Shown: one piece after another, positions 1-64,000 of the stretch
How positions within the stretch are numbered: the stretch's first letter is position 1
Layout: each line of letters begins with the position of its first letter
Assembly: GCA_016712865.1 (NCBI GenBank)
Contig: JADJQH010000008.1
Span: forward strand, 682,001-746,000
Reading direction: 5' to 3'
Source: Dokdonella sp.
Lineage (GTDB): Bacteria; Pseudomonadota; Gammaproteobacteria; Xanthomonadales; Rhodanobacteraceae
Length of the DNA stretch: 64,000 bases
The notes under the pieces: model-generated
What the model was told of the DNA's origin: nothing
Database searches by the model: none
The model's input: only the letters and a program-made list of their open reading frames with translations
Program-made: the position numbers and the translations under genes

Positions 1-744
1 CAGCGGCTTGACCTGCGACCAGAGCCGGTCGATTTCGCTGCGGAAGTCGGCCGCGCTCATGTCGTAACCGGAGCGCCACGCCTGGCCTGCATCCGCGTAG
101 CCGGTATCGCGTGCACCCTCGTTGAGCAACTCGGTGAAGCGCTGGTAATCCGCGCGCATGCCGCTGCCAACGCTATGCCAGCCGACCCAGGCTTCGAGGT
201 CTTCATCCCAGTCGGTGCTGCTGGCCAGGGTTTTGGACAACTGGTCGAGATTGCGGCAGGTCGCGGGATCAGCCGGATTCTTGCAGTACTTTCCGGCGCC
301 GTATGCCGCGCCAAGCTTCGAAGCCAGGCTGGCCATCTCCGCCAGATGGGCCGGGTCCTTGGGTGTCGGCATGGCGCTTTGCCGCTTGAGCATTTCAATG
401 CCGCGGGCGGTGGCTGCAGAGAGGTCATTCATGCCATCAAAGCGGCGCGAGGCCTCGATGTTGTTCTTCAAGCGGATCAGCGCGCGTTCGCTGTACTTTG
501 ATTCCAGCAATCCGGTGTCCGCCGTGATGTAGGTGGCGGCTACCCATTGCGCAGCCGAGTCTTCCGCGATGTGATCGCGGATTTCCTGGTTGACCGTGGC
601 TACAAAGGCATCGGCCTCGGCAGGCGAGGCCTTGGTTGTTTTCATCCCGGGCTCGTTCGCCGCATCGGGGCGCTGGCTGGTGGCGGCGCATCCGAGCAGG
701 ACGCTGGAACTGATCACGGCGCAAAGCGCGCTGGCAACTCGCAT
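1..744 (-). CDS. M2-family peptidyl-dipeptidase A (ACE-like), lipoprotein, 5' part only
   Basis: The reverse strand is open from an ATG at 744 to the window edge (248 codons), so the catalytic HExxH half lies outside. The N-terminus is a lipoprotein signal with lipobox LLGC (Cys19), placing the mature enzyme in the cell envelope. After a short linker the protein is helical, and the segment around residues 208-232 (YQRFTELLNEGARDTGY, then WRSGYDM) is the pattern of the M2 peptidase N-terminal half. M2 enzymes remove C-terminal dipeptides from oligopeptides; bacterial homologues are usually periplasmic or lipoproteins. A good ribosome site (GGGAGAG) lies just upstream of the ATG. The family call rests on recognised sequence pattern; the zinc site cannot be checked here. 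Confidence 0.85.
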   Translation of the reverse strand, partial: MRVASALCAVISSSVLLGCAATSQRPDAANEPGMKTTKASPAEADAFVATVNQEIRDHIAEDSAAQWVAATYITADTGLLESKYSERALIRLKNNIEASRRFDGMNDLSAATARGIEMLKRQSAMPTPKDPAHLAEMASLASKLGAAYGAGKYCKNPADPATCRNLDQLSKTLASSTDWDEDLEAWVGWHSVGSGMRADYQRFTELLNEGARDTGYADAGQAWRSGYDMSAADFRSEIDRLWSQVKPL

Positions 745-1121
745 GAGGCTCTCCCTTGGGTGAACCCGAAGGCTAGTGCGCGCCGCGTGCCCTTTGCAAG
801 AAACCGCGGTTCCCGCAATGGCTTGCCTGGCTGGCAACGGGCGTCACATTCTGCCAAGTCCTTCGCGGTCGGGAATTGCGCCCGCGACGTTCGTTTTGTG
901 TGGCAGGTTTCTTGGGGAACGGGCCCCTCGGTATTCATTTGTTTGCAATTGGGCGCTTCGGGGATGGGCAACGTGGGTAGGTACCCGAACGGCGCTACGC
1001 TATGCTTTCGTGGCGGCGAAGTGCGCTTTGAGATCGGCGCTGAGGCTGCGGCAGTGGTGAACTGGCCCGGACTGTGCCGGAAGAAAAGGCACGCGCAGTG
1101 CCACGACGTATTGTGACGAAG

Positions 1122-1138
1122 TTGGCACAATTCATGCT
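1122..1138 (+). promoter_or_regulatory. Candidate sigma-54 (-24/-12) promoter
   Basis: TTGGCAC followed five bases later by ATGCT gives GG (1124-1125) and GC (1136-1137) separated by exactly ten bases, the invariant spacing of RpoN promoters (TGGCAC-N5-TTGC consensus; one mismatch at the first T). A start near 1149 would give a leader of about 400 nt to the giant DUF11 gene. No enhancer-binding activator gene is in the window, so this is only a sequence match. Confidence 0.25.
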
Positions 1139-1334
1139 TACGGAACTCACTCAGGAGCGTCTGCAGTCAGGAATCTTCGCCAATCGTGTGCTGGCCGCGT
1201 TGTCAAAGCGGGTCTGGCGTGGCTGGGGTGTCGGGTTTCATGAGTGGATGTGGTTTGTACTTTTGACGCAATTCGCGCGGTTGAAGGATGTCAACCGCCG
1301 TTGATTGCGTTTGCAGGGTGATTGAAAGGGGGGG

Positions 1335-1358
1335 CAAACGCGGCGCGTGCCGCGTTTG
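1335..1358. other. Perfect 10-bp inverted repeat in the leader
   Basis: CAAACGCGGC (1335-1344), loop GCGT, then its exact reverse complement (1349-1358). It is not followed by a T-run on either strand, so it is not a standard intrinsic terminator. It could be an operator or an RNA stem in the leader of the giant gene. Confidence 0.5.
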
Positions 1359-1394
1359 TTGAGGCAATCCGGTTCCCGTGACCGGAGATTCGGC

Positions 1395-1501
1395 GCTACG
1401 CGAACGGTTCGCAACGCTGACCCGGCACCAGCCGGAGCATCCTTCCCTCGGTCATCGCGTAGCCGCCTTCGGGCGGGGTTTGGTTGTACCCGAGTATCGG
1501 G
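1395..1501 (+). other. Potentially structured leader RNA of the giant gene
   Basis: Several complementary arms lie in a row: an 8-bp long-range stem (1395-1402 with 1456-1463) that competes with a local hairpin (1400-1404 with 1408-1412); a hairpin CCGGC/GCCGG (1422-1426 with 1431-1435); a CCGCC-TTCG-GGCGG tetraloop hairpin (1463-1476); and CCCGA/TCGGG (1489-1493 with 1497-1501). It matches no riboswitch consensus that I know. G+C-rich DNA folds easily, so only covariation would prove it. Confidence 0.3.
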
Positions 1502-1551
1502 CACGTGTTGCCAATTGCTGTTCAAACCTTCTGTTTCATCCGGGGCCTGTC

Positions 1552-4041
1552 ATGTCGTCGATACCTTTCCTGAAGTCTGCGCAGCCACTTGCCAGCGGTG
1601 TTTGGCTGCGTCGCAGCCTCGCCTGGCTGCTGACGCTCGGCATGTTGATGCCGGCCATTGCCATGGCGCAGCTCACCCAGCGCTTCAGCACCAGCGACAA
1701 TGGCAACGTCGTCCAGACGGGCAATACCCTGACGACCTGCACCGGCTCCGGCTGCGCTGCAGCGCAATCCGGTGGCACCAGCAGCAACCAGAACTTCACC
1801 ATCATCAACGTCAACACCGACCCCGTCGGTGGCGGTGCCCCAGCCAATTCCTCCACCGGCGATATCACCTTGCCGCCGGGTTCGTCCGTGCTGTGGGCCG
1901 GACTGTACTGGTCGGGTCGTACCGCCACGGCCTCCGGTGACGGCAACGGGCCCATCCAGGCAGCGGCGCGCGATTTCTGGTTCAAGGTACCGGGCGGCAG
2001 TTACCAGCAGGTCACCGCGCTGGTAGCTGACACCTTCACCTTCAATACCCAGGGATTTGCTGCTGCGCGCCCCTACACCGCCTTCCTCGATGTCACCACC
2101 CAGGTGCAAGCTGCGGGTAGCGGTACCTATTCAGGTGGTGGCCTCACCACGACGATCGGGACCGATGGCAATCTCGGCTACTACGGTGGCTGGGCACTGA
2201 TCATTGCCTACCGCGACACGACCCAACCCTATCGGCGCATCGAGATCTACAACGCAGGCAACATTCCGGTCAGCACCGGCAACAACCAGTCCGTCACGGT
2301 CAACGGCATTTCCACCCCCATCAGTGGTGATTTCACGGCCTACATGGGCGCGCTGGTTTGGGAAGGTGATGCCGGACTCACCGGCGACCAGTTCCAGTTG
2401 ACCGGTGGGGATATCGTCAACCCCGGTCCCCTCTCCGATGCGCAGAGCGCTCTCACCAACTTCTGGAACAGCCGCATCACCAATCTCGGCGTGGTGAACA
2501 CTGCGCGCAATCCGGCAAACCTGAACAATTTCGCCATTGACCTGAAGCTGGTCGACATCTCCAACACACCGGCCAACGCCGCTTTGCCGCATTTGAGCAA
2601 CAGCGCCGACCCCTCGATCGGCATCAATGCAACGCTGAGCTTCACCACCTCGCAGGACGTCTATTTCCCGCATGCGCTGGTGTTCGTCACCGACCTGTTC
2701 CGGCCGGACGTCATCCCGACCCTGCTCAAGACAGCGACCAAGATCGGCGGATCGCCCGGGCCGGACCTGCATCCGGGCGACACCATCGAATACACCATCA
2801 GCTTCCACAACCAGGGTCGCGATGGCGCCATTCGCGTAGTGGCGGACGACCCGATTCCGGTTGGCTTGATCTACGTTCCCGGCAGCATCCAGATCATCCA
2901 GGACGATGGTTTCCCCGCCAACGTCGGCCCCAAGTCCGACGCCACCGATGGCGATACTGCCGAATTTGATCCGGGCGCCAGCCCGCGCGGTACCCTGGTC
3001 TACCGTGTGGGTGGCGGTGCCACCGGTGGCGTTCCGCCACCTACTGTCGAGGGCGGCACCTTGCTGCCCAACCAGGGTGTGGTCCTCAGGTATCGGGCCA
3101 CGATTGACCCGGGCTTCGGTGGCAGCATCATCACCAACGTGGTCAACATCACCCACGGCTCGTTGACCTTCCCCAACGATCCAAGCCAGACCGTGAGTGG
3201 CAGTGTCGACAGCGACATCACCATCTCGCCGTTCCCGCAGATGCTGTTGTCCAAGGTGGCCAATCCCACCTCGATTGCCAATCTGGCCGGCCAGACATCG
3301 CAGTTCACGATCACCGCGTTCAACTACAACGGCCCGGTAACGAACGTCAATCTGACCGACACCTTGCCCGCCAACTGGGCCTTTGTCGCCAACAGCGCCA
3401 CCATCACTCTGCCCGGCGGCGGAACGATTTCCGGTGCGGCGGCCAATCCGGGCATCTCCGGCCAACTGCTGAGCTGGAACCTGGCCCAGAACATGGCCGC
3501 CGGCGAAACCCTGTCGATCACCTTCACGGCGGTCACCACGGCGCCTCCCGGCGGCAACAGCATCAACAATGCCACCGTTTCGGGCCTTGATTCCGGCAAC
3601 ACGCCCGTCGGCGCAAACGCCAGCGCCACGGTGCGGATTTCCGACCTGCGCATCAGCAAGCAGGCCAGCCCGACCAATGTCCAGCCCGGCGACACGGTCA
3701 CCTACACGGTGACGGTGACCAATGCGGGCACCAGCCGCCAGAACAACATCGTCGTCACCGACCCGCTGCCGCCAGGCGTCACCTATGTCGGTCAGAGCAC
3801 CGTGGCTACGGGTTTCATCGGCAGCTCGGGCGACTATTTCGATCAGTTCAGTGCGGTGGCCTTCAACGGCAACAATGGCTCGATCAACTTTGCCGCGGGC
3901 TGGCAGGAAACCGACAACGGCGGTGCTGGCACGACGGCGGCAACATCCGGATCAACAATTCCGGCAATTGTGCTGCGGGTAATTGCTTGCGGATCCGGGC
4001 AAACAACACCAATGACAACATCTTTCGTCAGGCCGACCTGA
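1552..4041 (+). CDS. Giant secreted DUF11-repeat protein, N-terminal part (frame broken near its end)
   Basis: ATG at 1552 opens a clear signal peptide (RR..LAWLLTLGMLMPAIAMA, cleavage after residue 39). An open frame from an in-frame GTG at 1378 also exists, but it puts the signal peptide internally. Residues about 40-390 form a beta-rich N-terminal domain of the kind found ahead of DUF11 repeats (DUF3344-like, with 'LWAGLYWSG' and 'GGWALIIAYRD' strands). DUF11-type Ig-like domains follow (TIEYTISFHNQG, DTVTYTVTVTNAG). The frame ends at a TGA at 4039-4041, but the last ~35 residues are already out of frame. The real protein continues in frame 3 from about 3937 and returns to this frame near 4240, running on to 17739. 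I read this and the next CDS as one gene of about 5,395 residues, exported and probably on the cell surface. Confidence 0.75.
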   Translation: MSSIPFLKSAQPLASGVWLRRSLAWLLTLGMLMPAIAMAQLTQRFSTSDNGNVVQTGNTLTTCTGSGCAAAQSGGTSSNQNFTIINVNTDPVGGGAPANSSTGDITLPPGSSVLWAGLYWSGRTATASGDGNGPIQAAARDFWFKVPGGSYQQVTALVADTFTFNTQGFAAARPYTAFLDVTTQVQAAGSGTYSGGGLTTTIGTDGNLGYYGGWALIIAYRDTTQPYRRIEIYNAGNIPVSTGNNQSVTVNGISTPISGDFTAYMGALVWEGDAGLTGDQFQLTGGDIVNPGPLSDAQSALTNFWNSRITNLGVVNTARNPANLNNFAIDLKLVDISNTPANAALPHLSNSADPSIGINATLSFTTSQDVYFPHALVFVTDLFRPDVIPTLLKTATKIGGSPGPDLHPGDTIEYTISFHNQGRDGAIRVVADDPIPVGLIYVPGSIQIIQDDGFPANVGPKSDATDGDTAEFDPGASPRGTLVYRVGGGATGGVPPPTVEGGTLLPNQGVVLRYRATIDPGFGGSIITNVVNITHGSLTFPNDPSQTVSGSVDSDITISPFPQMLLSKVANPTSIANLAGQTSQFTITAFNYNGPVTNVNLTDTLPANWAFVANSATITLPGGGTISGAAANPGISGQLLSWNLAQNMAAGETLSITFTAVTTAPPGGNSINNATVSGLDSGNTPVGANASATVRISDLRISKQASPTNVQPGDTVTYTVTVTNAGTSRQNNIVVTDPLPPGVTYVGQSTVATGFIGSSGDYFDQFSAVAFNGNNGSINFAAGWQETDNGGAGTTAATSGSTIPAIVLRVIACGSGQTTPMTTSFVRPT

Positions 4042-4242
4042 CGGTTCCTGCCTGCACCAGCGCAAGTTCCATCGTGCTGTCTTACGACTTCAACAACGAT
4101 TTGAACAACGATCGTGCCGTAAGCGCCTACATCTATCGCGGCGGCACGCAAACCACTCTGCTGGCGACCTACAACGGCGGCAACAACGGCACCGGTAGTT
4201 TCTCCCAGGTCCTGACCCAAACGAGATCGGCACAACACCCGC
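3934..4242 (+). other. Frameshifted segment within the giant gene
   Basis: Protein-like sequence leaves frame 1 near 3936 and continues in frame 3 (GNIRINNSGNCAAGNC at about 3939-3986, then the open stretch 3987-4220 with IVLSYDFNNDLNNDR). It then appears briefly in frame 2 (NEIGTT, 4220-4237) and resumes in frame 1 (RIRFNATQVGNQNSY from 4240). Each step fits a single missing base: a G at about 3937, an A at about 4220, and one base near 4237. Three losses restore the frame, so the whole is in phase. The short frame-2 step is the weakest part; one extra base near 4237 would also do. Confidence 0.65.
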
Positions 4243-4284
4243 ATCCGATTCAATGCCACCCAGGTCGGCAATCAGAACAGCTAT

Positions 4285-7200
4285 TTGTATGTCGACAATG
4301 TTCGCTTTACCTGCACCGGCACAACGGCTGCGATCCGCGACAACGTTCCTGCGGGCGCCAATCCCGATCTGATCAACGGTATCCCGGCCAACCTGGTGGT
4401 GGGTGGCGACAATTTCGTGCTCGACGCGGGCCAGGCGATGACGGTGACCTATCAGGTCACCATCAACCCGGGTGTCGGTACCTTCTGGCAGATCACCAAC
4501 ACGGCATCGGCCAGCAGCACGGAAGTCCCCACGCCGGTGTCCGGCAGTGCCACGGTCAATGTGTTCGTGCCGACCCCGGCGCTCAACACGGTCAAGACCC
4601 TGAGCGGCAACGCCGATGGCGATGGCTCGGGCACGGTGACCCCGGGCGACGTGCTGTCCTACCTGGTGACGGTAACCAACACCGGCAACATCCCGCTCAC
4701 GAACGTGGTGGTGACCGACTCGCTGATCACGCCGACCGGCGGCACAACGCCGTGCGCCAGTGTTCCGGTGGGCGGGACCTGCACATTGACCGGCACCTAC
4801 CTGGTGACGGCGGGCGACGTGACGATCGGCTCGATCACCAACACCGGCACCGGCGATTCAAATGAGACGCCGCCGGATGATGACATCCTGGTCACGCCGG
4901 TTGCAGGCACGGTGTCGATGACGAAGGTGTTGGCCTCGGGCGGTCCGACCGCGGAGGCGGGCGAGACGCTGACCTACACGGTGACGCTGACGAACAGTGG
5001 CGGCAGCGCGGCGACGGGCGTGGAGTTTGCCGAAGCGCCGAGCGCGGGCCTGACGGTGACGGGCATCGTGGCCGGACCGGTGCCGCCAGGCTCGAATGCG
5101 GGCACCTGCACGGTGACCGGCTGCACGGGCATCACGGTGGGTGCGGGCGAGACGCTCAGCTACACGGTGAGTGCGACGGTGGAGAACCCGCTGACGCAGA
5201 CGGTGTACACGAACCTGATCACGCCGACGGGCGGCACCTGCGCGCCGGGCGCGTGTGAGGTGGATACGCCGACGGCGGGCAATGTGTCGATGACGAAGGT
5301 GTTGGCCTCGGGCGGTCCGACCGCGGAGGCGGGCGAGACGCTGACCTACACGGTGACGCTGACGAACAGTGGCGGCAGCGCGGCGACGGGCGTGGAGTTT
5401 GCCGAAGCGCCGAGCGCGGGCCTGACGGTGACGGGCATCGTGGCCGGACCGGTGCCGCCAGGCTCGAATGCGGGCACCTGCACGGTGACCGGCTGCACGG
5501 GCATCACGGTGGGTGCGGGCGAGACGCTCAGCTACACGGTGAGTGCGACGGTGGAGAACCCGCTGACGCAGACGGTGTACACGAACCTGATCACGCCGAC
5601 GGGCGGCACCTGCGCGCCGGGCGCGTGTGAGGTGGATACGCCGACGGCGGGCAATGTGTCGATGACGAAGGTGTTGGCCTCGGGCGGTCCGACCGCGGAG
5701 GCGGGCGAGACGCTGACCTACACGGTGACGCTGACGAACAGTGGCGGCAGCGCGGCGACGGGCGTGGAGTTTGCCGAAGCGCCGAGCGCGGGCCTGACGG
5801 TGACGGGCATCGTGGCCGGACCGGTGCCGCCAGGCTCGAATGCGGGCACCTGCACGGTGACCGGCTGCACGGGCATCACGGTGGGTGCGGGCGAGACGCT
5901 CAGCTACACGGTGAGTGCGACGGTGGAGAACCCGCTGACGCAGACGGTGTACACGAACCTGATCACGCCGACGGGCGGCACCTGCGCGCCGGGCGCGTGT
6001 GAGGTGGATACGCCGACGGCGGGCAATGTGTCGATGACGAAGGTGTTGGCCTCGGGCGGTCCGACCGCGGAGGCGGGCGAGACGCTGACCTACACGGTGA
6101 CGCTGACGAACAGTGGCGGCAGCGCGGCGACGGGCGTGGAGTTTGCCGAAGCGCCGAGCGCGGGCCTGACGGTGACGGGCATCGTGGCCGGACCGGTGCC
6201 GCCAGGCTCGAATGCGGGCACCTGCACGGTGACCGGCTGCACGGGCATCACGGTGGGTGCGGGCGAGACGCTCAGCTACACGGTGAGTGCGACGGTGGAG
6301 AACCCGCTGACGCAGACGGTGTACACGAACCTGATCACGCCGACGGGCGGCACCTGCGCGCCGGGCGCGTGTGAGGTGGATACGCCGACGGCGGGCAATG
6401 TGTCGATGACGAAGGTGTTGGCCTCGGGCGGTCCGACCGCGGAGGCGGGCGAGACGCTGACCTACACGGTGACGCTGACGAACAGTGGCGGCAGCGCGGC
6501 GACGGGCGTGGAGTTTGCCGAAGCGCCGAGCGCGGGCCTGACGGTGACGGGCATCGTGGCCGGACCGGTGCCGCCAGGCTCGAATGCGGGCACCTGCACG
6601 GTGACCGGCTGCACGGGCATCACGGTGGGTGCGGGCGAGACGCTCAGCTACACGGTGAGTGCGACGGTGGAGAACCCGCTGACGCAGACGGTGTACACGA
6701 ACCTGATCACGCCGACGGGCGGCACCTGCGCGCCGGGCGCGTGTGAGGTGGATACGCCGACGGCGGGCAATGTGTCGATGACGAAGGTGTTGGCCTCGGG
6801 CGGTCCGACCGCGGAGGCGGGCGAGACGCTGACCTACACGGTGACGCTGACGAACAGTGGCGGCAGCGCGGCGACGGGCGTGGAGTTTGCCGAAGCGCCG
6901 AGCGCGGGCCTGACGGTGACGGGCATCGTGGCCGGACCGGTGCCGCCAGGCTCGAATGCGGGCACCTGCACGGTGACCGGCTGCACGGGCATCACGGTGG
7001 GTGCGGGCGAGACGCTCAGCTACACGGTGAGTGCGACGGTGGAGAACCCGCTGACGCAGACGGTGTACACGAACCTGATCACGCCGACGGGCGGCACCTG
7101 CGCGCCGGGCGCGTGTGAGGTGGATACGCCGACGGCGGGCAATGTGTCGATGACGAAGGTGTTGGCCTCGGGCGGTCCGACCGCGGAGGCGGGCGAGACG

Positions 7201-10200
7201 CTGACCTACACGGTGACGCTGACGAACAGTGGCGGCAGCGCGGCGACGGGCGTGGAGTTTGCCGAAGCGCCGAGCGCGGGCCTGACGGTGACGGGCATCG
7301 TGGCCGGACCGGTGCCGCCAGGCTCGAATGCGGGCACCTGCACGGTGACCGGCTGCACGGGCATCACGGTGGGTGCGGGCGAGACGCTCAGCTACACGGT
7401 GAGTGCGACGGTGGAGAACCCGCTGACGCAGACGGTGTACACGAACCTGATCACGCCGACGGGCGGCACCTGCGCGCCGGGCGCGTGTGAGGTGGATACG
7501 CCGACGGCGGGCAATGTGTCGATGACGAAGGTGTTGGCCTCGGGCGGTCCGACCGCGGAGGCGGGCGAGACGCTGACCTACACGGTGACGCTGACGAACA
7601 GTGGCGGCAGCGCGGCGACGGGCGTGGAGTTTGCCGAAGCGCCGAGCGCGGGCCTGACGGTGACGGGCATCGTGGCCGGACCGGTGCCGCCAGGCTCGAA
7701 TGCGGGCACCTGCACGGTGACCGGCTGCACGGGCATCACGGTGGGTGCGGGCGAGACGCTCAGCTACACGGTGAGTGCGACGGTGGAGAACCCGCTGACG
7801 CAGACGGTGTACACGAACCTGATCACGCCGACGGGCGGCACCTGCGCGCCGGGCGCGTGTGAGGTGGATACGCCGACGGCGGGCAATGTGTCGATGACGA
7901 AGGTGTTGGCCTCGGGCGGTCCGACCGCGGAGGCGGGCGAGACGCTGACCTACACGGTGACGCTGACGAACAGTGGCGGCAGCGCGGCGACGGGCGTGGA
8001 GTTTGCCGAAGCGCCGAGCGCGGGCCTGACGGTGACGGGCATCGTGGCCGGACCGGTGCCGCCAGGCTCGAATGCGGGCACCTGCACGGTGACCGGCTGC
8101 ACGGGCATCACGGTGGGTGCGGGCGAGACGCTCAGCTACACGGTGAGTGCGACGGTGGAGAACCCGCTGACGCAGACGGTGTACACGAACCTGATCACGC
8201 CGACGGGCGGCACCTGCGCGCCGGGCGCGTGTGAGGTGGATACGCCGACGGCGGGCAATGTGTCGATGACGAAGGTGTTGGCCTCGGGCGGTCCGACCGC
8301 GGAGGCGGGCGAGACGCTGACCTACACGGTGACGCTGACGAACAGTGGCGGCAGCGCGGCGACGGGCGTGGAGTTTGCCGAAGCGCCGAGCGCGGGCCTG
8401 ACGGTGACGGGCATCGTGGCCGGACCGGTGCCGCCAGGCTCGAATGCGGGCACCTGCACGGTGACCGGCTGCACGGGCATCACGGTGGGTGCGGGCGAGA
8501 CGCTCAGCTACACGGTGAGTGCGACGGTGGAGAACCCGCTGACGCAGACGGTGTACACGAACCTGATCACGCCGACGGGCGGCACCTGCGCGCCGGGCGC
8601 GTGTGAGGTGGATACGCCGACGGCGGGCAATGTGTCGATGACGAAGGTGTTGGCCTCGGGCGGTCCGACCGCGGAGGCGGGCGAGACGCTGACCTACACG
8701 GTGACGCTGACGAACAGTGGCGGCAGCGCGGCGACGGGCGTGGAGTTTGCCGAAGCGCCGAGCGCGGGCCTGACGGTGACGGGCATCGTGGCCGGACCGG
8801 TGCCGCCAGGCTCGAATGCGGGCACCTGCACGGTGACCGGCTGCACGGGCATCACGGTGGGTGCGGGCGAGACGCTCAGCTACACGGTGAGTGCGACGGT
8901 GGAGAACCCGCTGACGCAGACGGTGTACACGAACCTGATCACGCCGACGGGCGGCACCTGCGCGCCGGGCGCGTGTGAGGTGGATACGCCGACGGCGGGC
9001 AATGTGTCGATGACGAAGGTGTTGGCCTCGGGCGGTCCGACCGCGGAGGCGGGCGAGACGCTGACCTACACGGTGACGCTGACGAACAGTGGCGGCAGCG
9101 CGGCGACGGGCGTGGAGTTTGCCGAAGCGCCGAGCGCGGGCCTGACGGTGACGGGCATCGTGGCCGGACCGGTGCCGCCAGGCTCGAATGCGGGCACCTG
9201 CACGGTGACCGGCTGCACGGGCATCACGGTGGGTGCGGGCGAGACGCTCAGCTACACGGTGAGTGCGACGGTGGAGAACCCGCTGACGCAGACGGTGTAC
9301 ACGAACCTGATCACGCCGACGGGCGGCACCTGCGCGCCGGGCGCGTGTGAGGTGGATACGCCGACGGCGGGCAATGTGTCGATGACGAAGGTGTTGGCCT
9401 CGGGCGGTCCGACCGCGGAGGCGGGCGAGACGCTGACCTACACGGTGACGCTGACGAACAGTGGCGGCAGCGCGGCGACGGGCGTGGAGTTTGCCGAAGC
9501 GCCGAGCGCGGGCCTGACGGTGACGGGCATCGTGGCCGGACCGGTGCCGCCAGGCTCGAATGCGGGCACCTGCACGGTGACCGGCTGCACGGGCATCACG
9601 GTGGGTGCGGGCGAGACGCTCAGCTACACGGTGAGTGCGACGGTGGAGAACCCGCTGACGCAGACGGTGTACACGAACCTGATCACGCCGACGGGCGGCA
9701 CCTGCGCGCCGGGCGCGTGTGAGGTGGATACGCCGACGGCGGGCAATGTGTCGATGACGAAGGTGTTGGCCTCGGGCGGTCCGACCGCGGAGGCGGGCGA
9801 GACGCTGACCTACACGGTGACGCTGACGAACAGTGGCGGCAGCGCGGCGACGGGCGTGGAGTTTGCCGAAGCGCCGAGCGCGGGCCTGACGGTGACGGGC
9901 ATCGTGGCCGGACCGGTGCCGCCAGGCTCGAATGCGGGCACCTGCACGGTGACCGGCTGCACGGGCATCACGGTGGGTGCGGGCGAGACGCTCAGCTACA
10001 CGGTGAGTGCGACGGTGGAGAACCCGCTGACGCAGACGGTGTACACGAACCTGATCACGCCGACGGGCGGCACCTGCGCGCCGGGCGCGTGTGAGGTGGA
10101 TACGCCGACGGCGGGCAATGTGTCGATGACGAAGGTGTTGGCCTCGGGCGGTCCGACCGCGGAGGCGGGCGAGACGCTGACCTACACGGTGACGCTGACG

Positions 10201-13200
10201 AACAGTGGCGGCAGCGCGGCGACGGGCGTGGAGTTTGCCGAAGCGCCGAGCGCGGGCCTGACGGTGACGGGCATCGTGGCCGGACCGGTGCCGCCAGGCT
10301 CGAATGCGGGCACCTGCACGGTGACCGGCTGCACGGGCATCACGGTGGGTGCGGGCGAGACGCTCAGCTACACGGTGAGTGCGACGGTGGAGAACCCGCT
10401 GACGCAGACGGTGTACACGAACCTGATCACGCCGACGGGCGGCACCTGCGCGCCGGGCGCGTGTGAGGTGGATACGCCGACGGCGGGCAATGTGTCGATG
10501 ACGAAGGTGTTGGCCTCGGGCGGTCCGACCGCGGAGGCGGGCGAGACGCTGACCTACACGGTGACGCTGACGAACAGTGGCGGCAGCGCGGCGACGGGCG
10601 TGGAGTTTGCCGAAGCGCCGAGCGCGGGCCTGACGGTGACGGGCATCGTGGCCGGACCGGTGCCGCCAGGCTCGAATGCGGGCACCTGCACGGTGACCGG
10701 CTGCACGGGCATCACGGTGGGTGCGGGCGAGACGCTCAGCTACACGGTGAGTGCGACGGTGGAGAACCCGCTGACGCAGACGGTGTACACGAACCTGATC
10801 ACGCCGACGGGCGGCACCTGCGCGCCGGGCGCGTGTGAGGTGGATACGCCGACGGCGGGCAATGTGTCGATGACGAAGGTGTTGGCCTCGGGCGGTCCGA
10901 CCGCGGAGGCGGGCGAGACGCTGACCTACACGGTGACGCTGACGAACAGTGGCGGCAGCGCGGCGACGGGCGTGGAGTTTGCCGAAGCGCCGAGCGCGGG
11001 CCTGACGGTGACGGGCATCGTGGCCGGACCGGTGCCGCCAGGCTCGAATGCGGGCACCTGCACGGTGACCGGCTGCACGGGCATCACGGTGGGTGCGGGC
11101 GAGACGCTCAGCTACACGGTGAGTGCGACGGTGGAGAACCCGCTGACGCAGACGGTGTACACGAACCTGATCACGCCGACGGGCGGCACCTGCGCGCCGG
11201 GCGCGTGTGAGGTGGATACGCCGACGGCGGGCAATGTGTCGATGACGAAGGTGTTGGCCTCGGGCGGTCCGACCGCGGAGGCGGGCGAGACGCTGACCTA
11301 CACGGTGACGCTGACGAACAGTGGCGGCAGCGCGGCGACGGGCGTGGAGTTTGCCGAAGCGCCGAGCGCGGGCCTGACGGTGACGGGCATCGTGGCCGGA
11401 CCGGTGCCGCCAGGCTCGAATGCGGGCACCTGCACGGTGACCGGCTGCACGGGCATCACGGTGGGTGCGGGCGAGACGCTCAGCTACACGGTGAGTGCGA
11501 CGGTGGAGAACCCGCTGACGCAGACGGTGTACACGAACCTGATCACGCCGACGGGCGGCACCTGCGCGCCGGGCGCGTGTGAGGTGGATACGCCGACGGC
11601 GGGCAATGTGTCGATGACGAAGGTGTTGGCCTCGGGCGGTCCGACCGCGGAGGCGGGCGAGACGCTGACCTACACGGTGACGCTGACGAACAGTGGCGGC
11701 AGCGCGGCGACGGGCGTGGAGTTTGCCGAAGCGCCGAGCGCGGGCCTGACGGTGACGGGCATCGTGGCCGGACCGGTGCCGCCAGGCTCGAATGCGGGCA
11801 CCTGCACGGTGACCGGCTGCACGGGCATCACGGTGGGTGCGGGCGAGACGCTCAGCTACACGGTGAGTGCGACGGTGGAGAACCCGCTGACGCAGACGGT
11901 GTACACGAACCTGATCACGCCGACGGGCGGCACCTGCGCGCCGGGCGCGTGTGAGGTGGATACGCCGACGGCGGGCAATGTGTCGATGACGAAGGTGTTG
12001 GCCTCGGGCGGTCCGACCGCGGAGGCGGGCGAGACGCTGACCTACACGGTGACGCTGACGAACAGTGGCGGCAGCGCGGCGACGGGCGTGGAGTTTGCCG
12101 AAGCGCCGAGCGCGGGCCTGACGGTGACGGGCATCGTGGCCGGACCGGTGCCGCCAGGCTCGAATGCGGGCACCTGCACGGTGACCGGCTGCACGGGCAT
12201 CACGGTGGGTGCGGGCGAGACGCTCAGCTACACGGTGAGTGCGACGGTGGAGAACCCGCTGACGCAGACGGTGTACACGAACCTGATCACGCCGACGGGC
12301 GGCACCTGCGCGCCGGGCGCGTGTGAGGTGGATACGCCGACGGCGGGCAATGTGTCGATGACGAAGGTGTTGGCCTCGGGCGGTCCGACCGCGGAGGCGG
12401 GCGAGACGCTGACCTACACGGTGACGCTGACGAACAGTGGCGGCAGCGCGGCGACGGGCGTGGAGTTTGCCGAAGCGCCGAGCGCGGGCCTGACGGTGAC
12501 GGGCATCGTGGCCGGACCGGTGCCGCCAGGCTCGAATGCGGGCACCTGCACGGTGACCGGCTGCACGGGCATCACGGTGGGTGCGGGCGAGACGCTCAGC
12601 TACACGGTGAGTGCGACGGTGGAGAACCCGCTGACGCAGACGGTGTACACGAACCTGATCACGCCGACGGGCGGCACCTGCGCGCCGGGCGCGTGTGAGG
12701 TGGATACGCCGACGGCGGGCAATGTGTCGATGACGAAGGTGTTGGCCTCGGGCGGTCCGACCGCGGAGGCGGGCGAGACGCTGACCTACACGGTGACGCT
12801 GACGAACAGTGGCGGCAGCGCGGCGACGGGCGTGGAGTTTGCCGAAGCGCCGAGCGCGGGCCTGACGGTGACGGGCATCGTGGCCGGACCGGTGCCGCCA
12901 GGCTCGAATGCGGGCACCTGCACGGTGACCGGCTGCACGGGCATCACGGTGGGTGCGGGCGAGACGCTCAGCTACACGGTGAGTGCGACGGTGGAGAACC
13001 CGCTGACGCAGACGGTGTACACGAACCTGATCACGCCGACGGGCGGCACCTGCGCGCCGGGCGCGTGTGAGGTGGATACGCCGACGGCGGGCAATGTGTC
13101 GATGACGAAGGTGTTGGCCTCGGGCGGTCCGACCGCGGAGGCGGGCGAGACGCTGACCTACACGGTGACGCTGACGAACAGTGGCGGCAGCGCGGCGACG

Positions 13201-16200
13201 GGCGTGGAGTTTGCCGAAGCGCCGAGCGCGGGCCTGACGGTGACGGGCATCGTGGCCGGACCGGTGCCGCCAGGCTCGAATGCGGGCACCTGCACGGTGA
13301 CCGGCTGCACGGGCATCACGGTGGGTGCGGGCGAGACGCTCAGCTACACGGTGAGTGCGACGGTGGAGAACCCGCTGACGCAGACGGTGTACACGAACCT
13401 GATCACGCCGACGGGCGGCACCTGCGCGCCGGGCGCGTGTGAGGTGGATACGCCGACGGCGGGCAATGTGTCGATGACGAAGGTGTTGGCCTCGGGCGGT
13501 CCGACCGCGGAGGCGGGCGAGACGCTGACCTACACGGTGACGCTGACGAACAGTGGCGGCAGCGCGGCGACGGGCGTGGAGTTTGCCGAAGCGCCGAGCG
13601 CGGGCCTGACGGTGACGGGCATCGTGGCCGGACCGGTGCCGCCAGGCTCGAATGCGGGCACCTGCACGGTGACCGGCTGCACGGGCATCACGGTGGGTGC
13701 GGGCGAGACGCTCAGCTACACGGTGAGTGCGACGGTGGAGAACCCGCTGACGCAGACGGTGTACACGAACCTGATCACGCCGACGGGCGGCACCTGCGCG
13801 CCGGGCGCGTGTGAGGTGGATACGCCGACGGCGGGCAATGTGTCGATGACGAAGGTGTTGGCCTCGGGCGGTCCGACCGCGGAGGCGGGCGAGACGCTGA
13901 CCTACACGGTGACGCTGACGAACAGTGGCGGCAGCGCGGCGACGGGCGTGGAGTTTGCCGAAGCGCCGAGCGCGGGCCTGACGGTGACGGGCATCGTGGC
14001 CGGACCGGTGCCGCCAGGCTCGAATGCGGGCACCTGCACGGTGACCGGCTGCACGGGCATCACGGTGGGTGCGGGCGAGACGCTCAGCTACACGGTGAGT
14101 GCGACGGTGGAGAACCCGCTGACGCAGACGGTGTACACGAACCTGATCACGCCGACGGGCGGCACCTGCGCGCCGGGCGCGTGTGAGGTGGATACGCCGA
14201 CGGCGGGCAATGTGTCGATGACGAAGGTGTTGGCCTCGGGCGGTCCGACCGCGGAGGCGGGCGAGACGCTGACCTACACGGTGACGCTGACGAACAGTGG
14301 CGGCAGCGCGGCGACGGGCGTGGAGTTTGCCGAAGCGCCGAGCGCGGGCCTGACGGTGACGGGCATCGTGGCCGGACCGGTGCCGCCAGGCTCGAATGCG
14401 GGCACCTGCACGGTGACCGGCTGCACGGGCATCACGGTGGGTGCGGGCGAGACGCTCAGCTACACGGTGAGTGCGACGGTGGAGAACCCGCTGACGCAGA
14501 CGGTGTACACGAACCTGATCACGCCGACGGGCGGCACCTGCGCGCCGGGCGCGTGTGAGGTGGATACGCCGACGGCGGGCAATGTGTCGATGACGAAGGT
14601 GTTGGCCTCGGGCGGTCCGACCGCGGAGGCGGGCGAGACGCTGACCTACACGGTGACGCTGACGAACAGTGGCGGCAGCGCGGCGACGGGCGTGGAGTTT
14701 GCCGAAGCGCCGAGCGCGGGCCTGACGGTGACGGGCATCGTGGCCGGACCGGTGCCGCCAGGCTCGAATGCGGGCACCTGCACGGTGACCGGCTGCACGG
14801 GCATCACGGTGGGTGCGGGCGAGACGCTCAGCTACACGGTGAGTGCGACGGTGGAGAACCCGCTGACGCAGACGGTGTACACGAACCTGATCACGCCGAC
14901 GGGCGGCACCTGCGCGCCGGGCGCGTGTGAGGTGGATACGCCGACGGCGGGCAATGTGTCGATGACGAAGGTGTTGGCCTCGGGCGGTCCGACCGCGGAG
15001 GCGGGCGAGACGCTGACCTACACGGTGACGCTGACGAACAGTGGCGGCAGCGCGGCGACGGGCGTGGAGTTTGCCGAAGCGCCGAGCGCGGGCCTGACGG
15101 TGACGGGCATCGTGGCCGGACCGGTGCCGCCAGGCTCGAATGCGGGCACCTGCACGGTGACCGGCTGCACGGGCATCACGGTGGGTGCGGGCGAGACGCT
15201 CAGCTACACGGTGAGTGCGACGGTGGAGAACCCGCTGACGCAGACGGTGTACACGAACCTGATCACGCCGACGGGCGGCACCTGCGCGCCGGGCGCGTGT
15301 GAGGTGGATACGCCGACGGCGGGCAATGTGTCGATGACGAAGGTGTTGGCCTCGGGCGGTCCGACCGCGGAGGCGGGCGAGACGCTGACCTACACGGTGA
15401 CGCTGACGAACAGTGGCGGCAGCGCGGCGACGGGCGTGGAGTTTGCCGAAGCGCCGAGCGCGGGCCTGACGGTGACGGGCATCGTGGCCGGACCGGTGCC
15501 GCCAGGCTCGAATGCGGGCACCTGCACGGTGACCGGCTGCACGGGCATCACGGTGGGTGCGGGCGAGACGCTCAGCTACACGGTGAGTGCGACGGTGGAG
15601 AACCCGCTGACGCAGACGGTGTACACGAACCTGATCACGCCGACGGGCGGCACCTGCGCGCCGGGCGCGTGTGAGGTGGATACGCCGACGGCGGGCAATG
15701 TGTCGATGACGAAGGTGTTGGCCTCGGGCGGTCCGACCGCGGAGGCGGGCGAGACGCTGACCTACACGGTGACGCTGACGAACAGTGGCGGCAGCGCGGC
15801 GACGGGCGTGGAGTTTGCCGAAGCGCCGAGCGCGGGCCTGACGGTGACGGGCATCGTGGCCGGACCGGTGCCGCCAGGCTCGAATGCGGGCACCTGCACG
15901 GTGACCGGCTGCACGGGCATCACGGTGGGTGCGGGCGAGACGCTCAGCTACACGGTGAGTGCGACGGTGGAGAACCCGCTGACGCAGACGGTGTACACGA
16001 ACCTGATCACGCCGACGGGCGGCACCTGCGCGCCGGGCGCGTGTGAGGTGGATACGCCGACGGCTGCGAACGTCAGCTTGGTCAAGACATTGACGGCCGA
16101 GAACGGAACAGTGGCGGGTGTCGCTGAGCCGGGTGAAACCTTGACCTACACGATCACGCTGACCAACAACGGTGGCGTGAACGCGAATGGTGTCGGTATT

Positions 16201-17739
16201 ACTGATGTGCTGGATCCGAATGTCGGCTTCGTGAGTGCCGACAACGGGGGCGTGTTTGGTGCCGGTTCGGTGACCTGGACGGGCTTGACGGTCAATGCCG
16301 GTGGCAATCTGGTGCTGACCGTGCAGACGCAGGTTGCCGATCCGATTCCCGCTGGCGTGACGCAGATCCTGAACCTGGTTCATGTCACCGGCTCGACACC
16401 GCCTGCATGTCCGCCGGGCGGGCCGCAGTGCGTCATCACGCCGACCCTGGCCAATCTTGCCGTGAACAAGGTTCTGTCGGGCGAGAGCATCACTGCTGAC
16501 GGTATCGCCGAGCCAGGTGAGGTACTTACCTACACGATCACGGTGAGCAATGCCGGTGGTACGGTGGCGCTGAACACGATCATCAATGAAGTGGTGCCGC
16601 AGAACACGACCTTCGTTGCCGACTCGCCCAACATCTGGGTGGGTTGCGCGGATGGAGCGGCTGCAGGTACCGCATGTGACACGATCGTGGACGTGCCGGC
16701 GCAATCGGGCGGCACGCCAGGGACGATCAGCGTGGACTTCATGGTGCTTGTCGATGATCCGCTGGCGGTGGGCGTAACCTCGATCTTCAACGCGGTCGCA
16801 CTCAACGATGGGACGCCGCCGGATTGCGTGGCCTTGCCGACCAGCCCAGGCTGCGCGGTGGTGCCGACTGCGAACCTGCGTCTGACCAAGGTGGTGGATT
16901 CGGTTGCGCCGACTGGACCGGGTCGTTACCGCGTGACTTACCGCATCGATATCGTGAACCTGGGAGGTTCGGCAGGCAGCTACACGCTGACCGACACCTT
17001 TGGATTCCCGGGCAGCGGCGTGGTGTACACCGGCAACGCACGGGTCACGACGGCGGGTGGCACGATCAATCCGGCCCTGGTCGGCGGGGAGTACGTGCCA
17101 AACAATGGCACGATGGTGCAGATCTCCGACAACAGCGTCGTCTTGGCCATCGGTGCGACGCACACCTACTCGGTGAGCGTGCCGATCGGCGTGCAACCGG
17201 GCAATCTGCAGGATGGAACCTGCACCGGCGCGACCGGCAACGGCCTGTACAACGCGGCTTCGATCACCGGCACGGTGGTGCTCGACAGCGCGGCGTGTGC
17301 ACCGGTGGGCAGTGACGTGCCGCTGATCCATCTGGTCAAGACCGTTACACTCGGGCAGGATGCCGATGGCGACAACTACGGTGATGTTGGCGATGTGCTG
17401 GAGTACGAATTCACGATCAGCAACCCGGGTGCCTTGCCCTTGACCCCGGTGCAGTTGTTCGATCCGCGACTGCAGAGTCTGCAGTGCGATCCGCTGACGA
17501 TCGGAGGCCAGCCGTTGCGCGTGATTCCGGGAGACGAGCTGTACCGCGACGAGTTCGATGTGGCCTTGGGCGGTGCCTTGCAGCCGGGTGATGAAGTGCA
17601 CTGCACCGGCACCTACACGCTGACCGCAGCCGATGTATTGCGCCGCCAGGTGGTCAATACTGCGACGGCGACGGGCACCGCAGTGGGTGGTCCGTCGGTC
17701 TCTTCGGTCTCCACGGCAATTTTCACGATGTTCCCCTGA
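4285..17739 (+). CDS. Giant secreted DUF11-repeat protein, main part with the 30-copy array
   Basis: The frame is open from 4216. The first possible initiation codon is a TTG at 4285 with no ribosome site and no signal peptide, so this is very likely not a separate gene but the continuation of the CDS that starts at 1552. Layout: two DUF11-type domains (to about 4911), 30 copies of a 124-residue DUF11 unit (4912-16064), then four or so divergent DUF11-like domains (16065-17739). Each unit carries YTVTLTNSGG and YTVSATV strands and four Cys (GTCTVTGC and GGTCAPGAC), suggesting disulfides formed after export. The protein ends FTMFP with no membrane anchor, cell-wall signal or autotransporter barrel. 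A DUF11 partner gene starts 10 bp downstream. DUF11 proteins are thought to be surface or adhesive; the exact role is unknown. Confidence 0.8.
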   Translation: MYVDNVRFTCTGTTAAIRDNVPAGANPDLINGIPANLVVGGDNFVLDAGQAMTVTYQVTINPGVGTFWQITNTASASSTEVPTPVSGSATVNVFVPTPALNTVKTLSGNADGDGSGTVTPGDVLSYLVTVTNTGNIPLTNVVVTDSLITPTGGTTPCASVPVGGTCTLTGTYLVTAGDVTIGSITNTGTGDSNETPPDDDILVTPVAGTVSMTKVLASGGPTAEAGETLTYTVTLTNSGGSAATGVEFAEAPSAGLTVTGIVAGPVPPGSNAGTCTVTGCTGITVGAGETLSYTVSATVENPLTQTVYTNLITPTGGTCAPGACEVDTPTAGNVSMTKVLASGGPTAEAGETLTYTVTLTNSGGSAATGVEFAEAPSAGLTVTGIVAGPVPPGSNAGTCTVTGCTGITVGAGETLSYTVSATVENPLTQTVYTNLITPTGGTCAPGACEVDTPTAGNVSMTKVLASGGPTAEAGETLTYTVTLTNSGGSAATGVEFAEAPSAGLTVTGIVAGPVPPGSNAGTCTVTGCTGITVGAGETLSYTVSATVENPLTQTVYTNLITPTGGTCAPGACEVDTPTAGNVSMTKVLASGGPTAEAGETLTYTVTLTNSGGSAATGVEFAEAPSAGLTVTGIVAGPVPPGSNAGTCTVTGCTGITVGAGETLSYTVSATVENPLTQTVYTNLITPTGGTCAPGACEVDTPTAGNVSMTKVLASGGPTAEAGETLTYTVTLTNSGGSAATGVEFAEAPSAGLTVTGIVAGPVPPGSNAGTCTVTGCTGITVGAGETLSYTVSATVENPLTQTVYTNLITPTGGTCAPGACEVDTPTAGNVSMTKVLASGGPTAEAGETLTYTVTLTNSGGSAATGVEFAEAPSAGLTVTGIVAGPVPPGSNAGTCTVTGCTGITVGAGETLSYTVSATVENPLTQTVYTNLITPTGGTCAPGACEVDTPTAGNVSMTKVLASGGPTAEAGETLTYTVTLTNSGGSAATGVEFAEAPSAGLTVTGIVAGPVPPGSNAGTCTVTGCTGITVGAGETLSYTVSATVENPLTQTVYTNLITPTGGTCAPGACEVDTPTAGNVSMTKVLASGGPTAEAGETLTYTVTLTNSGGSAATGVEFAEAPSAGLTVTGIVAGPVPPGSNAGTCTVTGCTGITVGAGETLSYTVSATVENPLTQTVYTNLITPTGGTCAPGACEVDTPTAGNVSMTKVLASGGPTAEAGETLTYTVTLTNSGGSAATGVEFAEAPSAGLTVTGIVAGPVPPGSNAGTCTVTGCTGITVGAGETLSYTVSATVENPLTQTVYTNLITPTGGTCAPGACEVDTPTAGNVSMTKVLASGGPTAEAGETLTYTVTLTNSGGSAATGVEFAEAPSAGLTVTGIVAGPVPPGSNAGTCTVTGCTGITVGAGETLSYTVSATVENPLTQTVYTNLITPTGGTCAPGACEVDTPTAGNVSMTKVLASGGPTAEAGETLTYTVTLTNSGGSAATGVEFAEAPSAGLTVTGIVAGPVPPGSNAGTCTVTGCTGITVGAGETLSYTVSATVENPLTQTVYTNLITPTGGTCAPGACEVDTPTAGNVSMTKVLASGGPTAEAGETLTYTVTLTNSGGSAATGVEFAEAPSAGLTVTGIVAGPVPPGSNAGTCTVTGCTGITVGAGETLSYTVSATVENPLTQTVYTNLITPTGGTCAPGACEVDTPTAGNVSMTKVLASGGPTAEAGETLTYTVTLTNSGGSAATGVEFAEAPSAGLTVTGIVAGPVPPGSNAGTCTVTGCTGITVGAGETLSYTVSATVENPLTQTVYTNLITPTGGTCAPGACEVDTPTAGNVSMTKVLASGGPTAEAGETLTYTVTLTNSGGSAATGVEFAEAPSAGLTVTGIVAGPVPPGSNAGTCTVTGCTGITVGAGETLSYTVSATVENPLTQTVYTNLITPTGGTCAPGACEVDTPTAGNVSMTKVLASGGPTAEAGETLTYTVTLTNSGGSAATGVEFAEAPSAGLTVTGIVAGPVPPGSNAGTCTVTGCTGITVGAGETLSYTVSATVENPLTQTVYTNLITPTGGTCAPGACEVDTPTAGNVSMTKVLASGGPTAEAGETLTYTVTLTNSGGSAATGVEFAEAPSAGLTVTGIVAGPVPPGSNAGTCTVTGCTGITVGAGETLSYTVSATVENPLTQTVYTNLITPTGGTCAPGACEVDTPTAGNVSMTKVLASGGPTAEAGETLTYTVTLTNSGGSAATGVEFAEAPSAGLTVTGIVAGPVPPGSNAGTCTVTGCTGITVGAGETLSYTVSATVENPLTQTVYTNLITPTGGTCAPGACEVDTPTAGNVSMTKVLASGGPTAEAGETLTYTVTLTNSGGSAATGVEFAEAPSAGLTVTGIVAGPVPPGSNAGTCTVTGCTGITVGAGETLSYTVSATVENPLTQTVYTNLITPTGGTCAPGACEVDTPTAGNVSMTKVLASGGPTAEAGETLTYTVTLTNSGGSAATGVEFAEAPSAGLTVTGIVAGPVPPGSNAGTCTVTGCTGITVGAGETLSYTVSATVENPLTQTVYTNLITPTGGTCAPGACEVDTPTAGNVSMTKVLASGGPTAEAGETLTYTVTLTNSGGSAATGVEFAEAPSAGLTVTGIVAGPVPPGSNAGTCTVTGCTGITVGAGETLSYTVSATVENPLTQTVYTNLITPTGGTCAPGACEVDTPTAGNVSMTKVLASGGPTAEAGETLTYTVTLTNSGGSAATGVEFAEAPSAGLTVTGIVAGPVPPGSNAGTCTVTGCTGITVGAGETLSYTVSATVENPLTQTVYTNLITPTGGTCAPGACEVDTPTAGNVSMTKVLASGGPTAEAGETLTYTVTLTNSGGSAATGVEFAEAPSAGLTVTGIVAGPVPPGSNAGTCTVTGCTGITVGAGETLSYTVSATVENPLTQTVYTNLITPTGGTCAPGACEVDTPTAGNVSMTKVLASGGPTAEAGETLTYTVTLTNSGGSAATGVEFAEAPSAGLTVTGIVAGPVPPGSNAGTCTVTGCTGITVGAGETLSYTVSATVENPLTQTVYTNLITPTGGTCAPGACEVDTPTAGNVSMTKVLASGGPTAEAGETLTYTVTLTNSGGSAATGVEFAEAPSAGLTVTGIVAGPVPPGSNAGTCTVTGCTGITVGAGETLSYTVSATVENPLTQTVYTNLITPTGGTCAPGACEVDTPTAGNVSMTKVLASGGPTAEAGETLTYTVTLTNSGGSAATGVEFAEAPSAGLTVTGIVAGPVPPGSNAGTCTVTGCTGITVGAGETLSYTVSATVENPLTQTVYTNLITPTGGTCAPGACEVDTPTAGNVSMTKVLASGGPTAEAGETLTYTVTLTNSGGSAATGVEFAEAPSAGLTVTGIVAGPVPPGSNAGTCTVTGCTGITVGAGETLSYTVSATVENPLTQTVYTNLITPTGGTCAPGACEVDTPTAGNVSMTKVLASGGPTAEAGETLTYTVTLTNSGGSAATGVEFAEAPSAGLTVTGIVAGPVPPGSNAGTCTVTGCTGITVGAGETLSYTVSATVENPLTQTVYTNLITPTGGTCAPGACEVDTPTAGNVSMTKVLASGGPTAEAGETLTYTVTLTNSGGSAATGVEFAEAPSAGLTVTGIVAGPVPPGSNAGTCTVTGCTGITVGAGETLSYTVSATVENPLTQTVYTNLITPTGGTCAPGACEVDTPTAGNVSMTKVLASGGPTAEAGETLTYTVTLTNSGGSAATGVEFAEAPSAGLTVTGIVAGPVPPGSNAGTCTVTGCTGITVGAGETLSYTVSATVENPLTQTVYTNLITPTGGTCAPGACEVDTPTAGNVSMTKVLASGGPTAEAGETLTYTVTLTNSGGSAATGVEFAEAPSAGLTVTGIVAGPVPPGSNAGTCTVTGCTGITVGAGETLSYTVSATVENPLTQTVYTNLITPTGGTCAPGACEVDTPTAANVSLVKTLTAENGTVAGVAEPGETLTYTITLTNNGGVNANGVGITDVLDPNVGFVSADNGGVFGAGSVTWTGLTVNAGGNLVLTVQTQVADPIPAGVTQILNLVHVTGSTPPACPPGGPQCVITPTLANLAVNKVLSGESITADGIAEPGEVLTYTITVSNAGGTVALNTIINEVVPQNTTFVADSPNIWVGCADGAAAGTACDTIVDVPAQSGGTPGTISVDFMVLVDDPLAVGVTSIFNAVALNDGTPPDCVALPTSPGCAVVPTANLRLTKVVDSVAPTGPGRYRVTYRIDIVNLGGSAGSYTLTDTFGFPGSGVVYTGNARVTTAGGTINPALVGGEYVPNNGTMVQISDNSVVLAIGATHTYSVSVPIGVQPGNLQDGTCTGATGNGLYNAASITGTVVLDSAACAPVGSDVPLIHLVKTVTLGQDADGDNYGDVGDVLEYEFTISNPGALPLTPVQLFDPRLQSLQCDPLTIGGQPLRVIPGDELYRDEFDVALGGALQPGDEVHCTGTYTLTAADVLRRQVVNTATATGTAVGGPSVSSVSTAIFTMFP
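4912..16064 (+). repeat. Tandem array, 30 copies of a 372-bp coding unit
   Basis: The unit starts recur at 4912, 5284, 5656 ... 15700, every 372 bp (124 codons). (15700-4912)/372 = 29 exactly, giving 30 copies, the last diverging after 16064. Because five units equal 31 printed lines, the lines can be compared directly, and every one I compared is identical at the base level; all 30 translated units are identical too. The first copy differs only in its preceding bases (GGCACG instead of GGCAAT) and the last fades into a diverged DUF11 copy. The period is a multiple of three, so gain or loss of copies keeps the frame. Identity including synonymous sites means recent expansion, active homogenisation or an assembly effect. 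Confidence 0.97.
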
Positions 17740-17749
17740 GGACAGGCAG

Positions 17750-19018
17750 ATGAATGGACTATTGAAATCGACTTGCGCCTTCAAGCTGTTTGCCGCGGTG
17801 TCCATGGCGTTCGTGACGCTGCAGGCAAGCGCGGGAACGCTGAACGTCACCCAGGCGCCCGACACGGCGCCTGGCTCTGGCAATACGCATGCTGGCCAGT
17901 TCGGATTGGTCGTCAGCAACATCGGTGCCGGGGATCTCTTCGACGTGCGCCTTGTTGCCGATCGCGAACACCTGGTCGACTGCGGCATGCAGACCGTGCA
18001 GGGTGGTGAGTTCGCGCCGATTGCCCTCGCATCGGGCGACAGCCTGCATTGCACCGTTTATCCGCTGGCTCAGTCCAACCTGCGCAATGCGAGCGTCGTC
18101 GCGCTGGCGCGCGACGTGGATGGCAAACGCGTGCAGCGCACGGTCAATCTGATGCGGCCGATGGGAGCGCCGGGGCAGGGCATTGCCGTGCTTGCTGGAG
18201 GCGGCATTCACGTCGATGGCAACACGGATGGTTTGCTGCAGGTTGGCGAGTCGATCAATTACCACTACACGGTACTCAATGTGGGTTCGCTTGCCTTGTC
18301 CGCACTGGCGGTTGTCGACTTTGATGGTGCGGTGACTTGTCCAAGCACTCTCGCCGTCGGCGCGTCGATGGTCTGCACGCGGGTTCATGCGATCACGGCT
18401 ACCGAAGCCGGCGCAGGCCTGGTCTTCAACCAGGTTGACCTCGCTGGCGTCGATGCGAATAGCGATCCGGTGATCGCCGGTGATTTCGTGGTCACGCAGA
18501 ATCTGGGCGGTGATGCCGGCATTCGCGTATTCAAGAGCCCCTCGTTGTTCGACGATGTCGACAACAGTGGCGTTGCCAGTATCGGTGATGTGCTGCGTTA
18601 CACCTTCGTGATCAAGAATGACAATGCGCAGACCCTGACATCGGTGAATCTGGTCGAGCCGGATCCCAGCCTGATCGACACACCAATCACCTGCAATCCG
18701 ACCACGCTCAATGGCCAACCGTTTGCTGCACTCGGCAGCGCAGTCCTGCTGTCCAACGATGTCGAGTTGTGCCAGGCCGACCACACGGTCACCGCAGCGG
18801 ATGCCGCATCGGGCTCGGCGGACAATCTCGCCGAAGCGACTGCACAGCCAGGTATCGGCGGACCGGTACAAGGCACGGGGGCTTCGGCCGTGGTGATTCC
18901 GGCCGCGCCAGCCGGGCCTGTCCTAGAAGTTGATGCCAACGCCAACTGGGCACTGCTGTTGCTGTTGGCTGCAATGGTGCTGGTTGCCGGCAGGTCGATG
19001 AAGCTGCGTCAAATCTGA
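17750..19018 (+). CDS. DUF11-like secreted protein with C-terminal membrane segment
   Basis: 422 residues. ATG at 17750 follows AGGACAG, only 10 bp after the giant gene's stop, so the two are probably co-transcribed. The N-terminus is a signal peptide (cleavage near ASA, residue 29). The body has DUF11-like beta domains (GESINYHYTVLNVGS, GDVLRYTFVIKND) with paired Cys. The C-terminus has Trp, a hydrophobic run (ALLLLLAAMVLVAG) and a short basic tail (RSMKLRQI), the architecture of IPTL-CTERM and similar sorting signals, though without a clear IPTL motif. Being anchored while the giant protein is not, it may hold or assemble the giant protein; this is inference from context only. Confidence 0.75.
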   Translation: MNGLLKSTCAFKLFAAVSMAFVTLQASAGTLNVTQAPDTAPGSGNTHAGQFGLVVSNIGAGDLFDVRLVADREHLVDCGMQTVQGGEFAPIALASGDSLHCTVYPLAQSNLRNASVVALARDVDGKRVQRTVNLMRPMGAPGQGIAVLAGGGIHVDGNTDGLLQVGESINYHYTVLNVGSLALSALAVVDFDGAVTCPSTLAVGASMVCTRVHAITATEAGAGLVFNQVDLAGVDANSDPVIAGDFVVTQNLGGDAGIRVFKSPSLFDDVDNSGVASIGDVLRYTFVIKNDNAQTLTSVNLVEPDPSLIDTPITCNPTTLNGQPFAALGSAVLLSNDVELCQADHTVTAADAASGSADNLAEATAQPGIGGPVQGTGASAVVIPAAPAGPVLEVDANANWALLLLLAAMVLVAGRSMKLRQI

Positions 19019-19064
19019 TCAGAACGCCTGGCCCGAGATGCGGGGATCCAAGGCGGTTGAATTG

Positions 19065-19100
19065 AGGGCGTGACGGATGCAGCCACCACGCCCTTTTTTT
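19065..19100 (+). terminator. Intrinsic terminator after the DUF11 pair
   Basis: Stem AGGGCGTG (19065-19072) pairs with CACGCCCT (19087-19094), followed by a run of seven T (19094-19100). It lies 47 bp after the stop at 19018, closing the giant-gene operon. Confidence 0.85.
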
Positions 19101-19232
19101 ACGCGAAAACTCGTCCTCTGGCCGGAAGACCCCGAGAGGCCACATTGGACAAGCCGGGACTGATCTGCAGGCAAGATTTCGTTTTCGTCACTCCACTGCG
19201 TATTGCTGGTGGAGTCCCTGACGAGAACGGCC

Positions 19233-20504
19233 ATGAAGCGATTTGCCAACGTCCTGGTTGCCGTGCTGGCAGCCCAAAGCGCTATCGCGAGCGCAGCGAC
19301 CTTCACCGTTACCCTAGAAGCCGATCTGATCGACCTGATACCCGGCAATGGTTTTTGCAGCGTGCTGCCTCAAGCTGGCGCCGGCCCGTGTTCCCTGCGC
19401 GCAGCGGTTATCGAGGCGAATGCGCTTGCCGGAACCGACACGATTGCGCTCCAGGCCGGACAGGTTCTTCAACTTGCGCTGGATGGTGCAGCCGAAGACA
19501 ACGCCTACACGGGAGATCTGGACATCAGGGACGACACCCTGATCTTGTTCATCGCCTCCGGTGAGCGCCCGATCGTTGACGCCAATGGTTTGGAGCGGGC
19601 GTTCCAGGTCATCTCGGGAAACCTGACCTTGCTGGGGTTCGATATCACCGGGGGCGACGCTCCGGCAAACGGGGAAGCCTCCGGCGGGGCCATCTACATC
19701 GGCAGCGGAGCAGGAATCGTGCAACTGTCGCTGCTGCGCCTGTATGACAACTTGGCCGATGCGGGCGGTGGCATCTACAACAATGGCGACAGCACCACGG
19801 TGAGTTCCTGCGAGTTTCGCCACAATCTGGTTTCCACGCCCAACGTAGTGAGTGGCGGTGCGGCCATCTACAACCGCGGGGAGTTGGATGTCGACCACAG
19901 CGCCATTTGGGATAGCGTGGCCGAAGGCGATTTCCCGGCGACGGCGATCATCAACCTGACTTCCGATGGGCGAACCCTGAGCATTCGCAACAGCGTCATC
20001 GCGGAAAACCGTATCGGCATCACCAACCAGCAGGATTCACCGCTGGTTCTCGTCAACGCGACCCTGGCGGGCAATTCCCAGATCGGCCTCAACCTGTCCG
20101 GTGACGGCAGCCAGCTGCAGATGCGCAATACCGTGATCGCCAACAATGGAACACTGGATTGCGTGATTGCGGATGGTGCAACGCTCAATGTCGATCGCTA
20201 CAACATGGACTCGGACAACACCTGCGAACTGGCCAGCGGAACGTCGAATTTTCCTGGCGTCGAACCCTACCTGACGCCCCTGCGGCAACGCGACGGATTC
20301 ACCCCGGCGAGCTGGCCGCTCACGATCAGCCCACTGATCGATTCCGGGCACCCGGTCATCGGCGCCATAGGGTGCGAAGCGGACGATCAGCTGTTCAATG
20401 AACGCCCGGTGGATTTTGACGGCAACGGCAATGCGCGGTGCGACATCGGATCGATCGAGATGAGCAGCGATGTCATCTTCTTCGACCCAATCGAGCGGTA
20501 TTGA
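19233..20504 (+). CDS. Secreted beta-helix protein of the CSLREA type
   Basis: 423 residues from ATG 19233, chosen because it starts exactly at a signal peptide (MKRF..AAQSAIASAA); upstream in-frame starts add unlikely residues. Right after the signal peptide comes CSLRAAVIEAN, the motif of the CSLREA N-terminal domain found in exported beta-helix proteins. Then come parallel beta-helix rungs rich in G, N and D (GGAIYIGSGAGIV, GGGIYNNGDSTTVSS, RNTVIANNGTLDC) and an ending CDIGSIE typical of these choice-of-anchor proteins. The last residues, DVIFFDPIERY, look like a degenerate form of the C-terminal D-x-I-F-x-D-G-F motif of other secreted proteins in this window. The role is unknown; it is probably extracellular. 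Confidence 0.8.
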   Translation: MKRFANVLVAVLAAQSAIASAATFTVTLEADLIDLIPGNGFCSVLPQAGAGPCSLRAAVIEANALAGTDTIALQAGQVLQLALDGAAEDNAYTGDLDIRDDTLILFIASGERPIVDANGLERAFQVISGNLTLLGFDITGGDAPANGEASGGAIYIGSGAGIVQLSLLRLYDNLADAGGGIYNNGDSTTVSSCEFRHNLVSTPNVVSGGAAIYNRGELDVDHSAIWDSVAEGDFPATAIINLTSDGRTLSIRNSVIAENRIGITNQQDSPLVLVNATLAGNSQIGLNLSGDGSQLQMRNTVIANNGTLDCVIADGATLNVDRYNMDSDNTCELASGTSNFPGVEPYLTPLRQRDGFTPASWPLTISPLIDSGHPVIGAIGCEADDQLFNERPVDFDGNGNARCDIGSIEMSSDVIFFDPIERY

Positions 20505-20638
20505 GGCAATGCGCGGTGGGTATCAGCATCGCCGTGCCGGGTGACCGTGCCTCTGCGGACAGCGTGCGCATTTCGTACGCCGCGCGGTGCAATAATCAGC
20601 CGGTGGTCCGGGGAATCCGGATTGCCGGAGTCGTGCCC

Positions 20639-21199
20639 ATGGCGAATGAACCTGCGGATCTGGCGGATCAGCTCGCGAAGGAGGGCTATGGCGAAGCCGG
20701 GGAATTGCGCGAGCTGCTACCGGTCGTTTACCTCGACCTGAAACGCATTGCGCATTCCCAGCTGTTTCGTCGCACACCGGGGGCAAGCTTGTCCACGACT
20801 GCCCTTGTGCACGAAACATGGATCAAGCTTGCCCGGGGAAATTCCGCCTCCATCCACGGCCGCGCCCATTTCATGGCGCTGTGTGCCCGCGTAATGCGGC
20901 AGATCCTGATTGATCGGTCGCGCGCCCGCGCGGCGGAAAAGCGCGGCAGTGAAATGCTGCACCAGAAGGATGGAGTTGCCGAGACGGAACCAGCGCAGGC
21001 TGAAGCGCAATTGCGCTTTGTCAATGGTCTCGATGCGCTGACTGCTGTTGATCCGCGCCTGGCCCGGATCATCGAACAGCATTGGCTGATCGGCCTGGGC
21101 GTCGAGGAGCTGGCGGATCTGCATGGCGTCGGCGTGCGCATGATTCAACTTGAGCTCAAGCGCGCCCGGGCCTGGGTGGGTGAGCTGCTTGCGCCATGA
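20639..21199 (+). CDS. ECF-type sigma factor paired with a Ser/Thr kinase
   Basis: 186 residues from ATG 20639. Region 2 is clear (STTALVHETWIKLARG, then HFMALCARVMRQILIDRSR, residues about 58-98). Region 4 is present but its recognition helix is unusual (VGVRMIQLELKRARAW instead of the usual S-x-x-T-V-K-R). The ALVHE and LIDRSRARAAEKRG segments fit the 'X6' family of ECF-like sigma factors (TIGR02999-like), commonly encoded next to a protein kinase in Lysobacterales and Planctomycetes. The stop overlaps the kinase start by 4 bp (ATGA), so translation is coupled. No anti-sigma factor is nearby, so the kinase is the likely controller. Targets are unknown; the flanking secreted-protein genes are candidates. 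Confidence 0.85.
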   Translation: MANEPADLADQLAKEGYGEAGELRELLPVVYLDLKRIAHSQLFRRTPGASLSTTALVHETWIKLARGNSASIHGRAHFMALCARVMRQILIDRSRARAAEKRGSEMLHQKDGVAETEPAQAEAQLRFVNGLDALTAVDPRLARIIEQHWLIGLGVEELADLHGVGVRMIQLELKRARAWVGELLAP

Positions 21200-23745
21200 A
21201 CGAACTCTTTGCAGTCGGCCAGTTCACCGAGCTGGATGCGATGTTGCGGCGGGCGCTCAGTCTCGAGGGATTTGAAAGGGCGAGCTTCGTGGAAAGTGTC
21301 GAGCGCGTGCAGCCGCAGCTTGTCGCACACTTGCGTGCGATGCTGGAGCTTGCCGAATCCGATGCCGATCCGTTGGCCGGCATCTTCGATGATCGACTGT
21401 GGGCGGAGGTTGCCGACGATCCCGCTGCGGGCCAGCGTTTCGGCTCCTGGCGGGCACGCGGCACCATTGCCCACGGCGGCATGGCACGCGTGCTGTACGC
21501 CGAACGTGCCGTAGGTGGTTTCGAGCAGTTCGCCGCGATCAAATGCCTGTGGCCTGGGCTGGCGACGCCGGATCTGGTTGCCCGGTTCGAGCAGGAGCGG
21601 CAGATCCTGGCGCGCCTGGACGATCCGCGCATCGCCCGATTGCTGGATGGTGGCATCCGTGCCGATGGCCTTCCCTGGCTTGCGCTCGAATATGTTGCCG
21701 GCCACACGATTGACGCGCATTGCGATGCCCGGCAGCTTGGCGTCGATGCACGCCTGGACCTGTGGGATGAAGTCGCCATCGCCGTTGGAACTGCGCATCG
21801 CCGTCTCATCGTGCATCGTGACCTGAAGCCATCCAATGTCCTCGTCAACGATCGGGGAGCCATCAAGCTGCTCGACTTCGGAATTGCCAAGTTGCTCGAT
21901 GCGGAAGGGTTTCCGTCAGCCACGCCGCCGACCCGCATCGAGGCGCGCGCGCTCACCCGCGAATACGCCAGCCCCGAGCAACTTCGTGGTGATTCGATCA
22001 CGACGGCCAGCGACGTCTACCAGTTGGGATTGCTCTTGCATGTGTTGCTGTGCGGCGTGCGGCCATTCCGTGGCCAACGGCGACGCGAAGCCGATGACGA
22101 AGCCATGTCGCCTTCGTTTGCTGCGCGCCATGACGCGGATGCGTCGCTGCATGCGGAGCAGCGGGCCACCACACCCGCTCGTCTCCAACGACGTTTGCGC
22201 GGCGACCTTGATGCGATAGCTCAGCGCGCGCTTTCGATTTCTCCTGCGGATCGCTATGGTTCGGTCGATGCCCTGCGCGAGGATGTTGATCGCTGGCGTC
22301 GGGCCATGCCGGTCCGTGCCCGTCGCATTGGAGCCTTGCGGCGCGGCGCCAAGTGGCTGCGGCGCCACACCTGGCTCGCCGTTGGCAGCGCCTGTGTGCT
22401 GGTCCTGACACTCACCTATGCCACCAATACGTTCAGGCAGGCACAATCCCTGGCCCGGGAGGCCGGAATCAACCGCACCGTGCGCGACTATCTCGTGGGT
22501 TGGTTCCAGGCCGCCGATCCCGGCGGCACGCAGGGGCATGATCCGCGTGCCAGCGAAATGCTGGCGGATGGCTTGGCCCGCGTGCAGCGGGATGTGACGA
22601 TCCAGCCCGAGTTGAAGGCGGAAATGCTCAACATCATTGGCGAAATCCACCTCGCGCGAGGAGAAATGTCCAAGGCTGAGCCTGTGCTGCGTGAGGCGAA
22701 TGCATTGTTTCGGCAGCTGCCCTCGGTCGAGGCCCGATGGCGCGGATCCAGTACCACCAGCCTTGCCTTGCTGCTGCACTACAGCGGACGCTATGCGGAA
22801 TCCGCTGCGATGTACCGGCAGGCACTCGACGAACGCATCGCCGCGGTTGGATCGAAAGCCTATTGGACCATCGTCACCCGGCAAGGCTACGCCGATGTGC
22901 TGCACAGTCTCGGCCTGTACCGGGAGGCCATCGTTCAACTCGACCTGGCGCTGGAAGATGCGCGGGAAACGTTGGGTGGCGCCGATGCCCTGGTAGCTGT
23001 GCTTGAAAGCGGCCTGGCCAATATCGATCGCGACCTTGGTCGACAGCGTGAGTCGGCAGAACGCTATGCCAAGGCACTGGCGGTGCAGATGGCTGCGCAT
23101 GGCGAGACGCATCCGAACACGGCTTCGAGTCGGTTGGGCCTGGGGCGCTTGCTGCTGGATCAGGGGCTGTATGCCGATGCCGCAACGCAGATCGACGCGG
23201 CCTTCGTGACATTCCAGAAAACCCGGGGCATGACCACGCCATCGACAGCCTATTGCGAGCGCGTGGTCGCCCAACTCCAGGAAGCAAACGGTGACCTCGA
23301 GGGCGCCGCGGGCCGACTGCAGCGACTGGTGGAATCCATGCGCGAGCAATTGCCGCCCGGACACATCATCACTGCGTATCTGGAAATCGATCTTGGTTTC
23401 GTCGAACTTGAGCGCGGCAATGATCGCCTTGCCGCAGATTGGTTTGCAGAAGCCGGGCGCATCTTCGACGCGATCCAGCCCGAAGGTCATCCGCGCCGCA
23501 TCGAGATCCTGCTGGGACAGGGACTGGTTGCTGCACGTCAATCCGATCCGCCCGGGGCGCAGACGCTGTTCGATGCCGCAAGGGCGCAGGCCGTTCGCCA
23601 ACTGGATGCGGAACATCCGTTATTGGCTGCGATCGACCTCGCCCAGGGAAAGCCCGGGAGTGCGTCCACCCGCAAGCCTGGCCTGTTCCGCTTGCGTGTG
23701 AGCCGCGCGCTGGCGTCGTCAGCATCGCCCGCGGCGACGCACTGA
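21196..23745 (+). CDS. Transmembrane Ser/Thr protein kinase with TPR-like C-terminal region
   Basis: 849 residues. The kinase domain spans about residues 83-370, with a Gly-rich loop (GTIAHGGMARV), catalytic-type Lys116 (AAIKCLW), HRDLKPSN (Asp209), DFG (227-229) and ASPEQ in the activation segment. All catalytic residues are present. One membrane helix follows (about 392-410). The remaining ~440 residues are helical repeats of the TPR type (for example EAIVQLDLALEDARETLGG, SAERYAKALAVQ), presumably on the other side of the membrane as a sensor. The gene overlaps the ECF sigma gene by 4 bp. In such pairs the kinase is thought to phosphorylate the sigma factor's regulatory surface; that role is inferred here. 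Confidence 0.92.
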   Translation: MNELFAVGQFTELDAMLRRALSLEGFERASFVESVERVQPQLVAHLRAMLELAESDADPLAGIFDDRLWAEVADDPAAGQRFGSWRARGTIAHGGMARVLYAERAVGGFEQFAAIKCLWPGLATPDLVARFEQERQILARLDDPRIARLLDGGIRADGLPWLALEYVAGHTIDAHCDARQLGVDARLDLWDEVAIAVGTAHRRLIVHRDLKPSNVLVNDRGAIKLLDFGIAKLLDAEGFPSATPPTRIEARALTREYASPEQLRGDSITTASDVYQLGLLLHVLLCGVRPFRGQRRREADDEAMSPSFAARHDADASLHAEQRATTPARLQRRLRGDLDAIAQRALSISPADRYGSVDALREDVDRWRRAMPVRARRIGALRRGAKWLRRHTWLAVGSACVLVLTLTYATNTFRQAQSLAREAGINRTVRDYLVGWFQAADPGGTQGHDPRASEMLADGLARVQRDVTIQPELKAEMLNIIGEIHLARGEMSKAEPVLREANALFRQLPSVEARWRGSSTTSLALLLHYSGRYAESAAMYRQALDERIAAVGSKAYWTIVTRQGYADVLHSLGLYREAIVQLDLALEDARETLGGADALVAVLESGLANIDRDLGRQRESAERYAKALAVQMAAHGETHPNTASSRLGLGRLLLDQGLYADAATQIDAAFVTFQKTRGMTTPSTAYCERVVAQLQEANGDLEGAAGRLQRLVESMREQLPPGHIITAYLEIDLGFVELERGNDRLAADWFAEAGRIFDAIQPEGHPRRIEILLGQGLVAARQSDPPGAQTLFDAARAQAVRQLDAEHPLLAAIDLAQGKPGSASTRKPGLFRLRVSRALASSASPAATH

Positions 23746-23822
23746 GCACGGCCCGACAGATTCCACGCGTGCTGATACTATCGCCGGGCTCCGTCGCTGG
23801 ACGGATTCTCGGGGGAACACGC

Positions 23823-26537
23823 ATGCGCAAGATCGTTTTCGTCATGGTCGCAGCGGGCGCGCTGGTTGCGCTCGCGACCCAGATTCACGATTGGCACGCC
23901 GAGGTCGAAGGCGAGGAAGACGCCAGGGGCCCCTGGCTCAAGCCAATGAAGGGTGATTTTTGGGCGCACCGCGTGGCCTATCCGACCATGCATTTCAGCC
24001 CCTCCTGGTATGCGGATGCGCGACCGGCGGACCGCGCCATGGCTTCGGCAGTGCCTGCTGGCGAGAAGAGCTACCGGCGAAACGCCAACTCGACCCTGAG
24101 CCTTGATCCGCAAGCCTGGACATTTCTCGGGCCTCTGCCTTTGCTCAATTCAGGCGTGCAGGTGTCCGGTCGAACCAATGTCATTGCCGTGGATCCGCGT
24201 GGTCCGGATATCAATGGACTGCATACCGTTTATGCGGCGTCGGATGGTGGTGGCTTGTGGAAATCCACCAACTGCTGCAGCGCATCGACAACCTGGCGCA
24301 ACGTCACCGATGCCCCGGAAATCCAGAGCATCGCCATCGGCGACATCTTCATCGAGCCAAGCAATCCGGATGTCATCTATCTTGGTACCGGAGACCTGCG
24401 CTTCGGCTCGTTCTCGTTCGGCTCGTCGGGGATCCTGAAAAGTGTTGATCAGGGTGAAAACTGGACCGTGCTCGGGGCCGATGTCTTCAATCCGTTCTAT
24501 CCGCCTTCGGTTGGCCTAGGTTTTCCGCAGTACCAGGCCGTGGGCAAGGTGCGAACCAGTCCGCATGATGCGGACACCATCATCGTCGGCACCAAGACCG
24601 GATTGTTTGTTTCCAACAATGCCGGCACGGATTGGACCGGGCCCTGCTTTACCAATGCATTCAGCAGCCAGCGCCAGGACATCACCGGGCTGATCGTGCA
24701 GGATGCCGGAGGCGGAGTCGCCCGATTGATCACTGCGGTGGGGACGCGAGGCTTGCCCACGCCGGTACAACCGGATCTGGCCAATCTCGGCGCCAATGGC
24801 GTCTACAGCGCCATCCTGCCAGCCACCGGTTGTCCGGCGACCGGTGATTGGACCCTGCTCAACAACGGCTGGCCGGCCGGAACCGGAAATGGCGATCCAG
24901 CCGGCAAGAATCTCGGCCGCATCGAGATTGCCGATGCGCCTGGCAATCCGCAGATCCTCTACGCAATGGGTGCAAATGCCACCAACAGCAGCGTGCTCGG
25001 GGTCTGGCGCAGCGATGACGGCGGTGCCAACTGGACACAGCGCACCACCAGTTCGGGCATCCAGTCGGGCGGGTGTTCGAATGCAAGCGGTGGCGGCAGC
25101 CAGATGTGGTACGACGCCGGGCTTACGGTGGACCCGAACAATCCGGAAACCGTCCTGCTCAGTGGCGTTGACCTTTATCGTTCGATCAACGGTGGCACCA
25201 CCTTCCAGGACATCACCTGCGGCTATGGCAATGGCAACGTGCATGTCGACCACCACGCCAGGGCCTTCCTGCCCAATGGCTTTGGCGGCTATGACAGCAA
25301 CAAGCTGCTCAGCGGCAGCGATGGCGGCGTGTTCTACACGGCAAATGCCCAGTTCGGCACAGGCGGTTCGACCACTTCCAATCGCCCCACCTTCATCTCC
25401 CTGAACCAGACCATCGGTTCCATCGAGTTGTACTCCGGCGACATCACTGCGGGGTTTGCAACGGCAGCCAATCCGGGTGCCAGTGCGGGCGCCCAGGACA
25501 ATGGCAGCGAGTATGCGCGTTGGCCCAGCGGCAACCAGGAGCCGGTGCAATGGACCGTGCGCAATGGCGGCGACGGCATCTACACGCGCATCGAGCCAGT
25601 CAATGAACAGCGCTGGTATTACGCCAGCCAGAATGGTGCAGTCGTTGTATCGCAGACCGGACCCGCTGGTGGTACCAGCAATGCCACGCCGGCACAGTCC
25701 GGTTGGGGTGGCGACACCCTCAGCTTTGTGTTTCCGTTCGAGCTGTACCGCTACGGCGAGCTCGATGTTGCCGGCAGTGGATGCAGCACCAACATCGGAT
25801 GCAGTTACATGCTTGGCGGTACCAACCGTGTCTGGGAAACCCTGGAAGGCGGCATCCCGCGCAGCAGCTGGTATCCGAACAGTCCGAACCTGACCAAGAA
25901 CACGCTCGGCAATCGATCCTTCATCAACCAGCTGGCGCATGCGGTGAAGACGCCCAGTGTCGTGATCGTGGGCACCAATGATGGAAATGTGCAGTTCGGC
26001 TACAACCTGAACCAGGGCGTTGCCGATTCGGCGAGCTGGGTCAACCTCACCGATGGCAATGCAGTGTTGCCGAATCGTCCGGTGATGGATGTGGCCATCG
26101 ACGTGGTGGATGCCGGCGATCCCTCGGCGGGTGCGGTGGGTTATGCGGCTCTCGGCGGTTTTGACCAGAACACGCCATCAACGCCCGGGCACGTCTATCA
26201 GGTGACCTGCCAGAACAACTGCACCACATATACCTGGCGCAACGTGAGCGGCGGCTTGCCGAACATCCCGGCCAACGCGGTGGCGGTCAATCCGTTGATT
26301 CCCAACCAGGTGTATGTGGGTACCGACTGGGGCCTGTACTACACGGATGACGTCAGCGCGTCGACGCCGGTCTGGTATCGATTCGAGGGCGGCCTGCCGC
26401 ACGTGATGATCTGGGATATGGCCATCGATCGCGGATTCAGCACATTGGCAATTTTCACCCGCGGACGCGGCGTGTGGGCGTGGCCGCTGCCGAGCGGACC
26501 GGTCGACATCATCTTCCAGGATGGCTTCGACAACTGA
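23823..26537 (+). CDS. Secreted BNR/Vps10-type repeat protein with C-terminal DGFDN motif
   Basis: 904 residues from ATG 23823, preceded by GGGGGAA. A short N-terminal hydrophobic segment (VFVMVAAGALVALA) serves as signal or anchor. The body has recurrent blades with sialidase/Asp-box features: GGGLWKSTN, GILKSVDQGENW, TGLFVSNNAGTDW, GVWRSDDGGANW, DLYRSINGG, WGLYYTDD. These form a beta-propeller of the sortilin/Vps10 or GH74-like kind. No catalytic residues can be assigned, so I do not call it a glycosidase. The extreme C-terminus is VDIIFQDGFDN, shared with two other secreted proteins here. It sits 77 bp after the kinase gene and may be part of the regulated set. Confidence 0.8.
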   Translation: MRKIVFVMVAAGALVALATQIHDWHAEVEGEEDARGPWLKPMKGDFWAHRVAYPTMHFSPSWYADARPADRAMASAVPAGEKSYRRNANSTLSLDPQAWTFLGPLPLLNSGVQVSGRTNVIAVDPRGPDINGLHTVYAASDGGGLWKSTNCCSASTTWRNVTDAPEIQSIAIGDIFIEPSNPDVIYLGTGDLRFGSFSFGSSGILKSVDQGENWTVLGADVFNPFYPPSVGLGFPQYQAVGKVRTSPHDADTIIVGTKTGLFVSNNAGTDWTGPCFTNAFSSQRQDITGLIVQDAGGGVARLITAVGTRGLPTPVQPDLANLGANGVYSAILPATGCPATGDWTLLNNGWPAGTGNGDPAGKNLGRIEIADAPGNPQILYAMGANATNSSVLGVWRSDDGGANWTQRTTSSGIQSGGCSNASGGGSQMWYDAGLTVDPNNPETVLLSGVDLYRSINGGTTFQDITCGYGNGNVHVDHHARAFLPNGFGGYDSNKLLSGSDGGVFYTANAQFGTGGSTTSNRPTFISLNQTIGSIELYSGDITAGFATAANPGASAGAQDNGSEYARWPSGNQEPVQWTVRNGGDGIYTRIEPVNEQRWYYASQNGAVVVSQTGPAGGTSNATPAQSGWGGDTLSFVFPFELYRYGELDVAGSGCSTNIGCSYMLGGTNRVWETLEGGIPRSSWYPNSPNLTKNTLGNRSFINQLAHAVKTPSVVIVGTNDGNVQFGYNLNQGVADSASWVNLTDGNAVLPNRPVMDVAIDVVDAGDPSAGAVGYAALGGFDQNTPSTPGHVYQVTCQNNCTTYTWRNVSGGLPNIPANAVAVNPLIPNQVYVGTDWGLYYTDDVSASTPVWYRFEGGLPHVMIWDMAIDRGFSTLAIFTRGRGVWAWPLPSGPVDIIFQDGFDN

Positions 26538-26554
26538 CCGAGCATCGGCTTTGC

Positions 26555-26580
26555 CTGTAGAGCGGAGCTTGCTCCGCTCC
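26555..26580. repeat. REP-like palindrome
   Basis: CTGTAGAGCGGAGC followed by its inverted arm GCTCCGCTCC. The AGCGGAGC/GCTCCGCT arms and the GAGCTTGCTC core match the REP family also seen at 46854-46876. It lies 18 bp after the BNR gene's stop. Confidence 0.6.
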
Positions 26581-26644
26581 ATTGCCGCCGGTCCGCTGCT
26601 TCAATCGCGTGCCGCCGGGTGCGCGGTTACCCTGTGCGGCGCGG

Positions 26645-26661
26645 ATGCGCTTCGCATTTTT
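26645..26661 (+). terminator. Weak terminator-like hairpin
   Basis: ATGCG-CTT-CGCAT hairpin (26645-26657) running into five T (26657-26661), 108 bp after the BNR gene. The stem is only 5 bp, so it is a weak candidate. Confidence 0.3.
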
Positions 26662-26856
26662 GTCCAACTGGACTGCGTCGAACGTGAAGTGGAAAAACAC
26701 TTTCGACACATCCACCGTTCGGTCGCATTCCTGTTCACTACAAAAACGGAACAAGTCCAGAGTGCCGCAACGCCGTCACTCCGGCGAGCTGCTTCGCAAC
26801 AGCCGAAGGGCTGGTCAAGCCGGAAACCATTGCGCACAACGTGTTGCTTGGACAGT

Positions 26857-26882
26857 GGACCCCGGCTTGCGCCGGGAAGACG
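26857..26882. repeat. Dispersed palindromic repeat (CCCGGC-TTGC-GCCGGG)
   Basis: A 6-bp perfect stem with loop TTGC inside GGACCCCGGCTTGCGCCGGG followed by AAGACG. This resembles the common proteobacterial intergenic repeat of the 'GGATCCCGGC..GCCGGGATGACG' type. It abuts the transposase remnant, marking this gap as a site of accumulated repeats. Confidence 0.5.
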
Positions 26883-26887
26883 CTGGT

Positions 26888-27237
26888 CGCTTCGTCACGA
26901 ACTTGCGGAGCGGCCACCGCGGTCAACTCGCCGGCGCGTACCCAGCGTGCCAGCTTGAGGCAACCGCGCTGGTTGGTCTTGATCCGCCCGCCCGGACGAT
27001 GCGGCGTGATCGAAGGCGCCACGACCTGGCGGTGTGCCCCTGACACCCCAAATGCCGGTTCAGCGCACAAGCGCATGGACCGGCCTCCTGGGCGGAGGTC
27101 AACGATCATCCGCCGCCGAAATGCCGCGCGGCGCGGTCGAGTGCGGCAAATTCACCGCCGACGCTGGCATCAGCCAGAGCAATCCCGACCGATTCCGTAT
27201 GGACATCCAACCCAACGGACACGGTATGCTTGTTCAT
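26888..27237 (-). pseudogene. Decayed IS110-family transposase fragment
   Basis: Reading the minus strand from an ATG at 27237, the protein MNKHTVSVGLDVH.ESVGIALADASVGGE is the start of an IS110/IS1111 transposase (DEDD nuclease, first Asp in GLDVH). After a small deletion and a frame change near 27107, the second half resumes: VVAPSITPHRPGGRIKTNQ, LKLARWVRAGELTAV, VRDEA. In active relatives the conserved block reads KTDRRDA; here it is KTNQRGC, so both acidic residues are lost. The sequence then stops at the palindromic repeat (26857-26882). It is about 115 codons of a ~340-residue family, truncated, frameshifted and inactive. No terminal sequences of the element are recognisable. Confidence 0.75.
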
Positions 27238-27364
27238 GGCCTGCCTACGCAGAAATGTATTGTTGCCTGATGGACCAACGGTGTGGCTCGGCGCGCTCAT
27301 GCGCGCATTCCACGGTAGCGCGGCGGCGGGCCGTCTTGACGCAAGCCATTTTGTCTAGGCCGCA

Positions 27365-28099
27365 ATGAATAGTCCGTCGCAGGCGAAGCTCAAGAGCAAT
27401 GTCAGTTTGGCCACTGAGCGTCGTTTCTTCGCGTGGCTTTCCGTTGCCGTGCTGGCGATGACGATTGCAGGGTTTTTGAACACGTATCTGCTTGTCCCGC
27501 TGATCGGTCTTCCAAAGGATTCGTTACCGCCAACACCGCTGGTTCACATCCATGCGTTCGTGTTCTTTTCCTGGTCCATTCTGCTGGTTGTTCAAGCTTG
27601 GCTCGTGGTTTCGAACCGCACCATCCGCCACAAACAACTCGGCTTGCTCGGGCTCATCCTGTACTTTGGCCTCGTTGTCACCGGCCCACTTGTCGCAGTG
27701 CGTTCGGCTATTCGTTACGGCGGATCCACGGATGAACTTGCGTTTCTTGCTGTCAGTCTTGGTAACGCTGCCGCATACACGCTCATTCTTGGCGCGGCTT
27801 TTCTGTTGCGCCGTCGGCCTGATTTCCACAAGCGATTAATGCTCGTGGGCATGGTTGCGTTGCTAACGGCGCCATTTGGCCGCCTCGTACCATTTCCCTA
27901 CCTGCTTGAGCATGTTGTTGGTCCGAGTGTGGTCGTCATCGCGTTGGCTGCCTGGGACTTTCACGCGTACCGCAAGTTTCACTTCGTTACCAAGGTTGTC
28001 GGACCCGCCATTCTGCTCTGGGAATTGCTGCCCAATTTCTACATGAACAGCGATTGGTGGCTGACCTTCACCCGGTGGCTGGTCAGAATAGCGGCCTGA
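27365..28099 (+). CDS. Multi-pass membrane protein of unknown function
   Basis: 244 residues from ATG 27365, with about seven hydrophobic segments (FFAWLSVAVLAMTIAGFL, AFVFFSWSILLVVQAWLV, LGLLGLILYFGLVV, NAAAYTLILGAAFLL, RLMLVGMVALLTA, VVGPSVVVIALAAW, and one at the C-terminus). Histidines lie at membrane borders (VHIHAFVFF, IRHKQLG, DFHKRLML), a pattern seen in small cytochrome-b-like or DUF2306-like proteins, but I cannot name the family. Base composition looks lower in G+C than the neighbours, with codons such as CTT, GTT and TCG. The gene stands alone just downstream of a mobile-element remnant, so it may be acquired. Confidence 0.6.
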   Translation: MNSPSQAKLKSNVSLATERRFFAWLSVAVLAMTIAGFLNTYLLVPLIGLPKDSLPPTPLVHIHAFVFFSWSILLVVQAWLVVSNRTIRHKQLGLLGLILYFGLVVTGPLVAVRSAIRYGGSTDELAFLAVSLGNAAAYTLILGAAFLLRRRPDFHKRLMLVGMVALLTAPFGRLVPFPYLLEHVVGPSVVVIALAAWDFHAYRKFHFVTKVVGPAILLWELLPNFYMNSDWWLTFTRWLVRIAA

Positions 28100-28285
28100 C
28101 AATTCGCATTTGGACTGTCCCGTCAGCCCCAAAACGTAGCAACCCGGAGTCATGCGGATCAGGGGACACCGCGCCCGAAATCCTCGCGCATTTATCGGTG
28201 TCGTCGGCGTTTCGGAGATGGGGTCCAAACGTTCTGAAGAGCGCAGATTGCGCATGGCAATGCGGTCCGCTGGACGCAACTTCCG

Positions 28286-28771
28286 CTACCGCGTGTCTGC
28301 ACCGCTTGCCTCGGGCGCGTGTGGCGGCAGCAGGCCACGCTGCATCAACCAGGCGCGGGTCTCGACCGCATCCTGCTCGAACCAGGCGCGTGTCGAGCCC
28401 AGGCGGAAGCTGTAGCCCCAGGCGTCCATGTCCTGCATCAGGCGCGCCTGGCCGACGCCGGGTAGTTGATCGGCCAACATGATCTGCAGGTAACAGGCCG
28501 CATCTTCTTCGGCGATGGAGTCGGAGGCGTCGGTATGCACCTGAGCGCGCCTCTCGGCAGGCATCACCATCAGATGACAAGCCTCGTGCAACAGCGAGTG
28601 CACCGGCGTATCCGAACGGGCGAACACCTGTGAACCGATCAGGCCGGCCTCGCATTCGCCCCAGTAGCTGCCGGGGATGGGCTCACCTTCGGCAACGAGG
28701 ACCAGCTCCAGGCCGTGGCGCGACAGCAGTGCACGAACGCTGGCCGCTTCGATGTCGGCAAGCCGCAGCAT
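28286..28771 (-). CDS. Small HExxH (zincin-like) protein behind minE
   Basis: 161 residues, starting 6 bp after the minE stop, so likely the last gene of the min operon. It has no signal peptide. Residues 62-66 are HEACH, an HExxH zinc-protease signature within SLLHEACHLMVM, and EEDAACYLQ (about residues 89-97) supplies a glutamate at a plausible third-ligand distance. I do not recognise a named family; SprT- or ImmA-like folds have a comparable motif arrangement. Function is unknown: a cytoplasmic metallopeptidase is possible but not shown. Confidence 0.65.
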   Translation of the reverse strand: MLRLADIEAASVRALLSRHGLELVLVAEGEPIPGSYWGECEAGLIGSQVFARSDTPVHSLLHEACHLMVMPAERRAQVHTDASDSIAEEDAACYLQIMLADQLPGVGQARLMQDMDAWGYSFRLGSTRAWFEQDAVETRAWLMQRGLLPPHAPEASGADTR

Positions 28772-28777
28772 GCAGGT

Positions 28778-29053
28778 TCAGCCTTCGCTGGCGAGGGCAG
28801 CACCTTTTTCCGGAAGGGCAACGGAAAGCTCCAGCACTTCATGCTCGCCATCCCGTTCGACGTTGATGATGACCGCGTCCGGGTCGACGTTCACGTATTT
28901 CTTGATGACTTCAAGCAATTCGCGACGCAAGGTCGGCAGGTAGTCCGGACTGCCGCGTTGGGCACGCTCCTGGGCGACGATGATGCGCAGGCGTTCCTTG
29001 GCCACATTGGCGGTGTTCTTCGGCTTGCTCTTGAAAAAGTCGAGGATACCCAT
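28778..29053 (-). CDS. minE: Cell division topological specificity factor MinE
   Basis: 91 residues, the usual size. [10 protein letters not shown] forms the membrane-targeting start. The anti-MinCD helix follows (about residues 14-33, [20 protein letters not shown]), then the dimerisation domain ([25 protein letters not shown]). MinE binds MinD at the membrane, stimulates its ATPase and drives pole-to-pole oscillation so that the division ring forms at mid-cell. It starts 2 bp after the minD stop. Confidence 0.97.
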
Positions 29054-29055
29054 GG

Positions 29056-29868
29056 TCAGCCTCCGAAGATGCGCGAGAACAGTCCCTTCTTCTGCGCTTC
29101 GGTAAAGCGCAGGGGACGTGACTCGCCGAGCAGGCGGGCAACCGCATCGTCGTAGGCGTGGCCGGCGTTCGAACTCTCATCGAGGATGACCGGAACGCCG
29201 GCATTGGAGGCAGCCAGCACGCCTTCGGATTCGGGGATGACGCCCACCACGTCGATGCCGAGGATTTCCTGCACGTCGGCAATGCTCATCATGTCGCCGG
29301 ATTCCACCCGGTTCGGGTTGTAGCGGGTCAGCAGCAGGTGTTGTTCGACGCCACCGTTGCCCAGTTCCGCGCGTCGGGTCTTGCTCGCCAGCAGGCCGAG
29401 GATGCGATCGGAGTCGCGTACGCTGGACACTTCCGGATTGACCACCACCACGGCGCGATCGGCAAAGTACATGGCCAGCGCGGCACCTTTCTCGATACCG
29501 GCGGGCGAGTCGCAGATGATGTAATCGAAGCCTTCTTCGCGCAGGCCGTCGAGAACCTTTTCCACGCCTTCCCTGGTCAGCGCATCCTTGTCGCGGGTTT
29601 GCGAGGCGGCGAGCACGAACAGGCTTTCGTGGCGCTTGTCCTTGATCAGCGCCTGCTTGAGCGTGCATTCGCCGTTGATGACGTTGACGAAGTCATAGAC
29701 CACACGACGCTCGCAGCCCATGATCAGGTCGAGGTTGCGCAGGCCGACATCGAAATCGATGACGGCAACCTTTTTTTCGCGTCGGGCCAGGCCCACGGCC
29801 AGCGACGCGCTGGTCGTGGTCTTGCCGACCCCGCCTTTTCCCGATGTGACGACGATGATCTCAGTCAA
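29056..29868 (-). CDS. minD: Septum site-determining ATPase MinD (TTG start)
   Basis: 270 residues if translation starts at TTG (29866-29868), which gives the canonical [19 protein letters not shown] start. An AGACAGG-like ribosome site lies just upstream. The open frame extends further, but the added residues are not MinD-like. The deviant Walker A motif is KGGVGKTTT, switch regions are present ([14 protein letters not shown]), and the C-terminal amphipathic membrane-targeting helix is intact ([14 protein letters not shown]). MinD binds the membrane as an ATP dimer, recruits MinC and is released by MinE. It lies between minC and minE. Confidence 0.96.
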
Positions 29869-29903
29869 TGTCCTGTCTCCCGTTTGGCTCTTGTGTTCCG
29901 CAC

Positions 29904-30665
29904 TCAGCCGAGCCTGGCCAGATGCAGTTTTTCCCCCTCCAGCCAGGCCTGCACGGGTTGGCCGCGCAGGTCGGACGGAAGATCCTCGAATACCCGGTAC
30001 TGGCCCGCGATGGAAACCAGTTCGGCATGAAACTCCTGGCAATAGATGCGTGCCGTGGAATCGCCCTGTGCTCCGGCCAGGGCACGGCCACGCAAGGGGC
30101 CGTAGACATGGATGGAGCCGTCGGCAATGACTTCGGCGCCGTTGGCGACCAGGTTGGTAACGATAAGATCACCATCGCGCGCATAGACCTGTTGGCCGGA
30201 ACGCACCGGCTTGTCCTGATGCAGGCTGCGCATGGGCTCGCGCTTGGCGGCCGCTGGGGCAACGACCGGCTGCTCGGGAGCCGAGCTTGCGGCCGGAGCT
30301 GCAACGGCGGGTTCCCCGGAGCGCTCGAATGCGGTCCTGAACTTTGCAAACAGCGGGAGATCCAGTGAAACCGCCAGTGCCTCGTTCTCGCTGGTGCCGT
30401 ACGACAATCCGACCGGCAGCATGCCGCACGCGCGGATGCGCTCGATCAGTTCACGCACCACGGATTGCTCGGGAAGGCTCGACAAGTGGCTCAAGTCGAG
30501 CACCACGGGCGCGCGCAGGAACAACTGCGGCGCACTGTGCACCTTGTCAGCCAACTCTTGTGCAATGCCGGCGGAATCCAGTCGCTTGATGCGCAGGTTG
30601 GCGATTCCGACCTGACCGAACTTGAGTTCGCCAGCAGGTTCCAGAAGATTCCTTGTTTCGGTCAT
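29904..30665 (-). CDS. minC: Septum site-determining protein MinC
   Basis: 253 residues from ATG 30665; an in-frame TTG at 30671 would add two residues. The N-terminal domain (about 1-115, with LRAPVVLDLSHL and ACGMLPVGLSYG) inhibits FtsZ. An Ala/Pro-rich linker follows (about 118-148), then the C-terminal beta-helix (about 150-253, SGQQVYARDGDLIV, GSIHVYGPLRGRALAG) that dimerises and binds MinD. First of the min genes, 35 bp before minD. Confidence 0.96.
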   Translation of the reverse strand: MTETRNLLEPAGELKFGQVGIANLRIKRLDSAGIAQELADKVHSAPQLFLRAPVVLDLSHLSSLPEQSVVRELIERIRACGMLPVGLSYGTSENEALAVSLDLPLFAKFRTAFERSGEPAVAAPAASSAPEQPVVAPAAAKREPMRSLHQDKPVRSGQQVYARDGDLIVTNLVANGAEVIADGSIHVYGPLRGRALAGAQGDSTARIYCQEFHAELVSIAGQYRVFEDLPSDLRGQPVQAWLEGEKLHLARLG

Positions 30666-30674
30666 CGTCAAACG

Positions 30675-31289
30675 TCAGCCTGCGCTGGCGCGTGCTTCGC
30701 GCGCGTCCGGATTGCGTCGGATGCGCTCGGCCGTCCAGGCCAGATCCGGAAGTTGGCCGCCGGACTCCAGCAAATAGGTGTCCAGCACAAACTCATGGCT
30801 GCACAGGGTTTTTGCCAGCAGGCTGACCGGTCGGCCGACGCCGCTCATGAGTTGCTGACCCACTTCCTGGAATCCATAGGTGCCGTGGAACAGGACCGTG
30901 GCATCGTCGCGCGGTTCGAGAAACACCTCGCAGGTGAGCAAGGGAACGCGCAGTTCGGCGTAGCTGGTGACGTCGCAGTAGAAGATCCTGCCGAGGCCAT
31001 GCCGACGATAGGACTCGGCGATGACGATGCGGTCGATATAGAGGAATTTCGGATAGCGTTCGCGGAACCAGAGGAAATTCGGGCTCGAGTAGCTTGATGT
31101 CTCGCGCAGGGCGATCAGGAACCCGGCGATGACGCCGTCGATTTCCGCAATGCGGAAGTACTCGGCATGGGTGAAAAACCAGCGCACGCCGGCAGAATCG
31201 AGGGGAAGGATGCGCGGTCCGACGGCGTTGTTGAGGGCGAGCACGGAATCGAGCTCGTGCTCGCGCACGTCGCGGATAACCAGGGTCAT
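30675..31289 (-). CDS. GNAT-family acetyltransferase upstream of minC
   Basis: 204 residues. The GNAT core is visible: RIAEIDGVIAGFLIAL (beta strands 2-4), then IDRIVIAESYRRHGLGRIFY with the acetyl-CoA pyrophosphate-binding R-x-x-G-x-G motif (YRRHGLG), and a later YGFQEVGQQL element. It ends 9 bp before minC, so it is probably the first gene of the min operon. The substrate cannot be deduced. Being co-transcribed with minCDE hints at a link to division or growth, but that is inference. Confidence 0.85.
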   Translation of the reverse strand: MTLVIRDVREHELDSVLALNNAVGPRILPLDSAGVRWFFTHAEYFRIAEIDGVIAGFLIALRETSSYSSPNFLWFRERYPKFLYIDRIVIAESYRRHGLGRIFYCDVTSYAELRVPLLTCEVFLEPRDDATVLFHGTYGFQEVGQQLMSGVGRPVSLLAKTLCSHEFVLDTYLLESGGQLPDLAWTAERIRRNPDAREARASAG

Positions 31290-31451
31290 GCGGTGTGTTG
31301 CTCCATCGGCTGTTGCAGGTGCCGAATCGTTCGGCGCGAATCCGGGGATTATCGCATGGGCCCGTTGCCGCGGACATTAAATTGGCGTGTTGCGGGCCAT
31401 GAAACCCGGCCCGGAATTCGAACCGGGCAGGCGGAAATGACTTAGGACAGG

Positions 31452-31479
31452 TTGCCAGCGGCCAACTCCAGCCTATGAT
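31452..31479 (+). promoter_or_regulatory. Sigma-70 promoter placing the start at the kinase ATG
   Basis: TTGCCA (31452-31457), 16-bp spacer, TATGAT (31474-31479). Transcription would begin six to seven bases later, at or next to the ATG at 31486. No Shine-Dalgarno sequence precedes that ATG, so the mRNA may be leaderless. Confidence 0.5.
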
Positions 31480-31485
31480 GCGGCC

Positions 31486-32667
31486 ATGCCCGCATCTCCC
31501 TTCAACCACATCCAGCTGCTGCGCTACGCCAGCCTGTTCACCTATGCCTGCGTCGGCATACCGCTGCTGCAGTACGAGACCGTGGTCGCGGAAATGCTCG
31601 AGGGCAATCGACCGGCCTATTTCTACGATCTCTGGCTGGGCTGTTACCTGGCGTTTGGCCTGGTGTTCTGGTTTCTCACCCATGACATGGGCGCGCGCAA
31701 TCCGTCAGGGCTGCGGCGCTTGGTGCAGATCCTGCTGTTGCTGGTACTCAACCTGCTGGCGATTGCCGTTGGCTGGCTGAGCCAAAGCGGGCTGTGCGCG
31801 TTGTTGCTCGTGGTGGTTTCGGTGGCGCTGCCCTGGATTCTCAACCTCCAGGTTGGGGTGGCGTGGATGGTGCTGCAGAACTTTTCCCTGTTGCCGCTGT
31901 TTGCGAGCTGGCCCAACTACTCGTTGAGCCAGGCCATCTGGCAGGCTGCCATGTATCTGGGAATCTCGACCACCACGTTCGTTACCTCGATGATCGCGTG
32001 GCAGCAGGCGGAAGCGCGCGAGGAGCAGCGTCGCCTCAACGCGGAGTTGCGTGCGACGCGAGCCCTGCTCGCCGAATCCAGCCGGCTCGGCGAGCGCATG
32101 CGGATTTCGCGCGAACTCCACGACCTGGTTGGCCATCACCTCACGGCCTTGAGCCTGAACCTGGAGGTGGCGAGCCATCTGGTCAGCGGCCAGGCGCAGG
32201 AGCACGTTCGCCAGGCGCAATCGGTCGCCCGCCTGCTGCTTTCCGACGTGCGCGAGGTGGTCAGCCAATTGCGCGAGGACGACAGCATCGACCTGACAGC
32301 AGCGTTGCATGCCCTTGTTGAAGGAGTGCCCGGCTTGCAGATCCACCTGGACCTGCCGGCGCGGTTTACCGTGGACGATCCGCGCCGCGCGCAACTGTTG
32401 CTGCGCTGCGCACAGGAAATCATCACCAATACCGTGCGCCATGCCGGCGCGCGCAATCTCTGGCTGGCGTTCGAGCGCACCAGCGACCGTCGGTTGGCAA
32501 TCCATGCGCGCGACGATGGTCACGGTTCCGCACAACTCAAGCACGGCAATGGCCTGAGTGGCATGCAGGAGCGACTTTCACAATTTGGCGGTCAACTGGA
32601 CATCGCCACCGCAAAGGATCAGGGATTCACGCTTGATGCTTGGCTGCCAATGGAGGCAACGCAATGA
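31486..32667 (+). CDS. Sensor histidine kinase (DesK/LiaS type)
   Basis: 393 residues. About six membrane helices occupy residues 10-170 with little periplasmic sequence, so it probably senses the membrane itself. A coiled coil follows (EAREEQRRLNAELRATRALL). The HisKA_3 dimerisation box has the phospho-acceptor His in SRELHDLVGHHLTAL. The HATPase domain has the N box (CAQEIITNTVRHA), a short G1 box (DDGHGS) and GLSGMQERL. It overlaps the response-regulator gene by 4 bp (ATGA), so the two form a two-component system. The signal is unknown; DesK-type relatives respond to membrane state. Confidence 0.92.
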   Translation: MPASPFNHIQLLRYASLFTYACVGIPLLQYETVVAEMLEGNRPAYFYDLWLGCYLAFGLVFWFLTHDMGARNPSGLRRLVQILLLLVLNLLAIAVGWLSQSGLCALLLVVVSVALPWILNLQVGVAWMVLQNFSLLPLFASWPNYSLSQAIWQAAMYLGISTTTFVTSMIAWQQAEAREEQRRLNAELRATRALLAESSRLGERMRISRELHDLVGHHLTALSLNLEVASHLVSGQAQEHVRQAQSVARLLLSDVREVVSQLREDDSIDLTAALHALVEGVPGLQIHLDLPARFTVDDPRRAQLLLRCAQEIITNTVRHAGARNLWLAFERTSDRRLAIHARDDGHGSAQLKHGNGLSGMQERLSQFGGQLDIATAKDQGFTLDAWLPMEATQ

Positions 32668-33305
32668 TTTCGGTTTGTCTTGTGGATGACCAGACCCTGG
32701 TACGCCAGGGCATTCGCTCGCTGCTGGAGCTGTCCGATTCGATCCGGGTGGTGGCCGAAGCCGTAGACGGGGCCCAGGCGGTCGAGATGATTCCGCAGGT
32801 CAAGCCCGACGTGGTCTTGCTCGACATGCGCATGCCCGGCATGTCCGGGCTGGATGTGCTCAATGCGCTGGGCAAGGACGGACGCCTGCCGCCGACCATT
32901 ATCCTGACCACCTTCGATGATGAGCAGCTCGTTTTGGCGGGACTCAAGGCCGGAGCCCGCGGCTATCTGCTCAAGGATGTGTCACTCGACCAACTGGTGG
33001 ATGCGGTCAAGGTGGTTGCCGAAGGCGGTTCGCTGGTGGCGCCGATGGTCACCCAGCGGCTGTTGTCCGGGCTGGAGCGCATGCACAACGACTTCACCAG
33101 CCTGGACCAGCCCGATCCCTTGACCGAGCGCGAAACCGAGATCCTGCGCTTGATGGCCGGTGGCTACAGCAACAAGGAAATCGCCAATTCCCTGGGCGTG
33201 GCCGAGGGGACCGTGAAGAACCACGTATCCAACATCCTGTCCAAACTGGGTGTCCGCGACCGCACCCGGGCCGTGCTCAAGGCCTTTGAATTGGGCATAG
33301 TCTGA
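32664..33305 (+). CDS. NarL/LuxR-type response regulator
   Basis: 213 residues. The receiver domain (1-120) has the acidic pair VDDQ (Asp8-9), phospho-acceptor Asp in VVLLDMRMPG (about residue 54), Thr in ILTTF and Lys in YLLKD. The C-terminal LuxR HTH (about 150-213) has LTERETEILRLMAGGYSNKE and EGTVKNHVSNILSKLGVRDR. Translationally coupled to the histidine kinase. The target genes are not indicated. Confidence 0.94.
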   Translation: MISVCLVDDQTLVRQGIRSLLELSDSIRVVAEAVDGAQAVEMIPQVKPDVVLLDMRMPGMSGLDVLNALGKDGRLPPTIILTTFDDEQLVLAGLKAGARGYLLKDVSLDQLVDAVKVVAEGGSLVAPMVTQRLLSGLERMHNDFTSLDQPDPLTERETEILRLMAGGYSNKEIANSLGVAEGTVKNHVSNILSKLGVRDRTRAVLKAFELGIV

Positions 33306-33554
33306 TCAATCCCGGTGATTCCCAAGGCCGGGCCGTTTGCGGCCGCGCCAATGCTTATGCTGGAAAAGCCGGTTGCCGCCCCGGAGCATAGCCATTCCGG
33401 CCCCTAGTCAAGTACCATGCGGGGTCAGATCGAAGGGGGTCCGGGAGGATCCCTGGTTAGGCTCATAGCACCGGGCCTGACGGTTGCCATCAGCGCAGCT
33501 GGGGGCCGTCCAGGCAGTATTCCGGTGGTTCATCCAGTCCTGGAGATGTGTGGA

Positions 33555-34697
33555 ATGACGCGTTTACTTGAATTGCTGGTTTCCCTGTTGATTGTGGCTG
33601 CGCTGGTTGTTGTTGTTGGCGTGCTGCTTCCGAGTCACGGACACCTTGAGCGCTCGGTTGACGTGCCCAATCCGATTCGACAGATATATGACTCCCTGAA
33701 CACGATGCGTCGTTTCCCGGACTGGTCGCCCGAGCGCCGTCTGGATCCGCTCGTGACCATGAAGTATTCCGGCGAGCGTTTGGGTCCCGGGGCCAGCGTG
33801 GAATGGTCCGGCAACCAGTCGGTGGGCAAGGGCAGCCTGACCATTGCTTCGTCGATCGAAGACGAGCAGGTCAAGATGGACCTGGACAACGACTTCGCCG
33901 GGGTCAACAAGACCTACACCATCGACCTCGTCCCTGCGGAAAACGGCAAGACCACCAAGATCGTCTGGAACTATGACGTCGATTACGGCTGGGACCTGTT
34001 TGCCCGTTACGCAGGCCTTTACATCCATGGCAAGCCCGATGCCAACGTGCAGACTGCGCTGGCCAATGTATCGGCAATGCTGGCCTCATTCCCGAACGTG
34101 GATTACAAGGACCAGGACATCCAGGTTTCAGAAGTGACGGGTGTGCCGGTTCTGGTGTTGCCGACCAAGTCGCCACGCACCCTGGATGAGGTGGCCGAGG
34201 CAACTGCGCAGGCGGTGACCCGAATCCAGGCCGTGATGAGCAGGGCAGGACTCACCCAGAACGGTCCGGTGCGCATCGTGACCAGCAACTGGGGCGACGA
34301 CAGTTATGCCTTCGATGTGGCCGTTCCGGTGAATTCCACCAGTTTTTCCCTCGATGGCTCGACCCAGCAGATCACGGCGCCCGTGCAAACCGACATGGTT
34401 GGTGACCTGGATGCCCAGCCTGCCGAGCTGACCCTCGGGCAGCGCGACGATGAAGGGCAGCTCTACGTTGCCGACAATGTGCGCGCAAGGATCACTTATA
34501 GTGGTCCCGTGTTGACCACCGAATACACGGGAAGCCCAGCGGCGTTGCCGCTGCTCAGGTTGCAACTCAAGGCGTTTGCCGAGACCCACGGGTATTTCTA
34601 CAGCGAAATGAACGGTGGCCGCTTCTGGGATGAGGTAACCGCGACCAGCGAAGAAGGCGAAGAGACGTTCAAGGTTTACCTGCCCGTCGAACCTTGA
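33555..34697 (+). CDS. Membrane-anchored SRPBCC-domain protein
   Basis: 380 residues. ATG 33555 has GGAG eight bases upstream; an ATG nine bases earlier is too close to it. The N-terminus is one hydrophobic helix (LLVSLLIVAALVVVVGVLLP), an anchor or uncleaved signal. The next ~150 residues are a polyketide-cyclase/SRPBCC domain (ERSVDVPNPIRQIYDSLNTM, FPDWSPE, GPGASVEWSGN). The C-terminal half resembles a GyrI-like or second effector-binding domain (VPVLVLPTKSPRTLDEVAEA). Substrate and role are unknown. It ends at a strong terminator. Confidence 0.75.
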   Translation: MTRLLELLVSLLIVAALVVVVGVLLPSHGHLERSVDVPNPIRQIYDSLNTMRRFPDWSPERRLDPLVTMKYSGERLGPGASVEWSGNQSVGKGSLTIASSIEDEQVKMDLDNDFAGVNKTYTIDLVPAENGKTTKIVWNYDVDYGWDLFARYAGLYIHGKPDANVQTALANVSAMLASFPNVDYKDQDIQVSEVTGVPVLVLPTKSPRTLDEVAEATAQAVTRIQAVMSRAGLTQNGPVRIVTSNWGDDSYAFDVAVPVNSTSFSLDGSTQQITAPVQTDMVGDLDAQPAELTLGQRDDEGQLYVADNVRARITYSGPVLTTEYTGSPAALPLLRLQLKAFAETHGYFYSEMNGGRFWDEVTATSEEGEETFKVYLPVEP

Positions 34698-34718
34698 CGA
34701 GACCAGTTGCAACAGCTG

Positions 34719-34753
34719 ACGGGCAGGCCCATGGGTCTGCCCGTTTTGTTTTT
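34719..34753 (+). terminator. Intrinsic terminator after the SRPBCC gene
   Basis: ACGGGCAG (34719-34726) pairs with CTGCCCGT (34737-34744), followed by TTTTGTTTTT. It starts 21 bp after the stop at 34697. Confidence 0.9.
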
Positions 34754-34808
34754 CTGCGGCGTTGAACCGCCGCGCAAGCCGTCTGTTCAGCCCGCTTTGG
34801 GCGGTGGC

Positions 34809-35315
34809 CTATTCGCTGCCTTCGTAGGAAACCTGGGTGATCAGGAAGATGTGCGCGCCGCCTGGCGTGAGTACCTCGAATTCGTCCCCGACCCTCTTCT
34901 TCAGTGCGGCCCGTGCCATCGGTGCATCGATGCTGATCCAACCCCGTTCCGCATCGATCTCGTCGGCTCCGACAACCCGGTAGGCGTGGACTGTTCCATC
35001 AACCGATTCCACCGAGAACCAGGCCCCGAAGAAAATCGCTTGCTGGTCGCGTGGCAGATCGATTGCCGGACGCAGGGTTGGAATGCGCTTGCCGAGATAG
35101 CGGATCCTGCGGTCAATTTCGCCAAGCTGCTTCTTGCGATAGATGTACTCGGCATTCTCCGAGCGGTCACCCTCGGCCGCCGCTGCGCTCAGCGCCGCGA
35201 CCACTTCGGGTCGCCGCACGCGCCACAACTCATCGAGCTCGCGTTGCAGGCGGGCAAGGCCTGCCGCAGTGATCAGGGTTGATGAGGCTTCACCGGGAGG
35301 GCGCCAGCGGCTCAT
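34809..35315 (-). CDS. greB: Transcription elongation factor GreB
   Basis: 168 residues. The N-terminal coiled coil ([50 protein letters not shown]) carries the acidic tip (GDRSENAEY) that enters the RNA polymerase secondary channel and triggers cleavage of backtracked RNA. The C-terminal FKBP-like domain follows ([28 protein letters not shown]). The YRKKQ segment and basic surface fit GreB rather than GreA. It starts 9 bp after the stop of the DUF853 gene. Confidence 0.92.
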
Positions 35316-35324
35316 GCGGCTGCG

Positions 35325-36824
35325 TCAACGGCCCTTGAAAATGCCGCCGAGCACGCCGCGCATGATGGAGCGGCTGATCTGGCCGCCTGCATTGCGCGCG
35401 GCGGATTTTGCCAATGCCTCCAGCATGCCTTGGCGACGACGCGTGCCAAACAGCATGTCGCGCACGCCGCCCATGAAGCCGCCGCCGCTTTCCGTCTGTG
35501 CCGATTTTTCTTCGGCTTTTGCCGGTTCTTTCGTCGCGCTTTCGGCGCTCGACGCTTCGGCGCGCGACGTCAGTTTCTCTGCCGCTGATTCACGATCGAT
35601 CATCGTGTCGTATTTGCTTCCGAAAGGAGAGCGCGAACGGATGGTGCTGCGTTCTTCCTCGGTGATCGTGCCGATGCGGCAACCGGGCGAGGTGATCAGG
35701 CAGCGCTGCACCGGCAAAGGAACGCCCTTGTCCTGCAGCGTGGTGACGAGAGCCTCGCCAACACCGAGTTGGGTGATCACTTCGGTAACGTTGACCTGGG
35801 GATTGGGTGGGAAGGTTTCCGCAGCGGCGCGTACCGCCTTCTGGTCCCGTGGCGTGTAGGCGCGCAGGGCGTGCTGGATGCGGTTGCCCATCTGGCCAAG
35901 GATGTCCTGCGGCACGTCGTCCGGATTCTGCGAGCAGAAATACACGCCCACGCCCTTGGAGCGAATAAGGCGCACCACCTGTTCGACACGCTGCAAGAGT
36001 GCCGGCGGTGCATCATCGAACAGCAGATGGGCCTCGTCGAAAAAGAAAACCAATTTGGGCTTGTCGAGGTCGCCTGCTTCGGGCAGTTCCTCGAACAGCT
36101 CCGACAGCATCCACAGCAGAAAGGTCGAATAGAGTTTCGGTTTGAGGATGAGTTGATCGGCCGCGAGCACATTGATGATTCCGCGCCCCGACATGTCCTG
36201 GCGCATGAAGTCGGCCAGTGCCAATGCCGGTTCGCCAAAGAATTGGTCGGCGCCCGCCTGCTCAAGCGACAGCAGGCCGCGCTGGATGGCTGCCAGCGAT
36301 GCGCTGTTGATCAGTCCATAGGCTTTGGAAATGGCCTTGGCGTTCTCCGCTGCGAAATTCAGCATGGAACGCAGGTCCTTGAGGTCGAGCAGGAGCAGGC
36401 CTTCCTCGTCGGCCACCTTGAACACCACCTCGAGCACGCCTTGCTGGGTATCGTTGAGCTCGAGCATGCGCCCAAGCAGGTGCGGTCCCATTTCGGAAAT
36501 CGTGGTGCGCACCGGATGGCCAAGTTTGCCGTAGATGTCCCAGAACACGACCGGGTTTGCGGCTGGCGTCCAATCGATACCGAGCTTGTCGATACGCTCC
36601 TGTACGTGCTTGTTCATGGCGCCGGCCTGGGCCATGCCGGCAATGTCGCCCTTGACGTCGGCAAGAAACACCGGAACACCGAGCTTCGAGAAGCCTTCCG
36701 CCATGACCATGAGGCTGACGGTCTTGCCGGTACCGGTCGCGCCGGCCACCATGCCGTGACGGTTTGCGTAGCGGGCGTGCAGCCAGACCGGTTGGTCGCT
36801 CTTGCCAATCAGGATCTCGTTCAC
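35325..36824 (-). CDS. HerA-like DUF853 ATPase
   Basis: 499 residues. Walker A is GATGTGKT (about residues 28-35) and Walker B is KLVFFFDEAHLLF (about 253-265), with SQNPDDVPQDILGQ later as sensor. The family (YjgR/DUF853, related to HerA/FtsK translocases) is widespread and of unknown role. The C-terminal ~100 residues are a low-complexity region rich in A, E, K and S, then a Gly/Arg tail (RSIMRGVLGGIFKGR). It shares a transcript with greB. Confidence 0.9.
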   Translation of the reverse strand: MNEILIGKSDQPVWLHARYANRHGMVAGATGTGKTVSLMVMAEGFSKLGVPVFLADVKGDIAGMAQAGAMNKHVQERIDKLGIDWTPAANPVVFWDIYGKLGHPVRTTISEMGPHLLGRMLELNDTQQGVLEVVFKVADEEGLLLLDLKDLRSMLNFAAENAKAISKAYGLINSASLAAIQRGLLSLEQAGADQFFGEPALALADFMRQDMSGRGIINVLAADQLILKPKLYSTFLLWMLSELFEELPEAGDLDKPKLVFFFDEAHLLFDDAPPALLQRVEQVVRLIRSKGVGVYFCSQNPDDVPQDILGQMGNRIQHALRAYTPRDQKAVRAAAETFPPNPQVNVTEVITQLGVGEALVTTLQDKGVPLPVQRCLITSPGCRIGTITEEERSTIRSRSPFGSKYDTMIDRESAAEKLTSRAEASSAESATKEPAKAEEKSAQTESGGGFMGGVRDMLFGTRRRQGMLEALAKSAARNAGGQISRSIMRGVLGGIFKGR

Positions 36825-36951
36825 GCGGACTCCTCGGAAAATCGATGGACTCGGGAAAAGCCGGATTGTAGTCGACGTGCGCGGGCTTGGTTTGCCGGCG
36901 GTTGCCCTGCTCGGGTAACGTGAGCGGCATTTCCTTGCGGAATTCGGTTTG

Positions 36952-38439
36952 ATGTCCAGAAATATTTACATTGTCGCGTGGCTGGTGGTGCTCGTGGTAT
37001 CGGGTTGCGCTTCGGTTCCCTCCGGATCCCGCACTGCGGCTGCGACAAAAGTTGACGAGGCGGCTGTCAATGCCCTGTATGCGGAGCTTGAGCAAGCCGG
37101 TGCGCGCTACGAAGCCGGGATGAAATCCACCGGCCCTGCCGAAGCCGCGAGCTTGGAGATCAACGCTTCGCTTGGTCAATTGCAGGAATCCGCGGCCAAG
37201 TGCGCAGTTACCACGGGCTGCGATAGCGGACGATTCCTGTCGACCTACGACCGCTTGCTGAGACTCGACACAACGGATGCGGTTGCGCAAGACATCGAGG
37301 CTGCGGGAGTGGACGCGGATGCAGCTGGCGAATCATCGCCCGTTGTTGCGGCGTTGCCGGCGATGGAACGCACCATCACATTGCTCAAGGGGCGTGAGCT
37401 GGCGGAAATCCTGACCATCAATGATGCGGTCAAGGCAGGGCTGGAGCAGTGGCTCACCCAATATCGGCCGAATTTGATGACGACCTACGTCAACTACCAG
37501 TTCATGCGCTTCCAAATGTGGCCGCAGTACCACGAAGCCGGATTGCCGGAGGCTCTGCTGTTCGGCATGTTGGCAAAAGAGTCGGGTGGGCGCGTGCATG
37601 CCGTATCCCGATCAGGCGCGTCCGGACCCCTGCAATTCATGTATGCCACCGGCCTGCGCTTCGGCCTCGGCAACCAGGGTGGATTCGACCAGCGCTTCGA
37701 TCCGGCCCTTTCGGCGCGCGCGAATGCGGCTTACATCAATGAACAGCTGGGCATTTTCAACGGCAACCTTGAGCTGGTGATTGCCGCCTACAACGGTGGC
37801 GAGGGACGCATGCGGCGCCTGGCCGGACGCAGCGGAAATTCCAGTTTCTGGGATCCGGCCATTTATTCAAACCTCCCGGATGAAACCCGCGACTATGTGC
37901 CGATGGTGCTGGCAGCGGCCTGGCTGTTCCTGCATCCGGAGCGTTACAACCTCGAATTTCCGCAAATTGATGGCCGTGCTGGCGAGATCGTATTGGCTCA
38001 GGATGCATCGATCGCCGAGCTGGCTGTGTGTTTCGGCAATGCGGGCGGGATGAACGACGGCTGGTTCCGGGTGTTGCGCAACCTCAATCCGGCCCTGGAT
38101 TCGCAGGAACAGGTGAAGGCAGGGACGCGGCTGCAGGTGCCCGCACAGCTTGAGGCGGTCTATGCGGGCAAGTGTGCCGGAGGCCAATGGGCTGACCTGG
38201 CCGAGGACCTCAGTCGCGCCACCCGGGTATCGACACGCAGTTCGGGCGTGCACTCTTCCGCCACCCGCACCAGTGCGAAACTCTACAAGGTACGCAAGGG
38301 CGACAACCTGGCGAAGATTGCCCGCGAGCACGGCTGTTCAGGGCCGCGCGACATTGCCCAGATCAATGGAATCAAGGCGCCGCAATACCGGATCCGCACG
38401 GGGCAGGTCTTGCGCATCCCCGCCTGCCACAAGCGTTGA
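36952..38439 (+). CDS. Membrane-bound lytic transglycosylase with LysM (MltD-like)
   Basis: 495 residues. ATG 36952 gives a lipoprotein signal with lipobox VSGC (Cys18). The SLT domain (about 190-310) has the catalytic Glu in LAKESGGRVHAVSRSGASG and the conserved PLQFM and AAYNGGEGRM blocks. A single LysM domain ends the protein (about 445-492, LYKVRKGDNLAKIAREHGC). Such enzymes cut glycan strands of peptidoglycan, forming 1,6-anhydro ends, at the outer membrane. The long region in between, with a Cys-containing linker, is typical of the family in Lysobacterales. Confidence 0.88.
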   Translation: MSRNIYIVAWLVVLVVSGCASVPSGSRTAAATKVDEAAVNALYAELEQAGARYEAGMKSTGPAEAASLEINASLGQLQESAAKCAVTTGCDSGRFLSTYDRLLRLDTTDAVAQDIEAAGVDADAAGESSPVVAALPAMERTITLLKGRELAEILTINDAVKAGLEQWLTQYRPNLMTTYVNYQFMRFQMWPQYHEAGLPEALLFGMLAKESGGRVHAVSRSGASGPLQFMYATGLRFGLGNQGGFDQRFDPALSARANAAYINEQLGIFNGNLELVIAAYNGGEGRMRRLAGRSGNSSFWDPAIYSNLPDETRDYVPMVLAAAWLFLHPERYNLEFPQIDGRAGEIVLAQDASIAELAVCFGNAGGMNDGWFRVLRNLNPALDSQEQVKAGTRLQVPAQLEAVYAGKCAGGQWADLAEDLSRATRVSTRSSGVHSSATRTSAKLYKVRKGDNLAKIAREHGCSGPRDIAQINGIKAPQYRIRTGQVLRIPACHKR

Positions 38440-38529
38440 TTGGGTCCGTTCAGACGCCGGCTCGCCGCGGGCTTTGCCGCCCGCGTGCGTGGCGCAGCAG
38501 CTGTGCCTGATTGGGGCGATGAAACAAAA

Positions 38530-38560
38530 AAAGCGCAGCAAGGCTGCGCTTTCTTGTTTT
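38530..38560. terminator. Bidirectional intrinsic terminator
   Basis: AAAGCGCAGC (38530-38539), loop AAG, GCTGCGCTTT (38543-38552), then TTCTTGTTTT on the plus strand; on the minus strand the stem is followed by TTTTTTTGTTTC. It lies between convergent genes ending at 38439 (plus) and 38594 (minus). Confidence 0.9.
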
Positions 38561-38593
38561 CAGGAATCGGAATGCAGCGCGGAATTTTTTGGC

Positions 38594-39031
38594 TCAGGCT
38601 GCCTGGGGGTGGTCGGCAAAGTACTGGGACACATCCTTGGCCTGTACCGATTCCCTGAGCGTGCGCAGCGTGCGCATCACCTGACGATGCAGTTCCTGCT
38701 GGTCTGCATAGGGTGAATCCTTGGTTTCGTGATAGCTCACCGCCAGCCACAAGGCCAAGCCGCGCAGGCGCACCTGCAGGCTGTCGGATTTCATGCGTTC
38801 CATGCCGATCGCCGTGCCAGTACCCCACGGGGCATATTTTTCATCTGGCGGCGTGGAATACAGGTGCGGATATTCGCTCTTGGTTGCATTGGAATACTCG
38901 CGCATGGCGAGCGCTGCCAGCTGGCGCGTGGCCGTTGGATTCAACTGCTCAAGCACTTTTTCGATTTCCTTGAACTGGCGACGCAGCTGGACGCCGCGGG
39001 TCAGGGCAATCAATCGGGTCAACATTCGCAT
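38594..39031 (-). CDS. Conserved hypothetical protein
   Basis: 145 residues from ATG 39031, which has a good ribosome site (GGGGGAAAA) seven bases upstream; a longer frame from 39118 lacks one. No signal peptide, membrane helix or known motif is seen. The sequence is mostly helical with basic N-terminus (RMLTRLIALTRGVQLRRQFKEIEKVLEQLNP) and ends in YFADHPQAA. I do not recognise the family. Confidence 0.65.
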   Translation of the reverse strand: MRMLTRLIALTRGVQLRRQFKEIEKVLEQLNPTATRQLAALAMREYSNATKSEYPHLYSTPPDEKYAPWGTGTAIGMERMKSDSLQVRLRGLALWLAVSYHETKDSPYADQQELHRQVMRTLRTLRESVQAKDVSQYFADHPQAA

Positions 39032-39193
39032 GGTTTTTTCCCCCTGGAAAACGCAGCCTTCCGTCTGGGCGACCGGAGACTGACAAAGAATGTAATGTTC
39101 TGACAATTCTAGCCCCATTTCCGGGCTTGATGCACTGCCTGGTTCACACTTTTCTGGTCAGAAAGTGCAACGGCGGGGTGTGAAGCCCGCAGG

Positions 39194-40039
39194 TCAGCTG
39201 CGGCGGGTGCCCACCGGCTGACCCACCCGGACCGCCTGTTCTGCTTCAAGGTCCGAATCCAGGGTGTTGCCTTTGGCCGGTAGCAGGACGATCACGGTCG
39301 AGCCCATGTTGAAGCGGCCCAGTTCCTCGCCCCGGGCGAGGCGGATGGCGCGCTGGCGAAGGTCGGTGGAGTGTGGGGAATGGGCGTAGGGGGGGATTTC
39401 CAGTCCTGACCACACCGTTGAAACACTGGAAACCAGCAAGGCGCCCACCATCACCACGACAAACGGCCCGGCCTCGCTCTCGAAGTGGCAGACCAGGCGT
39501 TCGTTGCGTGCGAAGAGTCGCGGAATGGCCGCCACCGGCCGCGGTGCCACGCTGAACAGCCGGCCCGGGATGTGTAGGGTGGAAACCAGGGTCCCGGCGG
39601 CGGGCATGTGGACCCGGTGGTAATCGCGTGGCGACAGGTAAACCGTCATGAAGCTGCCATCCGCATACGGTTCCGCCGCGCTGGCATCGCCGAGCAGTTC
39701 CACAGCGGAAAAATCCTGGCCCTTGGCCTGGAAAATACGCCCGGCACGGATGGGGCCGGCCTGGCTGATACGACCGTCGGCCGGGCACAGCAGGGCATCG
39801 GGCGCGGCATCGAAACTGCGCGCACCTGGCCTCAAGGCGCGGGTGAAGAAGGCATTGAAATGCGGGTAGCTGTCCGGATCCGTCTCTGCCGCTTCGCTCA
39901 GGTCGATATTGAAGCGGCGGACAATCTGCCGGATCAGCAGGTTTTTCCAAGGGCGGAATGTCCAGCGCGTCGCATGGAACACGATGCGGGAAAGCAGCCG
40001 GTGGGGAAGGATGTACTGAAGAAGGATTGCCGGTGACAT
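39194..40039 (-). CDS. psd: Phosphatidylserine decarboxylase proenzyme
   Basis: 281 residues. The catalytic features are present: PADGRI, SPRDYHRVHMP with the active His, and the self-cleavage site FNMGSTVIVL near residue 245, where Ser becomes the pyruvoyl group. The enzyme turns phosphatidylserine into phosphatidylethanolamine at the inner membrane. The ATG overlaps the stop of the SCO1 gene (TGATG), so the two are co-translated. Confidence 0.95.
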   Translation of the reverse strand: MSPAILLQYILPHRLLSRIVFHATRWTFRPWKNLLIRQIVRRFNIDLSEAAETDPDSYPHFNAFFTRALRPGARSFDAAPDALLCPADGRISQAGPIRAGRIFQAKGQDFSAVELLGDASAAEPYADGSFMTVYLSPRDYHRVHMPAAGTLVSTLHIPGRLFSVAPRPVAAIPRLFARNERLVCHFESEAGPFVVVMVGALLVSSVSTVWSGLEIPPYAHSPHSTDLRQRAIRLARGEELGRFNMGSTVIVLLPAKGNTLDSDLEAEQAVRVGQPVGTRRS

Positions 40040-40683
40040 CAGGAAGAACCCATCAGGGTCAGCAAGTCGGCCGCCATCGCGGCGGCCTTGAAGGGCGGAC
40101 GAAACATTCCCGCTCGACGCCCCTGTGGATCGATGATCAGGGCCGATGCGCTGTGATCGACCGAATAACCTCCGGAACCATCGGCGCTGCGCGCGTAGAG
40201 CACGCCCAGCGAACGGGTCAGGCCATGCAGTTGTTCATCAGCACCGGTCGCAGCGATGAACTCGGGATTGAAAAAATCCACGTAGCGGCCCAACGGTGCG
40301 CCGGAATCACGCTCCGGATCCACCGAGATGAACACAAACCGGGCGCGCTTGCCCTTGCCTTGGGCATCGAGCTTGGCCCAGACCTGCTTGAACTCGGCGA
40401 GGGAGGTGGGGCAGATGTCGGGGCAATGGGTGAAGCCGAAAAACAACACCGACCAGTGGCCCTGCAAGTCCGCTTCGGTCAGGTTCGATCCATCCGGACG
40501 CTGCAGCGTGAACGGCGGAACCGGCGCAGGGGCCGGGTAAAGCACAGCCGCTTGCAAGTCGGCTTGCGATACGGAATGGGGCAGCCAACGGCTGCCTGCC
40601 CAAAGGCCCACGGCGAGGGCTGCAGCAGCCAGCACGATCAGCGGGGTGGTGGAGATGCGACCAAGACAAGCGGAACGTTTCAT
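40039..40683 (-). CDS. SCO1/SenC copper chaperone for cytochrome oxidase
   Basis: 214 residues from ATG 40683. One N-terminal membrane helix (TTPLIVLAAAALAVGLWAG) anchors it. The thioredoxin-like domain has the copper site CPDIC in FFGFTHCPDICPTSL (Cys-x3-Cys) and the third ligand His in YSVDHSAS. SCO proteins deliver copper to the CuA centre of cytochrome c oxidase. A TATACT box lies six bases before the ATG, so transcription might begin at the start codon itself; no clear -35 element is seen. Confidence 0.9.
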   Translation of the reverse strand: MKRSACLGRISTTPLIVLAAAALAVGLWAGSRWLPHSVSQADLQAAVLYPAPAPVPPFTLQRPDGSNLTEADLQGHWSVLFFGFTHCPDICPTSLAEFKQVWAKLDAQGKGKRARFVFISVDPERDSGAPLGRYVDFFNPEFIAATGADEQLHGLTRSLGVLYARSADGSGGYSVDHSASALIIDPQGRRAGMFRPPFKAAAMAADLLTLMGSS

Positions 40684-40798
40684 CCGGCAAGTATAGCGAG
40701 GCAAGGGATCGCGCTGGTTGATGAGTGGATGCGAAGGCGGTCTTGACGGCACACCGGGGCGGCAAGCCGCTTATACTCGCAGGCCGAATCCGGAACCC

Positions 40799-41719
40799 AT
40801 GTGCATGACTGCTGAGCTCTCGACGATCATTGATTTCATTCGTTACGGAGCCAGCCGATTTGCCGCTGCCGGGCTGAGTTTCTCGCACAACCACGACAAC
40901 GCCCTGGATGAGGCCACCCATCTGGTGCTGCAAACCCTGCATCTTCCCCACGATCTGTCACCGGCCTATGGCCAGGCGCGCCTGACCGGCGAGGAGAAGG
41001 CGGCCTTGCTGGGCTTGTTCGAGCGACGCATCAAGGAGCGCACACCTGCTGCGTATCTGACCGGCAAGGCATGGTTTGCCGGACTTGAATTCATGTCCGA
41101 TCCGCGCGCCCTGGTGCCGCGTTCGCCCATTGCCGAACTGATCCTGGCTGGTTTTTCGCCATGGCTGGATGACTGCGAGGTGCAGCGCGCGCTCGACCTG
41201 TGCACGGGATCGGGATGTATCGGCATCGCCATGGCCTCGCACAACCCGGATTGGCAGGTGGATCTGGTCGACATCAGCGAAGCGGCCTTGCAGTTGGCGC
41301 AGCAGAACGTGGCTTACCAGAACGTCGAGGCGCAGGTGCGCGTGATCGCATCGGATCTTTTTTCCGCCCTCGGCGGCGAACGTTATGACCTGATCGTCAG
41401 CAATCCACCCTATGTCACCGAAGGCGAGTTCGCCGAGCTGCCGGCCGAATACGCCCACGAGCCGAAGCTCGGACTGACCGCCGGGGACGACGGCCTGGAC
41501 CTCGCCTTGCGCATTCTTGCCGAAGCGCCCGAGCATCTCAGCGAAGAGGGAGTCCTCATCGTGGAGGTCGGAGAGAGTGAGCGAGCCCTGGTCGAGCTGC
41601 TGCCGCAGGTGCCGTTCAACTGGGTCGAGTTCAATGTTGGCCAGATGGGTGTGTTCGTGATTGGCCGCGCCGATCTGGTCGCGCACGCCGATGCCATCCG
41701 TGCCGCCGGCCGTCGCTGA
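40799..41719 (+). CDS. prmB: Protein-(glutamine-N5) methyltransferase, ribosomal protein L3-specific
   Basis: 306 residues from ATG 40799; a second in-frame ATG at 40805 is an equally good start. The SAM domain has LDLCTGSGCIGIAMA (motif I) and the catalytic NPPY in IVSNPPYVTEG. The N-terminal helical domain has the signature TPAAYLTGKAWF and PRALVPRSPIAELI. PrmB methylates a glutamine of ribosomal protein L3. It sits divergently from the SCO1 gene and 24 bp before aroC, a common order in this group. Confidence 0.93.
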   Translation: MCMTAELSTIIDFIRYGASRFAAAGLSFSHNHDNALDEATHLVLQTLHLPHDLSPAYGQARLTGEEKAALLGLFERRIKERTPAAYLTGKAWFAGLEFMSDPRALVPRSPIAELILAGFSPWLDDCEVQRALDLCTGSGCIGIAMASHNPDWQVDLVDISEAALQLAQQNVAYQNVEAQVRVIASDLFSALGGERYDLIVSNPPYVTEGEFAELPAEYAHEPKLGLTAGDDGLDLALRILAEAPEHLSEEGVLIVEVGESERALVELLPQVPFNWVEFNVGQMGVFVIGRADLVAHADAIRAAGRR

Positions 41720-41743
41720 GGTCGGACAGGTAACGCTTTCGCC

Positions 41744-42847
41744 ATGTCCAGCAACACATTCGGCAAGCTGTTCGCGGTAACCACCTTTGGCGAGAGCCAC
41801 GGGCCGGCCATCGGCTGCGTGATCGACGGCTGCCCGCCGGGTCTGGCGATTTCCAGCGAAGATTTCCGCCACGATCTCGAGCGACGCGCGACCGGGCGTT
41901 CGCGCTTCACCTCGCAGCGCCACGAAGCGGATGAAGTCGAGATCCTTTCGGGAACATTCGAAGGCAGAACCACCGGCACGCCCATTGCGCTGCTGATCCG
42001 CAACACCGACCAGCGCTCGAAAGACTATGCCGAGCTGCTGGATACATTCCGCCCCGGTCATGCCGACTATACGTATTGGCAAAAATATGGAATCCGCGAT
42101 CCGCGCGGCGGCGGTCGCTCATCGGCGCGTGAAACCACCATGCGCGTTGCAGCTGCCGTCATCGCCCGCAAATGGCTGGCTGAACACCACGACATCCGCA
42201 TACGCGGTCACCTGGCGCAGATCGGCACGCTGGTGCCGCGGCAGTTCGATTGGGATGTGGTCGAGCAGAATCCGTTCTTCTGGCCGGATGCGGCGATGAT
42301 CGGAGAGCTTGAGGATTTCATGCAGGCGCTGCGCAAGTCCGGCGATTCGGTGGGGGCACAGGTGAACGTCGTCGCCGAGGGCGTGCCGCCGGGCTGGGGC
42401 GAGCCGGTGTACGGCAAGCTCGATGCGGATCTGGCCTCGGCGCTGATGTCGATCAATGCCGTGAAGGGTGTTGAAATCGGCGATGGATTTGCCGCCGTGG
42501 CCCAGCATGGCAGCGAACATCGCGACGAGATGACCCCTGACGGTTTCCTGAGCAATCATGCCGGCGGCATCCTGGGCGGGATCAGCAGCGGCCAGGCGAT
42601 CAGCGCAACGGCGGCCTTCAAGCCGACCTCAAGCATCCTGGTGCCTGGCAGGAGCGTAAATCGTGCTGGCGAGCCGACCGAGGTTCGCACCAAGGGGCGC
42701 CATGACCCTTGCGTGGGAATCCGCGCGACGCCCATTGTCGAAGCCATGGTGGCGCTGGTGCTGATCGACCATGCCTTGCGCCATCGTGCACAGTGTGGGG
42801 ATGTGGGGCCGGTGAAACCGCGCATTCCCGGTGCAGTCATGGAGTGA
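41744..42847 (+). CDS. aroC: Chorismate synthase
   Basis: 367 residues, full length. The FMN-binding signatures are clear: [19 protein letters not shown] near the start, [16 protein letters not shown], and the C-terminal [18 protein letters not shown]. It makes chorismate by eliminating phosphate from EPSP, the last step of the shikimate pathway, feeding the trp genes further on. Confidence 0.97.
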
Positions 42848-42964
42848 TCCCGACTGCCGATTTGTCACCGGGCGGTCACGCTCACGCGTGCTTGCAAACC
42901 TCCCTCGCATGTTGATTACCGATTTCCCCCTGAATTCATTGCAACGCGGATCACCAACAAGACG

Positions 42965-43993
42965 ATGAGCAAGAAGAGCAGTTACAAGGTTGCCATGGTG
43001 GGTGCGACCGGCACCGTCGGCGAAGCCCTGATCGGCATCCTGGTTGAACGCAAGTTCCCGGTGTCCGAGTTCGTTGCCCTGGCCAGTGCGCGCAGTGCCG
43101 GTGAAAAAATCAAGTTCGGCAATCGCCAGGTGGTCGTGCAGGATCTGGCCGGTTTCGATTTCGCCGGCGTGGATATCGCCTTCTTTTCGGCAGGCGGTTC
43201 GGTGAGTCGCGAACACGCGCCGCGCGCGGCAGCCGCGGGCGCCGTTGTCATCGACAATACCTCGGAGTTCCGCAATGCCGAGGACGTGCCGCTGGTGGTC
43301 AGCGAAGTCAATCCCGAGGCCATCGCGGGTTACACCCGGCGGGGCATCATTTCCAATCCGAACTGCTCGACCATGCAGATGCTGGTGGCGCTGGGACCGA
43401 TCCATCGGGCGGTCGGCATCGAGCGCATCAATGTCGCAACCTATCAGTCGGTTTCCGGCGCCGGACGCTCCGGCATCGAGGAGCTTGGGCAACAGACCGC
43501 AAACCTGCTCAACTTCCAGTCCATCAAGCCGTCCAAGTTCAGCAAGCAGATTGCCTTCAACGTCATTCCGCACATCGACGAGTTCCAGGACAACGGTTAC
43601 ACCCGCGAAGAAATGAAGATGGTGTGGGAAACCCGCAAGATCCTGGCTGATGAGTCCATCCAGGTGAATCCGACGGCGGTCCGTGTGCCGGTTTTCCTTG
43701 GTCACGCTGAAGCAGTGCATGTGGAAACCCGCGACAAGATCACCGCCGGACAGGTGCGTGATCTGTTAAAACAGGCCGCCGGCGTGGAAGTGGTGGATGA
43801 GCGCAAGGCCGGGGGCTATCCGACTCCGGTCGACAATGCGGCCGGGCGGGATGCAGTGTTCGTCGGCAGGATTCGCGAGGACATCTCGCACGAACGCGGG
43901 ATCAATCTGTGGATCGTTTCCGACAATATTCGCAAGGGAGCTGCCCTGAACGCCGTACAGGTCGCCGAACTATTGGTGAAAACGTATCTGTGA
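42965..43993 (+). CDS. asd: Aspartate-semialdehyde dehydrogenase
   Basis: 342 residues. The NADP-binding start MVGATGTVGEALI and the catalytic Cys134 in SNPNCSTMQM are present. QSVSGAGRSGIEEL and FVGRIREDISHERGINLW are family blocks. It reduces aspartyl phosphate to aspartate semialdehyde, the branch point to lysine/diaminopimelate, methionine and threonine. It lies between aroC and fimV. Confidence 0.97.
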   Translation: MSKKSSYKVAMVGATGTVGEALIGILVERKFPVSEFVALASARSAGEKIKFGNRQVVVQDLAGFDFAGVDIAFFSAGGSVSREHAPRAAAAGAVVIDNTSEFRNAEDVPLVVSEVNPEAIAGYTRRGIISNPNCSTMQMLVALGPIHRAVGIERINVATYQSVSGAGRSGIEELGQQTANLLNFQSIKPSKFSKQIAFNVIPHIDEFQDNGYTREEMKMVWETRKILADESIQVNPTAVRVPVFLGHAEAVHVETRDKITAGQVRDLLKQAAGVEVVDERKAGGYPTPVDNAAGRDAVFVGRIREDISHERGINLWIVSDNIRKGAALNAVQVAELLVKTYL

Positions 43994-44096
43994 TCTATAG
44001 TTACGGTTGTGTTATAAGGCATTTTCGAGCTTTGAAACCCGTACGGAGCGGGTCGCGGATGCTCAACATTTCATTGGTTTTCGGGGAGCCGGGTTC

Positions 44097-46685
44097 ATGA
44101 AACGACCGCTGCAATTGTCGCTGGCCATCGCGCTTGCGTTGGGTGCCACCGATGCGTTTGCACTCGGATTGGGCACGATTCGCGTGAATTCGGGCCTGAA
44201 TCAACCACTTGACGCAGAAATTCCGATCATCCAGTCCTCCCCCGGGGAGGCGGAGGGGTTGATCATTCAACTCGCGACCGACGAAGACTTCGAGCGCGTT
44301 GGAATGAACCGGTCCAATATCGGTGTCCCCGTCCAGTTCAGCCTGGGCAAGGATTCGCGTGGCGAACCGGTGGTGCGCATCACCAGCAAGGAGGCCGTCA
44401 GCGAACCTTTCCTCGGCTTGTTGCTGGAAGCCAACTGGCCCAAGGGACGCCTGCTTCGCGAATACAACGTTCTACTGGATCCTCCGGTGATGGCGCCGGC
44501 GGTCAAGGGGGCCAGCGCCGTGGCCGTGGCTGCCAAGGAGCCAGAGCGCGCCTCGACCGAGGCTTTGCCGCCGTCCAAACCGGCACCTGCACCGGCAGCG
44601 GCGACCAAGCCAGCTCCGGTTCCAGCGAGTACGGCCAAGGCCGCGCCGGCACCCGCAAAGCCCGCGGCTCCCGCCAAGTCGAGTGCGCCATCCACTGGCG
44701 CCACTGAGTACGGTCCAGTGGCTGCCGGGGAGACCCTGGGCGAAATCGCACGCGCCACCCGACCGAGCGAGGAAGTCAGCATCAACCAGATGATGCTGGC
44801 CCTGCTCAAGAACAATCCAAACGCATTTTTTGAAGACAACATCAATGCGCTGAAACGTGGCGCCGTGTTGCGCATTCCTTCGGCAGCCGACGTGGCCAAG
44901 GGCGAATCCGCACGCGAAGCCGCCGCCGCGGTTCGTGCCCAGATCGACGAATGGCGCAACAACTCCAGCCAGACTCGCGCACCAACCCTCGTGGCAGACA
45001 CGACGCCGGCGGCAACCAGCCGACCCGCCGGCAGTTCCGCGACCAAGCCATCCAGCGATGAGCGCCTTGCCCTGGTTCCACCGCGCGAAGGCAAGGCCAG
45101 CCAGGATGCCGGTGATCGCGCCGGGAGTGGGCGTGCCGGTGATTCCGGCAATGCTGCGACCAAGGCCGAATTGGCCAGGGTGCGTGAGGCGCTGACCAGC
45201 AAGGAGCAGGAAGCCAGTGAGCTCAAGTCGCGATTGGGCGATCTTGAGGAGATCAAGACCAAGAACGACAAGCTGATCAGCCTGCAGAATTCCGAGCTTG
45301 CCGAACTGCGCAACAAGCTGAAGCAGCTGCAGGACGCCGAGGCCAAGTCCCAGGCCGCCTCGAAGGCTGCCGCTACAACCACTGCAGCCGCGACGTCCAA
45401 GCCCGTGACCGAAACGCCTGCGGTGACCACGCTGCCTACCGCAACGACCACGGCAACCCCGGCAAAGGCAGAGACTGCATCGCCGGCGGTTACCGATCAG
45501 AAGATCACCAAGGACGACATCTGGGGTGAGGCGGCTCCAGCTGGTGCAGCGGCCACGACGGCAACGGCAACTCCAGCGCCAACGGAGCTTCCGAAGGCTA
45601 CCACCACAACGGAGTCGGCGACATCCGCCGTCACGACGCCCGCAGCAACGCCCGCAAGCAGCACTGCGCCCACTGACACCAAGGCAACCGCAAAGGCTCC
45701 AGCCAAGGCGGAAACCAAGCCGGCCGCCGCGAAGCCTGCTGCCAAGCCAACCCCGGCTCCGGCAGACGACACGCCTTGGTACCTGCAAACCTGGGTTCTC
45801 GGTGCAGCCGCTGGCGGCGGCTTGCTGCTCGTGCTGCTCGGCGTGCTCGGCCTGCGCAAGCGCAAGCCGGTTCCCTCGCCGCGTACATCCATTGCCAGCA
45901 CTTTCGGTGATGCGCAGGATTCCCCGGGCTCCGCGCAGGCCTTTGGCGACGACGAGCAGGAGCTCATCGATCAGGTACGCGCCGATCCGACCAATGCCGG
46001 TGCGCATCTGGAGTTGGTGAGCTTCTACTACGCGCAGGGAGACAGCGGGAAGTTCGAGGCAGCTGCAGAGGAAATGTACGCCTACATCGCCGATCCCAAT
46101 GAAGCGCATTGGCGTGAAGTGCGTGCCATGGGTGAGGAGCTGGTGCCGCACAATCCCTTGTTCAGCAACCAGGGTGTGCTGTCCGCAGAGCACGAGCAGG
46201 AGGACGATGCAGAAGCCTTCCAGTTCGATGACTCGGGCTACGAGGAAACGCCCGATTTCGCCGACGAAACCCCGGGCTTTGCCGCTGCCGTCACGCGCGA
46301 CGATGCCAACTTGCGTACGGCAAGCATGCCCGAGTTCGACGCGTCGGAATTCGATGTCGGCGACATCTCGGTACCGCCGGCCGATGCCCGCGCCGCCGCC
46401 CCTGCACCGAGCGCCGACACGTCCTTCGGTTTCGATCTGCCATCGTTTGAGGAGCGCCCCATGAGCGAGCCGCAAAAGAAGCAGGCCAGTGCTTCCGCCA
46501 TTGATTCGTCCGATGACGAGTTTTTTGCCGGGGAAGACGCCATTGGCACCAAGCTCGACCTGGCCAAGGCCTACCTCGACATGGGCGATCCGGAAGGCGC
46601 ACGGGCCATGCTGGAAGAAGTACTCGCCGAGGGTGCTCCGGCCCAGCAGGACGAAGCACGCAAGCTGATCGCCGACATGGGCTGA
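44097..46685 (+). CDS. fimV: FimV/HubP-like polar protein
   Basis: 862 residues from ATG 44097, which starts at a signal peptide (LSLAIALALGATDAFA). The periplasmic N-domain has the FimV pattern LGLGTIRVNSGLNQPLDAEIP, followed by a LysM-like segment (AAGETLGEIAR..LRIPS, about residues 210-265). A coiled coil follows (about 360-420, EALTSKEQEASELKSRLGDL), then a long Ala/Thr/Pro-rich stretch, one membrane helix (about 560, LGAAAGGGLLLVLLGVLGL) and an acidic cytoplasmic part ending in the conserved FimV TPR (KLDLAKAYLDMGDPEGAR). It helps organise the cell pole, type IV pili and chemotaxis proteins. Confidence 0.93.
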   Translation: MKRPLQLSLAIALALGATDAFALGLGTIRVNSGLNQPLDAEIPIIQSSPGEAEGLIIQLATDEDFERVGMNRSNIGVPVQFSLGKDSRGEPVVRITSKEAVSEPFLGLLLEANWPKGRLLREYNVLLDPPVMAPAVKGASAVAVAAKEPERASTEALPPSKPAPAPAAATKPAPVPASTAKAAPAPAKPAAPAKSSAPSTGATEYGPVAAGETLGEIARATRPSEEVSINQMMLALLKNNPNAFFEDNINALKRGAVLRIPSAADVAKGESAREAAAAVRAQIDEWRNNSSQTRAPTLVADTTPAATSRPAGSSATKPSSDERLALVPPREGKASQDAGDRAGSGRAGDSGNAATKAELARVREALTSKEQEASELKSRLGDLEEIKTKNDKLISLQNSELAELRNKLKQLQDAEAKSQAASKAAATTTAAATSKPVTETPAVTTLPTATTTATPAKAETASPAVTDQKITKDDIWGEAAPAGAAATTATATPAPTELPKATTTTESATSAVTTPAATPASSTAPTDTKATAKAPAKAETKPAAAKPAAKPTPAPADDTPWYLQTWVLGAAAGGGLLLVLLGVLGLRKRKPVPSPRTSIASTFGDAQDSPGSAQAFGDDEQELIDQVRADPTNAGAHLELVSFYYAQGDSGKFEAAAEEMYAYIADPNEAHWREVRAMGEELVPHNPLFSNQGVLSAEHEQEDDAEAFQFDDSGYEETPDFADETPGFAAAVTRDDANLRTASMPEFDASEFDVGDISVPPADARAAAPAPSADTSFGFDLPSFEERPMSEPQKKQASASAIDSSDDEFFAGEDAIGTKLDLAKAYLDMGDPEGARAMLEEVLAEGAPAQQDEARKLIADMG

Positions 46686-46709
46686 GTTGCACGCACAGCG
46701 TCAGCGATG

Positions 46710-46739
46710 AAAGGCCGGGAATTTCCCGGCCTTTTCATT
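46710..46739 (+). terminator. Intrinsic terminator after fimV
   Basis: AAAGGCCGGG (46710-46719), loop AATTT, CCCGGCCTTT (46725-46734), then T-rich CATTTT. It starts 24 bp after the fimV stop. Confidence 0.9.
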
Positions 46740-46793
46740 TTCCGCATTGGCATGGTCATGGGACAGGCTCTTTCCATTCCGGTTAGGGAAACT

Positions 46794-46889
46794 CTGAACA
46801 AGTACGGAACTCATTCGTCGCGGGCAAGCTCGCTCCCACAAAACCAAGCAATGGTGGGAGCGAGCTTGCTCGCGACAATACTTGTTCAG
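46794..46889. repeat. Palindromic REP pair with terminal inverted repeats (REPIN/MITE-like)
   Basis: The outer arms are exact inverted copies: CTGAACAAGTA (46794-46804) and TACTTGTTCAG (46879-46889). Inside, GTCGCGGGCAAGCTCGCTCC (46817-46836) faces GGAGCGAGCTTGCTCGCGAC (46857-46876), 19 of 20 matching as an inverted pair. The core GTGGGAGCGAGCTTGCTCGC is the classical Pseudomonas-type REP sequence. The whole is 96 bp with no gene. Confidence 0.8.
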
Positions 46890-46896
46890 GCCTTCC

Positions 46897-47553
46897 TTAG
46901 GGCGGCAGCGCCGTGCACTCGCCGTCCCCGCCGTCGAAACCATCGCAGAAGATGTCGTTCTGAACCGGCGGGGCGATGGTGATGGCGGAGCCGTCATCTT
47001 CATAGCACCAATCCAGTACCGCCATCGGAAAGCCAATCGGTGCGCTCGTGTTGAGCCGTATCCAGCCATAGTTGAGTAGACCGAGGTTCTCGTTCTGGAA
47101 GCGCGCACCGAGGAATCCCCCGGCAATTCCCGCCTGCCACAACGAGGTATCGCCACCCGCGCCTGCGCGGGTGAATGACGAATCCGGCCCCACCTCGGCA
47201 CCGGCTGCCAGCACGGCGTACTGGTCACCACTGCTGGCCACCCCCGCACCACCGTTGCTCGCTGATCCCCAGTAGAACCGCAGTTGGTTCGGTGGCGTGC
47301 TGGTTTGCTGGGCGTAGGGATCGAAATCAAAGCCCGGCACCTGGCCTTCGCTGAAGCCTGATTCGCCGGTCACGAGGTTGATGTAGAGACCCTCTCCATC
47401 CTGCGGAACGGCGAGATCACGCGGGCCTGAGCAGATGATCGCGGCCGCTGCGCTTGTGCTGTGGGCAACGATGGCCGTGGCCACCAGGAAGCGCAGCGCC
47501 TTGCCACCGCTTCGGCAAATGACCGGTGTCGACACGGCATGAATCCGGGGCAT
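46897..47553 (-). CDS. Secreted protein with C-terminal DGFD motif, unknown function
   Basis: 218 residues from ATG 47553, chosen for the strong ribosome site GGGAGG seven bases upstream; upstream in-frame starts lack one. The signal peptide ends at TSAAAA (about residue 39). The mature protein is beta-rich with Gly/Asn turns ([31 protein letters not shown]). The end reads [22 protein letters not shown], containing the same I-F-x-D-G-F-D string as two other secreted proteins here, but with a 12-residue Cys-containing extension. It lies head-to-head with truA and tail-to-tail with fimV, interrupting a usually compact block. Confidence 0.75.
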
Positions 47554-47702
47554 GCCAAACCTCCCGCACTGGAATCGATGATTCAGACTACGCGCGAGGC
47601 GCGACCCAGGCAATGCATGTACGCGATGCCTGTTTGCTTGCGGCCTGTGCTCAATTGCGGTGTGCGGCGATTAGAATTGCGTTCCTGCTGATCGCGGAGA
47701 TC

Positions 47703-48476
47703 GTGTTGCGCATTGCCCTGGGTATCGAATACGACGGAACCGACTTCCTCGGCTGGCAGCGCCTTTCGCATGGTTCCACCGTGCAGGGGGCATTGGAGTC
47801 CGCGCTGGGCTTCGTTGCCAACCACCCGGTCACCGTGACCTGCGCCGGGCGCACGGATGCAGGAGTGCATGCGCGCTGCCAGGTCGTGCATTTCGACAGC
47901 GACGCGATCCGCGACATGCGCGCCTGGACCCTGGGTTGCAACTCGCGCCTGCCGGCTGCGGTTGCAGTGCGCTGGGCAGTGCCGGTCCGTGACGAGTTCC
48001 ACGCGCGCTATGCCGCACTCGCCCGGCGATACCGTTACCGCATTCTCAATCGCGCCGTGCGTCCGGCGCTGGAATATCGTTACGCGGCCTGGGAACGCCT
48101 GCCGCTGGATGCCGATGTGATGCAGCGCGCCAGCCAGGCCCTGCTCGGCGAGAACGATTTCAGTGCCTTCCGCACGGCAGCCTGCCAGGCGCGCACGCCC
48201 TTCCGCAACGTGCATTCCATTGCCGTGGAACGGGATGCGGAAAACGTATGCATCAGCATCGAGGCCAATGCTTTCCTGCATCACATGGTGCGCAACATCG
48301 TCGGTTCGTTGTTGCCGGTGGGGCGTGGCGAAATGCCGGAATCCTGGTTGGCCGAGTTGCTTGCGGGTCGCGATCGCAGCAAGGCGGGAATGACCGCCCC
48401 GGCCGCAGGCCTGTGCTTCACTGCGCCCGTCTATCCGCGCGCATTCGGATTGCCCGATGAGGTCTGTCCGCGATGA
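47703..48476 (+). CDS. truA: tRNA pseudouridine(38-40) synthase TruA
   Basis: 257 residues if GTG 47703 starts it; TTG at 47706, better spaced from the GGAG site, would give 256. No ATG exists near. The catalytic Asp lies in [18 protein letters not shown], and [13 protein letters not shown] and [13 protein letters not shown] are family blocks. It converts U38-40 of the anticodon arm to pseudouridine. The stop overlaps the trpF start by 4 bp. Confidence 0.93.
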
Positions 48477-49099
48477 GCCGCGTCCGCATCAAGTTTTGTG
48501 GCATCACGCGCGAGGAAGACGCACGCCTGGCGACCGATCTTGGCGTTGATGCGCTGGGATTCGTCTTCAGTCGCAGGAGTGGGCGCTTCATCGCCCCCGA
48601 GCAAGCCAAACGGATCTGTCGCCAACTGCCGCCCATGGTTTCGACCGTCGCCTTGTTCATGGACGATGATCCGGCGTGGATTCGCGAAGTCCTGTCCGGG
48701 TTCACGCCCCACATCCTGCAATTCCACGGTTCGGAGAATGCATCCGACTGCGCAGCGACGGGATTTCCATATATCAAGGCCGTGCCCATGGCATCGATCA
48801 CGGATGTGGCAAGCTACTCGAGGGCATATCCCGAGGCCGCCGCATTGCTGCTCGATGCGCACGCAGTCGGCGAACCCGGTGGCCGGGGCACACGATTTGA
48901 CTGGTCGCAGCGACCGCAGGTGACCCAGGCCTTGATCCTGGCCGGTGGCCTCGATGCGGGCAACGTCGCCGAAGCGATCCGTTGCATGCGCCCGTTTGCG
49001 GTGGATGTGTCCAGTGGCATCGAAGCCTCGGCAGGGGTCAAGGATCCGGCACGCATGCGTGCCTTCGTCGAAGCAGTGCGTGGTGTCGAACATGAGTGA
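48473..49099 (+). CDS. trpF: Phosphoribosylanthranilate isomerase
   Basis: 208 residues. The catalytic Cys9 is in [11 protein letters not shown] and the Asp is in the VDVSSGIE region; [10 protein letters not shown] is the phosphate-binding block. It carries out the Amadori rearrangement of the tryptophan pathway. It overlaps truA by 4 bp and trpB by 8 bp. Confidence 0.96.
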
Positions 49100-50333
49100 T
49101 GAGGCAAGCGGCGTGCAAGCGACAATCAAAGTGAACGACTTCCACGCTTATCCCGATGCGCAAGGGCGATTCGGCAATTTCGGTGGCGTATTCATGCCGG
49201 AAACCCTGATGCCTCCCTTGCAGGAGCTGACGGCGGCTTACCTTCAGTTGCGCGAGGATCCCGAGTTCATCGCCGAGTTCGAGCGTGATCTCAAGCACTA
49301 TGTCGGACGCCCATCGCCGATCTATCACGCCGAGCGCCTGTCACGTGAAACCGGTGGTGCGCAGATCCTGCTCAAGCGCGAGGATCTGAACCACACCGGC
49401 GCACACAAGATCAACAACACCATCGGCCAGGCGCTGGTGGCGCGGCGCATGGGCAAGCGCCGCATCATCGCGGAAACCGGTGCCGGCCAGCATGGCGTGG
49501 CAACCGCCACCGTGTGCGCCCGCTTCGGCCTCGACTGCGTCGTGTACATGGGCGCGGTCGACATCGAACGGCAGAAGATCAATGTCTATCGCATGAAGCT
49601 GCTGGGTGCGGAAGTGGTGCCGGTGGTGTCCGGTTCGCAAACACTCAAGGATGCACTCAACGAGGCCATGCGCGATTGGGTCACGAATGTCGCCGATACC
49701 TTCTACATCATCGGCACCGTGGCAGGTCCGCATCCGTATCCGATGATGGTGCGCGATTTCAATGCCGTGGTGGGCCGGGAGGCGCGTGCGCAGATGCTTG
49801 CGCAGTTTGGTCGCCTGCCGCATGTGCTGACCGCTTGTGTCGGCGGCGGCTCGAATGCCATCGGCCTGTTCCACGCGTTCCTCAATGATCGCGAGGTGGC
49901 CATTGTCGGCGCCGAGGCAGCCGGCGAAGGCATGGCCAGTGGTCGTCACGCCGCCAGCCTGAGTGCCGGACGGCCGGGGGTGCTGCACGGCAATCGCACC
50001 TATGTGTTGTGCGACGATCATGGTCAGATCGTCGAAACGCATTCCATCTCGGCAGGGCTCGACTACCCGGGCGTCGGCCCCGAACATGCGTTCCTCAAGG
50101 ACAGCGGACGTGCCAGCTACGTCGGCGTGAGTGACGAGGAAGCCATGTCCGCCTTCCATCTGCTGGCACGCACGGAAGGCATTCTTGCCGCGCTTGAATC
50201 GAGCCATGCCGTGGCCCAGGCCATCAAGCTTGCACGCGACCTGCCAAAGGATCAGTTGATCCTGTGCAATCTGTCCGGTCGTGGTGACAAGGACGTGCAC
50301 ACCATCGCCGCACGCGAGGGCATTGCGCTGTGA
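49092..50333 (+). CDS. trpB: Tryptophan synthase beta chain
   Basis: 413 residues from ATG 49092. The PLP lysine is in [14 protein letters not shown], and the phosphate loop GGGSNAIG follows. Residues such as [13 protein letters not shown] and [17 protein letters not shown] are typical. It joins indole with serine to give tryptophan. The start overlaps the trpF end by 8 bp, and its stop overlaps the trpA GTG. Confidence 0.97.
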
Positions 50334-51160
50334 GTTGTCGAATCGAGAAACGTTTTGCCGAACTGCGGGCAAGGCAGCGCAAGGGCCTGATCCCGTTCAT
50401 CACCGCGGGTGATCCCTTGCCGAATGCAAGCGTGGCGATCATGCATGCGCTGGTGGATTACGGTGCCGACCTGATTGAGCTGGGTGTTCCCTATTCGGAT
50501 CCGGTGGCGGATGGGCCAACCATCCAGCATTCCAGCGAACGCGCGATTGCCCGTGGCGTGGGTATCGAGCAGATTCTGGGCTGGGTGCGCGAATTCCGAG
50601 AGCGCGATGTCGACACGCCCATCGTGCTCATGGGCTATCTCAATCCGCTGGAGATCTACGGCTACCGACGGTTTGCAACCGAAGCGCGCGATGCGGGCGT
50701 TGATGGTGTCCTGCTGGTGGATCTGCCGGTGGAGGAGTCGGCAACCATTGCGGATTTGCGCGAAGCCGGCCTGCGGCAGATTTTCCTGGTGGCACCAACC
50801 ACCACCGCGCAACGCCTTGCCGCGATTCGTGAGCAGGCGCAGGGATTCATCTACTACGTTTCATTTGCCGGGATCACCGGCGCCGATCAACTTGACCCGG
50901 TCGCCGTACGCCAGCGTGTGGCGCGGATCAAGCAAGGTTCGGACATTCCGGTGGCGGTTGGCTTCGGCGTGCGCGATGCCGCCAGCGCCGTTGCCGTGGC
51001 CGAACGCGCCGATGCGGTGGTCATCGGCAGTGCATTGGTGGCTCGACTGGCCACGACTGCTGATCGCGAGGCTGCGCTGGTTGCCGTTGGCGGGTTTCTC
51101 GCTCCGATCCGTAAAGCCCTGGATTCGACGAGCGGACCGCAGCGCCGGGCGGCACTATAA
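50330..51160 (+). CDS. trpA: Tryptophan synthase alpha chain (GTG start)
   Basis: 276 residues starting at GTG 50330, overlapping the trpB stop by 4 bp (GTGA). The catalytic residues Glu50 (LIELGVP) and Asp61 (PVADGPTIQ) are present, as is the phosphate loop VGFGVRDA. It cleaves indole-glycerol phosphate and channels indole to TrpB. Confidence 0.96.
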
Positions 51161-51222
51161 TCCCTGCTTCGCCGTGCTGCGCTCTGGCGCAGGCAGCCCC
51201 AATTCCAGGAATCACCCAGAAC

Positions 51223-52086
51223 ATGAACTGGTTGCAGAAACTGATGACGCCGCGCATCCGGACCAAGAGTCCAAACAAGGGCAAGGTTCCAGAAGGCCTG
51301 TGGGAAAAGTGCGAAGGCTGTGGTGCCGCGCTGTATGGCCCCGAGCTGGAAACCAACCTGATGGTTTGTCCGCAGTGCGCGCACCATCACAAGATCCGCG
51401 CGCGCAAGCGCTTGACCGCGTTGTTTGATGCGGGAACCGCCGACGAGCTGTTTGCAGGTCTTGAGCCGATGGATCCGCTCAAGTTCAAGGATTCCAAAAA
51501 ATATAAGGATCGCGTCATCGCCGCGCAAAAGGCCACCGGCGAGAAGGATGCGCTGCTGGCCATGAAGGGCATGCTCAAGGGCAGGCCATTGGTGGCCTGC
51601 GCGTTTGATTTTGCCTACATGGGCGGCTCCATGGGTTCGGTTGTCGGCGAAAAATTCACGCGTGCCGCCGAACTTGCGCTGTCCGAGCGCAGGCCCATGG
51701 TCTGCTTCAGCGCGACCGGTGGTGCGCGCATGCAGGAAGGATTGTTTTCCCTCATGCAGATGGCCAAGACCTCGGCGGCCCTGGGTCGCCTGCGTGCGGC
51801 GGGCCTGCCGTTCATTTCGGTGTTGACCGATCCGACCACGGGCGGGGTATCCGCCAGCTTTGCCATGCTCGGTGACATCAATATCGCCGAACCCAAGGCC
51901 ATGATCGGTTTTGCCGGCGCGCGCGTGATCGAACAAACCGTGCGCGAAACCTTGCCGGAAGGATTCCAGCGTTCGGAATTCCTGCTTGAGCATGGCGCCA
52001 TCGACATGATTGTCGATCGTCGTGAAATGCGCGATCGCCTTGCTTCGGTATTCGCTTTGTTGATGAAGCAGCCGAAAGTGGCCTGA
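51223..52086 (+). CDS. accD: Acetyl-CoA carboxylase carboxyltransferase subunit beta
   Basis: 287 residues. The N-terminal zinc ribbon has two pairs of Cys (CEGCG and CPQC, residues about 30-52). The crotonase-like core has [19 protein letters not shown] and [10 protein letters not shown]. With AccA it forms the carboxyltransferase that makes malonyl-CoA for fatty-acid synthesis. It ends the truA-trp block; convergent with rapA, only 21 bp apart and with no hairpin between. Confidence 0.96.
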
Positions 52087-52107
52087 TCCCGGCGAGCGGC
52101 TTGCGCC

Positions 52108-54951
52108 TCAGCCCAGTCTGAGGAAATCCGGGCTGCAGATGAAGCGCACGGCATCCAGCCGCGGCGTGGCCATGGGAATGGCCGAGCGCAAGGCTTCCAG
52201 TTCGTCGGCCAGGGCCTGGATTTCTTCTTCGCGCACGGCCGGGTTGACGCGCGCCAAGGCGATGAGCCGATCCTGCTCCTGGCCCAGATCGCGTTCCACC
52301 GCGGCAAGGGCGGCACCGATCTCGATCTGCGTGCGTTCGCGGGCCAGGGTTTCGGCATGCGCCAACATGGGTTTGACCAGCTTGGTCAGCAAGCTTCGAT
52401 AGCGGGCGAGTTCGATTTCGCGATCCGCCGCACGACGCACCACATCGGCTGACGGCGAATACTCGTTGCGCGCCAGCAGGCGCGTGTCGATGACGATGCG
52501 CAGTGGCAGCGGCGGCAAGTAGCGTTCGACGCCGAGGCTGCGATCAGCCACGCAAACGAGGACGTGGATGCATTCGAGCAGGGCCGTGCGGGCTGGCAGG
52601 GTGTCATCCACCAGGAACGAGGCGTTGCCTTGTTCGCCTTCCAGCAGCAGGTCGAGCGCTCCGTTGACCATCGGATGATCCATGCGCAGCAAGGGCAGGT
52701 CTTCGCGGGCAAGGGCAGTGGCGCGATCAAAGGTGACCTTCTGCGCGCCGTCCTTGAGACCGGGGAAACCTTCCGTGCTCAGGTATTCCGGGTCCAGCAC
52801 CACCGTGCGCGGCGCGTGTTCTTCGTTCTCTACGCCGAACTGTTCAAACAGGCGCAGGATGAAATCGTCATTGGCAAGGTTGGCATCGGCTTCGGCAAGT
52901 GCCCTGTGCAGGCGTTCGGCATGGGACTGCCGGGAACTTGCCAGCTCCAGCAGGCGATCACGCCCGGCGTTGACCAACGCCGAGAGCTCCTCGTGCGATG
53001 CGCGGCTGTCGGCAATCAGCGCATCCAGTTCGGAATCCGCATCTTCGCCGCCGTGTGCATGTTGTTCGGCCAGTTGCACGAGTTGGCCGCCGAAACGCTT
53101 GAGCAACTCGCGGCCATCGGAGGGGCTGCTGCGAAAGGCATCGAGGCCATTGTCGAACCAGCGCATCAAGGCATGCTGGGCGGTTCCGCTGAACGCGCAG
53201 GCGTGGATCATGATGTCGTGGCGCTGGCCGATGCGGTCCAGTCGCCCGATGCGTTGCTCCAGCAGATCCGGATCCAGCGGCAAATCCCACAACAGCAAGT
53301 TGTGGGCAAACTGGAAATTGCGGCCTTCCGAGCCGATCTCCGAACACAGCAGCAGGCGCGCTCCTTCGGCATCGGCAAAGTAGGCCGCGTTGCGGTCGCG
53401 CTGCAACAGGCTCATGCCTTCGTGGAAGCGGGCAACCTTCACGCCGCTGCGCGTGCGCAGCACCTCTTCCAGAGCCAGCACCTTGGCTTGGCTGCGGCAG
53501 ATGAGCAGCAGTTTTTCGCTGCCCAGCCGTTCGATGATGTCGAGCAACCAGACAAGTCGCGGATCGGACGCATAGGGCAGCTCGATCTCGGGTGCCGTCG
53601 CCTGCAGGTCGGCATGGAACTCGGCCAGCAGGTGCTGGCGCTGCCCATCATCCAGCTCGCTGCCATCCAGAGTGGTCAGGCGCGGAACACGACGTGGGAA
53701 GCCTCCGACCTGAGCGCGGCGATTGCGGAACATCGCGCGACCAGTGCCGTGGCGGTCGATCAAGGCATCGAGCAGGCGGTTCGATCCTGCGGCATCCAGC
53801 GGACTGGCAATGAGGCCGGTCAATTCCTCGTCGTCGCCGAGGCGCTGTGCGAGCTCCCGGCAATCACCGACCGAGAGTGGCTGCCCTTCAACGAGCTTGC
53901 CGACAATCCCCGACAGTGCGCCAAAGCCATCGGCTTCCACCACATACGTTTCCAGATCGTGATAGCGCGCCGGGTCAAGCAGGCGCAGGCGCGCGAAATG
54001 TCCGCTGCGACCGAGTTGCTCGGGTGTGGCCGTGAGCAGGATCAATCCCGGGGTGGTCGAAGCCAGGGCTTCCACCAGGGTGTACTGCGGGCTTGCCGAT
54101 TCCACCGACCAGGCCAGATGGTGCGCCTCGTCGACGATGACGAGGTCCCAGCCGGCCGCGATGACCTGGCTGGCGCGCTTTTCCGATCCGCTCAGGAAGC
54201 CGATGCTGGCCATCACCAGTTGCTCGTCCTGGAACGGATTGCGCGTCGGATCGCTGGTTTCGATCGACTCGCAACGCTCCTCGTCAAACAGCGAGAACTG
54301 CAAATTGAAGCGACGCAACAACTCGACGAACCACTGGTAGACCAGGCTTTCGGGCAGCAACACCAGAACCCGGCCGACACGTCCATTGGCGAGCAGGCGG
54401 GCGAGGATCATGCCGGCCTCGATGGTCTTGCCGAGTCCGACCTCGTCGGCCAGCAGGATGCGCAGGGGCGAGCGCGACGCGGCCATTTCCGCCACTCGCA
54501 ACTGGTGGGGAATCAGGTCGATGCGGGCCGACTCCAATCCCCAGGCGGGTGAACGACGCGCGTCGGCACGCCGCAACAGGGCCTCAAGACGCAGGTCAAA
54601 GCGGTCGGCGCGATCAATGCGGCCGGAAACCAGGCGTTCATCGGCGCTGGAAATGGCCTGGGTGTCATCCAACTCGGCTTCGTTCAGGGATTTGCCGGCG
54701 CCGTGGTAAACCAGCAGGCCTTCCGCCTGTTCGACGCGCTCAATGACCAGGCTGATGCCCTTGCCGATCACCTTCTGGCCAATGCGGAACTCGGCACGCG
54801 AAATCGGCGCGCTGTGGGCGGCATAGCGACGCAGCACGCCCGCGGTGGCAAAAAGCACCTGCACATTGCGCCCTTCCAACCGAATCATGGTGCCGAGGCC
54901 AAGCTCGGGTTCGGCGTTGGAAATGAAGCGCTGTCCGGGGACCAATGCCAT
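52108..54951 (-). CDS. rapA: RNA polymerase-associated SWI2/SNF2 ATPase RapA
   Basis: 947 residues, the family's usual size. The N-terminal Tudor-like domains start MALVPGQRFISNAEPELGLG. The helicase core has Walker A in LLADEVGLGKTIEAG, the DEAH box in VIVDEAHHLAW, and motif VI in RIGRLDRIGQ. RapA binds RNA polymerase and helps recycle it after transcription, likely by remodelling stalled complexes. It stands alone. Confidence 0.96.
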   Translation of the reverse strand: MALVPGQRFISNAEPELGLGTMIRLEGRNVQVLFATAGVLRRYAAHSAPISRAEFRIGQKVIGKGISLVIERVEQAEGLLVYHGAGKSLNEAELDDTQAISSADERLVSGRIDRADRFDLRLEALLRRADARRSPAWGLESARIDLIPHQLRVAEMAASRSPLRILLADEVGLGKTIEAGMILARLLANGRVGRVLVLLPESLVYQWFVELLRRFNLQFSLFDEERCESIETSDPTRNPFQDEQLVMASIGFLSGSEKRASQVIAAGWDLVIVDEAHHLAWSVESASPQYTLVEALASTTPGLILLTATPEQLGRSGHFARLRLLDPARYHDLETYVVEADGFGALSGIVGKLVEGQPLSVGDCRELAQRLGDDEELTGLIASPLDAAGSNRLLDALIDRHGTGRAMFRNRRAQVGGFPRRVPRLTTLDGSELDDGQRQHLLAEFHADLQATAPEIELPYASDPRLVWLLDIIERLGSEKLLLICRSQAKVLALEEVLRTRSGVKVARFHEGMSLLQRDRNAAYFADAEGARLLLCSEIGSEGRNFQFAHNLLLWDLPLDPDLLEQRIGRLDRIGQRHDIMIHACAFSGTAQHALMRWFDNGLDAFRSSPSDGRELLKRFGGQLVQLAEQHAHGGEDADSELDALIADSRASHEELSALVNAGRDRLLELASSRQSHAERLHRALAEADANLANDDFILRLFEQFGVENEEHAPRTVVLDPEYLSTEGFPGLKDGAQKVTFDRATALAREDLPLLRMDHPMVNGALDLLLEGEQGNASFLVDDTLPARTALLECIHVLVCVADRSLGVERYLPPLPLRIVIDTRLLARNEYSPSADVVRRAADREIELARYRSLLTKLVKPMLAHAETLARERTQIEIGAALAAVERDLGQEQDRLIALARVNPAVREEEIQALADELEALRSAIPMATPRLDAVRFICSPDFLRLG

Positions 54952-55081
54952 CGATGTTCAACAGGAAATTGCAGGGGCGGGGATTATCCACCCTTCGGCC
55001 CGGGGCATAAACTCGAATTGCCCTCTTACCTGAACAGCTCAGGTACGCAGAACGCGCAGGAGCGGCAGTCGAGTCGCTCCT

Positions 55082-56365
55082 TCAGGGATTCTCGAAGCCG
55101 TCCTGGAATATGACATCACCGTCTGCGTAGGCAACGAATACGCCGCTGCCCCATTCCACCTGGTTGTTGCCCTGCGGATAGAGTCCGGCGATGAAGGCAA
55201 TGTCACCGTGGGCGTTGATTCCTGGTGCGCCGCTGAAAATGGGCCAGCCATTGGGATCATCGACGTGCTGACCGATGCCCGCGATTCCCAGGTCGGTTGC
55301 AACCAGGTCGTCCTTGCCAATCACGCGGCGCAGCGTGGTGCCGTCACCCACATAGATGGCCTGGCCGTTTGCATCGCGGCCACGGAAGGTGACCAGCCCG
55401 TCGTTGTTCATGGCCGGGGCAAAGGAATCGATGGCGCGGATGGTGCCGGCCGCTTCCACGCGGGCAATCTCGGTGGCTTCGACACCCGAGGGCCCCGGGC
55501 TGAAGCGATACACGGCGCGGACGTTGCCGGCATCCAGATTGAGCACCACCGCAACCTGGCCCGCATCGTTGTAGGCCAGCCCGTTGTCGAAGCGTCGATA
55601 GGGCGAGGCCGGATCGGTGGCCTTGTCCACGGCCAGCGTGATGAAGCTGCCGTCGCTGGCAAAGCTGCGGATCTCGTTGTGGTCGAAATCACCGATGCTG
55701 ACCTTGCTGGCGATCAGGCGCTGCGCGTTCATGGCCGGCGTGTAGATGTAGGCGTATGGGCCGGGTTGCACGTTGGCATCGACGATGTGCAGCAATGAGC
55801 TGCCCGCTCCGGTGGAAGCCAGGCCATAACCGGAACCAAGCCCGGCACGATAGCCGATCACGCCCGCGGCATTGATGGAAAGCCCGCTGTATGCCACCGG
55901 AGTGATCGGCAGCGTATTGACGATCTGCGACTGCACGGTGGCGGCATCGAACAGGCGCAGCCGATAATTGGTGCCGTCATCCCAGGTGTAATACGCCACA
56001 TCGCCGTCGGCGTTGATGCTGACATTGGCGGAAATGCCATCGACCGGCGATTCATGCTGGACAACGATGCCGCCAACGCCGTGCGAGCCATGCCAAAGCC
56101 CCGGGCCGGTGTTGCCCTGGTCGCCATTGATGGGAACGATCTGCACGGGAAAGGTGACGATGCGGCTGTCGTTGATGCTGGCCGAGATGCTGTTGAAGGA
56201 TGATCCCGGTGGCAGGTTCCAGCCGGGGTCGTTGACCAGCAGATTGCTGCGCGCCTGCAACTCGACGCTGTGATAGGTCGGCACCGCAGCGGATGCAAGC
56301 GGGCAAGCCAGCGCCAGGGGCACGCAGGCAAAAGCAACTGGGAACGGAATTCTCAGATTGGACAT
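55082..56365 (-). CDS. Secreted beta-propeller-like protein with C-terminal DGFENP
   Basis: 427 residues from ATG 56365, with a signal peptide (cleavage near ASA, about residue 26). The body repeats short segments of the form 'G..SINADGDVAYYTW', 'SINAAGVIGYRAG', 'AYNDAGQVAVVL', 'AMNNDGLVTFRG', 'GINAHGDIAFIAG', each a motif N-x-x-G-x-[VI]-x-[FY], which resembles the NxxGxxxF-type choice-of-anchor repeats of exported proteins. The extreme C-terminus is DGDVIFQDGFENP. No catalytic residues are seen. It lies alone between rapA and a Stealth-type gene on the same strand. Confidence 0.8.
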   Translation of the reverse strand: MSNLRIPFPVAFACVPLALACPLASAAVPTYHSVELQARSNLLVNDPGWNLPPGSSFNSISASINDSRIVTFPVQIVPINGDQGNTGPGLWHGSHGVGGIVVQHESPVDGISANVSINADGDVAYYTWDDGTNYRLRLFDAATVQSQIVNTLPITPVAYSGLSINAAGVIGYRAGLGSGYGLASTGAGSSLLHIVDANVQPGPYAYIYTPAMNAQRLIASKVSIGDFDHNEIRSFASDGSFITLAVDKATDPASPYRRFDNGLAYNDAGQVAVVLNLDAGNVRAVYRFSPGPSGVEATEIARVEAAGTIRAIDSFAPAMNNDGLVTFRGRDANGQAIYVGDGTTLRRVIGKDDLVATDLGIAGIGQHVDDPNGWPIFSGAPGINAHGDIAFIAGLYPQGNNQVEWGSGVFVAYADGDVIFQDGFENP

Positions 56366-56441
56366 GGCGCACGCGGCCTCTACTGCCGATCCAAGGTGGC
56401 AGTTTTATCAGCAGCGAAGGCCTGCGTCGACAGCGGCTGCC

Positions 56442-57452
56442 TTATTGCGATCTGCCGATGCGCCGGTCCAGCCATTCGACGATTTCGCGCTGAACGGCTT
56501 CCGGTGCCATTTCCAGGCTCTGCACACAGACGAATGCGGCGCCCTCGTCAGTATCGGCTTGGCGCATCTTGTGGCGCACGCGCGCGGGCAACTGTTCACT
56601 CGGCTTGAGCTGGACCACGTGCAGGGTGTTGTCGAGGATGGCGTTGCCGGCAAGGTGCTCCAGATGGGCGGCCACGACTTCGGTCTTGAATTGCTCGTTC
56701 GAGCGCAGCCGAGGTGCGCAATTGCGTGCCAACAGGTCGGGATGCGCCGCGAAGAAATCGCGCAGTGTGGAGACACACATCGGATACGGATTGTGGTGCT
56801 GGCGACAGTAGCGATCCCTGATTCCCGCGATGCGCGCGCTCAACTGCTGGGAATCCAGATTGCCGACCCTGGGTTCGCCGCCGCGCATGCGCTTGACCCA
56901 GGAGCGAACGCGTCCGAACAAGGAGTGTGCCGATTGCCTGCGCCATTCGCCGCGCAGAACCATCATGCCATCGCGGAAGAAATCTTCAGGTTTGACCGCG
57001 CGCAACAGGAACATGTCGTCGTTGAAGTAGACGAAACGTTCGGCCAGATCCGGGATGCGCCAGAGCATGGTGATGATCGAGCGGCTGTTGAAGGTGGGCA
57101 GGTGCTGTTCGAAACCGGCGAAGATTTCCGCGTGCTCGACCAGCCTGATGCGATCAGCGAATTCATTGTTCCCGAGGCGATCAAGCAGTCGCGGGCGTTG
57201 TCCGTCGACCACGATGTGGATGCGGCGGAACCAGGGCGCGAAGCGCAGGATCGAGGCCACGCAGTAGTCGATCTCGCCGGCGTCATTGAAGCGCGTGGGA
57301 TGGGCGGTGGCGGGGCGTGACAGTCCGGCCTGGGCGAGCAAGGCATCAAGCTTGCGTCGATGCCCGGGATCAGCACCGTCCACCCAGGTGATGACGGCAT
57401 CGATGCCTTCGGTGGCGGATGGTTCAGGTGGGATGGTCACGCGTTCGGTCAT
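56442..57452 (-). CDS. Stealth-family sugar-phosphate transferase
   Basis: 336 residues with no signal peptide. The conserved regions of the Stealth family are visible: CR1 (IDAVITWVDGADP, residues 17-29), CR2 (RFNDAGEIDYCVASILRFAP, then HIVVDGQ, about 54-83), CR3 (ERFVYFNDDMFLLRAV, about 137-152) and CR4-like CVSTLRDFF. Family members such as bacterial capsule polymerases and GlcNAc-1-phosphotransferases move sugar-1-phosphates. Here no capsule or polysaccharide genes are adjacent. The acceptor is therefore unknown. Confidence 0.9.
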   Translation of the reverse strand: MTERVTIPPEPSATEGIDAVITWVDGADPGHRRKLDALLAQAGLSRPATAHPTRFNDAGEIDYCVASILRFAPWFRRIHIVVDGQRPRLLDRLGNNEFADRIRLVEHAEIFAGFEQHLPTFNSRSIITMLWRIPDLAERFVYFNDDMFLLRAVKPEDFFRDGMMVLRGEWRRQSAHSLFGRVRSWVKRMRGGEPRVGNLDSQQLSARIAGIRDRYCRQHHNPYPMCVSTLRDFFAAHPDLLARNCAPRLRSNEQFKTEVVAAHLEHLAGNAILDNTLHVVQLKPSEQLPARVRHKMRQADTDEGAAFVCVQSLEMAPEAVQREIVEWLDRRIGRSQ

Positions 57453-57509
57453 CCTGCCCGGCTGCCTGTTCGGGTCGCCGATGATGATAATGCGTGCTGT
57501 TGACAGCGG

Positions 57510-57537
57510 AAGCCCCGCCCGGAGACGGGCGAGGCTT
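57510..57537 (-). terminator. Hairpin downstream of the M13 peptidase gene
   Basis: AAGCCCCGCCCG (57510-57521), loop GAGA, CGGGCGAGGCTT (57526-57537); eleven of twelve positions pair. It lies 26 bp past the M13 stop on that strand. There is no T-run, so it may only stabilise or attenuate. Confidence 0.5.
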
Positions 57538-57562
57538 GCCGATCAGTCCCTAATTGGGCGGC

Positions 57563-59659
57563 TTACCAGATCTTCACCTGGTTCTCGCCTTCGCGAACCA
57601 TGGCATCGCCGCTCTTGCAGGCAAATGCGCTGGCGAAAGAGGCCACGTTCGAGGGTGCACCGATTGCACGGTACTGCGAAGGCGAATGCGGGTCGGTGTT
57701 GAGCATCACCTCCATGCGCTGGTCACGCATGTTTGCGCGCCAGATGCGTGCCCAGTTCAGATAGAAACGCTGCTGTGGGGTGTAGCCGTCGATTGCCTGA
57801 CTGGCGGCTGCTTCGTCCTTCAGGGTCGCCTGCAAGGCATCGAAGGAAATCGACATGCCACCGAGATCCGCGATGTTCTCGCCCAGGGTCAACTGGCCGT
57901 TGACGTGCTTGCCCGGCAGGGGTTCGTAGGCGTTGAACTGCGCAACCAGCTTGTCGGTGCGTGCCTTGAACGCTTCGCTGTCGGCGTCGGTCCACCAGTT
58001 GGTGTTGTTGCCCTGCGCATCGAATTGGCTGCCCTGGTCGTCAAAGCCGTGGATGGCCTCGTGACCGATCACGCCACCGATGCCGCCGTAGTTGAGTGCA
58101 TCATCGGCCTTGGCATCGAAGAACGGCGGTTGCAGGATGGCTGCGGGGAAGTTGATCGTGTTGTCGGTCGGGTTGTAATAGGCGTTGACCGTCTGCGGAG
58201 TCATGCCCCAATCCTTGCGGTCGGTGGGCTTGCCGATCTTGGCGATGTCGTAGTCGTAGTTGAACTTCGTGGTGGCCATGACATCGGCAAAGAAGCCGCC
58301 ATCGCCAAGGCTCAGTCCCGACCAGTCGCGCCATTTTTCCGGGTAACCGATCTTGGGCAGGAAGGTGGACCACTTCTCCATGGCCTTGACCTTGGTTGCA
58401 TCGCTCATCCAGTCCAGGTTTTCGATGTGGGTCTTGAGTGCAGCCTGCACGTTGTTGACCAGGTCCATCGCGCGCGCCTTGGCTTCCGGCGGAAACGCCT
58501 TGGCCACGTACAGCTCGCCAAGCGCCATGCCAAGCTCGCTGTTCACCGCACCCAGCACGCGCTTCCAGCGCGGCTCGTTTTCCTTCTGGCCATTCAGGGT
58601 CTGCTTGTGGAAGGCAAAGTGTTCCTGCTGGAACGGCGCGGACAGGTAGGGCGAAACCTTGTCGGCATATTGGAAGCGCAGATACGCCTGCCAGTCGGCC
58701 ACCGGCGTGGACGCCAGCATCTTGTCCATCTGGGCAAAGAATTTCGGCTGCGACAGCGAGAAGCCATCGGTGACATCCGCATTCTGCGCTTTGAAGAACG
58801 CGCCCCATTCAAAGTGCGGCGTCACTTTGTCGGCATCGGCAATGCTGACGAAGTGGTATTGGTTTTCCGGATTGCGCAGTTCGACGGGCGGCAGGGATTC
58901 CTTGGCCAATGCCGTCTCGAAGGCGAGCACCGCGGCGGCTTGTTTGCTGGCGGCAGCTGAATCGACACCGGTCAGTTCCAGCACCTTGGCGATATGCGCA
59001 AGATAGGCATCACGGATCTTGGCGTGCTCGTCCTTCTGGTAGTAGTCCGGTGTCGGCAGGCCCAGGCCGCCCTGGAAGGCGTAGGCAATCTTGCGTTGCG
59101 AATTCTTGAAATCGGTTTCCGCGCCGAAGTAGAAAAGGCTGCCCAGGCCGCGCGAGTAGCTGTCACCCAGATAGGCAACGACATCGGCAGGGGTCTTCAG
59201 CGCATCGATCTTCGCCAGTTCCGGCTTGAGCGGCTCGGCACCCAGGGCGTCGATGGCTGCCTCGTCCATGCCGGCCTTGTAGAGAGCGCCAACCTTCTGT
59301 TCGATGGAGCCAGCCGCGGCATTGGAATTGGCGGCGGCTTCCGCGATCTCATGTTGGGTCTTGAGGCTGGCTTCACGCAGCACGTCGAATGTTCCCCAGC
59401 GCGTCTTGTCGGCGGGAATCGGGTTGGCAGCGAGCCATTTGTTGTTCACGAAGCCGTTGAGATCGGCACAGACATTGATGGACGGATCGAGCTCGCTGGT
59501 GTCGAAGGCAACGTGGGCCGGTTCCGCGGTGGTCGCTGCGGCGGACTCGGCGGCGGGGGTGGTTGCCGATTCGGTCTCGGCCGGTTTCTGCGAACAGGCA
59601 CCGAGGGCGAGGGCAATTCCGGCAACGATGGCAAGCGGTTTCAGCGATGGGACGTTCAT
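57563..59659 (-). CDS. M13 (neprilysin/PepO) metallopeptidase, lipoprotein
   Basis: 698 residues. The signal ends in lipobox LGAC (Cys22), so it is a lipoprotein, followed by a low-complexity Ala/Thr/Glu linker. The zinc site is GHEAIHGFDDQG near residue 530 (HExxH), with the third ligand in ENIADLGG. Other family hallmarks are YYNPTDNTINFPAAIL and the C-terminal CKSGDAMVR..VW. It probably cuts oligopeptides in the periplasm. In this group several copies per genome are common. Confidence 0.95.
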   Translation of the reverse strand: MNVPSLKPLAIVAGIALALGACSQKPAETESATTPAAESAAATTAEPAHVAFDTSELDPSINVCADLNGFVNNKWLAANPIPADKTRWGTFDVLREASLKTQHEIAEAAANSNAAAGSIEQKVGALYKAGMDEAAIDALGAEPLKPELAKIDALKTPADVVAYLGDSYSRGLGSLFYFGAETDFKNSQRKIAYAFQGGLGLPTPDYYQKDEHAKIRDAYLAHIAKVLELTGVDSAAASKQAAAVLAFETALAKESLPPVELRNPENQYHFVSIADADKVTPHFEWGAFFKAQNADVTDGFSLSQPKFFAQMDKMLASTPVADWQAYLRFQYADKVSPYLSAPFQQEHFAFHKQTLNGQKENEPRWKRVLGAVNSELGMALGELYVAKAFPPEAKARAMDLVNNVQAALKTHIENLDWMSDATKVKAMEKWSTFLPKIGYPEKWRDWSGLSLGDGGFFADVMATTKFNYDYDIAKIGKPTDRKDWGMTPQTVNAYYNPTDNTINFPAAILQPPFFDAKADDALNYGGIGGVIGHEAIHGFDDQGSQFDAQGNNTNWWTDADSEAFKARTDKLVAQFNAYEPLPGKHVNGQLTLGENIADLGGMSISFDALQATLKDEAAASQAIDGYTPQQRFYLNWARIWRANMRDQRMEVMLNTDPHSPSQYRAIGAPSNVASFASAFACKSGDAMVREGENQVKIW

Positions 59660-59800
59660 CTGGGATCCTTACACGAAGTTGGTTGGGGCGCCAAAGCCGA
59701 GGCTGGTGATCAGCAACCCGGAGGACAGGCCGGGCGCACAGGCGCTGGAGACAACCGCCGAAGTCTAGTCAGGAATGCATGCAATTGGCAGTGTCGAAGG

Positions 59801-60538
59801 TCACTGCGGAGGGGGCGGCGCTTGATCTTCCGTGGTTCGCAGCGCGCCCTGTGCGGCCTGCCCGGGCAGAGCGGCACTCGCGTCTGGCGGCCACTGGGCA
59901 GTGAAGGGCAGGGTGTCCGCGCCCACGGCGCCTGCGGAAAGCAGGAAGGCCATGGCCTGGTCCACGCTCCAGTCGGTAGCGGTCAGGTTTTCGACCGGCA
60001 CGATTTCAAGGTATCCCCCGGTCGGATTCGGTGTGGTCGGCACATACACCGCGGCCAGTTCGCGACCCGAACCATCGTGGAACACGCGGGTGACGAAACC
60101 AATCGATTTCAGATGTGGAGAAGGAAAATCGATGAGCACGACGCGTTGCGTTCCGGATGGCTTGTTCTGCACCAGTGACATCAGCTTTTTGGTGCCGCCG
60201 TAGATCGAATGCACCACGGGAATGCGCTCGATCAGTTGCTCGAAGGCGTCGATCATGCGCCGGCCCAGCACGAAGCGTGCGGCAAAGCCGACCAGATACA
60301 GCGAAACCAGGGTGATGACGACGGCAATCAGCGAGATCACCCATGGCTGGCCCAGCACCTGGCCGGTGGAAGGCCAGGAGCTGCCCAGCAGGGCAACCAG
60401 GCCCGAGACCAATGGCGAGCTGATTTCGGAAAGCAGCCCGAACACGAACTTGAACACGATCCAGGTCAACCACAGGGGCACGAATGTGAGCAGGCCGGTG
60501 ATCAGGTGACGCTGGATGTGGAGTGGACGCTTGGCCAT
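59801..60538 (-). CDS. DUF502-family membrane protein
   Basis: 245 residues from ATG 60538 (MAKRPLHIQRHLITGLLTF..). There are two membrane helices, FVPLWLTWIVFKFVFGLL and VISLIAVVITLVSLYLVGFA. The DUF502 blocks IPVVHSIYGGTKKLM and VVLIDFPSPHLKSIGFVT are clear, with VPTTPNPTGGYLEIVP after them. The function of this family is unknown. It ends with a Pro-rich tail. The gene is divergent from the P-loop kinase gene. Confidence 0.88.
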   Translation of the reverse strand: MAKRPLHIQRHLITGLLTFVPLWLTWIVFKFVFGLLSEISSPLVSGLVALLGSSWPSTGQVLGQPWVISLIAVVITLVSLYLVGFAARFVLGRRMIDAFEQLIERIPVVHSIYGGTKKLMSLVQNKPSGTQRVVLIDFPSPHLKSIGFVTRVFHDGSGRELAAVYVPTTPNPTGGYLEIVPVENLTATDWSVDQAMAFLLSAGAVGADTLPFTAQWPPDASAALPGQAAQGALRTTEDQAPPPPQ

Positions 60539-60676
60539 GGTGACGCCATCGGTTTGCGGCCAGTATCGGCGCAAACGCGGGGAGAGGCCAGTCGCCGGCA
60601 CTATCGATGGCGCATCAGGCACACTCGTGGCAGTCTCGACATCCGTTGAAACGCGATCCACGCATACCCTGACCCC

Positions 60677-61306
60677 ATGTCCGGCGATTCCGATCAAATC
60701 AACTTGGCGAACGCAACACCCGCGGGGGATGCGTTTCCGCTTGGGCCGGAGATTTCGGCGCGACCCTTTGTCGTGGCGGTGATGGGTTTGCCGGGAGCCG
60801 GCAAGAGCGTGGTGGCTCGTGCCATCGAGGATCAGCTGCAATTGCGCCGCGTGTGCAGGGACCAGATCCGTGCCGCCATGTTTCCGCGCTGCAACTACAG
60901 CTTTATCGAGAAGCGCGCAGCCTACAAGGGCGTGCTGCTGGCGCTTGAGATCAATTGCATGTTGCGCGTCGGCAGCGTGATCGACGGCATGACCTTTTCA
61001 CGTCGACGCGAGCTGGATCGCGTCGCCGAAGTGGCGGGCCGACACGGAGTGGACACGATTCCATTGTTGATCTCGTGTCCGCCCGACCTCGCACGCGAGC
61101 GCGTGGCCCGTGACATCGAGCTCAACCGACACATTGCCGCAGACCGCAATCCGGAAACCGTCAATGACGTGTTGGCGCGATGGGAAGCCCCGCCCGAAGG
61201 TACCCTGGTCATCGATGCGGCTTTGCCCGCCGCGCAGATGTGCCGTGCGGCGCTGGCCGCGATCCGTGACAGCATCGCCGCGGCGGCCAATGCCGCAAAA
61301 GCCTGA
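60677..61306 (+). CDS. AAA_33-type P-loop kinase
   Basis: 209 residues. Walker A is GLPGAGKS (about residues 37-44), with RDQIRAAMFP as the usual following element and the lid-like RERVARDIELNR later. It belongs to the predicted kinases of the zeta-toxin/gluconate-kinase type. The substrate is unknown; no antitoxin-like gene is next to it, so a toxin role is not supported. Confidence 0.75.
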   Translation: MSGDSDQINLANATPAGDAFPLGPEISARPFVVAVMGLPGAGKSVVARAIEDQLQLRRVCRDQIRAAMFPRCNYSFIEKRAAYKGVLLALEINCMLRVGSVIDGMTFSRRRELDRVAEVAGRHGVDTIPLLISCPPDLARERVARDIELNRHIAADRNPETVNDVLARWEAPPEGTLVIDAALPAAQMCRAALAAIRDSIAAAANAAKA

Positions 61307-61337
61307 AATTGGTGTCTGCCCGAGTTCGCTCAAACTG

Positions 61338-61483
61338 CTACAGCGGGTTGACGCCCCATGCGGATGCAGATCCGGTGAACGAAACCCATTTGTCGACTGC
61401 GGCCTTGGCCTGCGTCATTCCGATGTCGTCAACAACACAACGGTGAGCAAAGCGACGCCAACGCGCTGAATGAAATACTTCAC
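61338..61483 (-). pseudogene. Possible small exported peptide, broken by one frameshift
   Basis: On the minus strand a GTG at 61483 has an excellent ribosome site (GAGGAGG, five bases upstream). It encodes 22 residues, MKYFIQRVGVALLTVVLL and four more, ending in TGA at 61415-61417. That TGA overlaps an ATG (61416-61418) of another frame encoding MTQAKAAVDKWVSFTG and ten more residues, to a TAG at 61338-61340. If joined by a one-base change, the product would be a 48-residue peptide with a signal cleaved after AKA. The ribosome site supports the first part; the join is conjecture. Confidence 0.35.
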
Positions 61484-61555
61484 GATTGCCTCCTCTGTTG
61501 TGCTCGGCCTTGCGCAGGGGGAAACCCTCATGCAATGCATTTGATCGGCGTTGCC

Positions 61556-61921
61556 CTAGACCCAGACGTCATTTTCGGCCGTGTAGGCACCGCCTGCGTC
61601 GCCGGTGTTGACCACTCCGCGCGGCTCCACAAGCAAGATGCAGCACTCCCTGGCTGCAACGGGTCGATGCTCGACACCTCGGGGGACGACATACATTTCG
61701 CCGGCGGCGAGTGGTATCGCCCCGTCCTTGAACTCGAGTGTCATCTGGCCATCAAGAACAATGAAGACCTCATCGGTGTCCGCGTGCGAATGCCAGACAA
61801 ACTCGCCTTGAACCTTGGCGAGCTTGAACTGGTAGTCGTTCATTTCCGCGATCACCCGCGGCGACCAATGCTCCGAGAACAGGGCCAGCTTGCTCCGCAA
61901 ATTGATTGCCTGATGTGTCAT
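61556..61921 (-). CDS. Small cupin-domain protein
   Basis: 121 residues from ATG 61921, with an AGAGGA site upstream. The cupin motif 1 is [20 protein letters not shown], with metal-ligand His, His and Glu, and motif 2 is [16 protein letters not shown]. This type is a single-domain cupin of unknown substrate. Confidence 0.85.
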
Positions 61922-62004
61922 GTGTGTCCTCTTCTTTGATCGGAGCAATCGCTGAAGCGCCCCGGCGTTTGATTGGCCGCTGGTTTCACAAGCGCCCGGG
62001 CGGG

Positions 62005-62652
62005 TCAATTTCGCTCGATCACGACATGCGTTGCAGCGGGTGTTGCAACGCGCTGACTGCACGAATAGCCGAGGGCGGGAAGGTCGATCCCATCAAACAA
62101 CCGTTCGCCAGAACCGAGCAGGATCGGGGAGATTGCGATGTGCATTTCATCGATCAGTCGCCGGCGAAGATACTGCTGAATCACCTGGACTCCGCCGCCA
62201 ACGCGGATGTCCCGACCGTCGGCGGCGTCACGTGCGCGAGCAAGTGCGACCTCGGCGCCCTCGGTGACGAAATGAAAGGTTGTGCCGCCCGCCATGACAA
62301 GCGGCTTGCGCGCATGATGGCTCAAGACAAAAACCGGAACGTGGTAGACGGGATTCTCTCCCCACCAACCCCGCCATGTTTCATCAGGCCATGGCCCACG
62401 CACGGGACCGAACATGTTCCTGCCGAGAATCCATGCGCCAATGTTTTCGAATCCCCGCGATGCGAATTTGTCGTCCTCGCCGGACTCTCCGCCATCACGA
62501 CCGAACAGGTTCTTCTGCAAGGTTCGCGTGGGAAAGATCCAGCCATGCAGCGCCTCGCCACCCACTCCGAGCGGATGCGCAAGGCTCTGATCCGGGCCGG
62601 CGCCGAATCCATCAATGGAAATCGAGAAACTCGCCACGCGAACCCTGGACAT
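62005..62652 (-). CDS. RibD C-terminal / dihydrofolate-reductase-like protein
   Basis: 215 residues. The start [33 protein letters not shown] in the middle and [16 protein letters not shown] followed by [20 protein letters not shown] are the pattern of RibD-like reductases. The NADP-binding GGG block is intact. Substrate unknown. It is upstream of the cupin gene on the same strand, 83 bp apart. Confidence 0.88.
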
Positions 62653-62913
62653 CCCGCGTTCCTCGGCAGTTGATCAGCACAGCGCATGGTGATGCAAGAT
62701 GGCACGGTTGCAAAGACCGCTGGCGGGCTGGTGCCTTGGGCAAGATTGGGTAAACCCGAAAGCACAGATCCTGGCCCGGGCGGGCGCATACCATCCCGCA
62801 CCCAGTAGACGACGTGCGAGCAGCTATTGAGCTCATGGCTGGAACTATCGTCACCGGCCGCCATCCGAGCATGACCGCCGCGTCCGCGTCGGCAACCTGT
62901 GCGGAGGTCCATC

Positions 62914-63261
62914 ATGAGTCGCATTTTCCTGCTTGCCCTTGCTTTCCTGTTCACGGCCTTGCTGTGTCCGCGTGCCCTCATGCAGACCGCGAAGGCAGAC
63001 GATGCTTCGCCCCAGAGCCAATCGACTCCGAACATCGTGATGTATGCAACGCAAACCTGCGGCTACTGCGTCAAGGCGCGCAGCTGGTTCAAGAGCAGGA
63101 ATCTGGCTTGGGAAGAACGGGACATTGAAACCTCGGCGGTGGCCAACAAGGAATGGAAGTCCCTGGGCGGGCAGGGAACGCCGCTCATCGTGATCGATGG
63201 CGAACGCATCCACGGCTTTGACCAGGCCAGAATCGAGGCGCTGCTGGCGAATAATGGTTGA
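62914..63261 (+). CDS. Exported glutaredoxin-like protein
   Basis: 115 residues from ATG 62914 (GGAGG six bases upstream). The N-terminus is a signal or membrane anchor (LLALAFLFTALLC). The glutaredoxin fold has CGYC in MYATQTCGYCVKARSWF, the cis-Pro in GTPLIVIDG, and ends in FDQARIEALL. Two catalytic cysteines are kept; a periplasmic thiol-disulfide role is likely. Confidence 0.85.
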   Translation: MSRIFLLALAFLFTALLCPRALMQTAKADDASPQSQSTPNIVMYATQTCGYCVKARSWFKSRNLAWEERDIETSAVANKEWKSLGGQGTPLIVIDGERIHGFDQARIEALLANNG

Positions 63262-63265
63262 TGCG

Positions 63266-63411
63266 GAATGGGCTCCTGCGGCAACCAATTGCGCATGTGC
63301 ATTCCTGTAGGAGGCCGTTTACGGCCGATGAAGATTGCGAACGGGCAAAAGCTCGCCCATGAATGGGCTCCTACGGCAATCCTGTGCGCGCGTGCATTCC
63401 TGTAGGAGGCC
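63266..63411. repeat. REP-like doublet, two direct copies of a palindromic unit
   Basis: Copy 1 (63266-63316) and copy 2 (63361-63411) share GAATGGGCTCCT at the start and CATTCCTGTAGGAGGCC at the end, and differ in the middle. Each carries an inverted pair, GGCTCCT against AGGAGGCC. Between them sits GCCCATGAATGGGC, another palindrome. The sequence GTAGGAGCCCATTCATGGGC seen on the reverse strand is a common Lysobacterales-type intergenic repeat. Confidence 0.7.
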
Positions 63412-63472
63412 CCCTTCGTCGAGCTCAGGACAGGCTTCAGGGCCGAAGCACGGAATGCCATGCTTCGGATCG

Positions 63473-63928
63473 TCATGTTCGATCCCGCTTGCGCCTGACG
63501 TAGACCTGCTTGCGAAAGCGGGCGACGATTTCACCGTCCGCCGTCTTGATGTCGTTCTCGAACCAGCGCAGCACCTTGTCGCCGTTGGCTGCCGACTGGC
63601 GGATTTCGTCAAGCACGCCCTCCTCGATCACGAATTCCGTGAAAACGTCTTCGCGGGTGGCTGTCACGAACGTGATCTCCGCTGCCTGGTCCCATACCCG
63701 ATATTCGCGACCGAGGCACTCGGCAATCGGAATCATCCAGAACGGATCGGCCATGGCAAACAGGCTGCCGCCGAAATGGGTGCCCTTGTAATTGCGGTTG
63801 AACCAGTGCCGGCGCAGGCGGACCTTCACGTAATGCCAATCGTCGCGGATCACGAGTACGCGAATGCCGCTGAACAGGAACGGCGGCCACAGGTTCACCA
63901 TCAGGCGAAATCGGCTGGCACGACTCAT
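63473..63928 (-). CDS. DUF4442 hotdog-fold protein
   Basis: 151 residues. The hotdog core is visible as VRLRRHWFNRNYKGTHFGGS, then LFAMADPFWMIPI. DUF4442 proteins are thioesterase-like, often described as acyl-CoA-binding or hydrolase candidates. The last residues are basic (VRRKRDR). The start is 8 bp after the stop of the partial upstream gene. Confidence 0.85.
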   Translation of the reverse strand: MSRASRFRLMVNLWPPFLFSGIRVLVIRDDWHYVKVRLRRHWFNRNYKGTHFGGSLFAMADPFWMIPIAECLGREYRVWDQAAEITFVTATREDVFTEFVIEEGVLDEIRQSAANGDKVLRWFENDIKTADGEIVARFRKQVYVRRKRDRT

Positions 63929-63936
63929 GTTGTGTG

Positions 63937-64000
63937 TCAGAACAGCAAGGACGACATGCGCCGACGGCAGGTTCCGACCAGGTCGGCATCGTCGATGGTG
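63937..64000 (-). CDS. C-terminal fragment of an unidentified gene
   Basis: The last 20 codons of a minus-strand frame enter the window, ending ..DDADLVGTCRRRMSSLLF with TGA at 63937-63939. Its stop is 8 bp before the DUF4442 ATG, an operon-like spacing. Too short to identify. Confidence 0.35.
   Translation of the reverse strand, partial: TIDDADLVGTCRRRMSSLLF

Follow-up and report, generated by a model that had tools for sequence, protein, structure and literature searches.

A short tail built on I-F-x-D-G-F-[DE], read at the C-terminus of secreted proteins in the 64-kb stretch of Dokdonella DNA analysed here (the window, C8:682001-746000), proved to be a recurrent motif throughout the genome. 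From the sequences compared, it has the look of a C-terminal tag class that spans the order, lacks a membrane helix and has not been described before, and would have it even if its reader were another than the one favoured below. In the genomes sampled, the tag co-occurs with a second, PDZ-type type II secretion system (T2SS), and we propose, with confidence just short of evenly balanced, that the tail is a linear C-terminal secretion tag for that system.

The original prediction had named four tails in the window. Each is present where it had been placed, and three fit the consensus while the fourth does not. As read from the sequence, DIIFQDGFDN followed by a stop codon (26505..26537, plus strand) ends a BNR/VPS10-like protein encoded at 23823..26537 on the plus strand, whose start codon at 23823 (MRKIVFVMVAAGALVALA, signal-peptide-like) was picked by eye; its Pfam matches to BNR and Sortilin-Vps10 are weak and under the cut-off, and a kinase gene ends upstream of it at 23745. 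On the minus strand, DVIFQDGFENP and a stop codon (55082..55117) terminate an NxxGxxAF choice-of-anchor protein (55082..56365) matched by two NCBIfam models, both under their cut-offs (NF045523, 193.6 bits against 500; TIGR05002, 47.1 bits against 50); by these matches, the protein probably has its relatives in a family in which the named members bear MYXO-CTERM. The third tail, NDIFCDGFD, is followed by an eleven-residue Cys-containing extension and a stop codon (46897..46959, minus strand). It belongs to a protein with a signal-peptide-like N-terminus (46897..47553, minus strand; start MPRIHAV... picked by eye) to which no family was assigned, NCBIfam and Pfam having given no match at E 0.1.

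The fourth tail, DVIFFDPIERY and a stop codon (20469..20504, plus strand), departs from the consensus found across the genome; it may be a tag that has decayed. It ends a beta-helix, choice-of-anchor Q protein (19233..20504, plus strand; start picked by eye) that scores 32.3 bits with NF041518 (cut-off 25), and the choice-of-anchor match stops at residue 420 of the 433-residue ORF, directly before the tail. Searches of the four whole proteins against NCBIfam and Pfam returned no model matching at the tail, and five tails searched against the same collections at E up to 10 matched no tag model. Strict matches (I-F-x-D-G-F-[DE]) number three in the 64 kb of the window, against about 0.6 expected from 34 per 3.75 Mb.

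Across the whole genome, the strict motif written as a DNA pattern gave 34 matches and its reversed control none; the shorter F-x-D-G-F-[DE] gave 49 and its control two. Forty-three of these 49 places could be read (40 in loci, three in the window), and in 35 of the 43 the motif lies no more than 11 residues from the stop codon, although for one of them (L022) the whole ORF is just 39 residues long. The other eight (L009, L016, L021, L032, L034, L035, L040 and L052) are not C-terminal and include apparent chance matches in cytosolic-looking ORFs; at L016, the motif sits behind a signal-peptide-like stretch. When loci from the order were added, there were 117 distinct strict matches, of which 96 had the C-terminus no more than 12 residues away, the remainder being in ORFs shorter than 60 residues (seven), in ORFs open at the end of the locus (three) or elsewhere (11). 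Among 112 own-genome and order tails collected with a looser motif, no residue follows the motif in 44, one in 19, two in 14 and three in eight, the rest having more. In 210 distinct C-terminal hits, a set that includes some chance matches and a subset chosen because a stop comes at once, the prevailing residues at positions 1, 2, 4, 5, 6 and 7 are I, F, D, G, F and E/D, and position 3 is free, with Ala commonest.

The proteins that carry the tag have little else in common. After removal of the last 25 residues, the 34 tagged proteins of the genome fell into 26 groups (E 1e-5), which rules out the end of a single homologous domain, and 100 tagged proteins from the wider census fell into 66 groups at the same threshold. 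The census aligned 100 of 105 listed proteins; the five dropped were judged by eye to be probable antisense or repeats. Each protein was trimmed to its last 520 residues. No helix-like stretch was found in the last 50 residues of any of the 100. A signal-peptide-like N-terminus, judged by a simple rule, was present in 110 of 135 complete tagged ORFs compared with 83 of 243 untagged neighbour genes; by set, the rule was satisfied by 14 of 16 ORFs from the genome itself, 37 of 46 from the order, 59 of 69 from public contigs and none of four from other orders. The enrichment of the motif at the C-termini of exported proteins, on which the original prediction was staked, is therefore borne out by placement and by signal peptides alike.

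Family matches, taken at E 0.001 with no curated cut-offs applied, linked members of the 100 tagged proteins to, among other families, reprolysin-like peptidases (up to nine), choice-of-anchor Q (nine), FG-GAP (six), M36 peptidases of the rhombosortase-dependent (five) and myxosortase-dependent (four) types and rhombotarget A (two), along with polymorphic-membrane-protein-type, cadherin-like and DUF11-type families. 'Choice-of-anchor' is what NCBIfam calls domains that stand before one sorting tag in one lineage and another in the next, and the tag described here thus occupies the site where sorting tags sit. We infer a role in secretion or anchoring.

Strict matches were found in 105 of 250 genomes of the order, with up to 55 in one genome. 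A sample of 299 genomes from the phylum, seven of them from this order, contained 32 with matches, and no genome outside the order had more than two, a level that we count as background. Six of the 28 outside places that were read lie within 12 residues of a stop codon, four of these in ORFs shorter than 70 residues, and none of the four ORFs long enough for the test has a signal-peptide-like start. A scan of public genomes for the tag with an immediate stop gave at least 118 stretches; among the 80 matches listed are Marinicella, Dokdonella, Tahibacter, Pseudofulvimonas, Chiayiivirga and unclassified Lysobacterales, and also other proteobacterial MAGs and genera such as Flavobacterium and Listeria, so that restriction to the order is valid for the sample and is not proof.

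Within the order, the motif varies. Genus g28 has the second T2SS and strict counts of zero or near zero, and at five places read there (L318, L319, L322, L324 and L330) the motif near the stop contains D-R-F. With the pattern widened to I-F-x-D-x-F-[DE], a change chosen after the first result had been seen, as many as 46 matches appeared in a g28 genome, the reversed controls giving at most one, and the gap vanished. In tag-poor genomes, the matches to this wider pattern that were read in three members of family f1 (G060, G074 and G120; eight read) are not C-terminal, nor are the three read of six in G056; we count both as background.

The co-occurrence of tag and T2SS was measured with a profile of 14 GspC sequences (A1) from the second system, here termed GspC-B, searched in the same 250 genomes. 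It was found at E 1.3e-34 or better in 112 of them, a cut-off fixed after the list had been seen; five genomes of family f2 with a weaker GspC, at about 1e-19 to 1e-29 (G061, G243, G175, G249 and G155), were counted as lacking it. The main count used the 176 genomes at least 95% complete, leaving out the 74 of 250 below 95%, and scored I-F-x-D-x-F-[DE] matches per genome (general matches). At least eight general matches were present in 49 of 65 genomes with GspC-B and in one of 111 without, with medians of 14 and 0; among all 250 genomes, the figures were 78 of 112 and eight of 138. Within two families, the counts were as follows: in f1, the seven genomes with GspC-B have 1–59 matches (median 29) and the 45 without have at most four, and in f2, the three with it have 0–29 and the 50 without at most two.

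GspC-B undergoes five changes on a tree of long GspD from 65 genomes, three rows of which (G198, G126 and G225), set off by a very long branch, probably represent a paralogue. In randomly drawn independent pairs that differ in GspC-B, tag-richness differs the same way in 4.5 of five on average and does not differ in 0.5, and a sign test on five pairs gives p 0.0625 at best, 0.05 being unreachable. In pairs chosen for a difference in tag-richness, GspC-B follows in 4.5 of eight and does not differ in 3.5.

There are exceptions in both directions. Although 49 of the 50 tag-rich genomes (at least eight matches, at least 95% complete) have GspC-B, real tags are kept without it in family f8. One f8 genome, G063, has 12 general matches, and of the 11 read, four stand in long ORFs with the stop at most three residues away (L430, L432, L433 and L438), two are in ORFs shorter than 20 residues and five lie elsewhere; in each of three others (G122, G171 and G097), two or three tags are C-terminal. 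Conversely, eight of the 65 GspC-B genomes have three matches or fewer. The second T2SS is therefore neither strictly necessary nor sufficient for the tag, and another gene, linked to the T2SS, is possibly behind the correlation. The original prediction had called for a search for a gene that tracks the motif across genomes; the PDZ-type T2SS is a candidate for that gene, from which the f8 tags depart.

GspD scored above cut-off in 66 of 69 genomes searched, and of the 30 tag-bearing genomes only G114, which has fragments, fell below. Tag-bearing genomes mostly possess a second, shorter secretin besides the long Xps-like GspD, although none was listed for G063. The second locus, taken from 19 genomes and compared by gene clusters, reads gspC-gspD-gspE, often followed by gspF; gspC was present in 14 of the loci, an rhlE-like gene in 13, gspF in 10 and an ftsX-like gene in eight, and the locus usually lies close to genes resembling rhlE, trxA, rho or ftsEX, names that were given by eye. 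NCBIfam names GspC, GspD, GspE and GspF, with GspC under the model cut-offs in three of four cases. Structure prediction was applied to GspC only: with a mean pLDDT of 71.7, its AlphaFold model has PDB matches in the PDZ domains of EpsC (2i4s, 2i6v) and PulC (5hj1), and also in the GspC homology region (3oss). By comparison, XpsC of Xanthomonas is described in an excerpt of one account as lacking a PDZ fold (PMC11981180). In the genome studied here, the second T2SS lies from C8:261211 onward, outside the window, and gspF was not recognised in its stretch. Tags are not enriched near the T2SS locus, with three found and 2.1 expected. In G230, which has the second T2SS and a single match, a true rhombosortase gene lies some 80 bases from gspC. 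A rhombosortase is also present in G053, the sister of tag-rich G150; this genome has no matches, and its only GspD listed above cut-off is the long one.

We suggest that D-[LIV]-I-F-x-D-G-F-[DE], followed by 0 to about 7 residues, may be a short, linear, non-membrane targeting tag on Sec-exported proteins. Signal peptides would carry the tagged proteins over the inner membrane; they would fold in the periplasm with the tail exposed; and the exposed tail would be recognised by the second T2SS, most likely through the PDZ domain of GspC or the N-domains of GspD, which would pass the cargo to the secretin for surface display or release. A bolder form of the proposal is that this would be the first common linear T2SS signal, with nine residues at the C-terminus directing dozens of folded, mutually unrelated proteins to a PDZ-type T2SS in one bacterial order, a tag that would have drifted to D-R-F in one genus and been lost along with the machine in others; this form is tentative, and we would expect it to fail somewhat oftener than to hold. 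Two further considerations weigh against the T2SS as reader. PDZ-type T2SSs occur elsewhere in gammaproteobacteria, and there the phylum sample shows no tag. A classical PDZ pocket needs a fixed C-terminus, and tails of 0 to 7 residues past the motif suit it poorly.

How T2SSs choose folded cargo is an open question, since their substrates share no known linear sequence: excerpts of two accounts state that T2SS cargo is without a common linear sequence (PMC7949064) and that no conserved T2SS signal is known (PMC11981180). In the open-licence PMC papers, searches with motif strings returned unrelated texts or nothing, and searches for sorting signals together with T2SS in Xanthomonadales found none. 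Should the tag be tied to one T2SS, recognition would be directly testable by tag grafting and deletion, cargo would be predictable from sequence and a small secretion tag would be available for engineering.

The tag might instead be read by a dedicated, undiscovered enzyme, sortase-like or glycan-attaching, at the outer membrane or surface, with the T2SS carrying the same cargo or merely sharing lineages by descent. We regard this as unlikely, albeit a serious contender. Part of one report describes dedicated enzymes for other many-to-one C-terminal tags (PMC3237569); the f8 genomes retain tags without GspC-B; and the link between tag and T2SS rests on about five independent changes. Rhombosortase and exosortase were profiled alongside the T2SS parts, and neither enzyme fits as reader. 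Rhombosortase scored above cut-off in only five of 69 genomes, all without strict matches, and is rejected as reader, although tag-bearing G150 (80.1 bits) and G148 (73.8 bits) come near the cut-off of 84. Exosortase-like genes were found in 26 of 71 genomes, 21 of 36 that bear the tag and five of 35 others; this correlation resembles that of GspC-B but is weaker. Exosortase cannot be the reader because it is missing from 15 of the 36 tag-bearing genomes, among them G000, G110 and G150 (43, 59 and 29 general matches) and G002. Its correlation nevertheless shows that shared descent alone can tie a gene to the tag, and for this reason we lowered our confidence a little, in the T2SS as reader from evenly balanced to just below, and in the bolder form from tentative to slightly more so. 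A sorting gene adjoining single-tag genes, sought by the approach described in part of PMC3237569, was not found either: across the window and 20 low-count loci, only a kinase family turned up more than three times (five loci), whose recurrence beside single-tag genes we take as regulation, and the family found in three of these loci is that of the tagged proteins themselves.

It is improbable that the reader consists of secretion parts common to most genomes of the order, such as the Xps-like T2SS and pseudopilins, with the second T2SS as a mere correlate. A long Xps-like GspD was obtained from 65 of 69 genomes (three probably the paralogue), and the f8 genomes keep tags with the Xps-like system only; against this, 29 of the 31 tree genomes that have the long GspD without GspC-B contain three matches or fewer.

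Less probable again is a structural role, in which the tail would be a beta-strand that originated as strand one of a jelly-roll-like domain, capping folds or pairing with a partner domain rather than targeting. The pattern concerned, IFxDxFESG..W, is what we take to resemble such a first strand; the motif or a close variant, sometimes with SG..W, follows a signal-peptide-like stretch at L428, L424, L434, L016 and L329, and tails in G104 and G036 run on as SGDTSAW and SGDVSSW. The tail nevertheless ends proteins of many unrelated families, 44 of 112 tails have nothing after the motif, and the motif is gained and lost by lineage. The single matches in distant genomes would fit chance or an artefact of composition in high-GC coding DNA; as an account of the tag, this is ruled out by the empty reversed-pattern control, and it also sits ill with the C-terminal placement of the motif and with genus g41, which writes the same tag in AT-rich codons.

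One of the closest known systems is T2SS cargo recognition by the PDZ domain of GspC (EpsC/VesB, OutC): there too, a PDZ-bearing GspC is specific for a subset of cargo, the EpsC PDZ being needed for just some substrates, but the determinant in VesB is its Ig fold (PMC12369372), whereas the tag here is a short linear tail. GlyGly-CTERM, with its Gly motif, membrane helix and basic residues, is paired with rhombosortase, according to an excerpt of PMC3237569. Like our tag, it stands at the end of a wide range of exported proteins that are not related, T2SS cargo among them, and some tagged families here match rhombosortase-dependent models; the tagged proteins here differ in having no helix-like stretch, and in the tag-rich genomes searched no rhombosortase was above cut-off, that of G150 being just under. 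The PEP-CTERM/exosortase system, reportedly discovered through phylogenetic profiling (PMC1569441), is likewise a many-to-one C-terminal tag, but the tag here has no helix and exosortase is absent from the genome studied and 14 more of the 36 that bear the tag. MYXO-CTERM is linked to this set by the under-cut-off kinship of the window protein at 55082-56365 with a MYXO-CTERM family, whereas our tag lacks both the helix and the invariant Cys, Cys occurring only occasionally and inside the motif. The C-terminal domain (CTD) of T9SS cargo in Bacteroidota is, like the tag proposed here, a secretion signal at the C-terminus that is no membrane segment and is shared by unrelated proteins, both secreted and surface-bound; it is a folded domain of about 70-100 residues, whereas the tag described here, in another phylum, takes up about 9-12.

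Upstream of the tagged BNR-repeat protein gene, an ECF sigma factor and a Ser/Thr kinase with TPRs are encoded (20438-23745 in the window). Members of this kinase cluster are also found at four further tag-bearing loci (L159, L163, L164 and L165), and their recurrence perhaps reflects regulation common to tag-bearing loci.

The motif also occurs in other settings. In a few proteins (L016, L434, L424, L428 and L329), it or a close variant is placed after a signal-peptide-like stretch, and is sometimes followed by SG..W. At L074 and L077, a single C-terminus carries two tag-like motifs in tandem, for example AIFLDGFEGDVIFKNGYD.

A 4484-residue ORF (4285-17739) holds DUF11 repeats, which are encoded by a tandem array of 30 copies of a 372-bp unit (4912-16064); the opposite strand is likewise open, from 4858 to 18054. 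Matches between the copies are 100%; whether the array is real or an assembly product, identity of this degree implies that expansion or gene conversion took place very recently.

The C-terminal end of a DUF7507 protein (17633-19018), NWALLLLLAAMVLVAGRSMKLRQI, consists of a helix and basic residues, a combination that resembles IPTL-CTERM-type tags. A membrane-type tag may therefore be in use in the Dokdonella genome alongside the new one. In G230, a relative almost without tags that has the PDZ-type gspC of the second T2SS, the candidate tag reader, a true rhombosortase gene, of the kind paired with GlyGly-CTERM tags, lies ∼80 bases from this gspC (contig C47, L301), as though one system of C-terminal tagging had given way to another.
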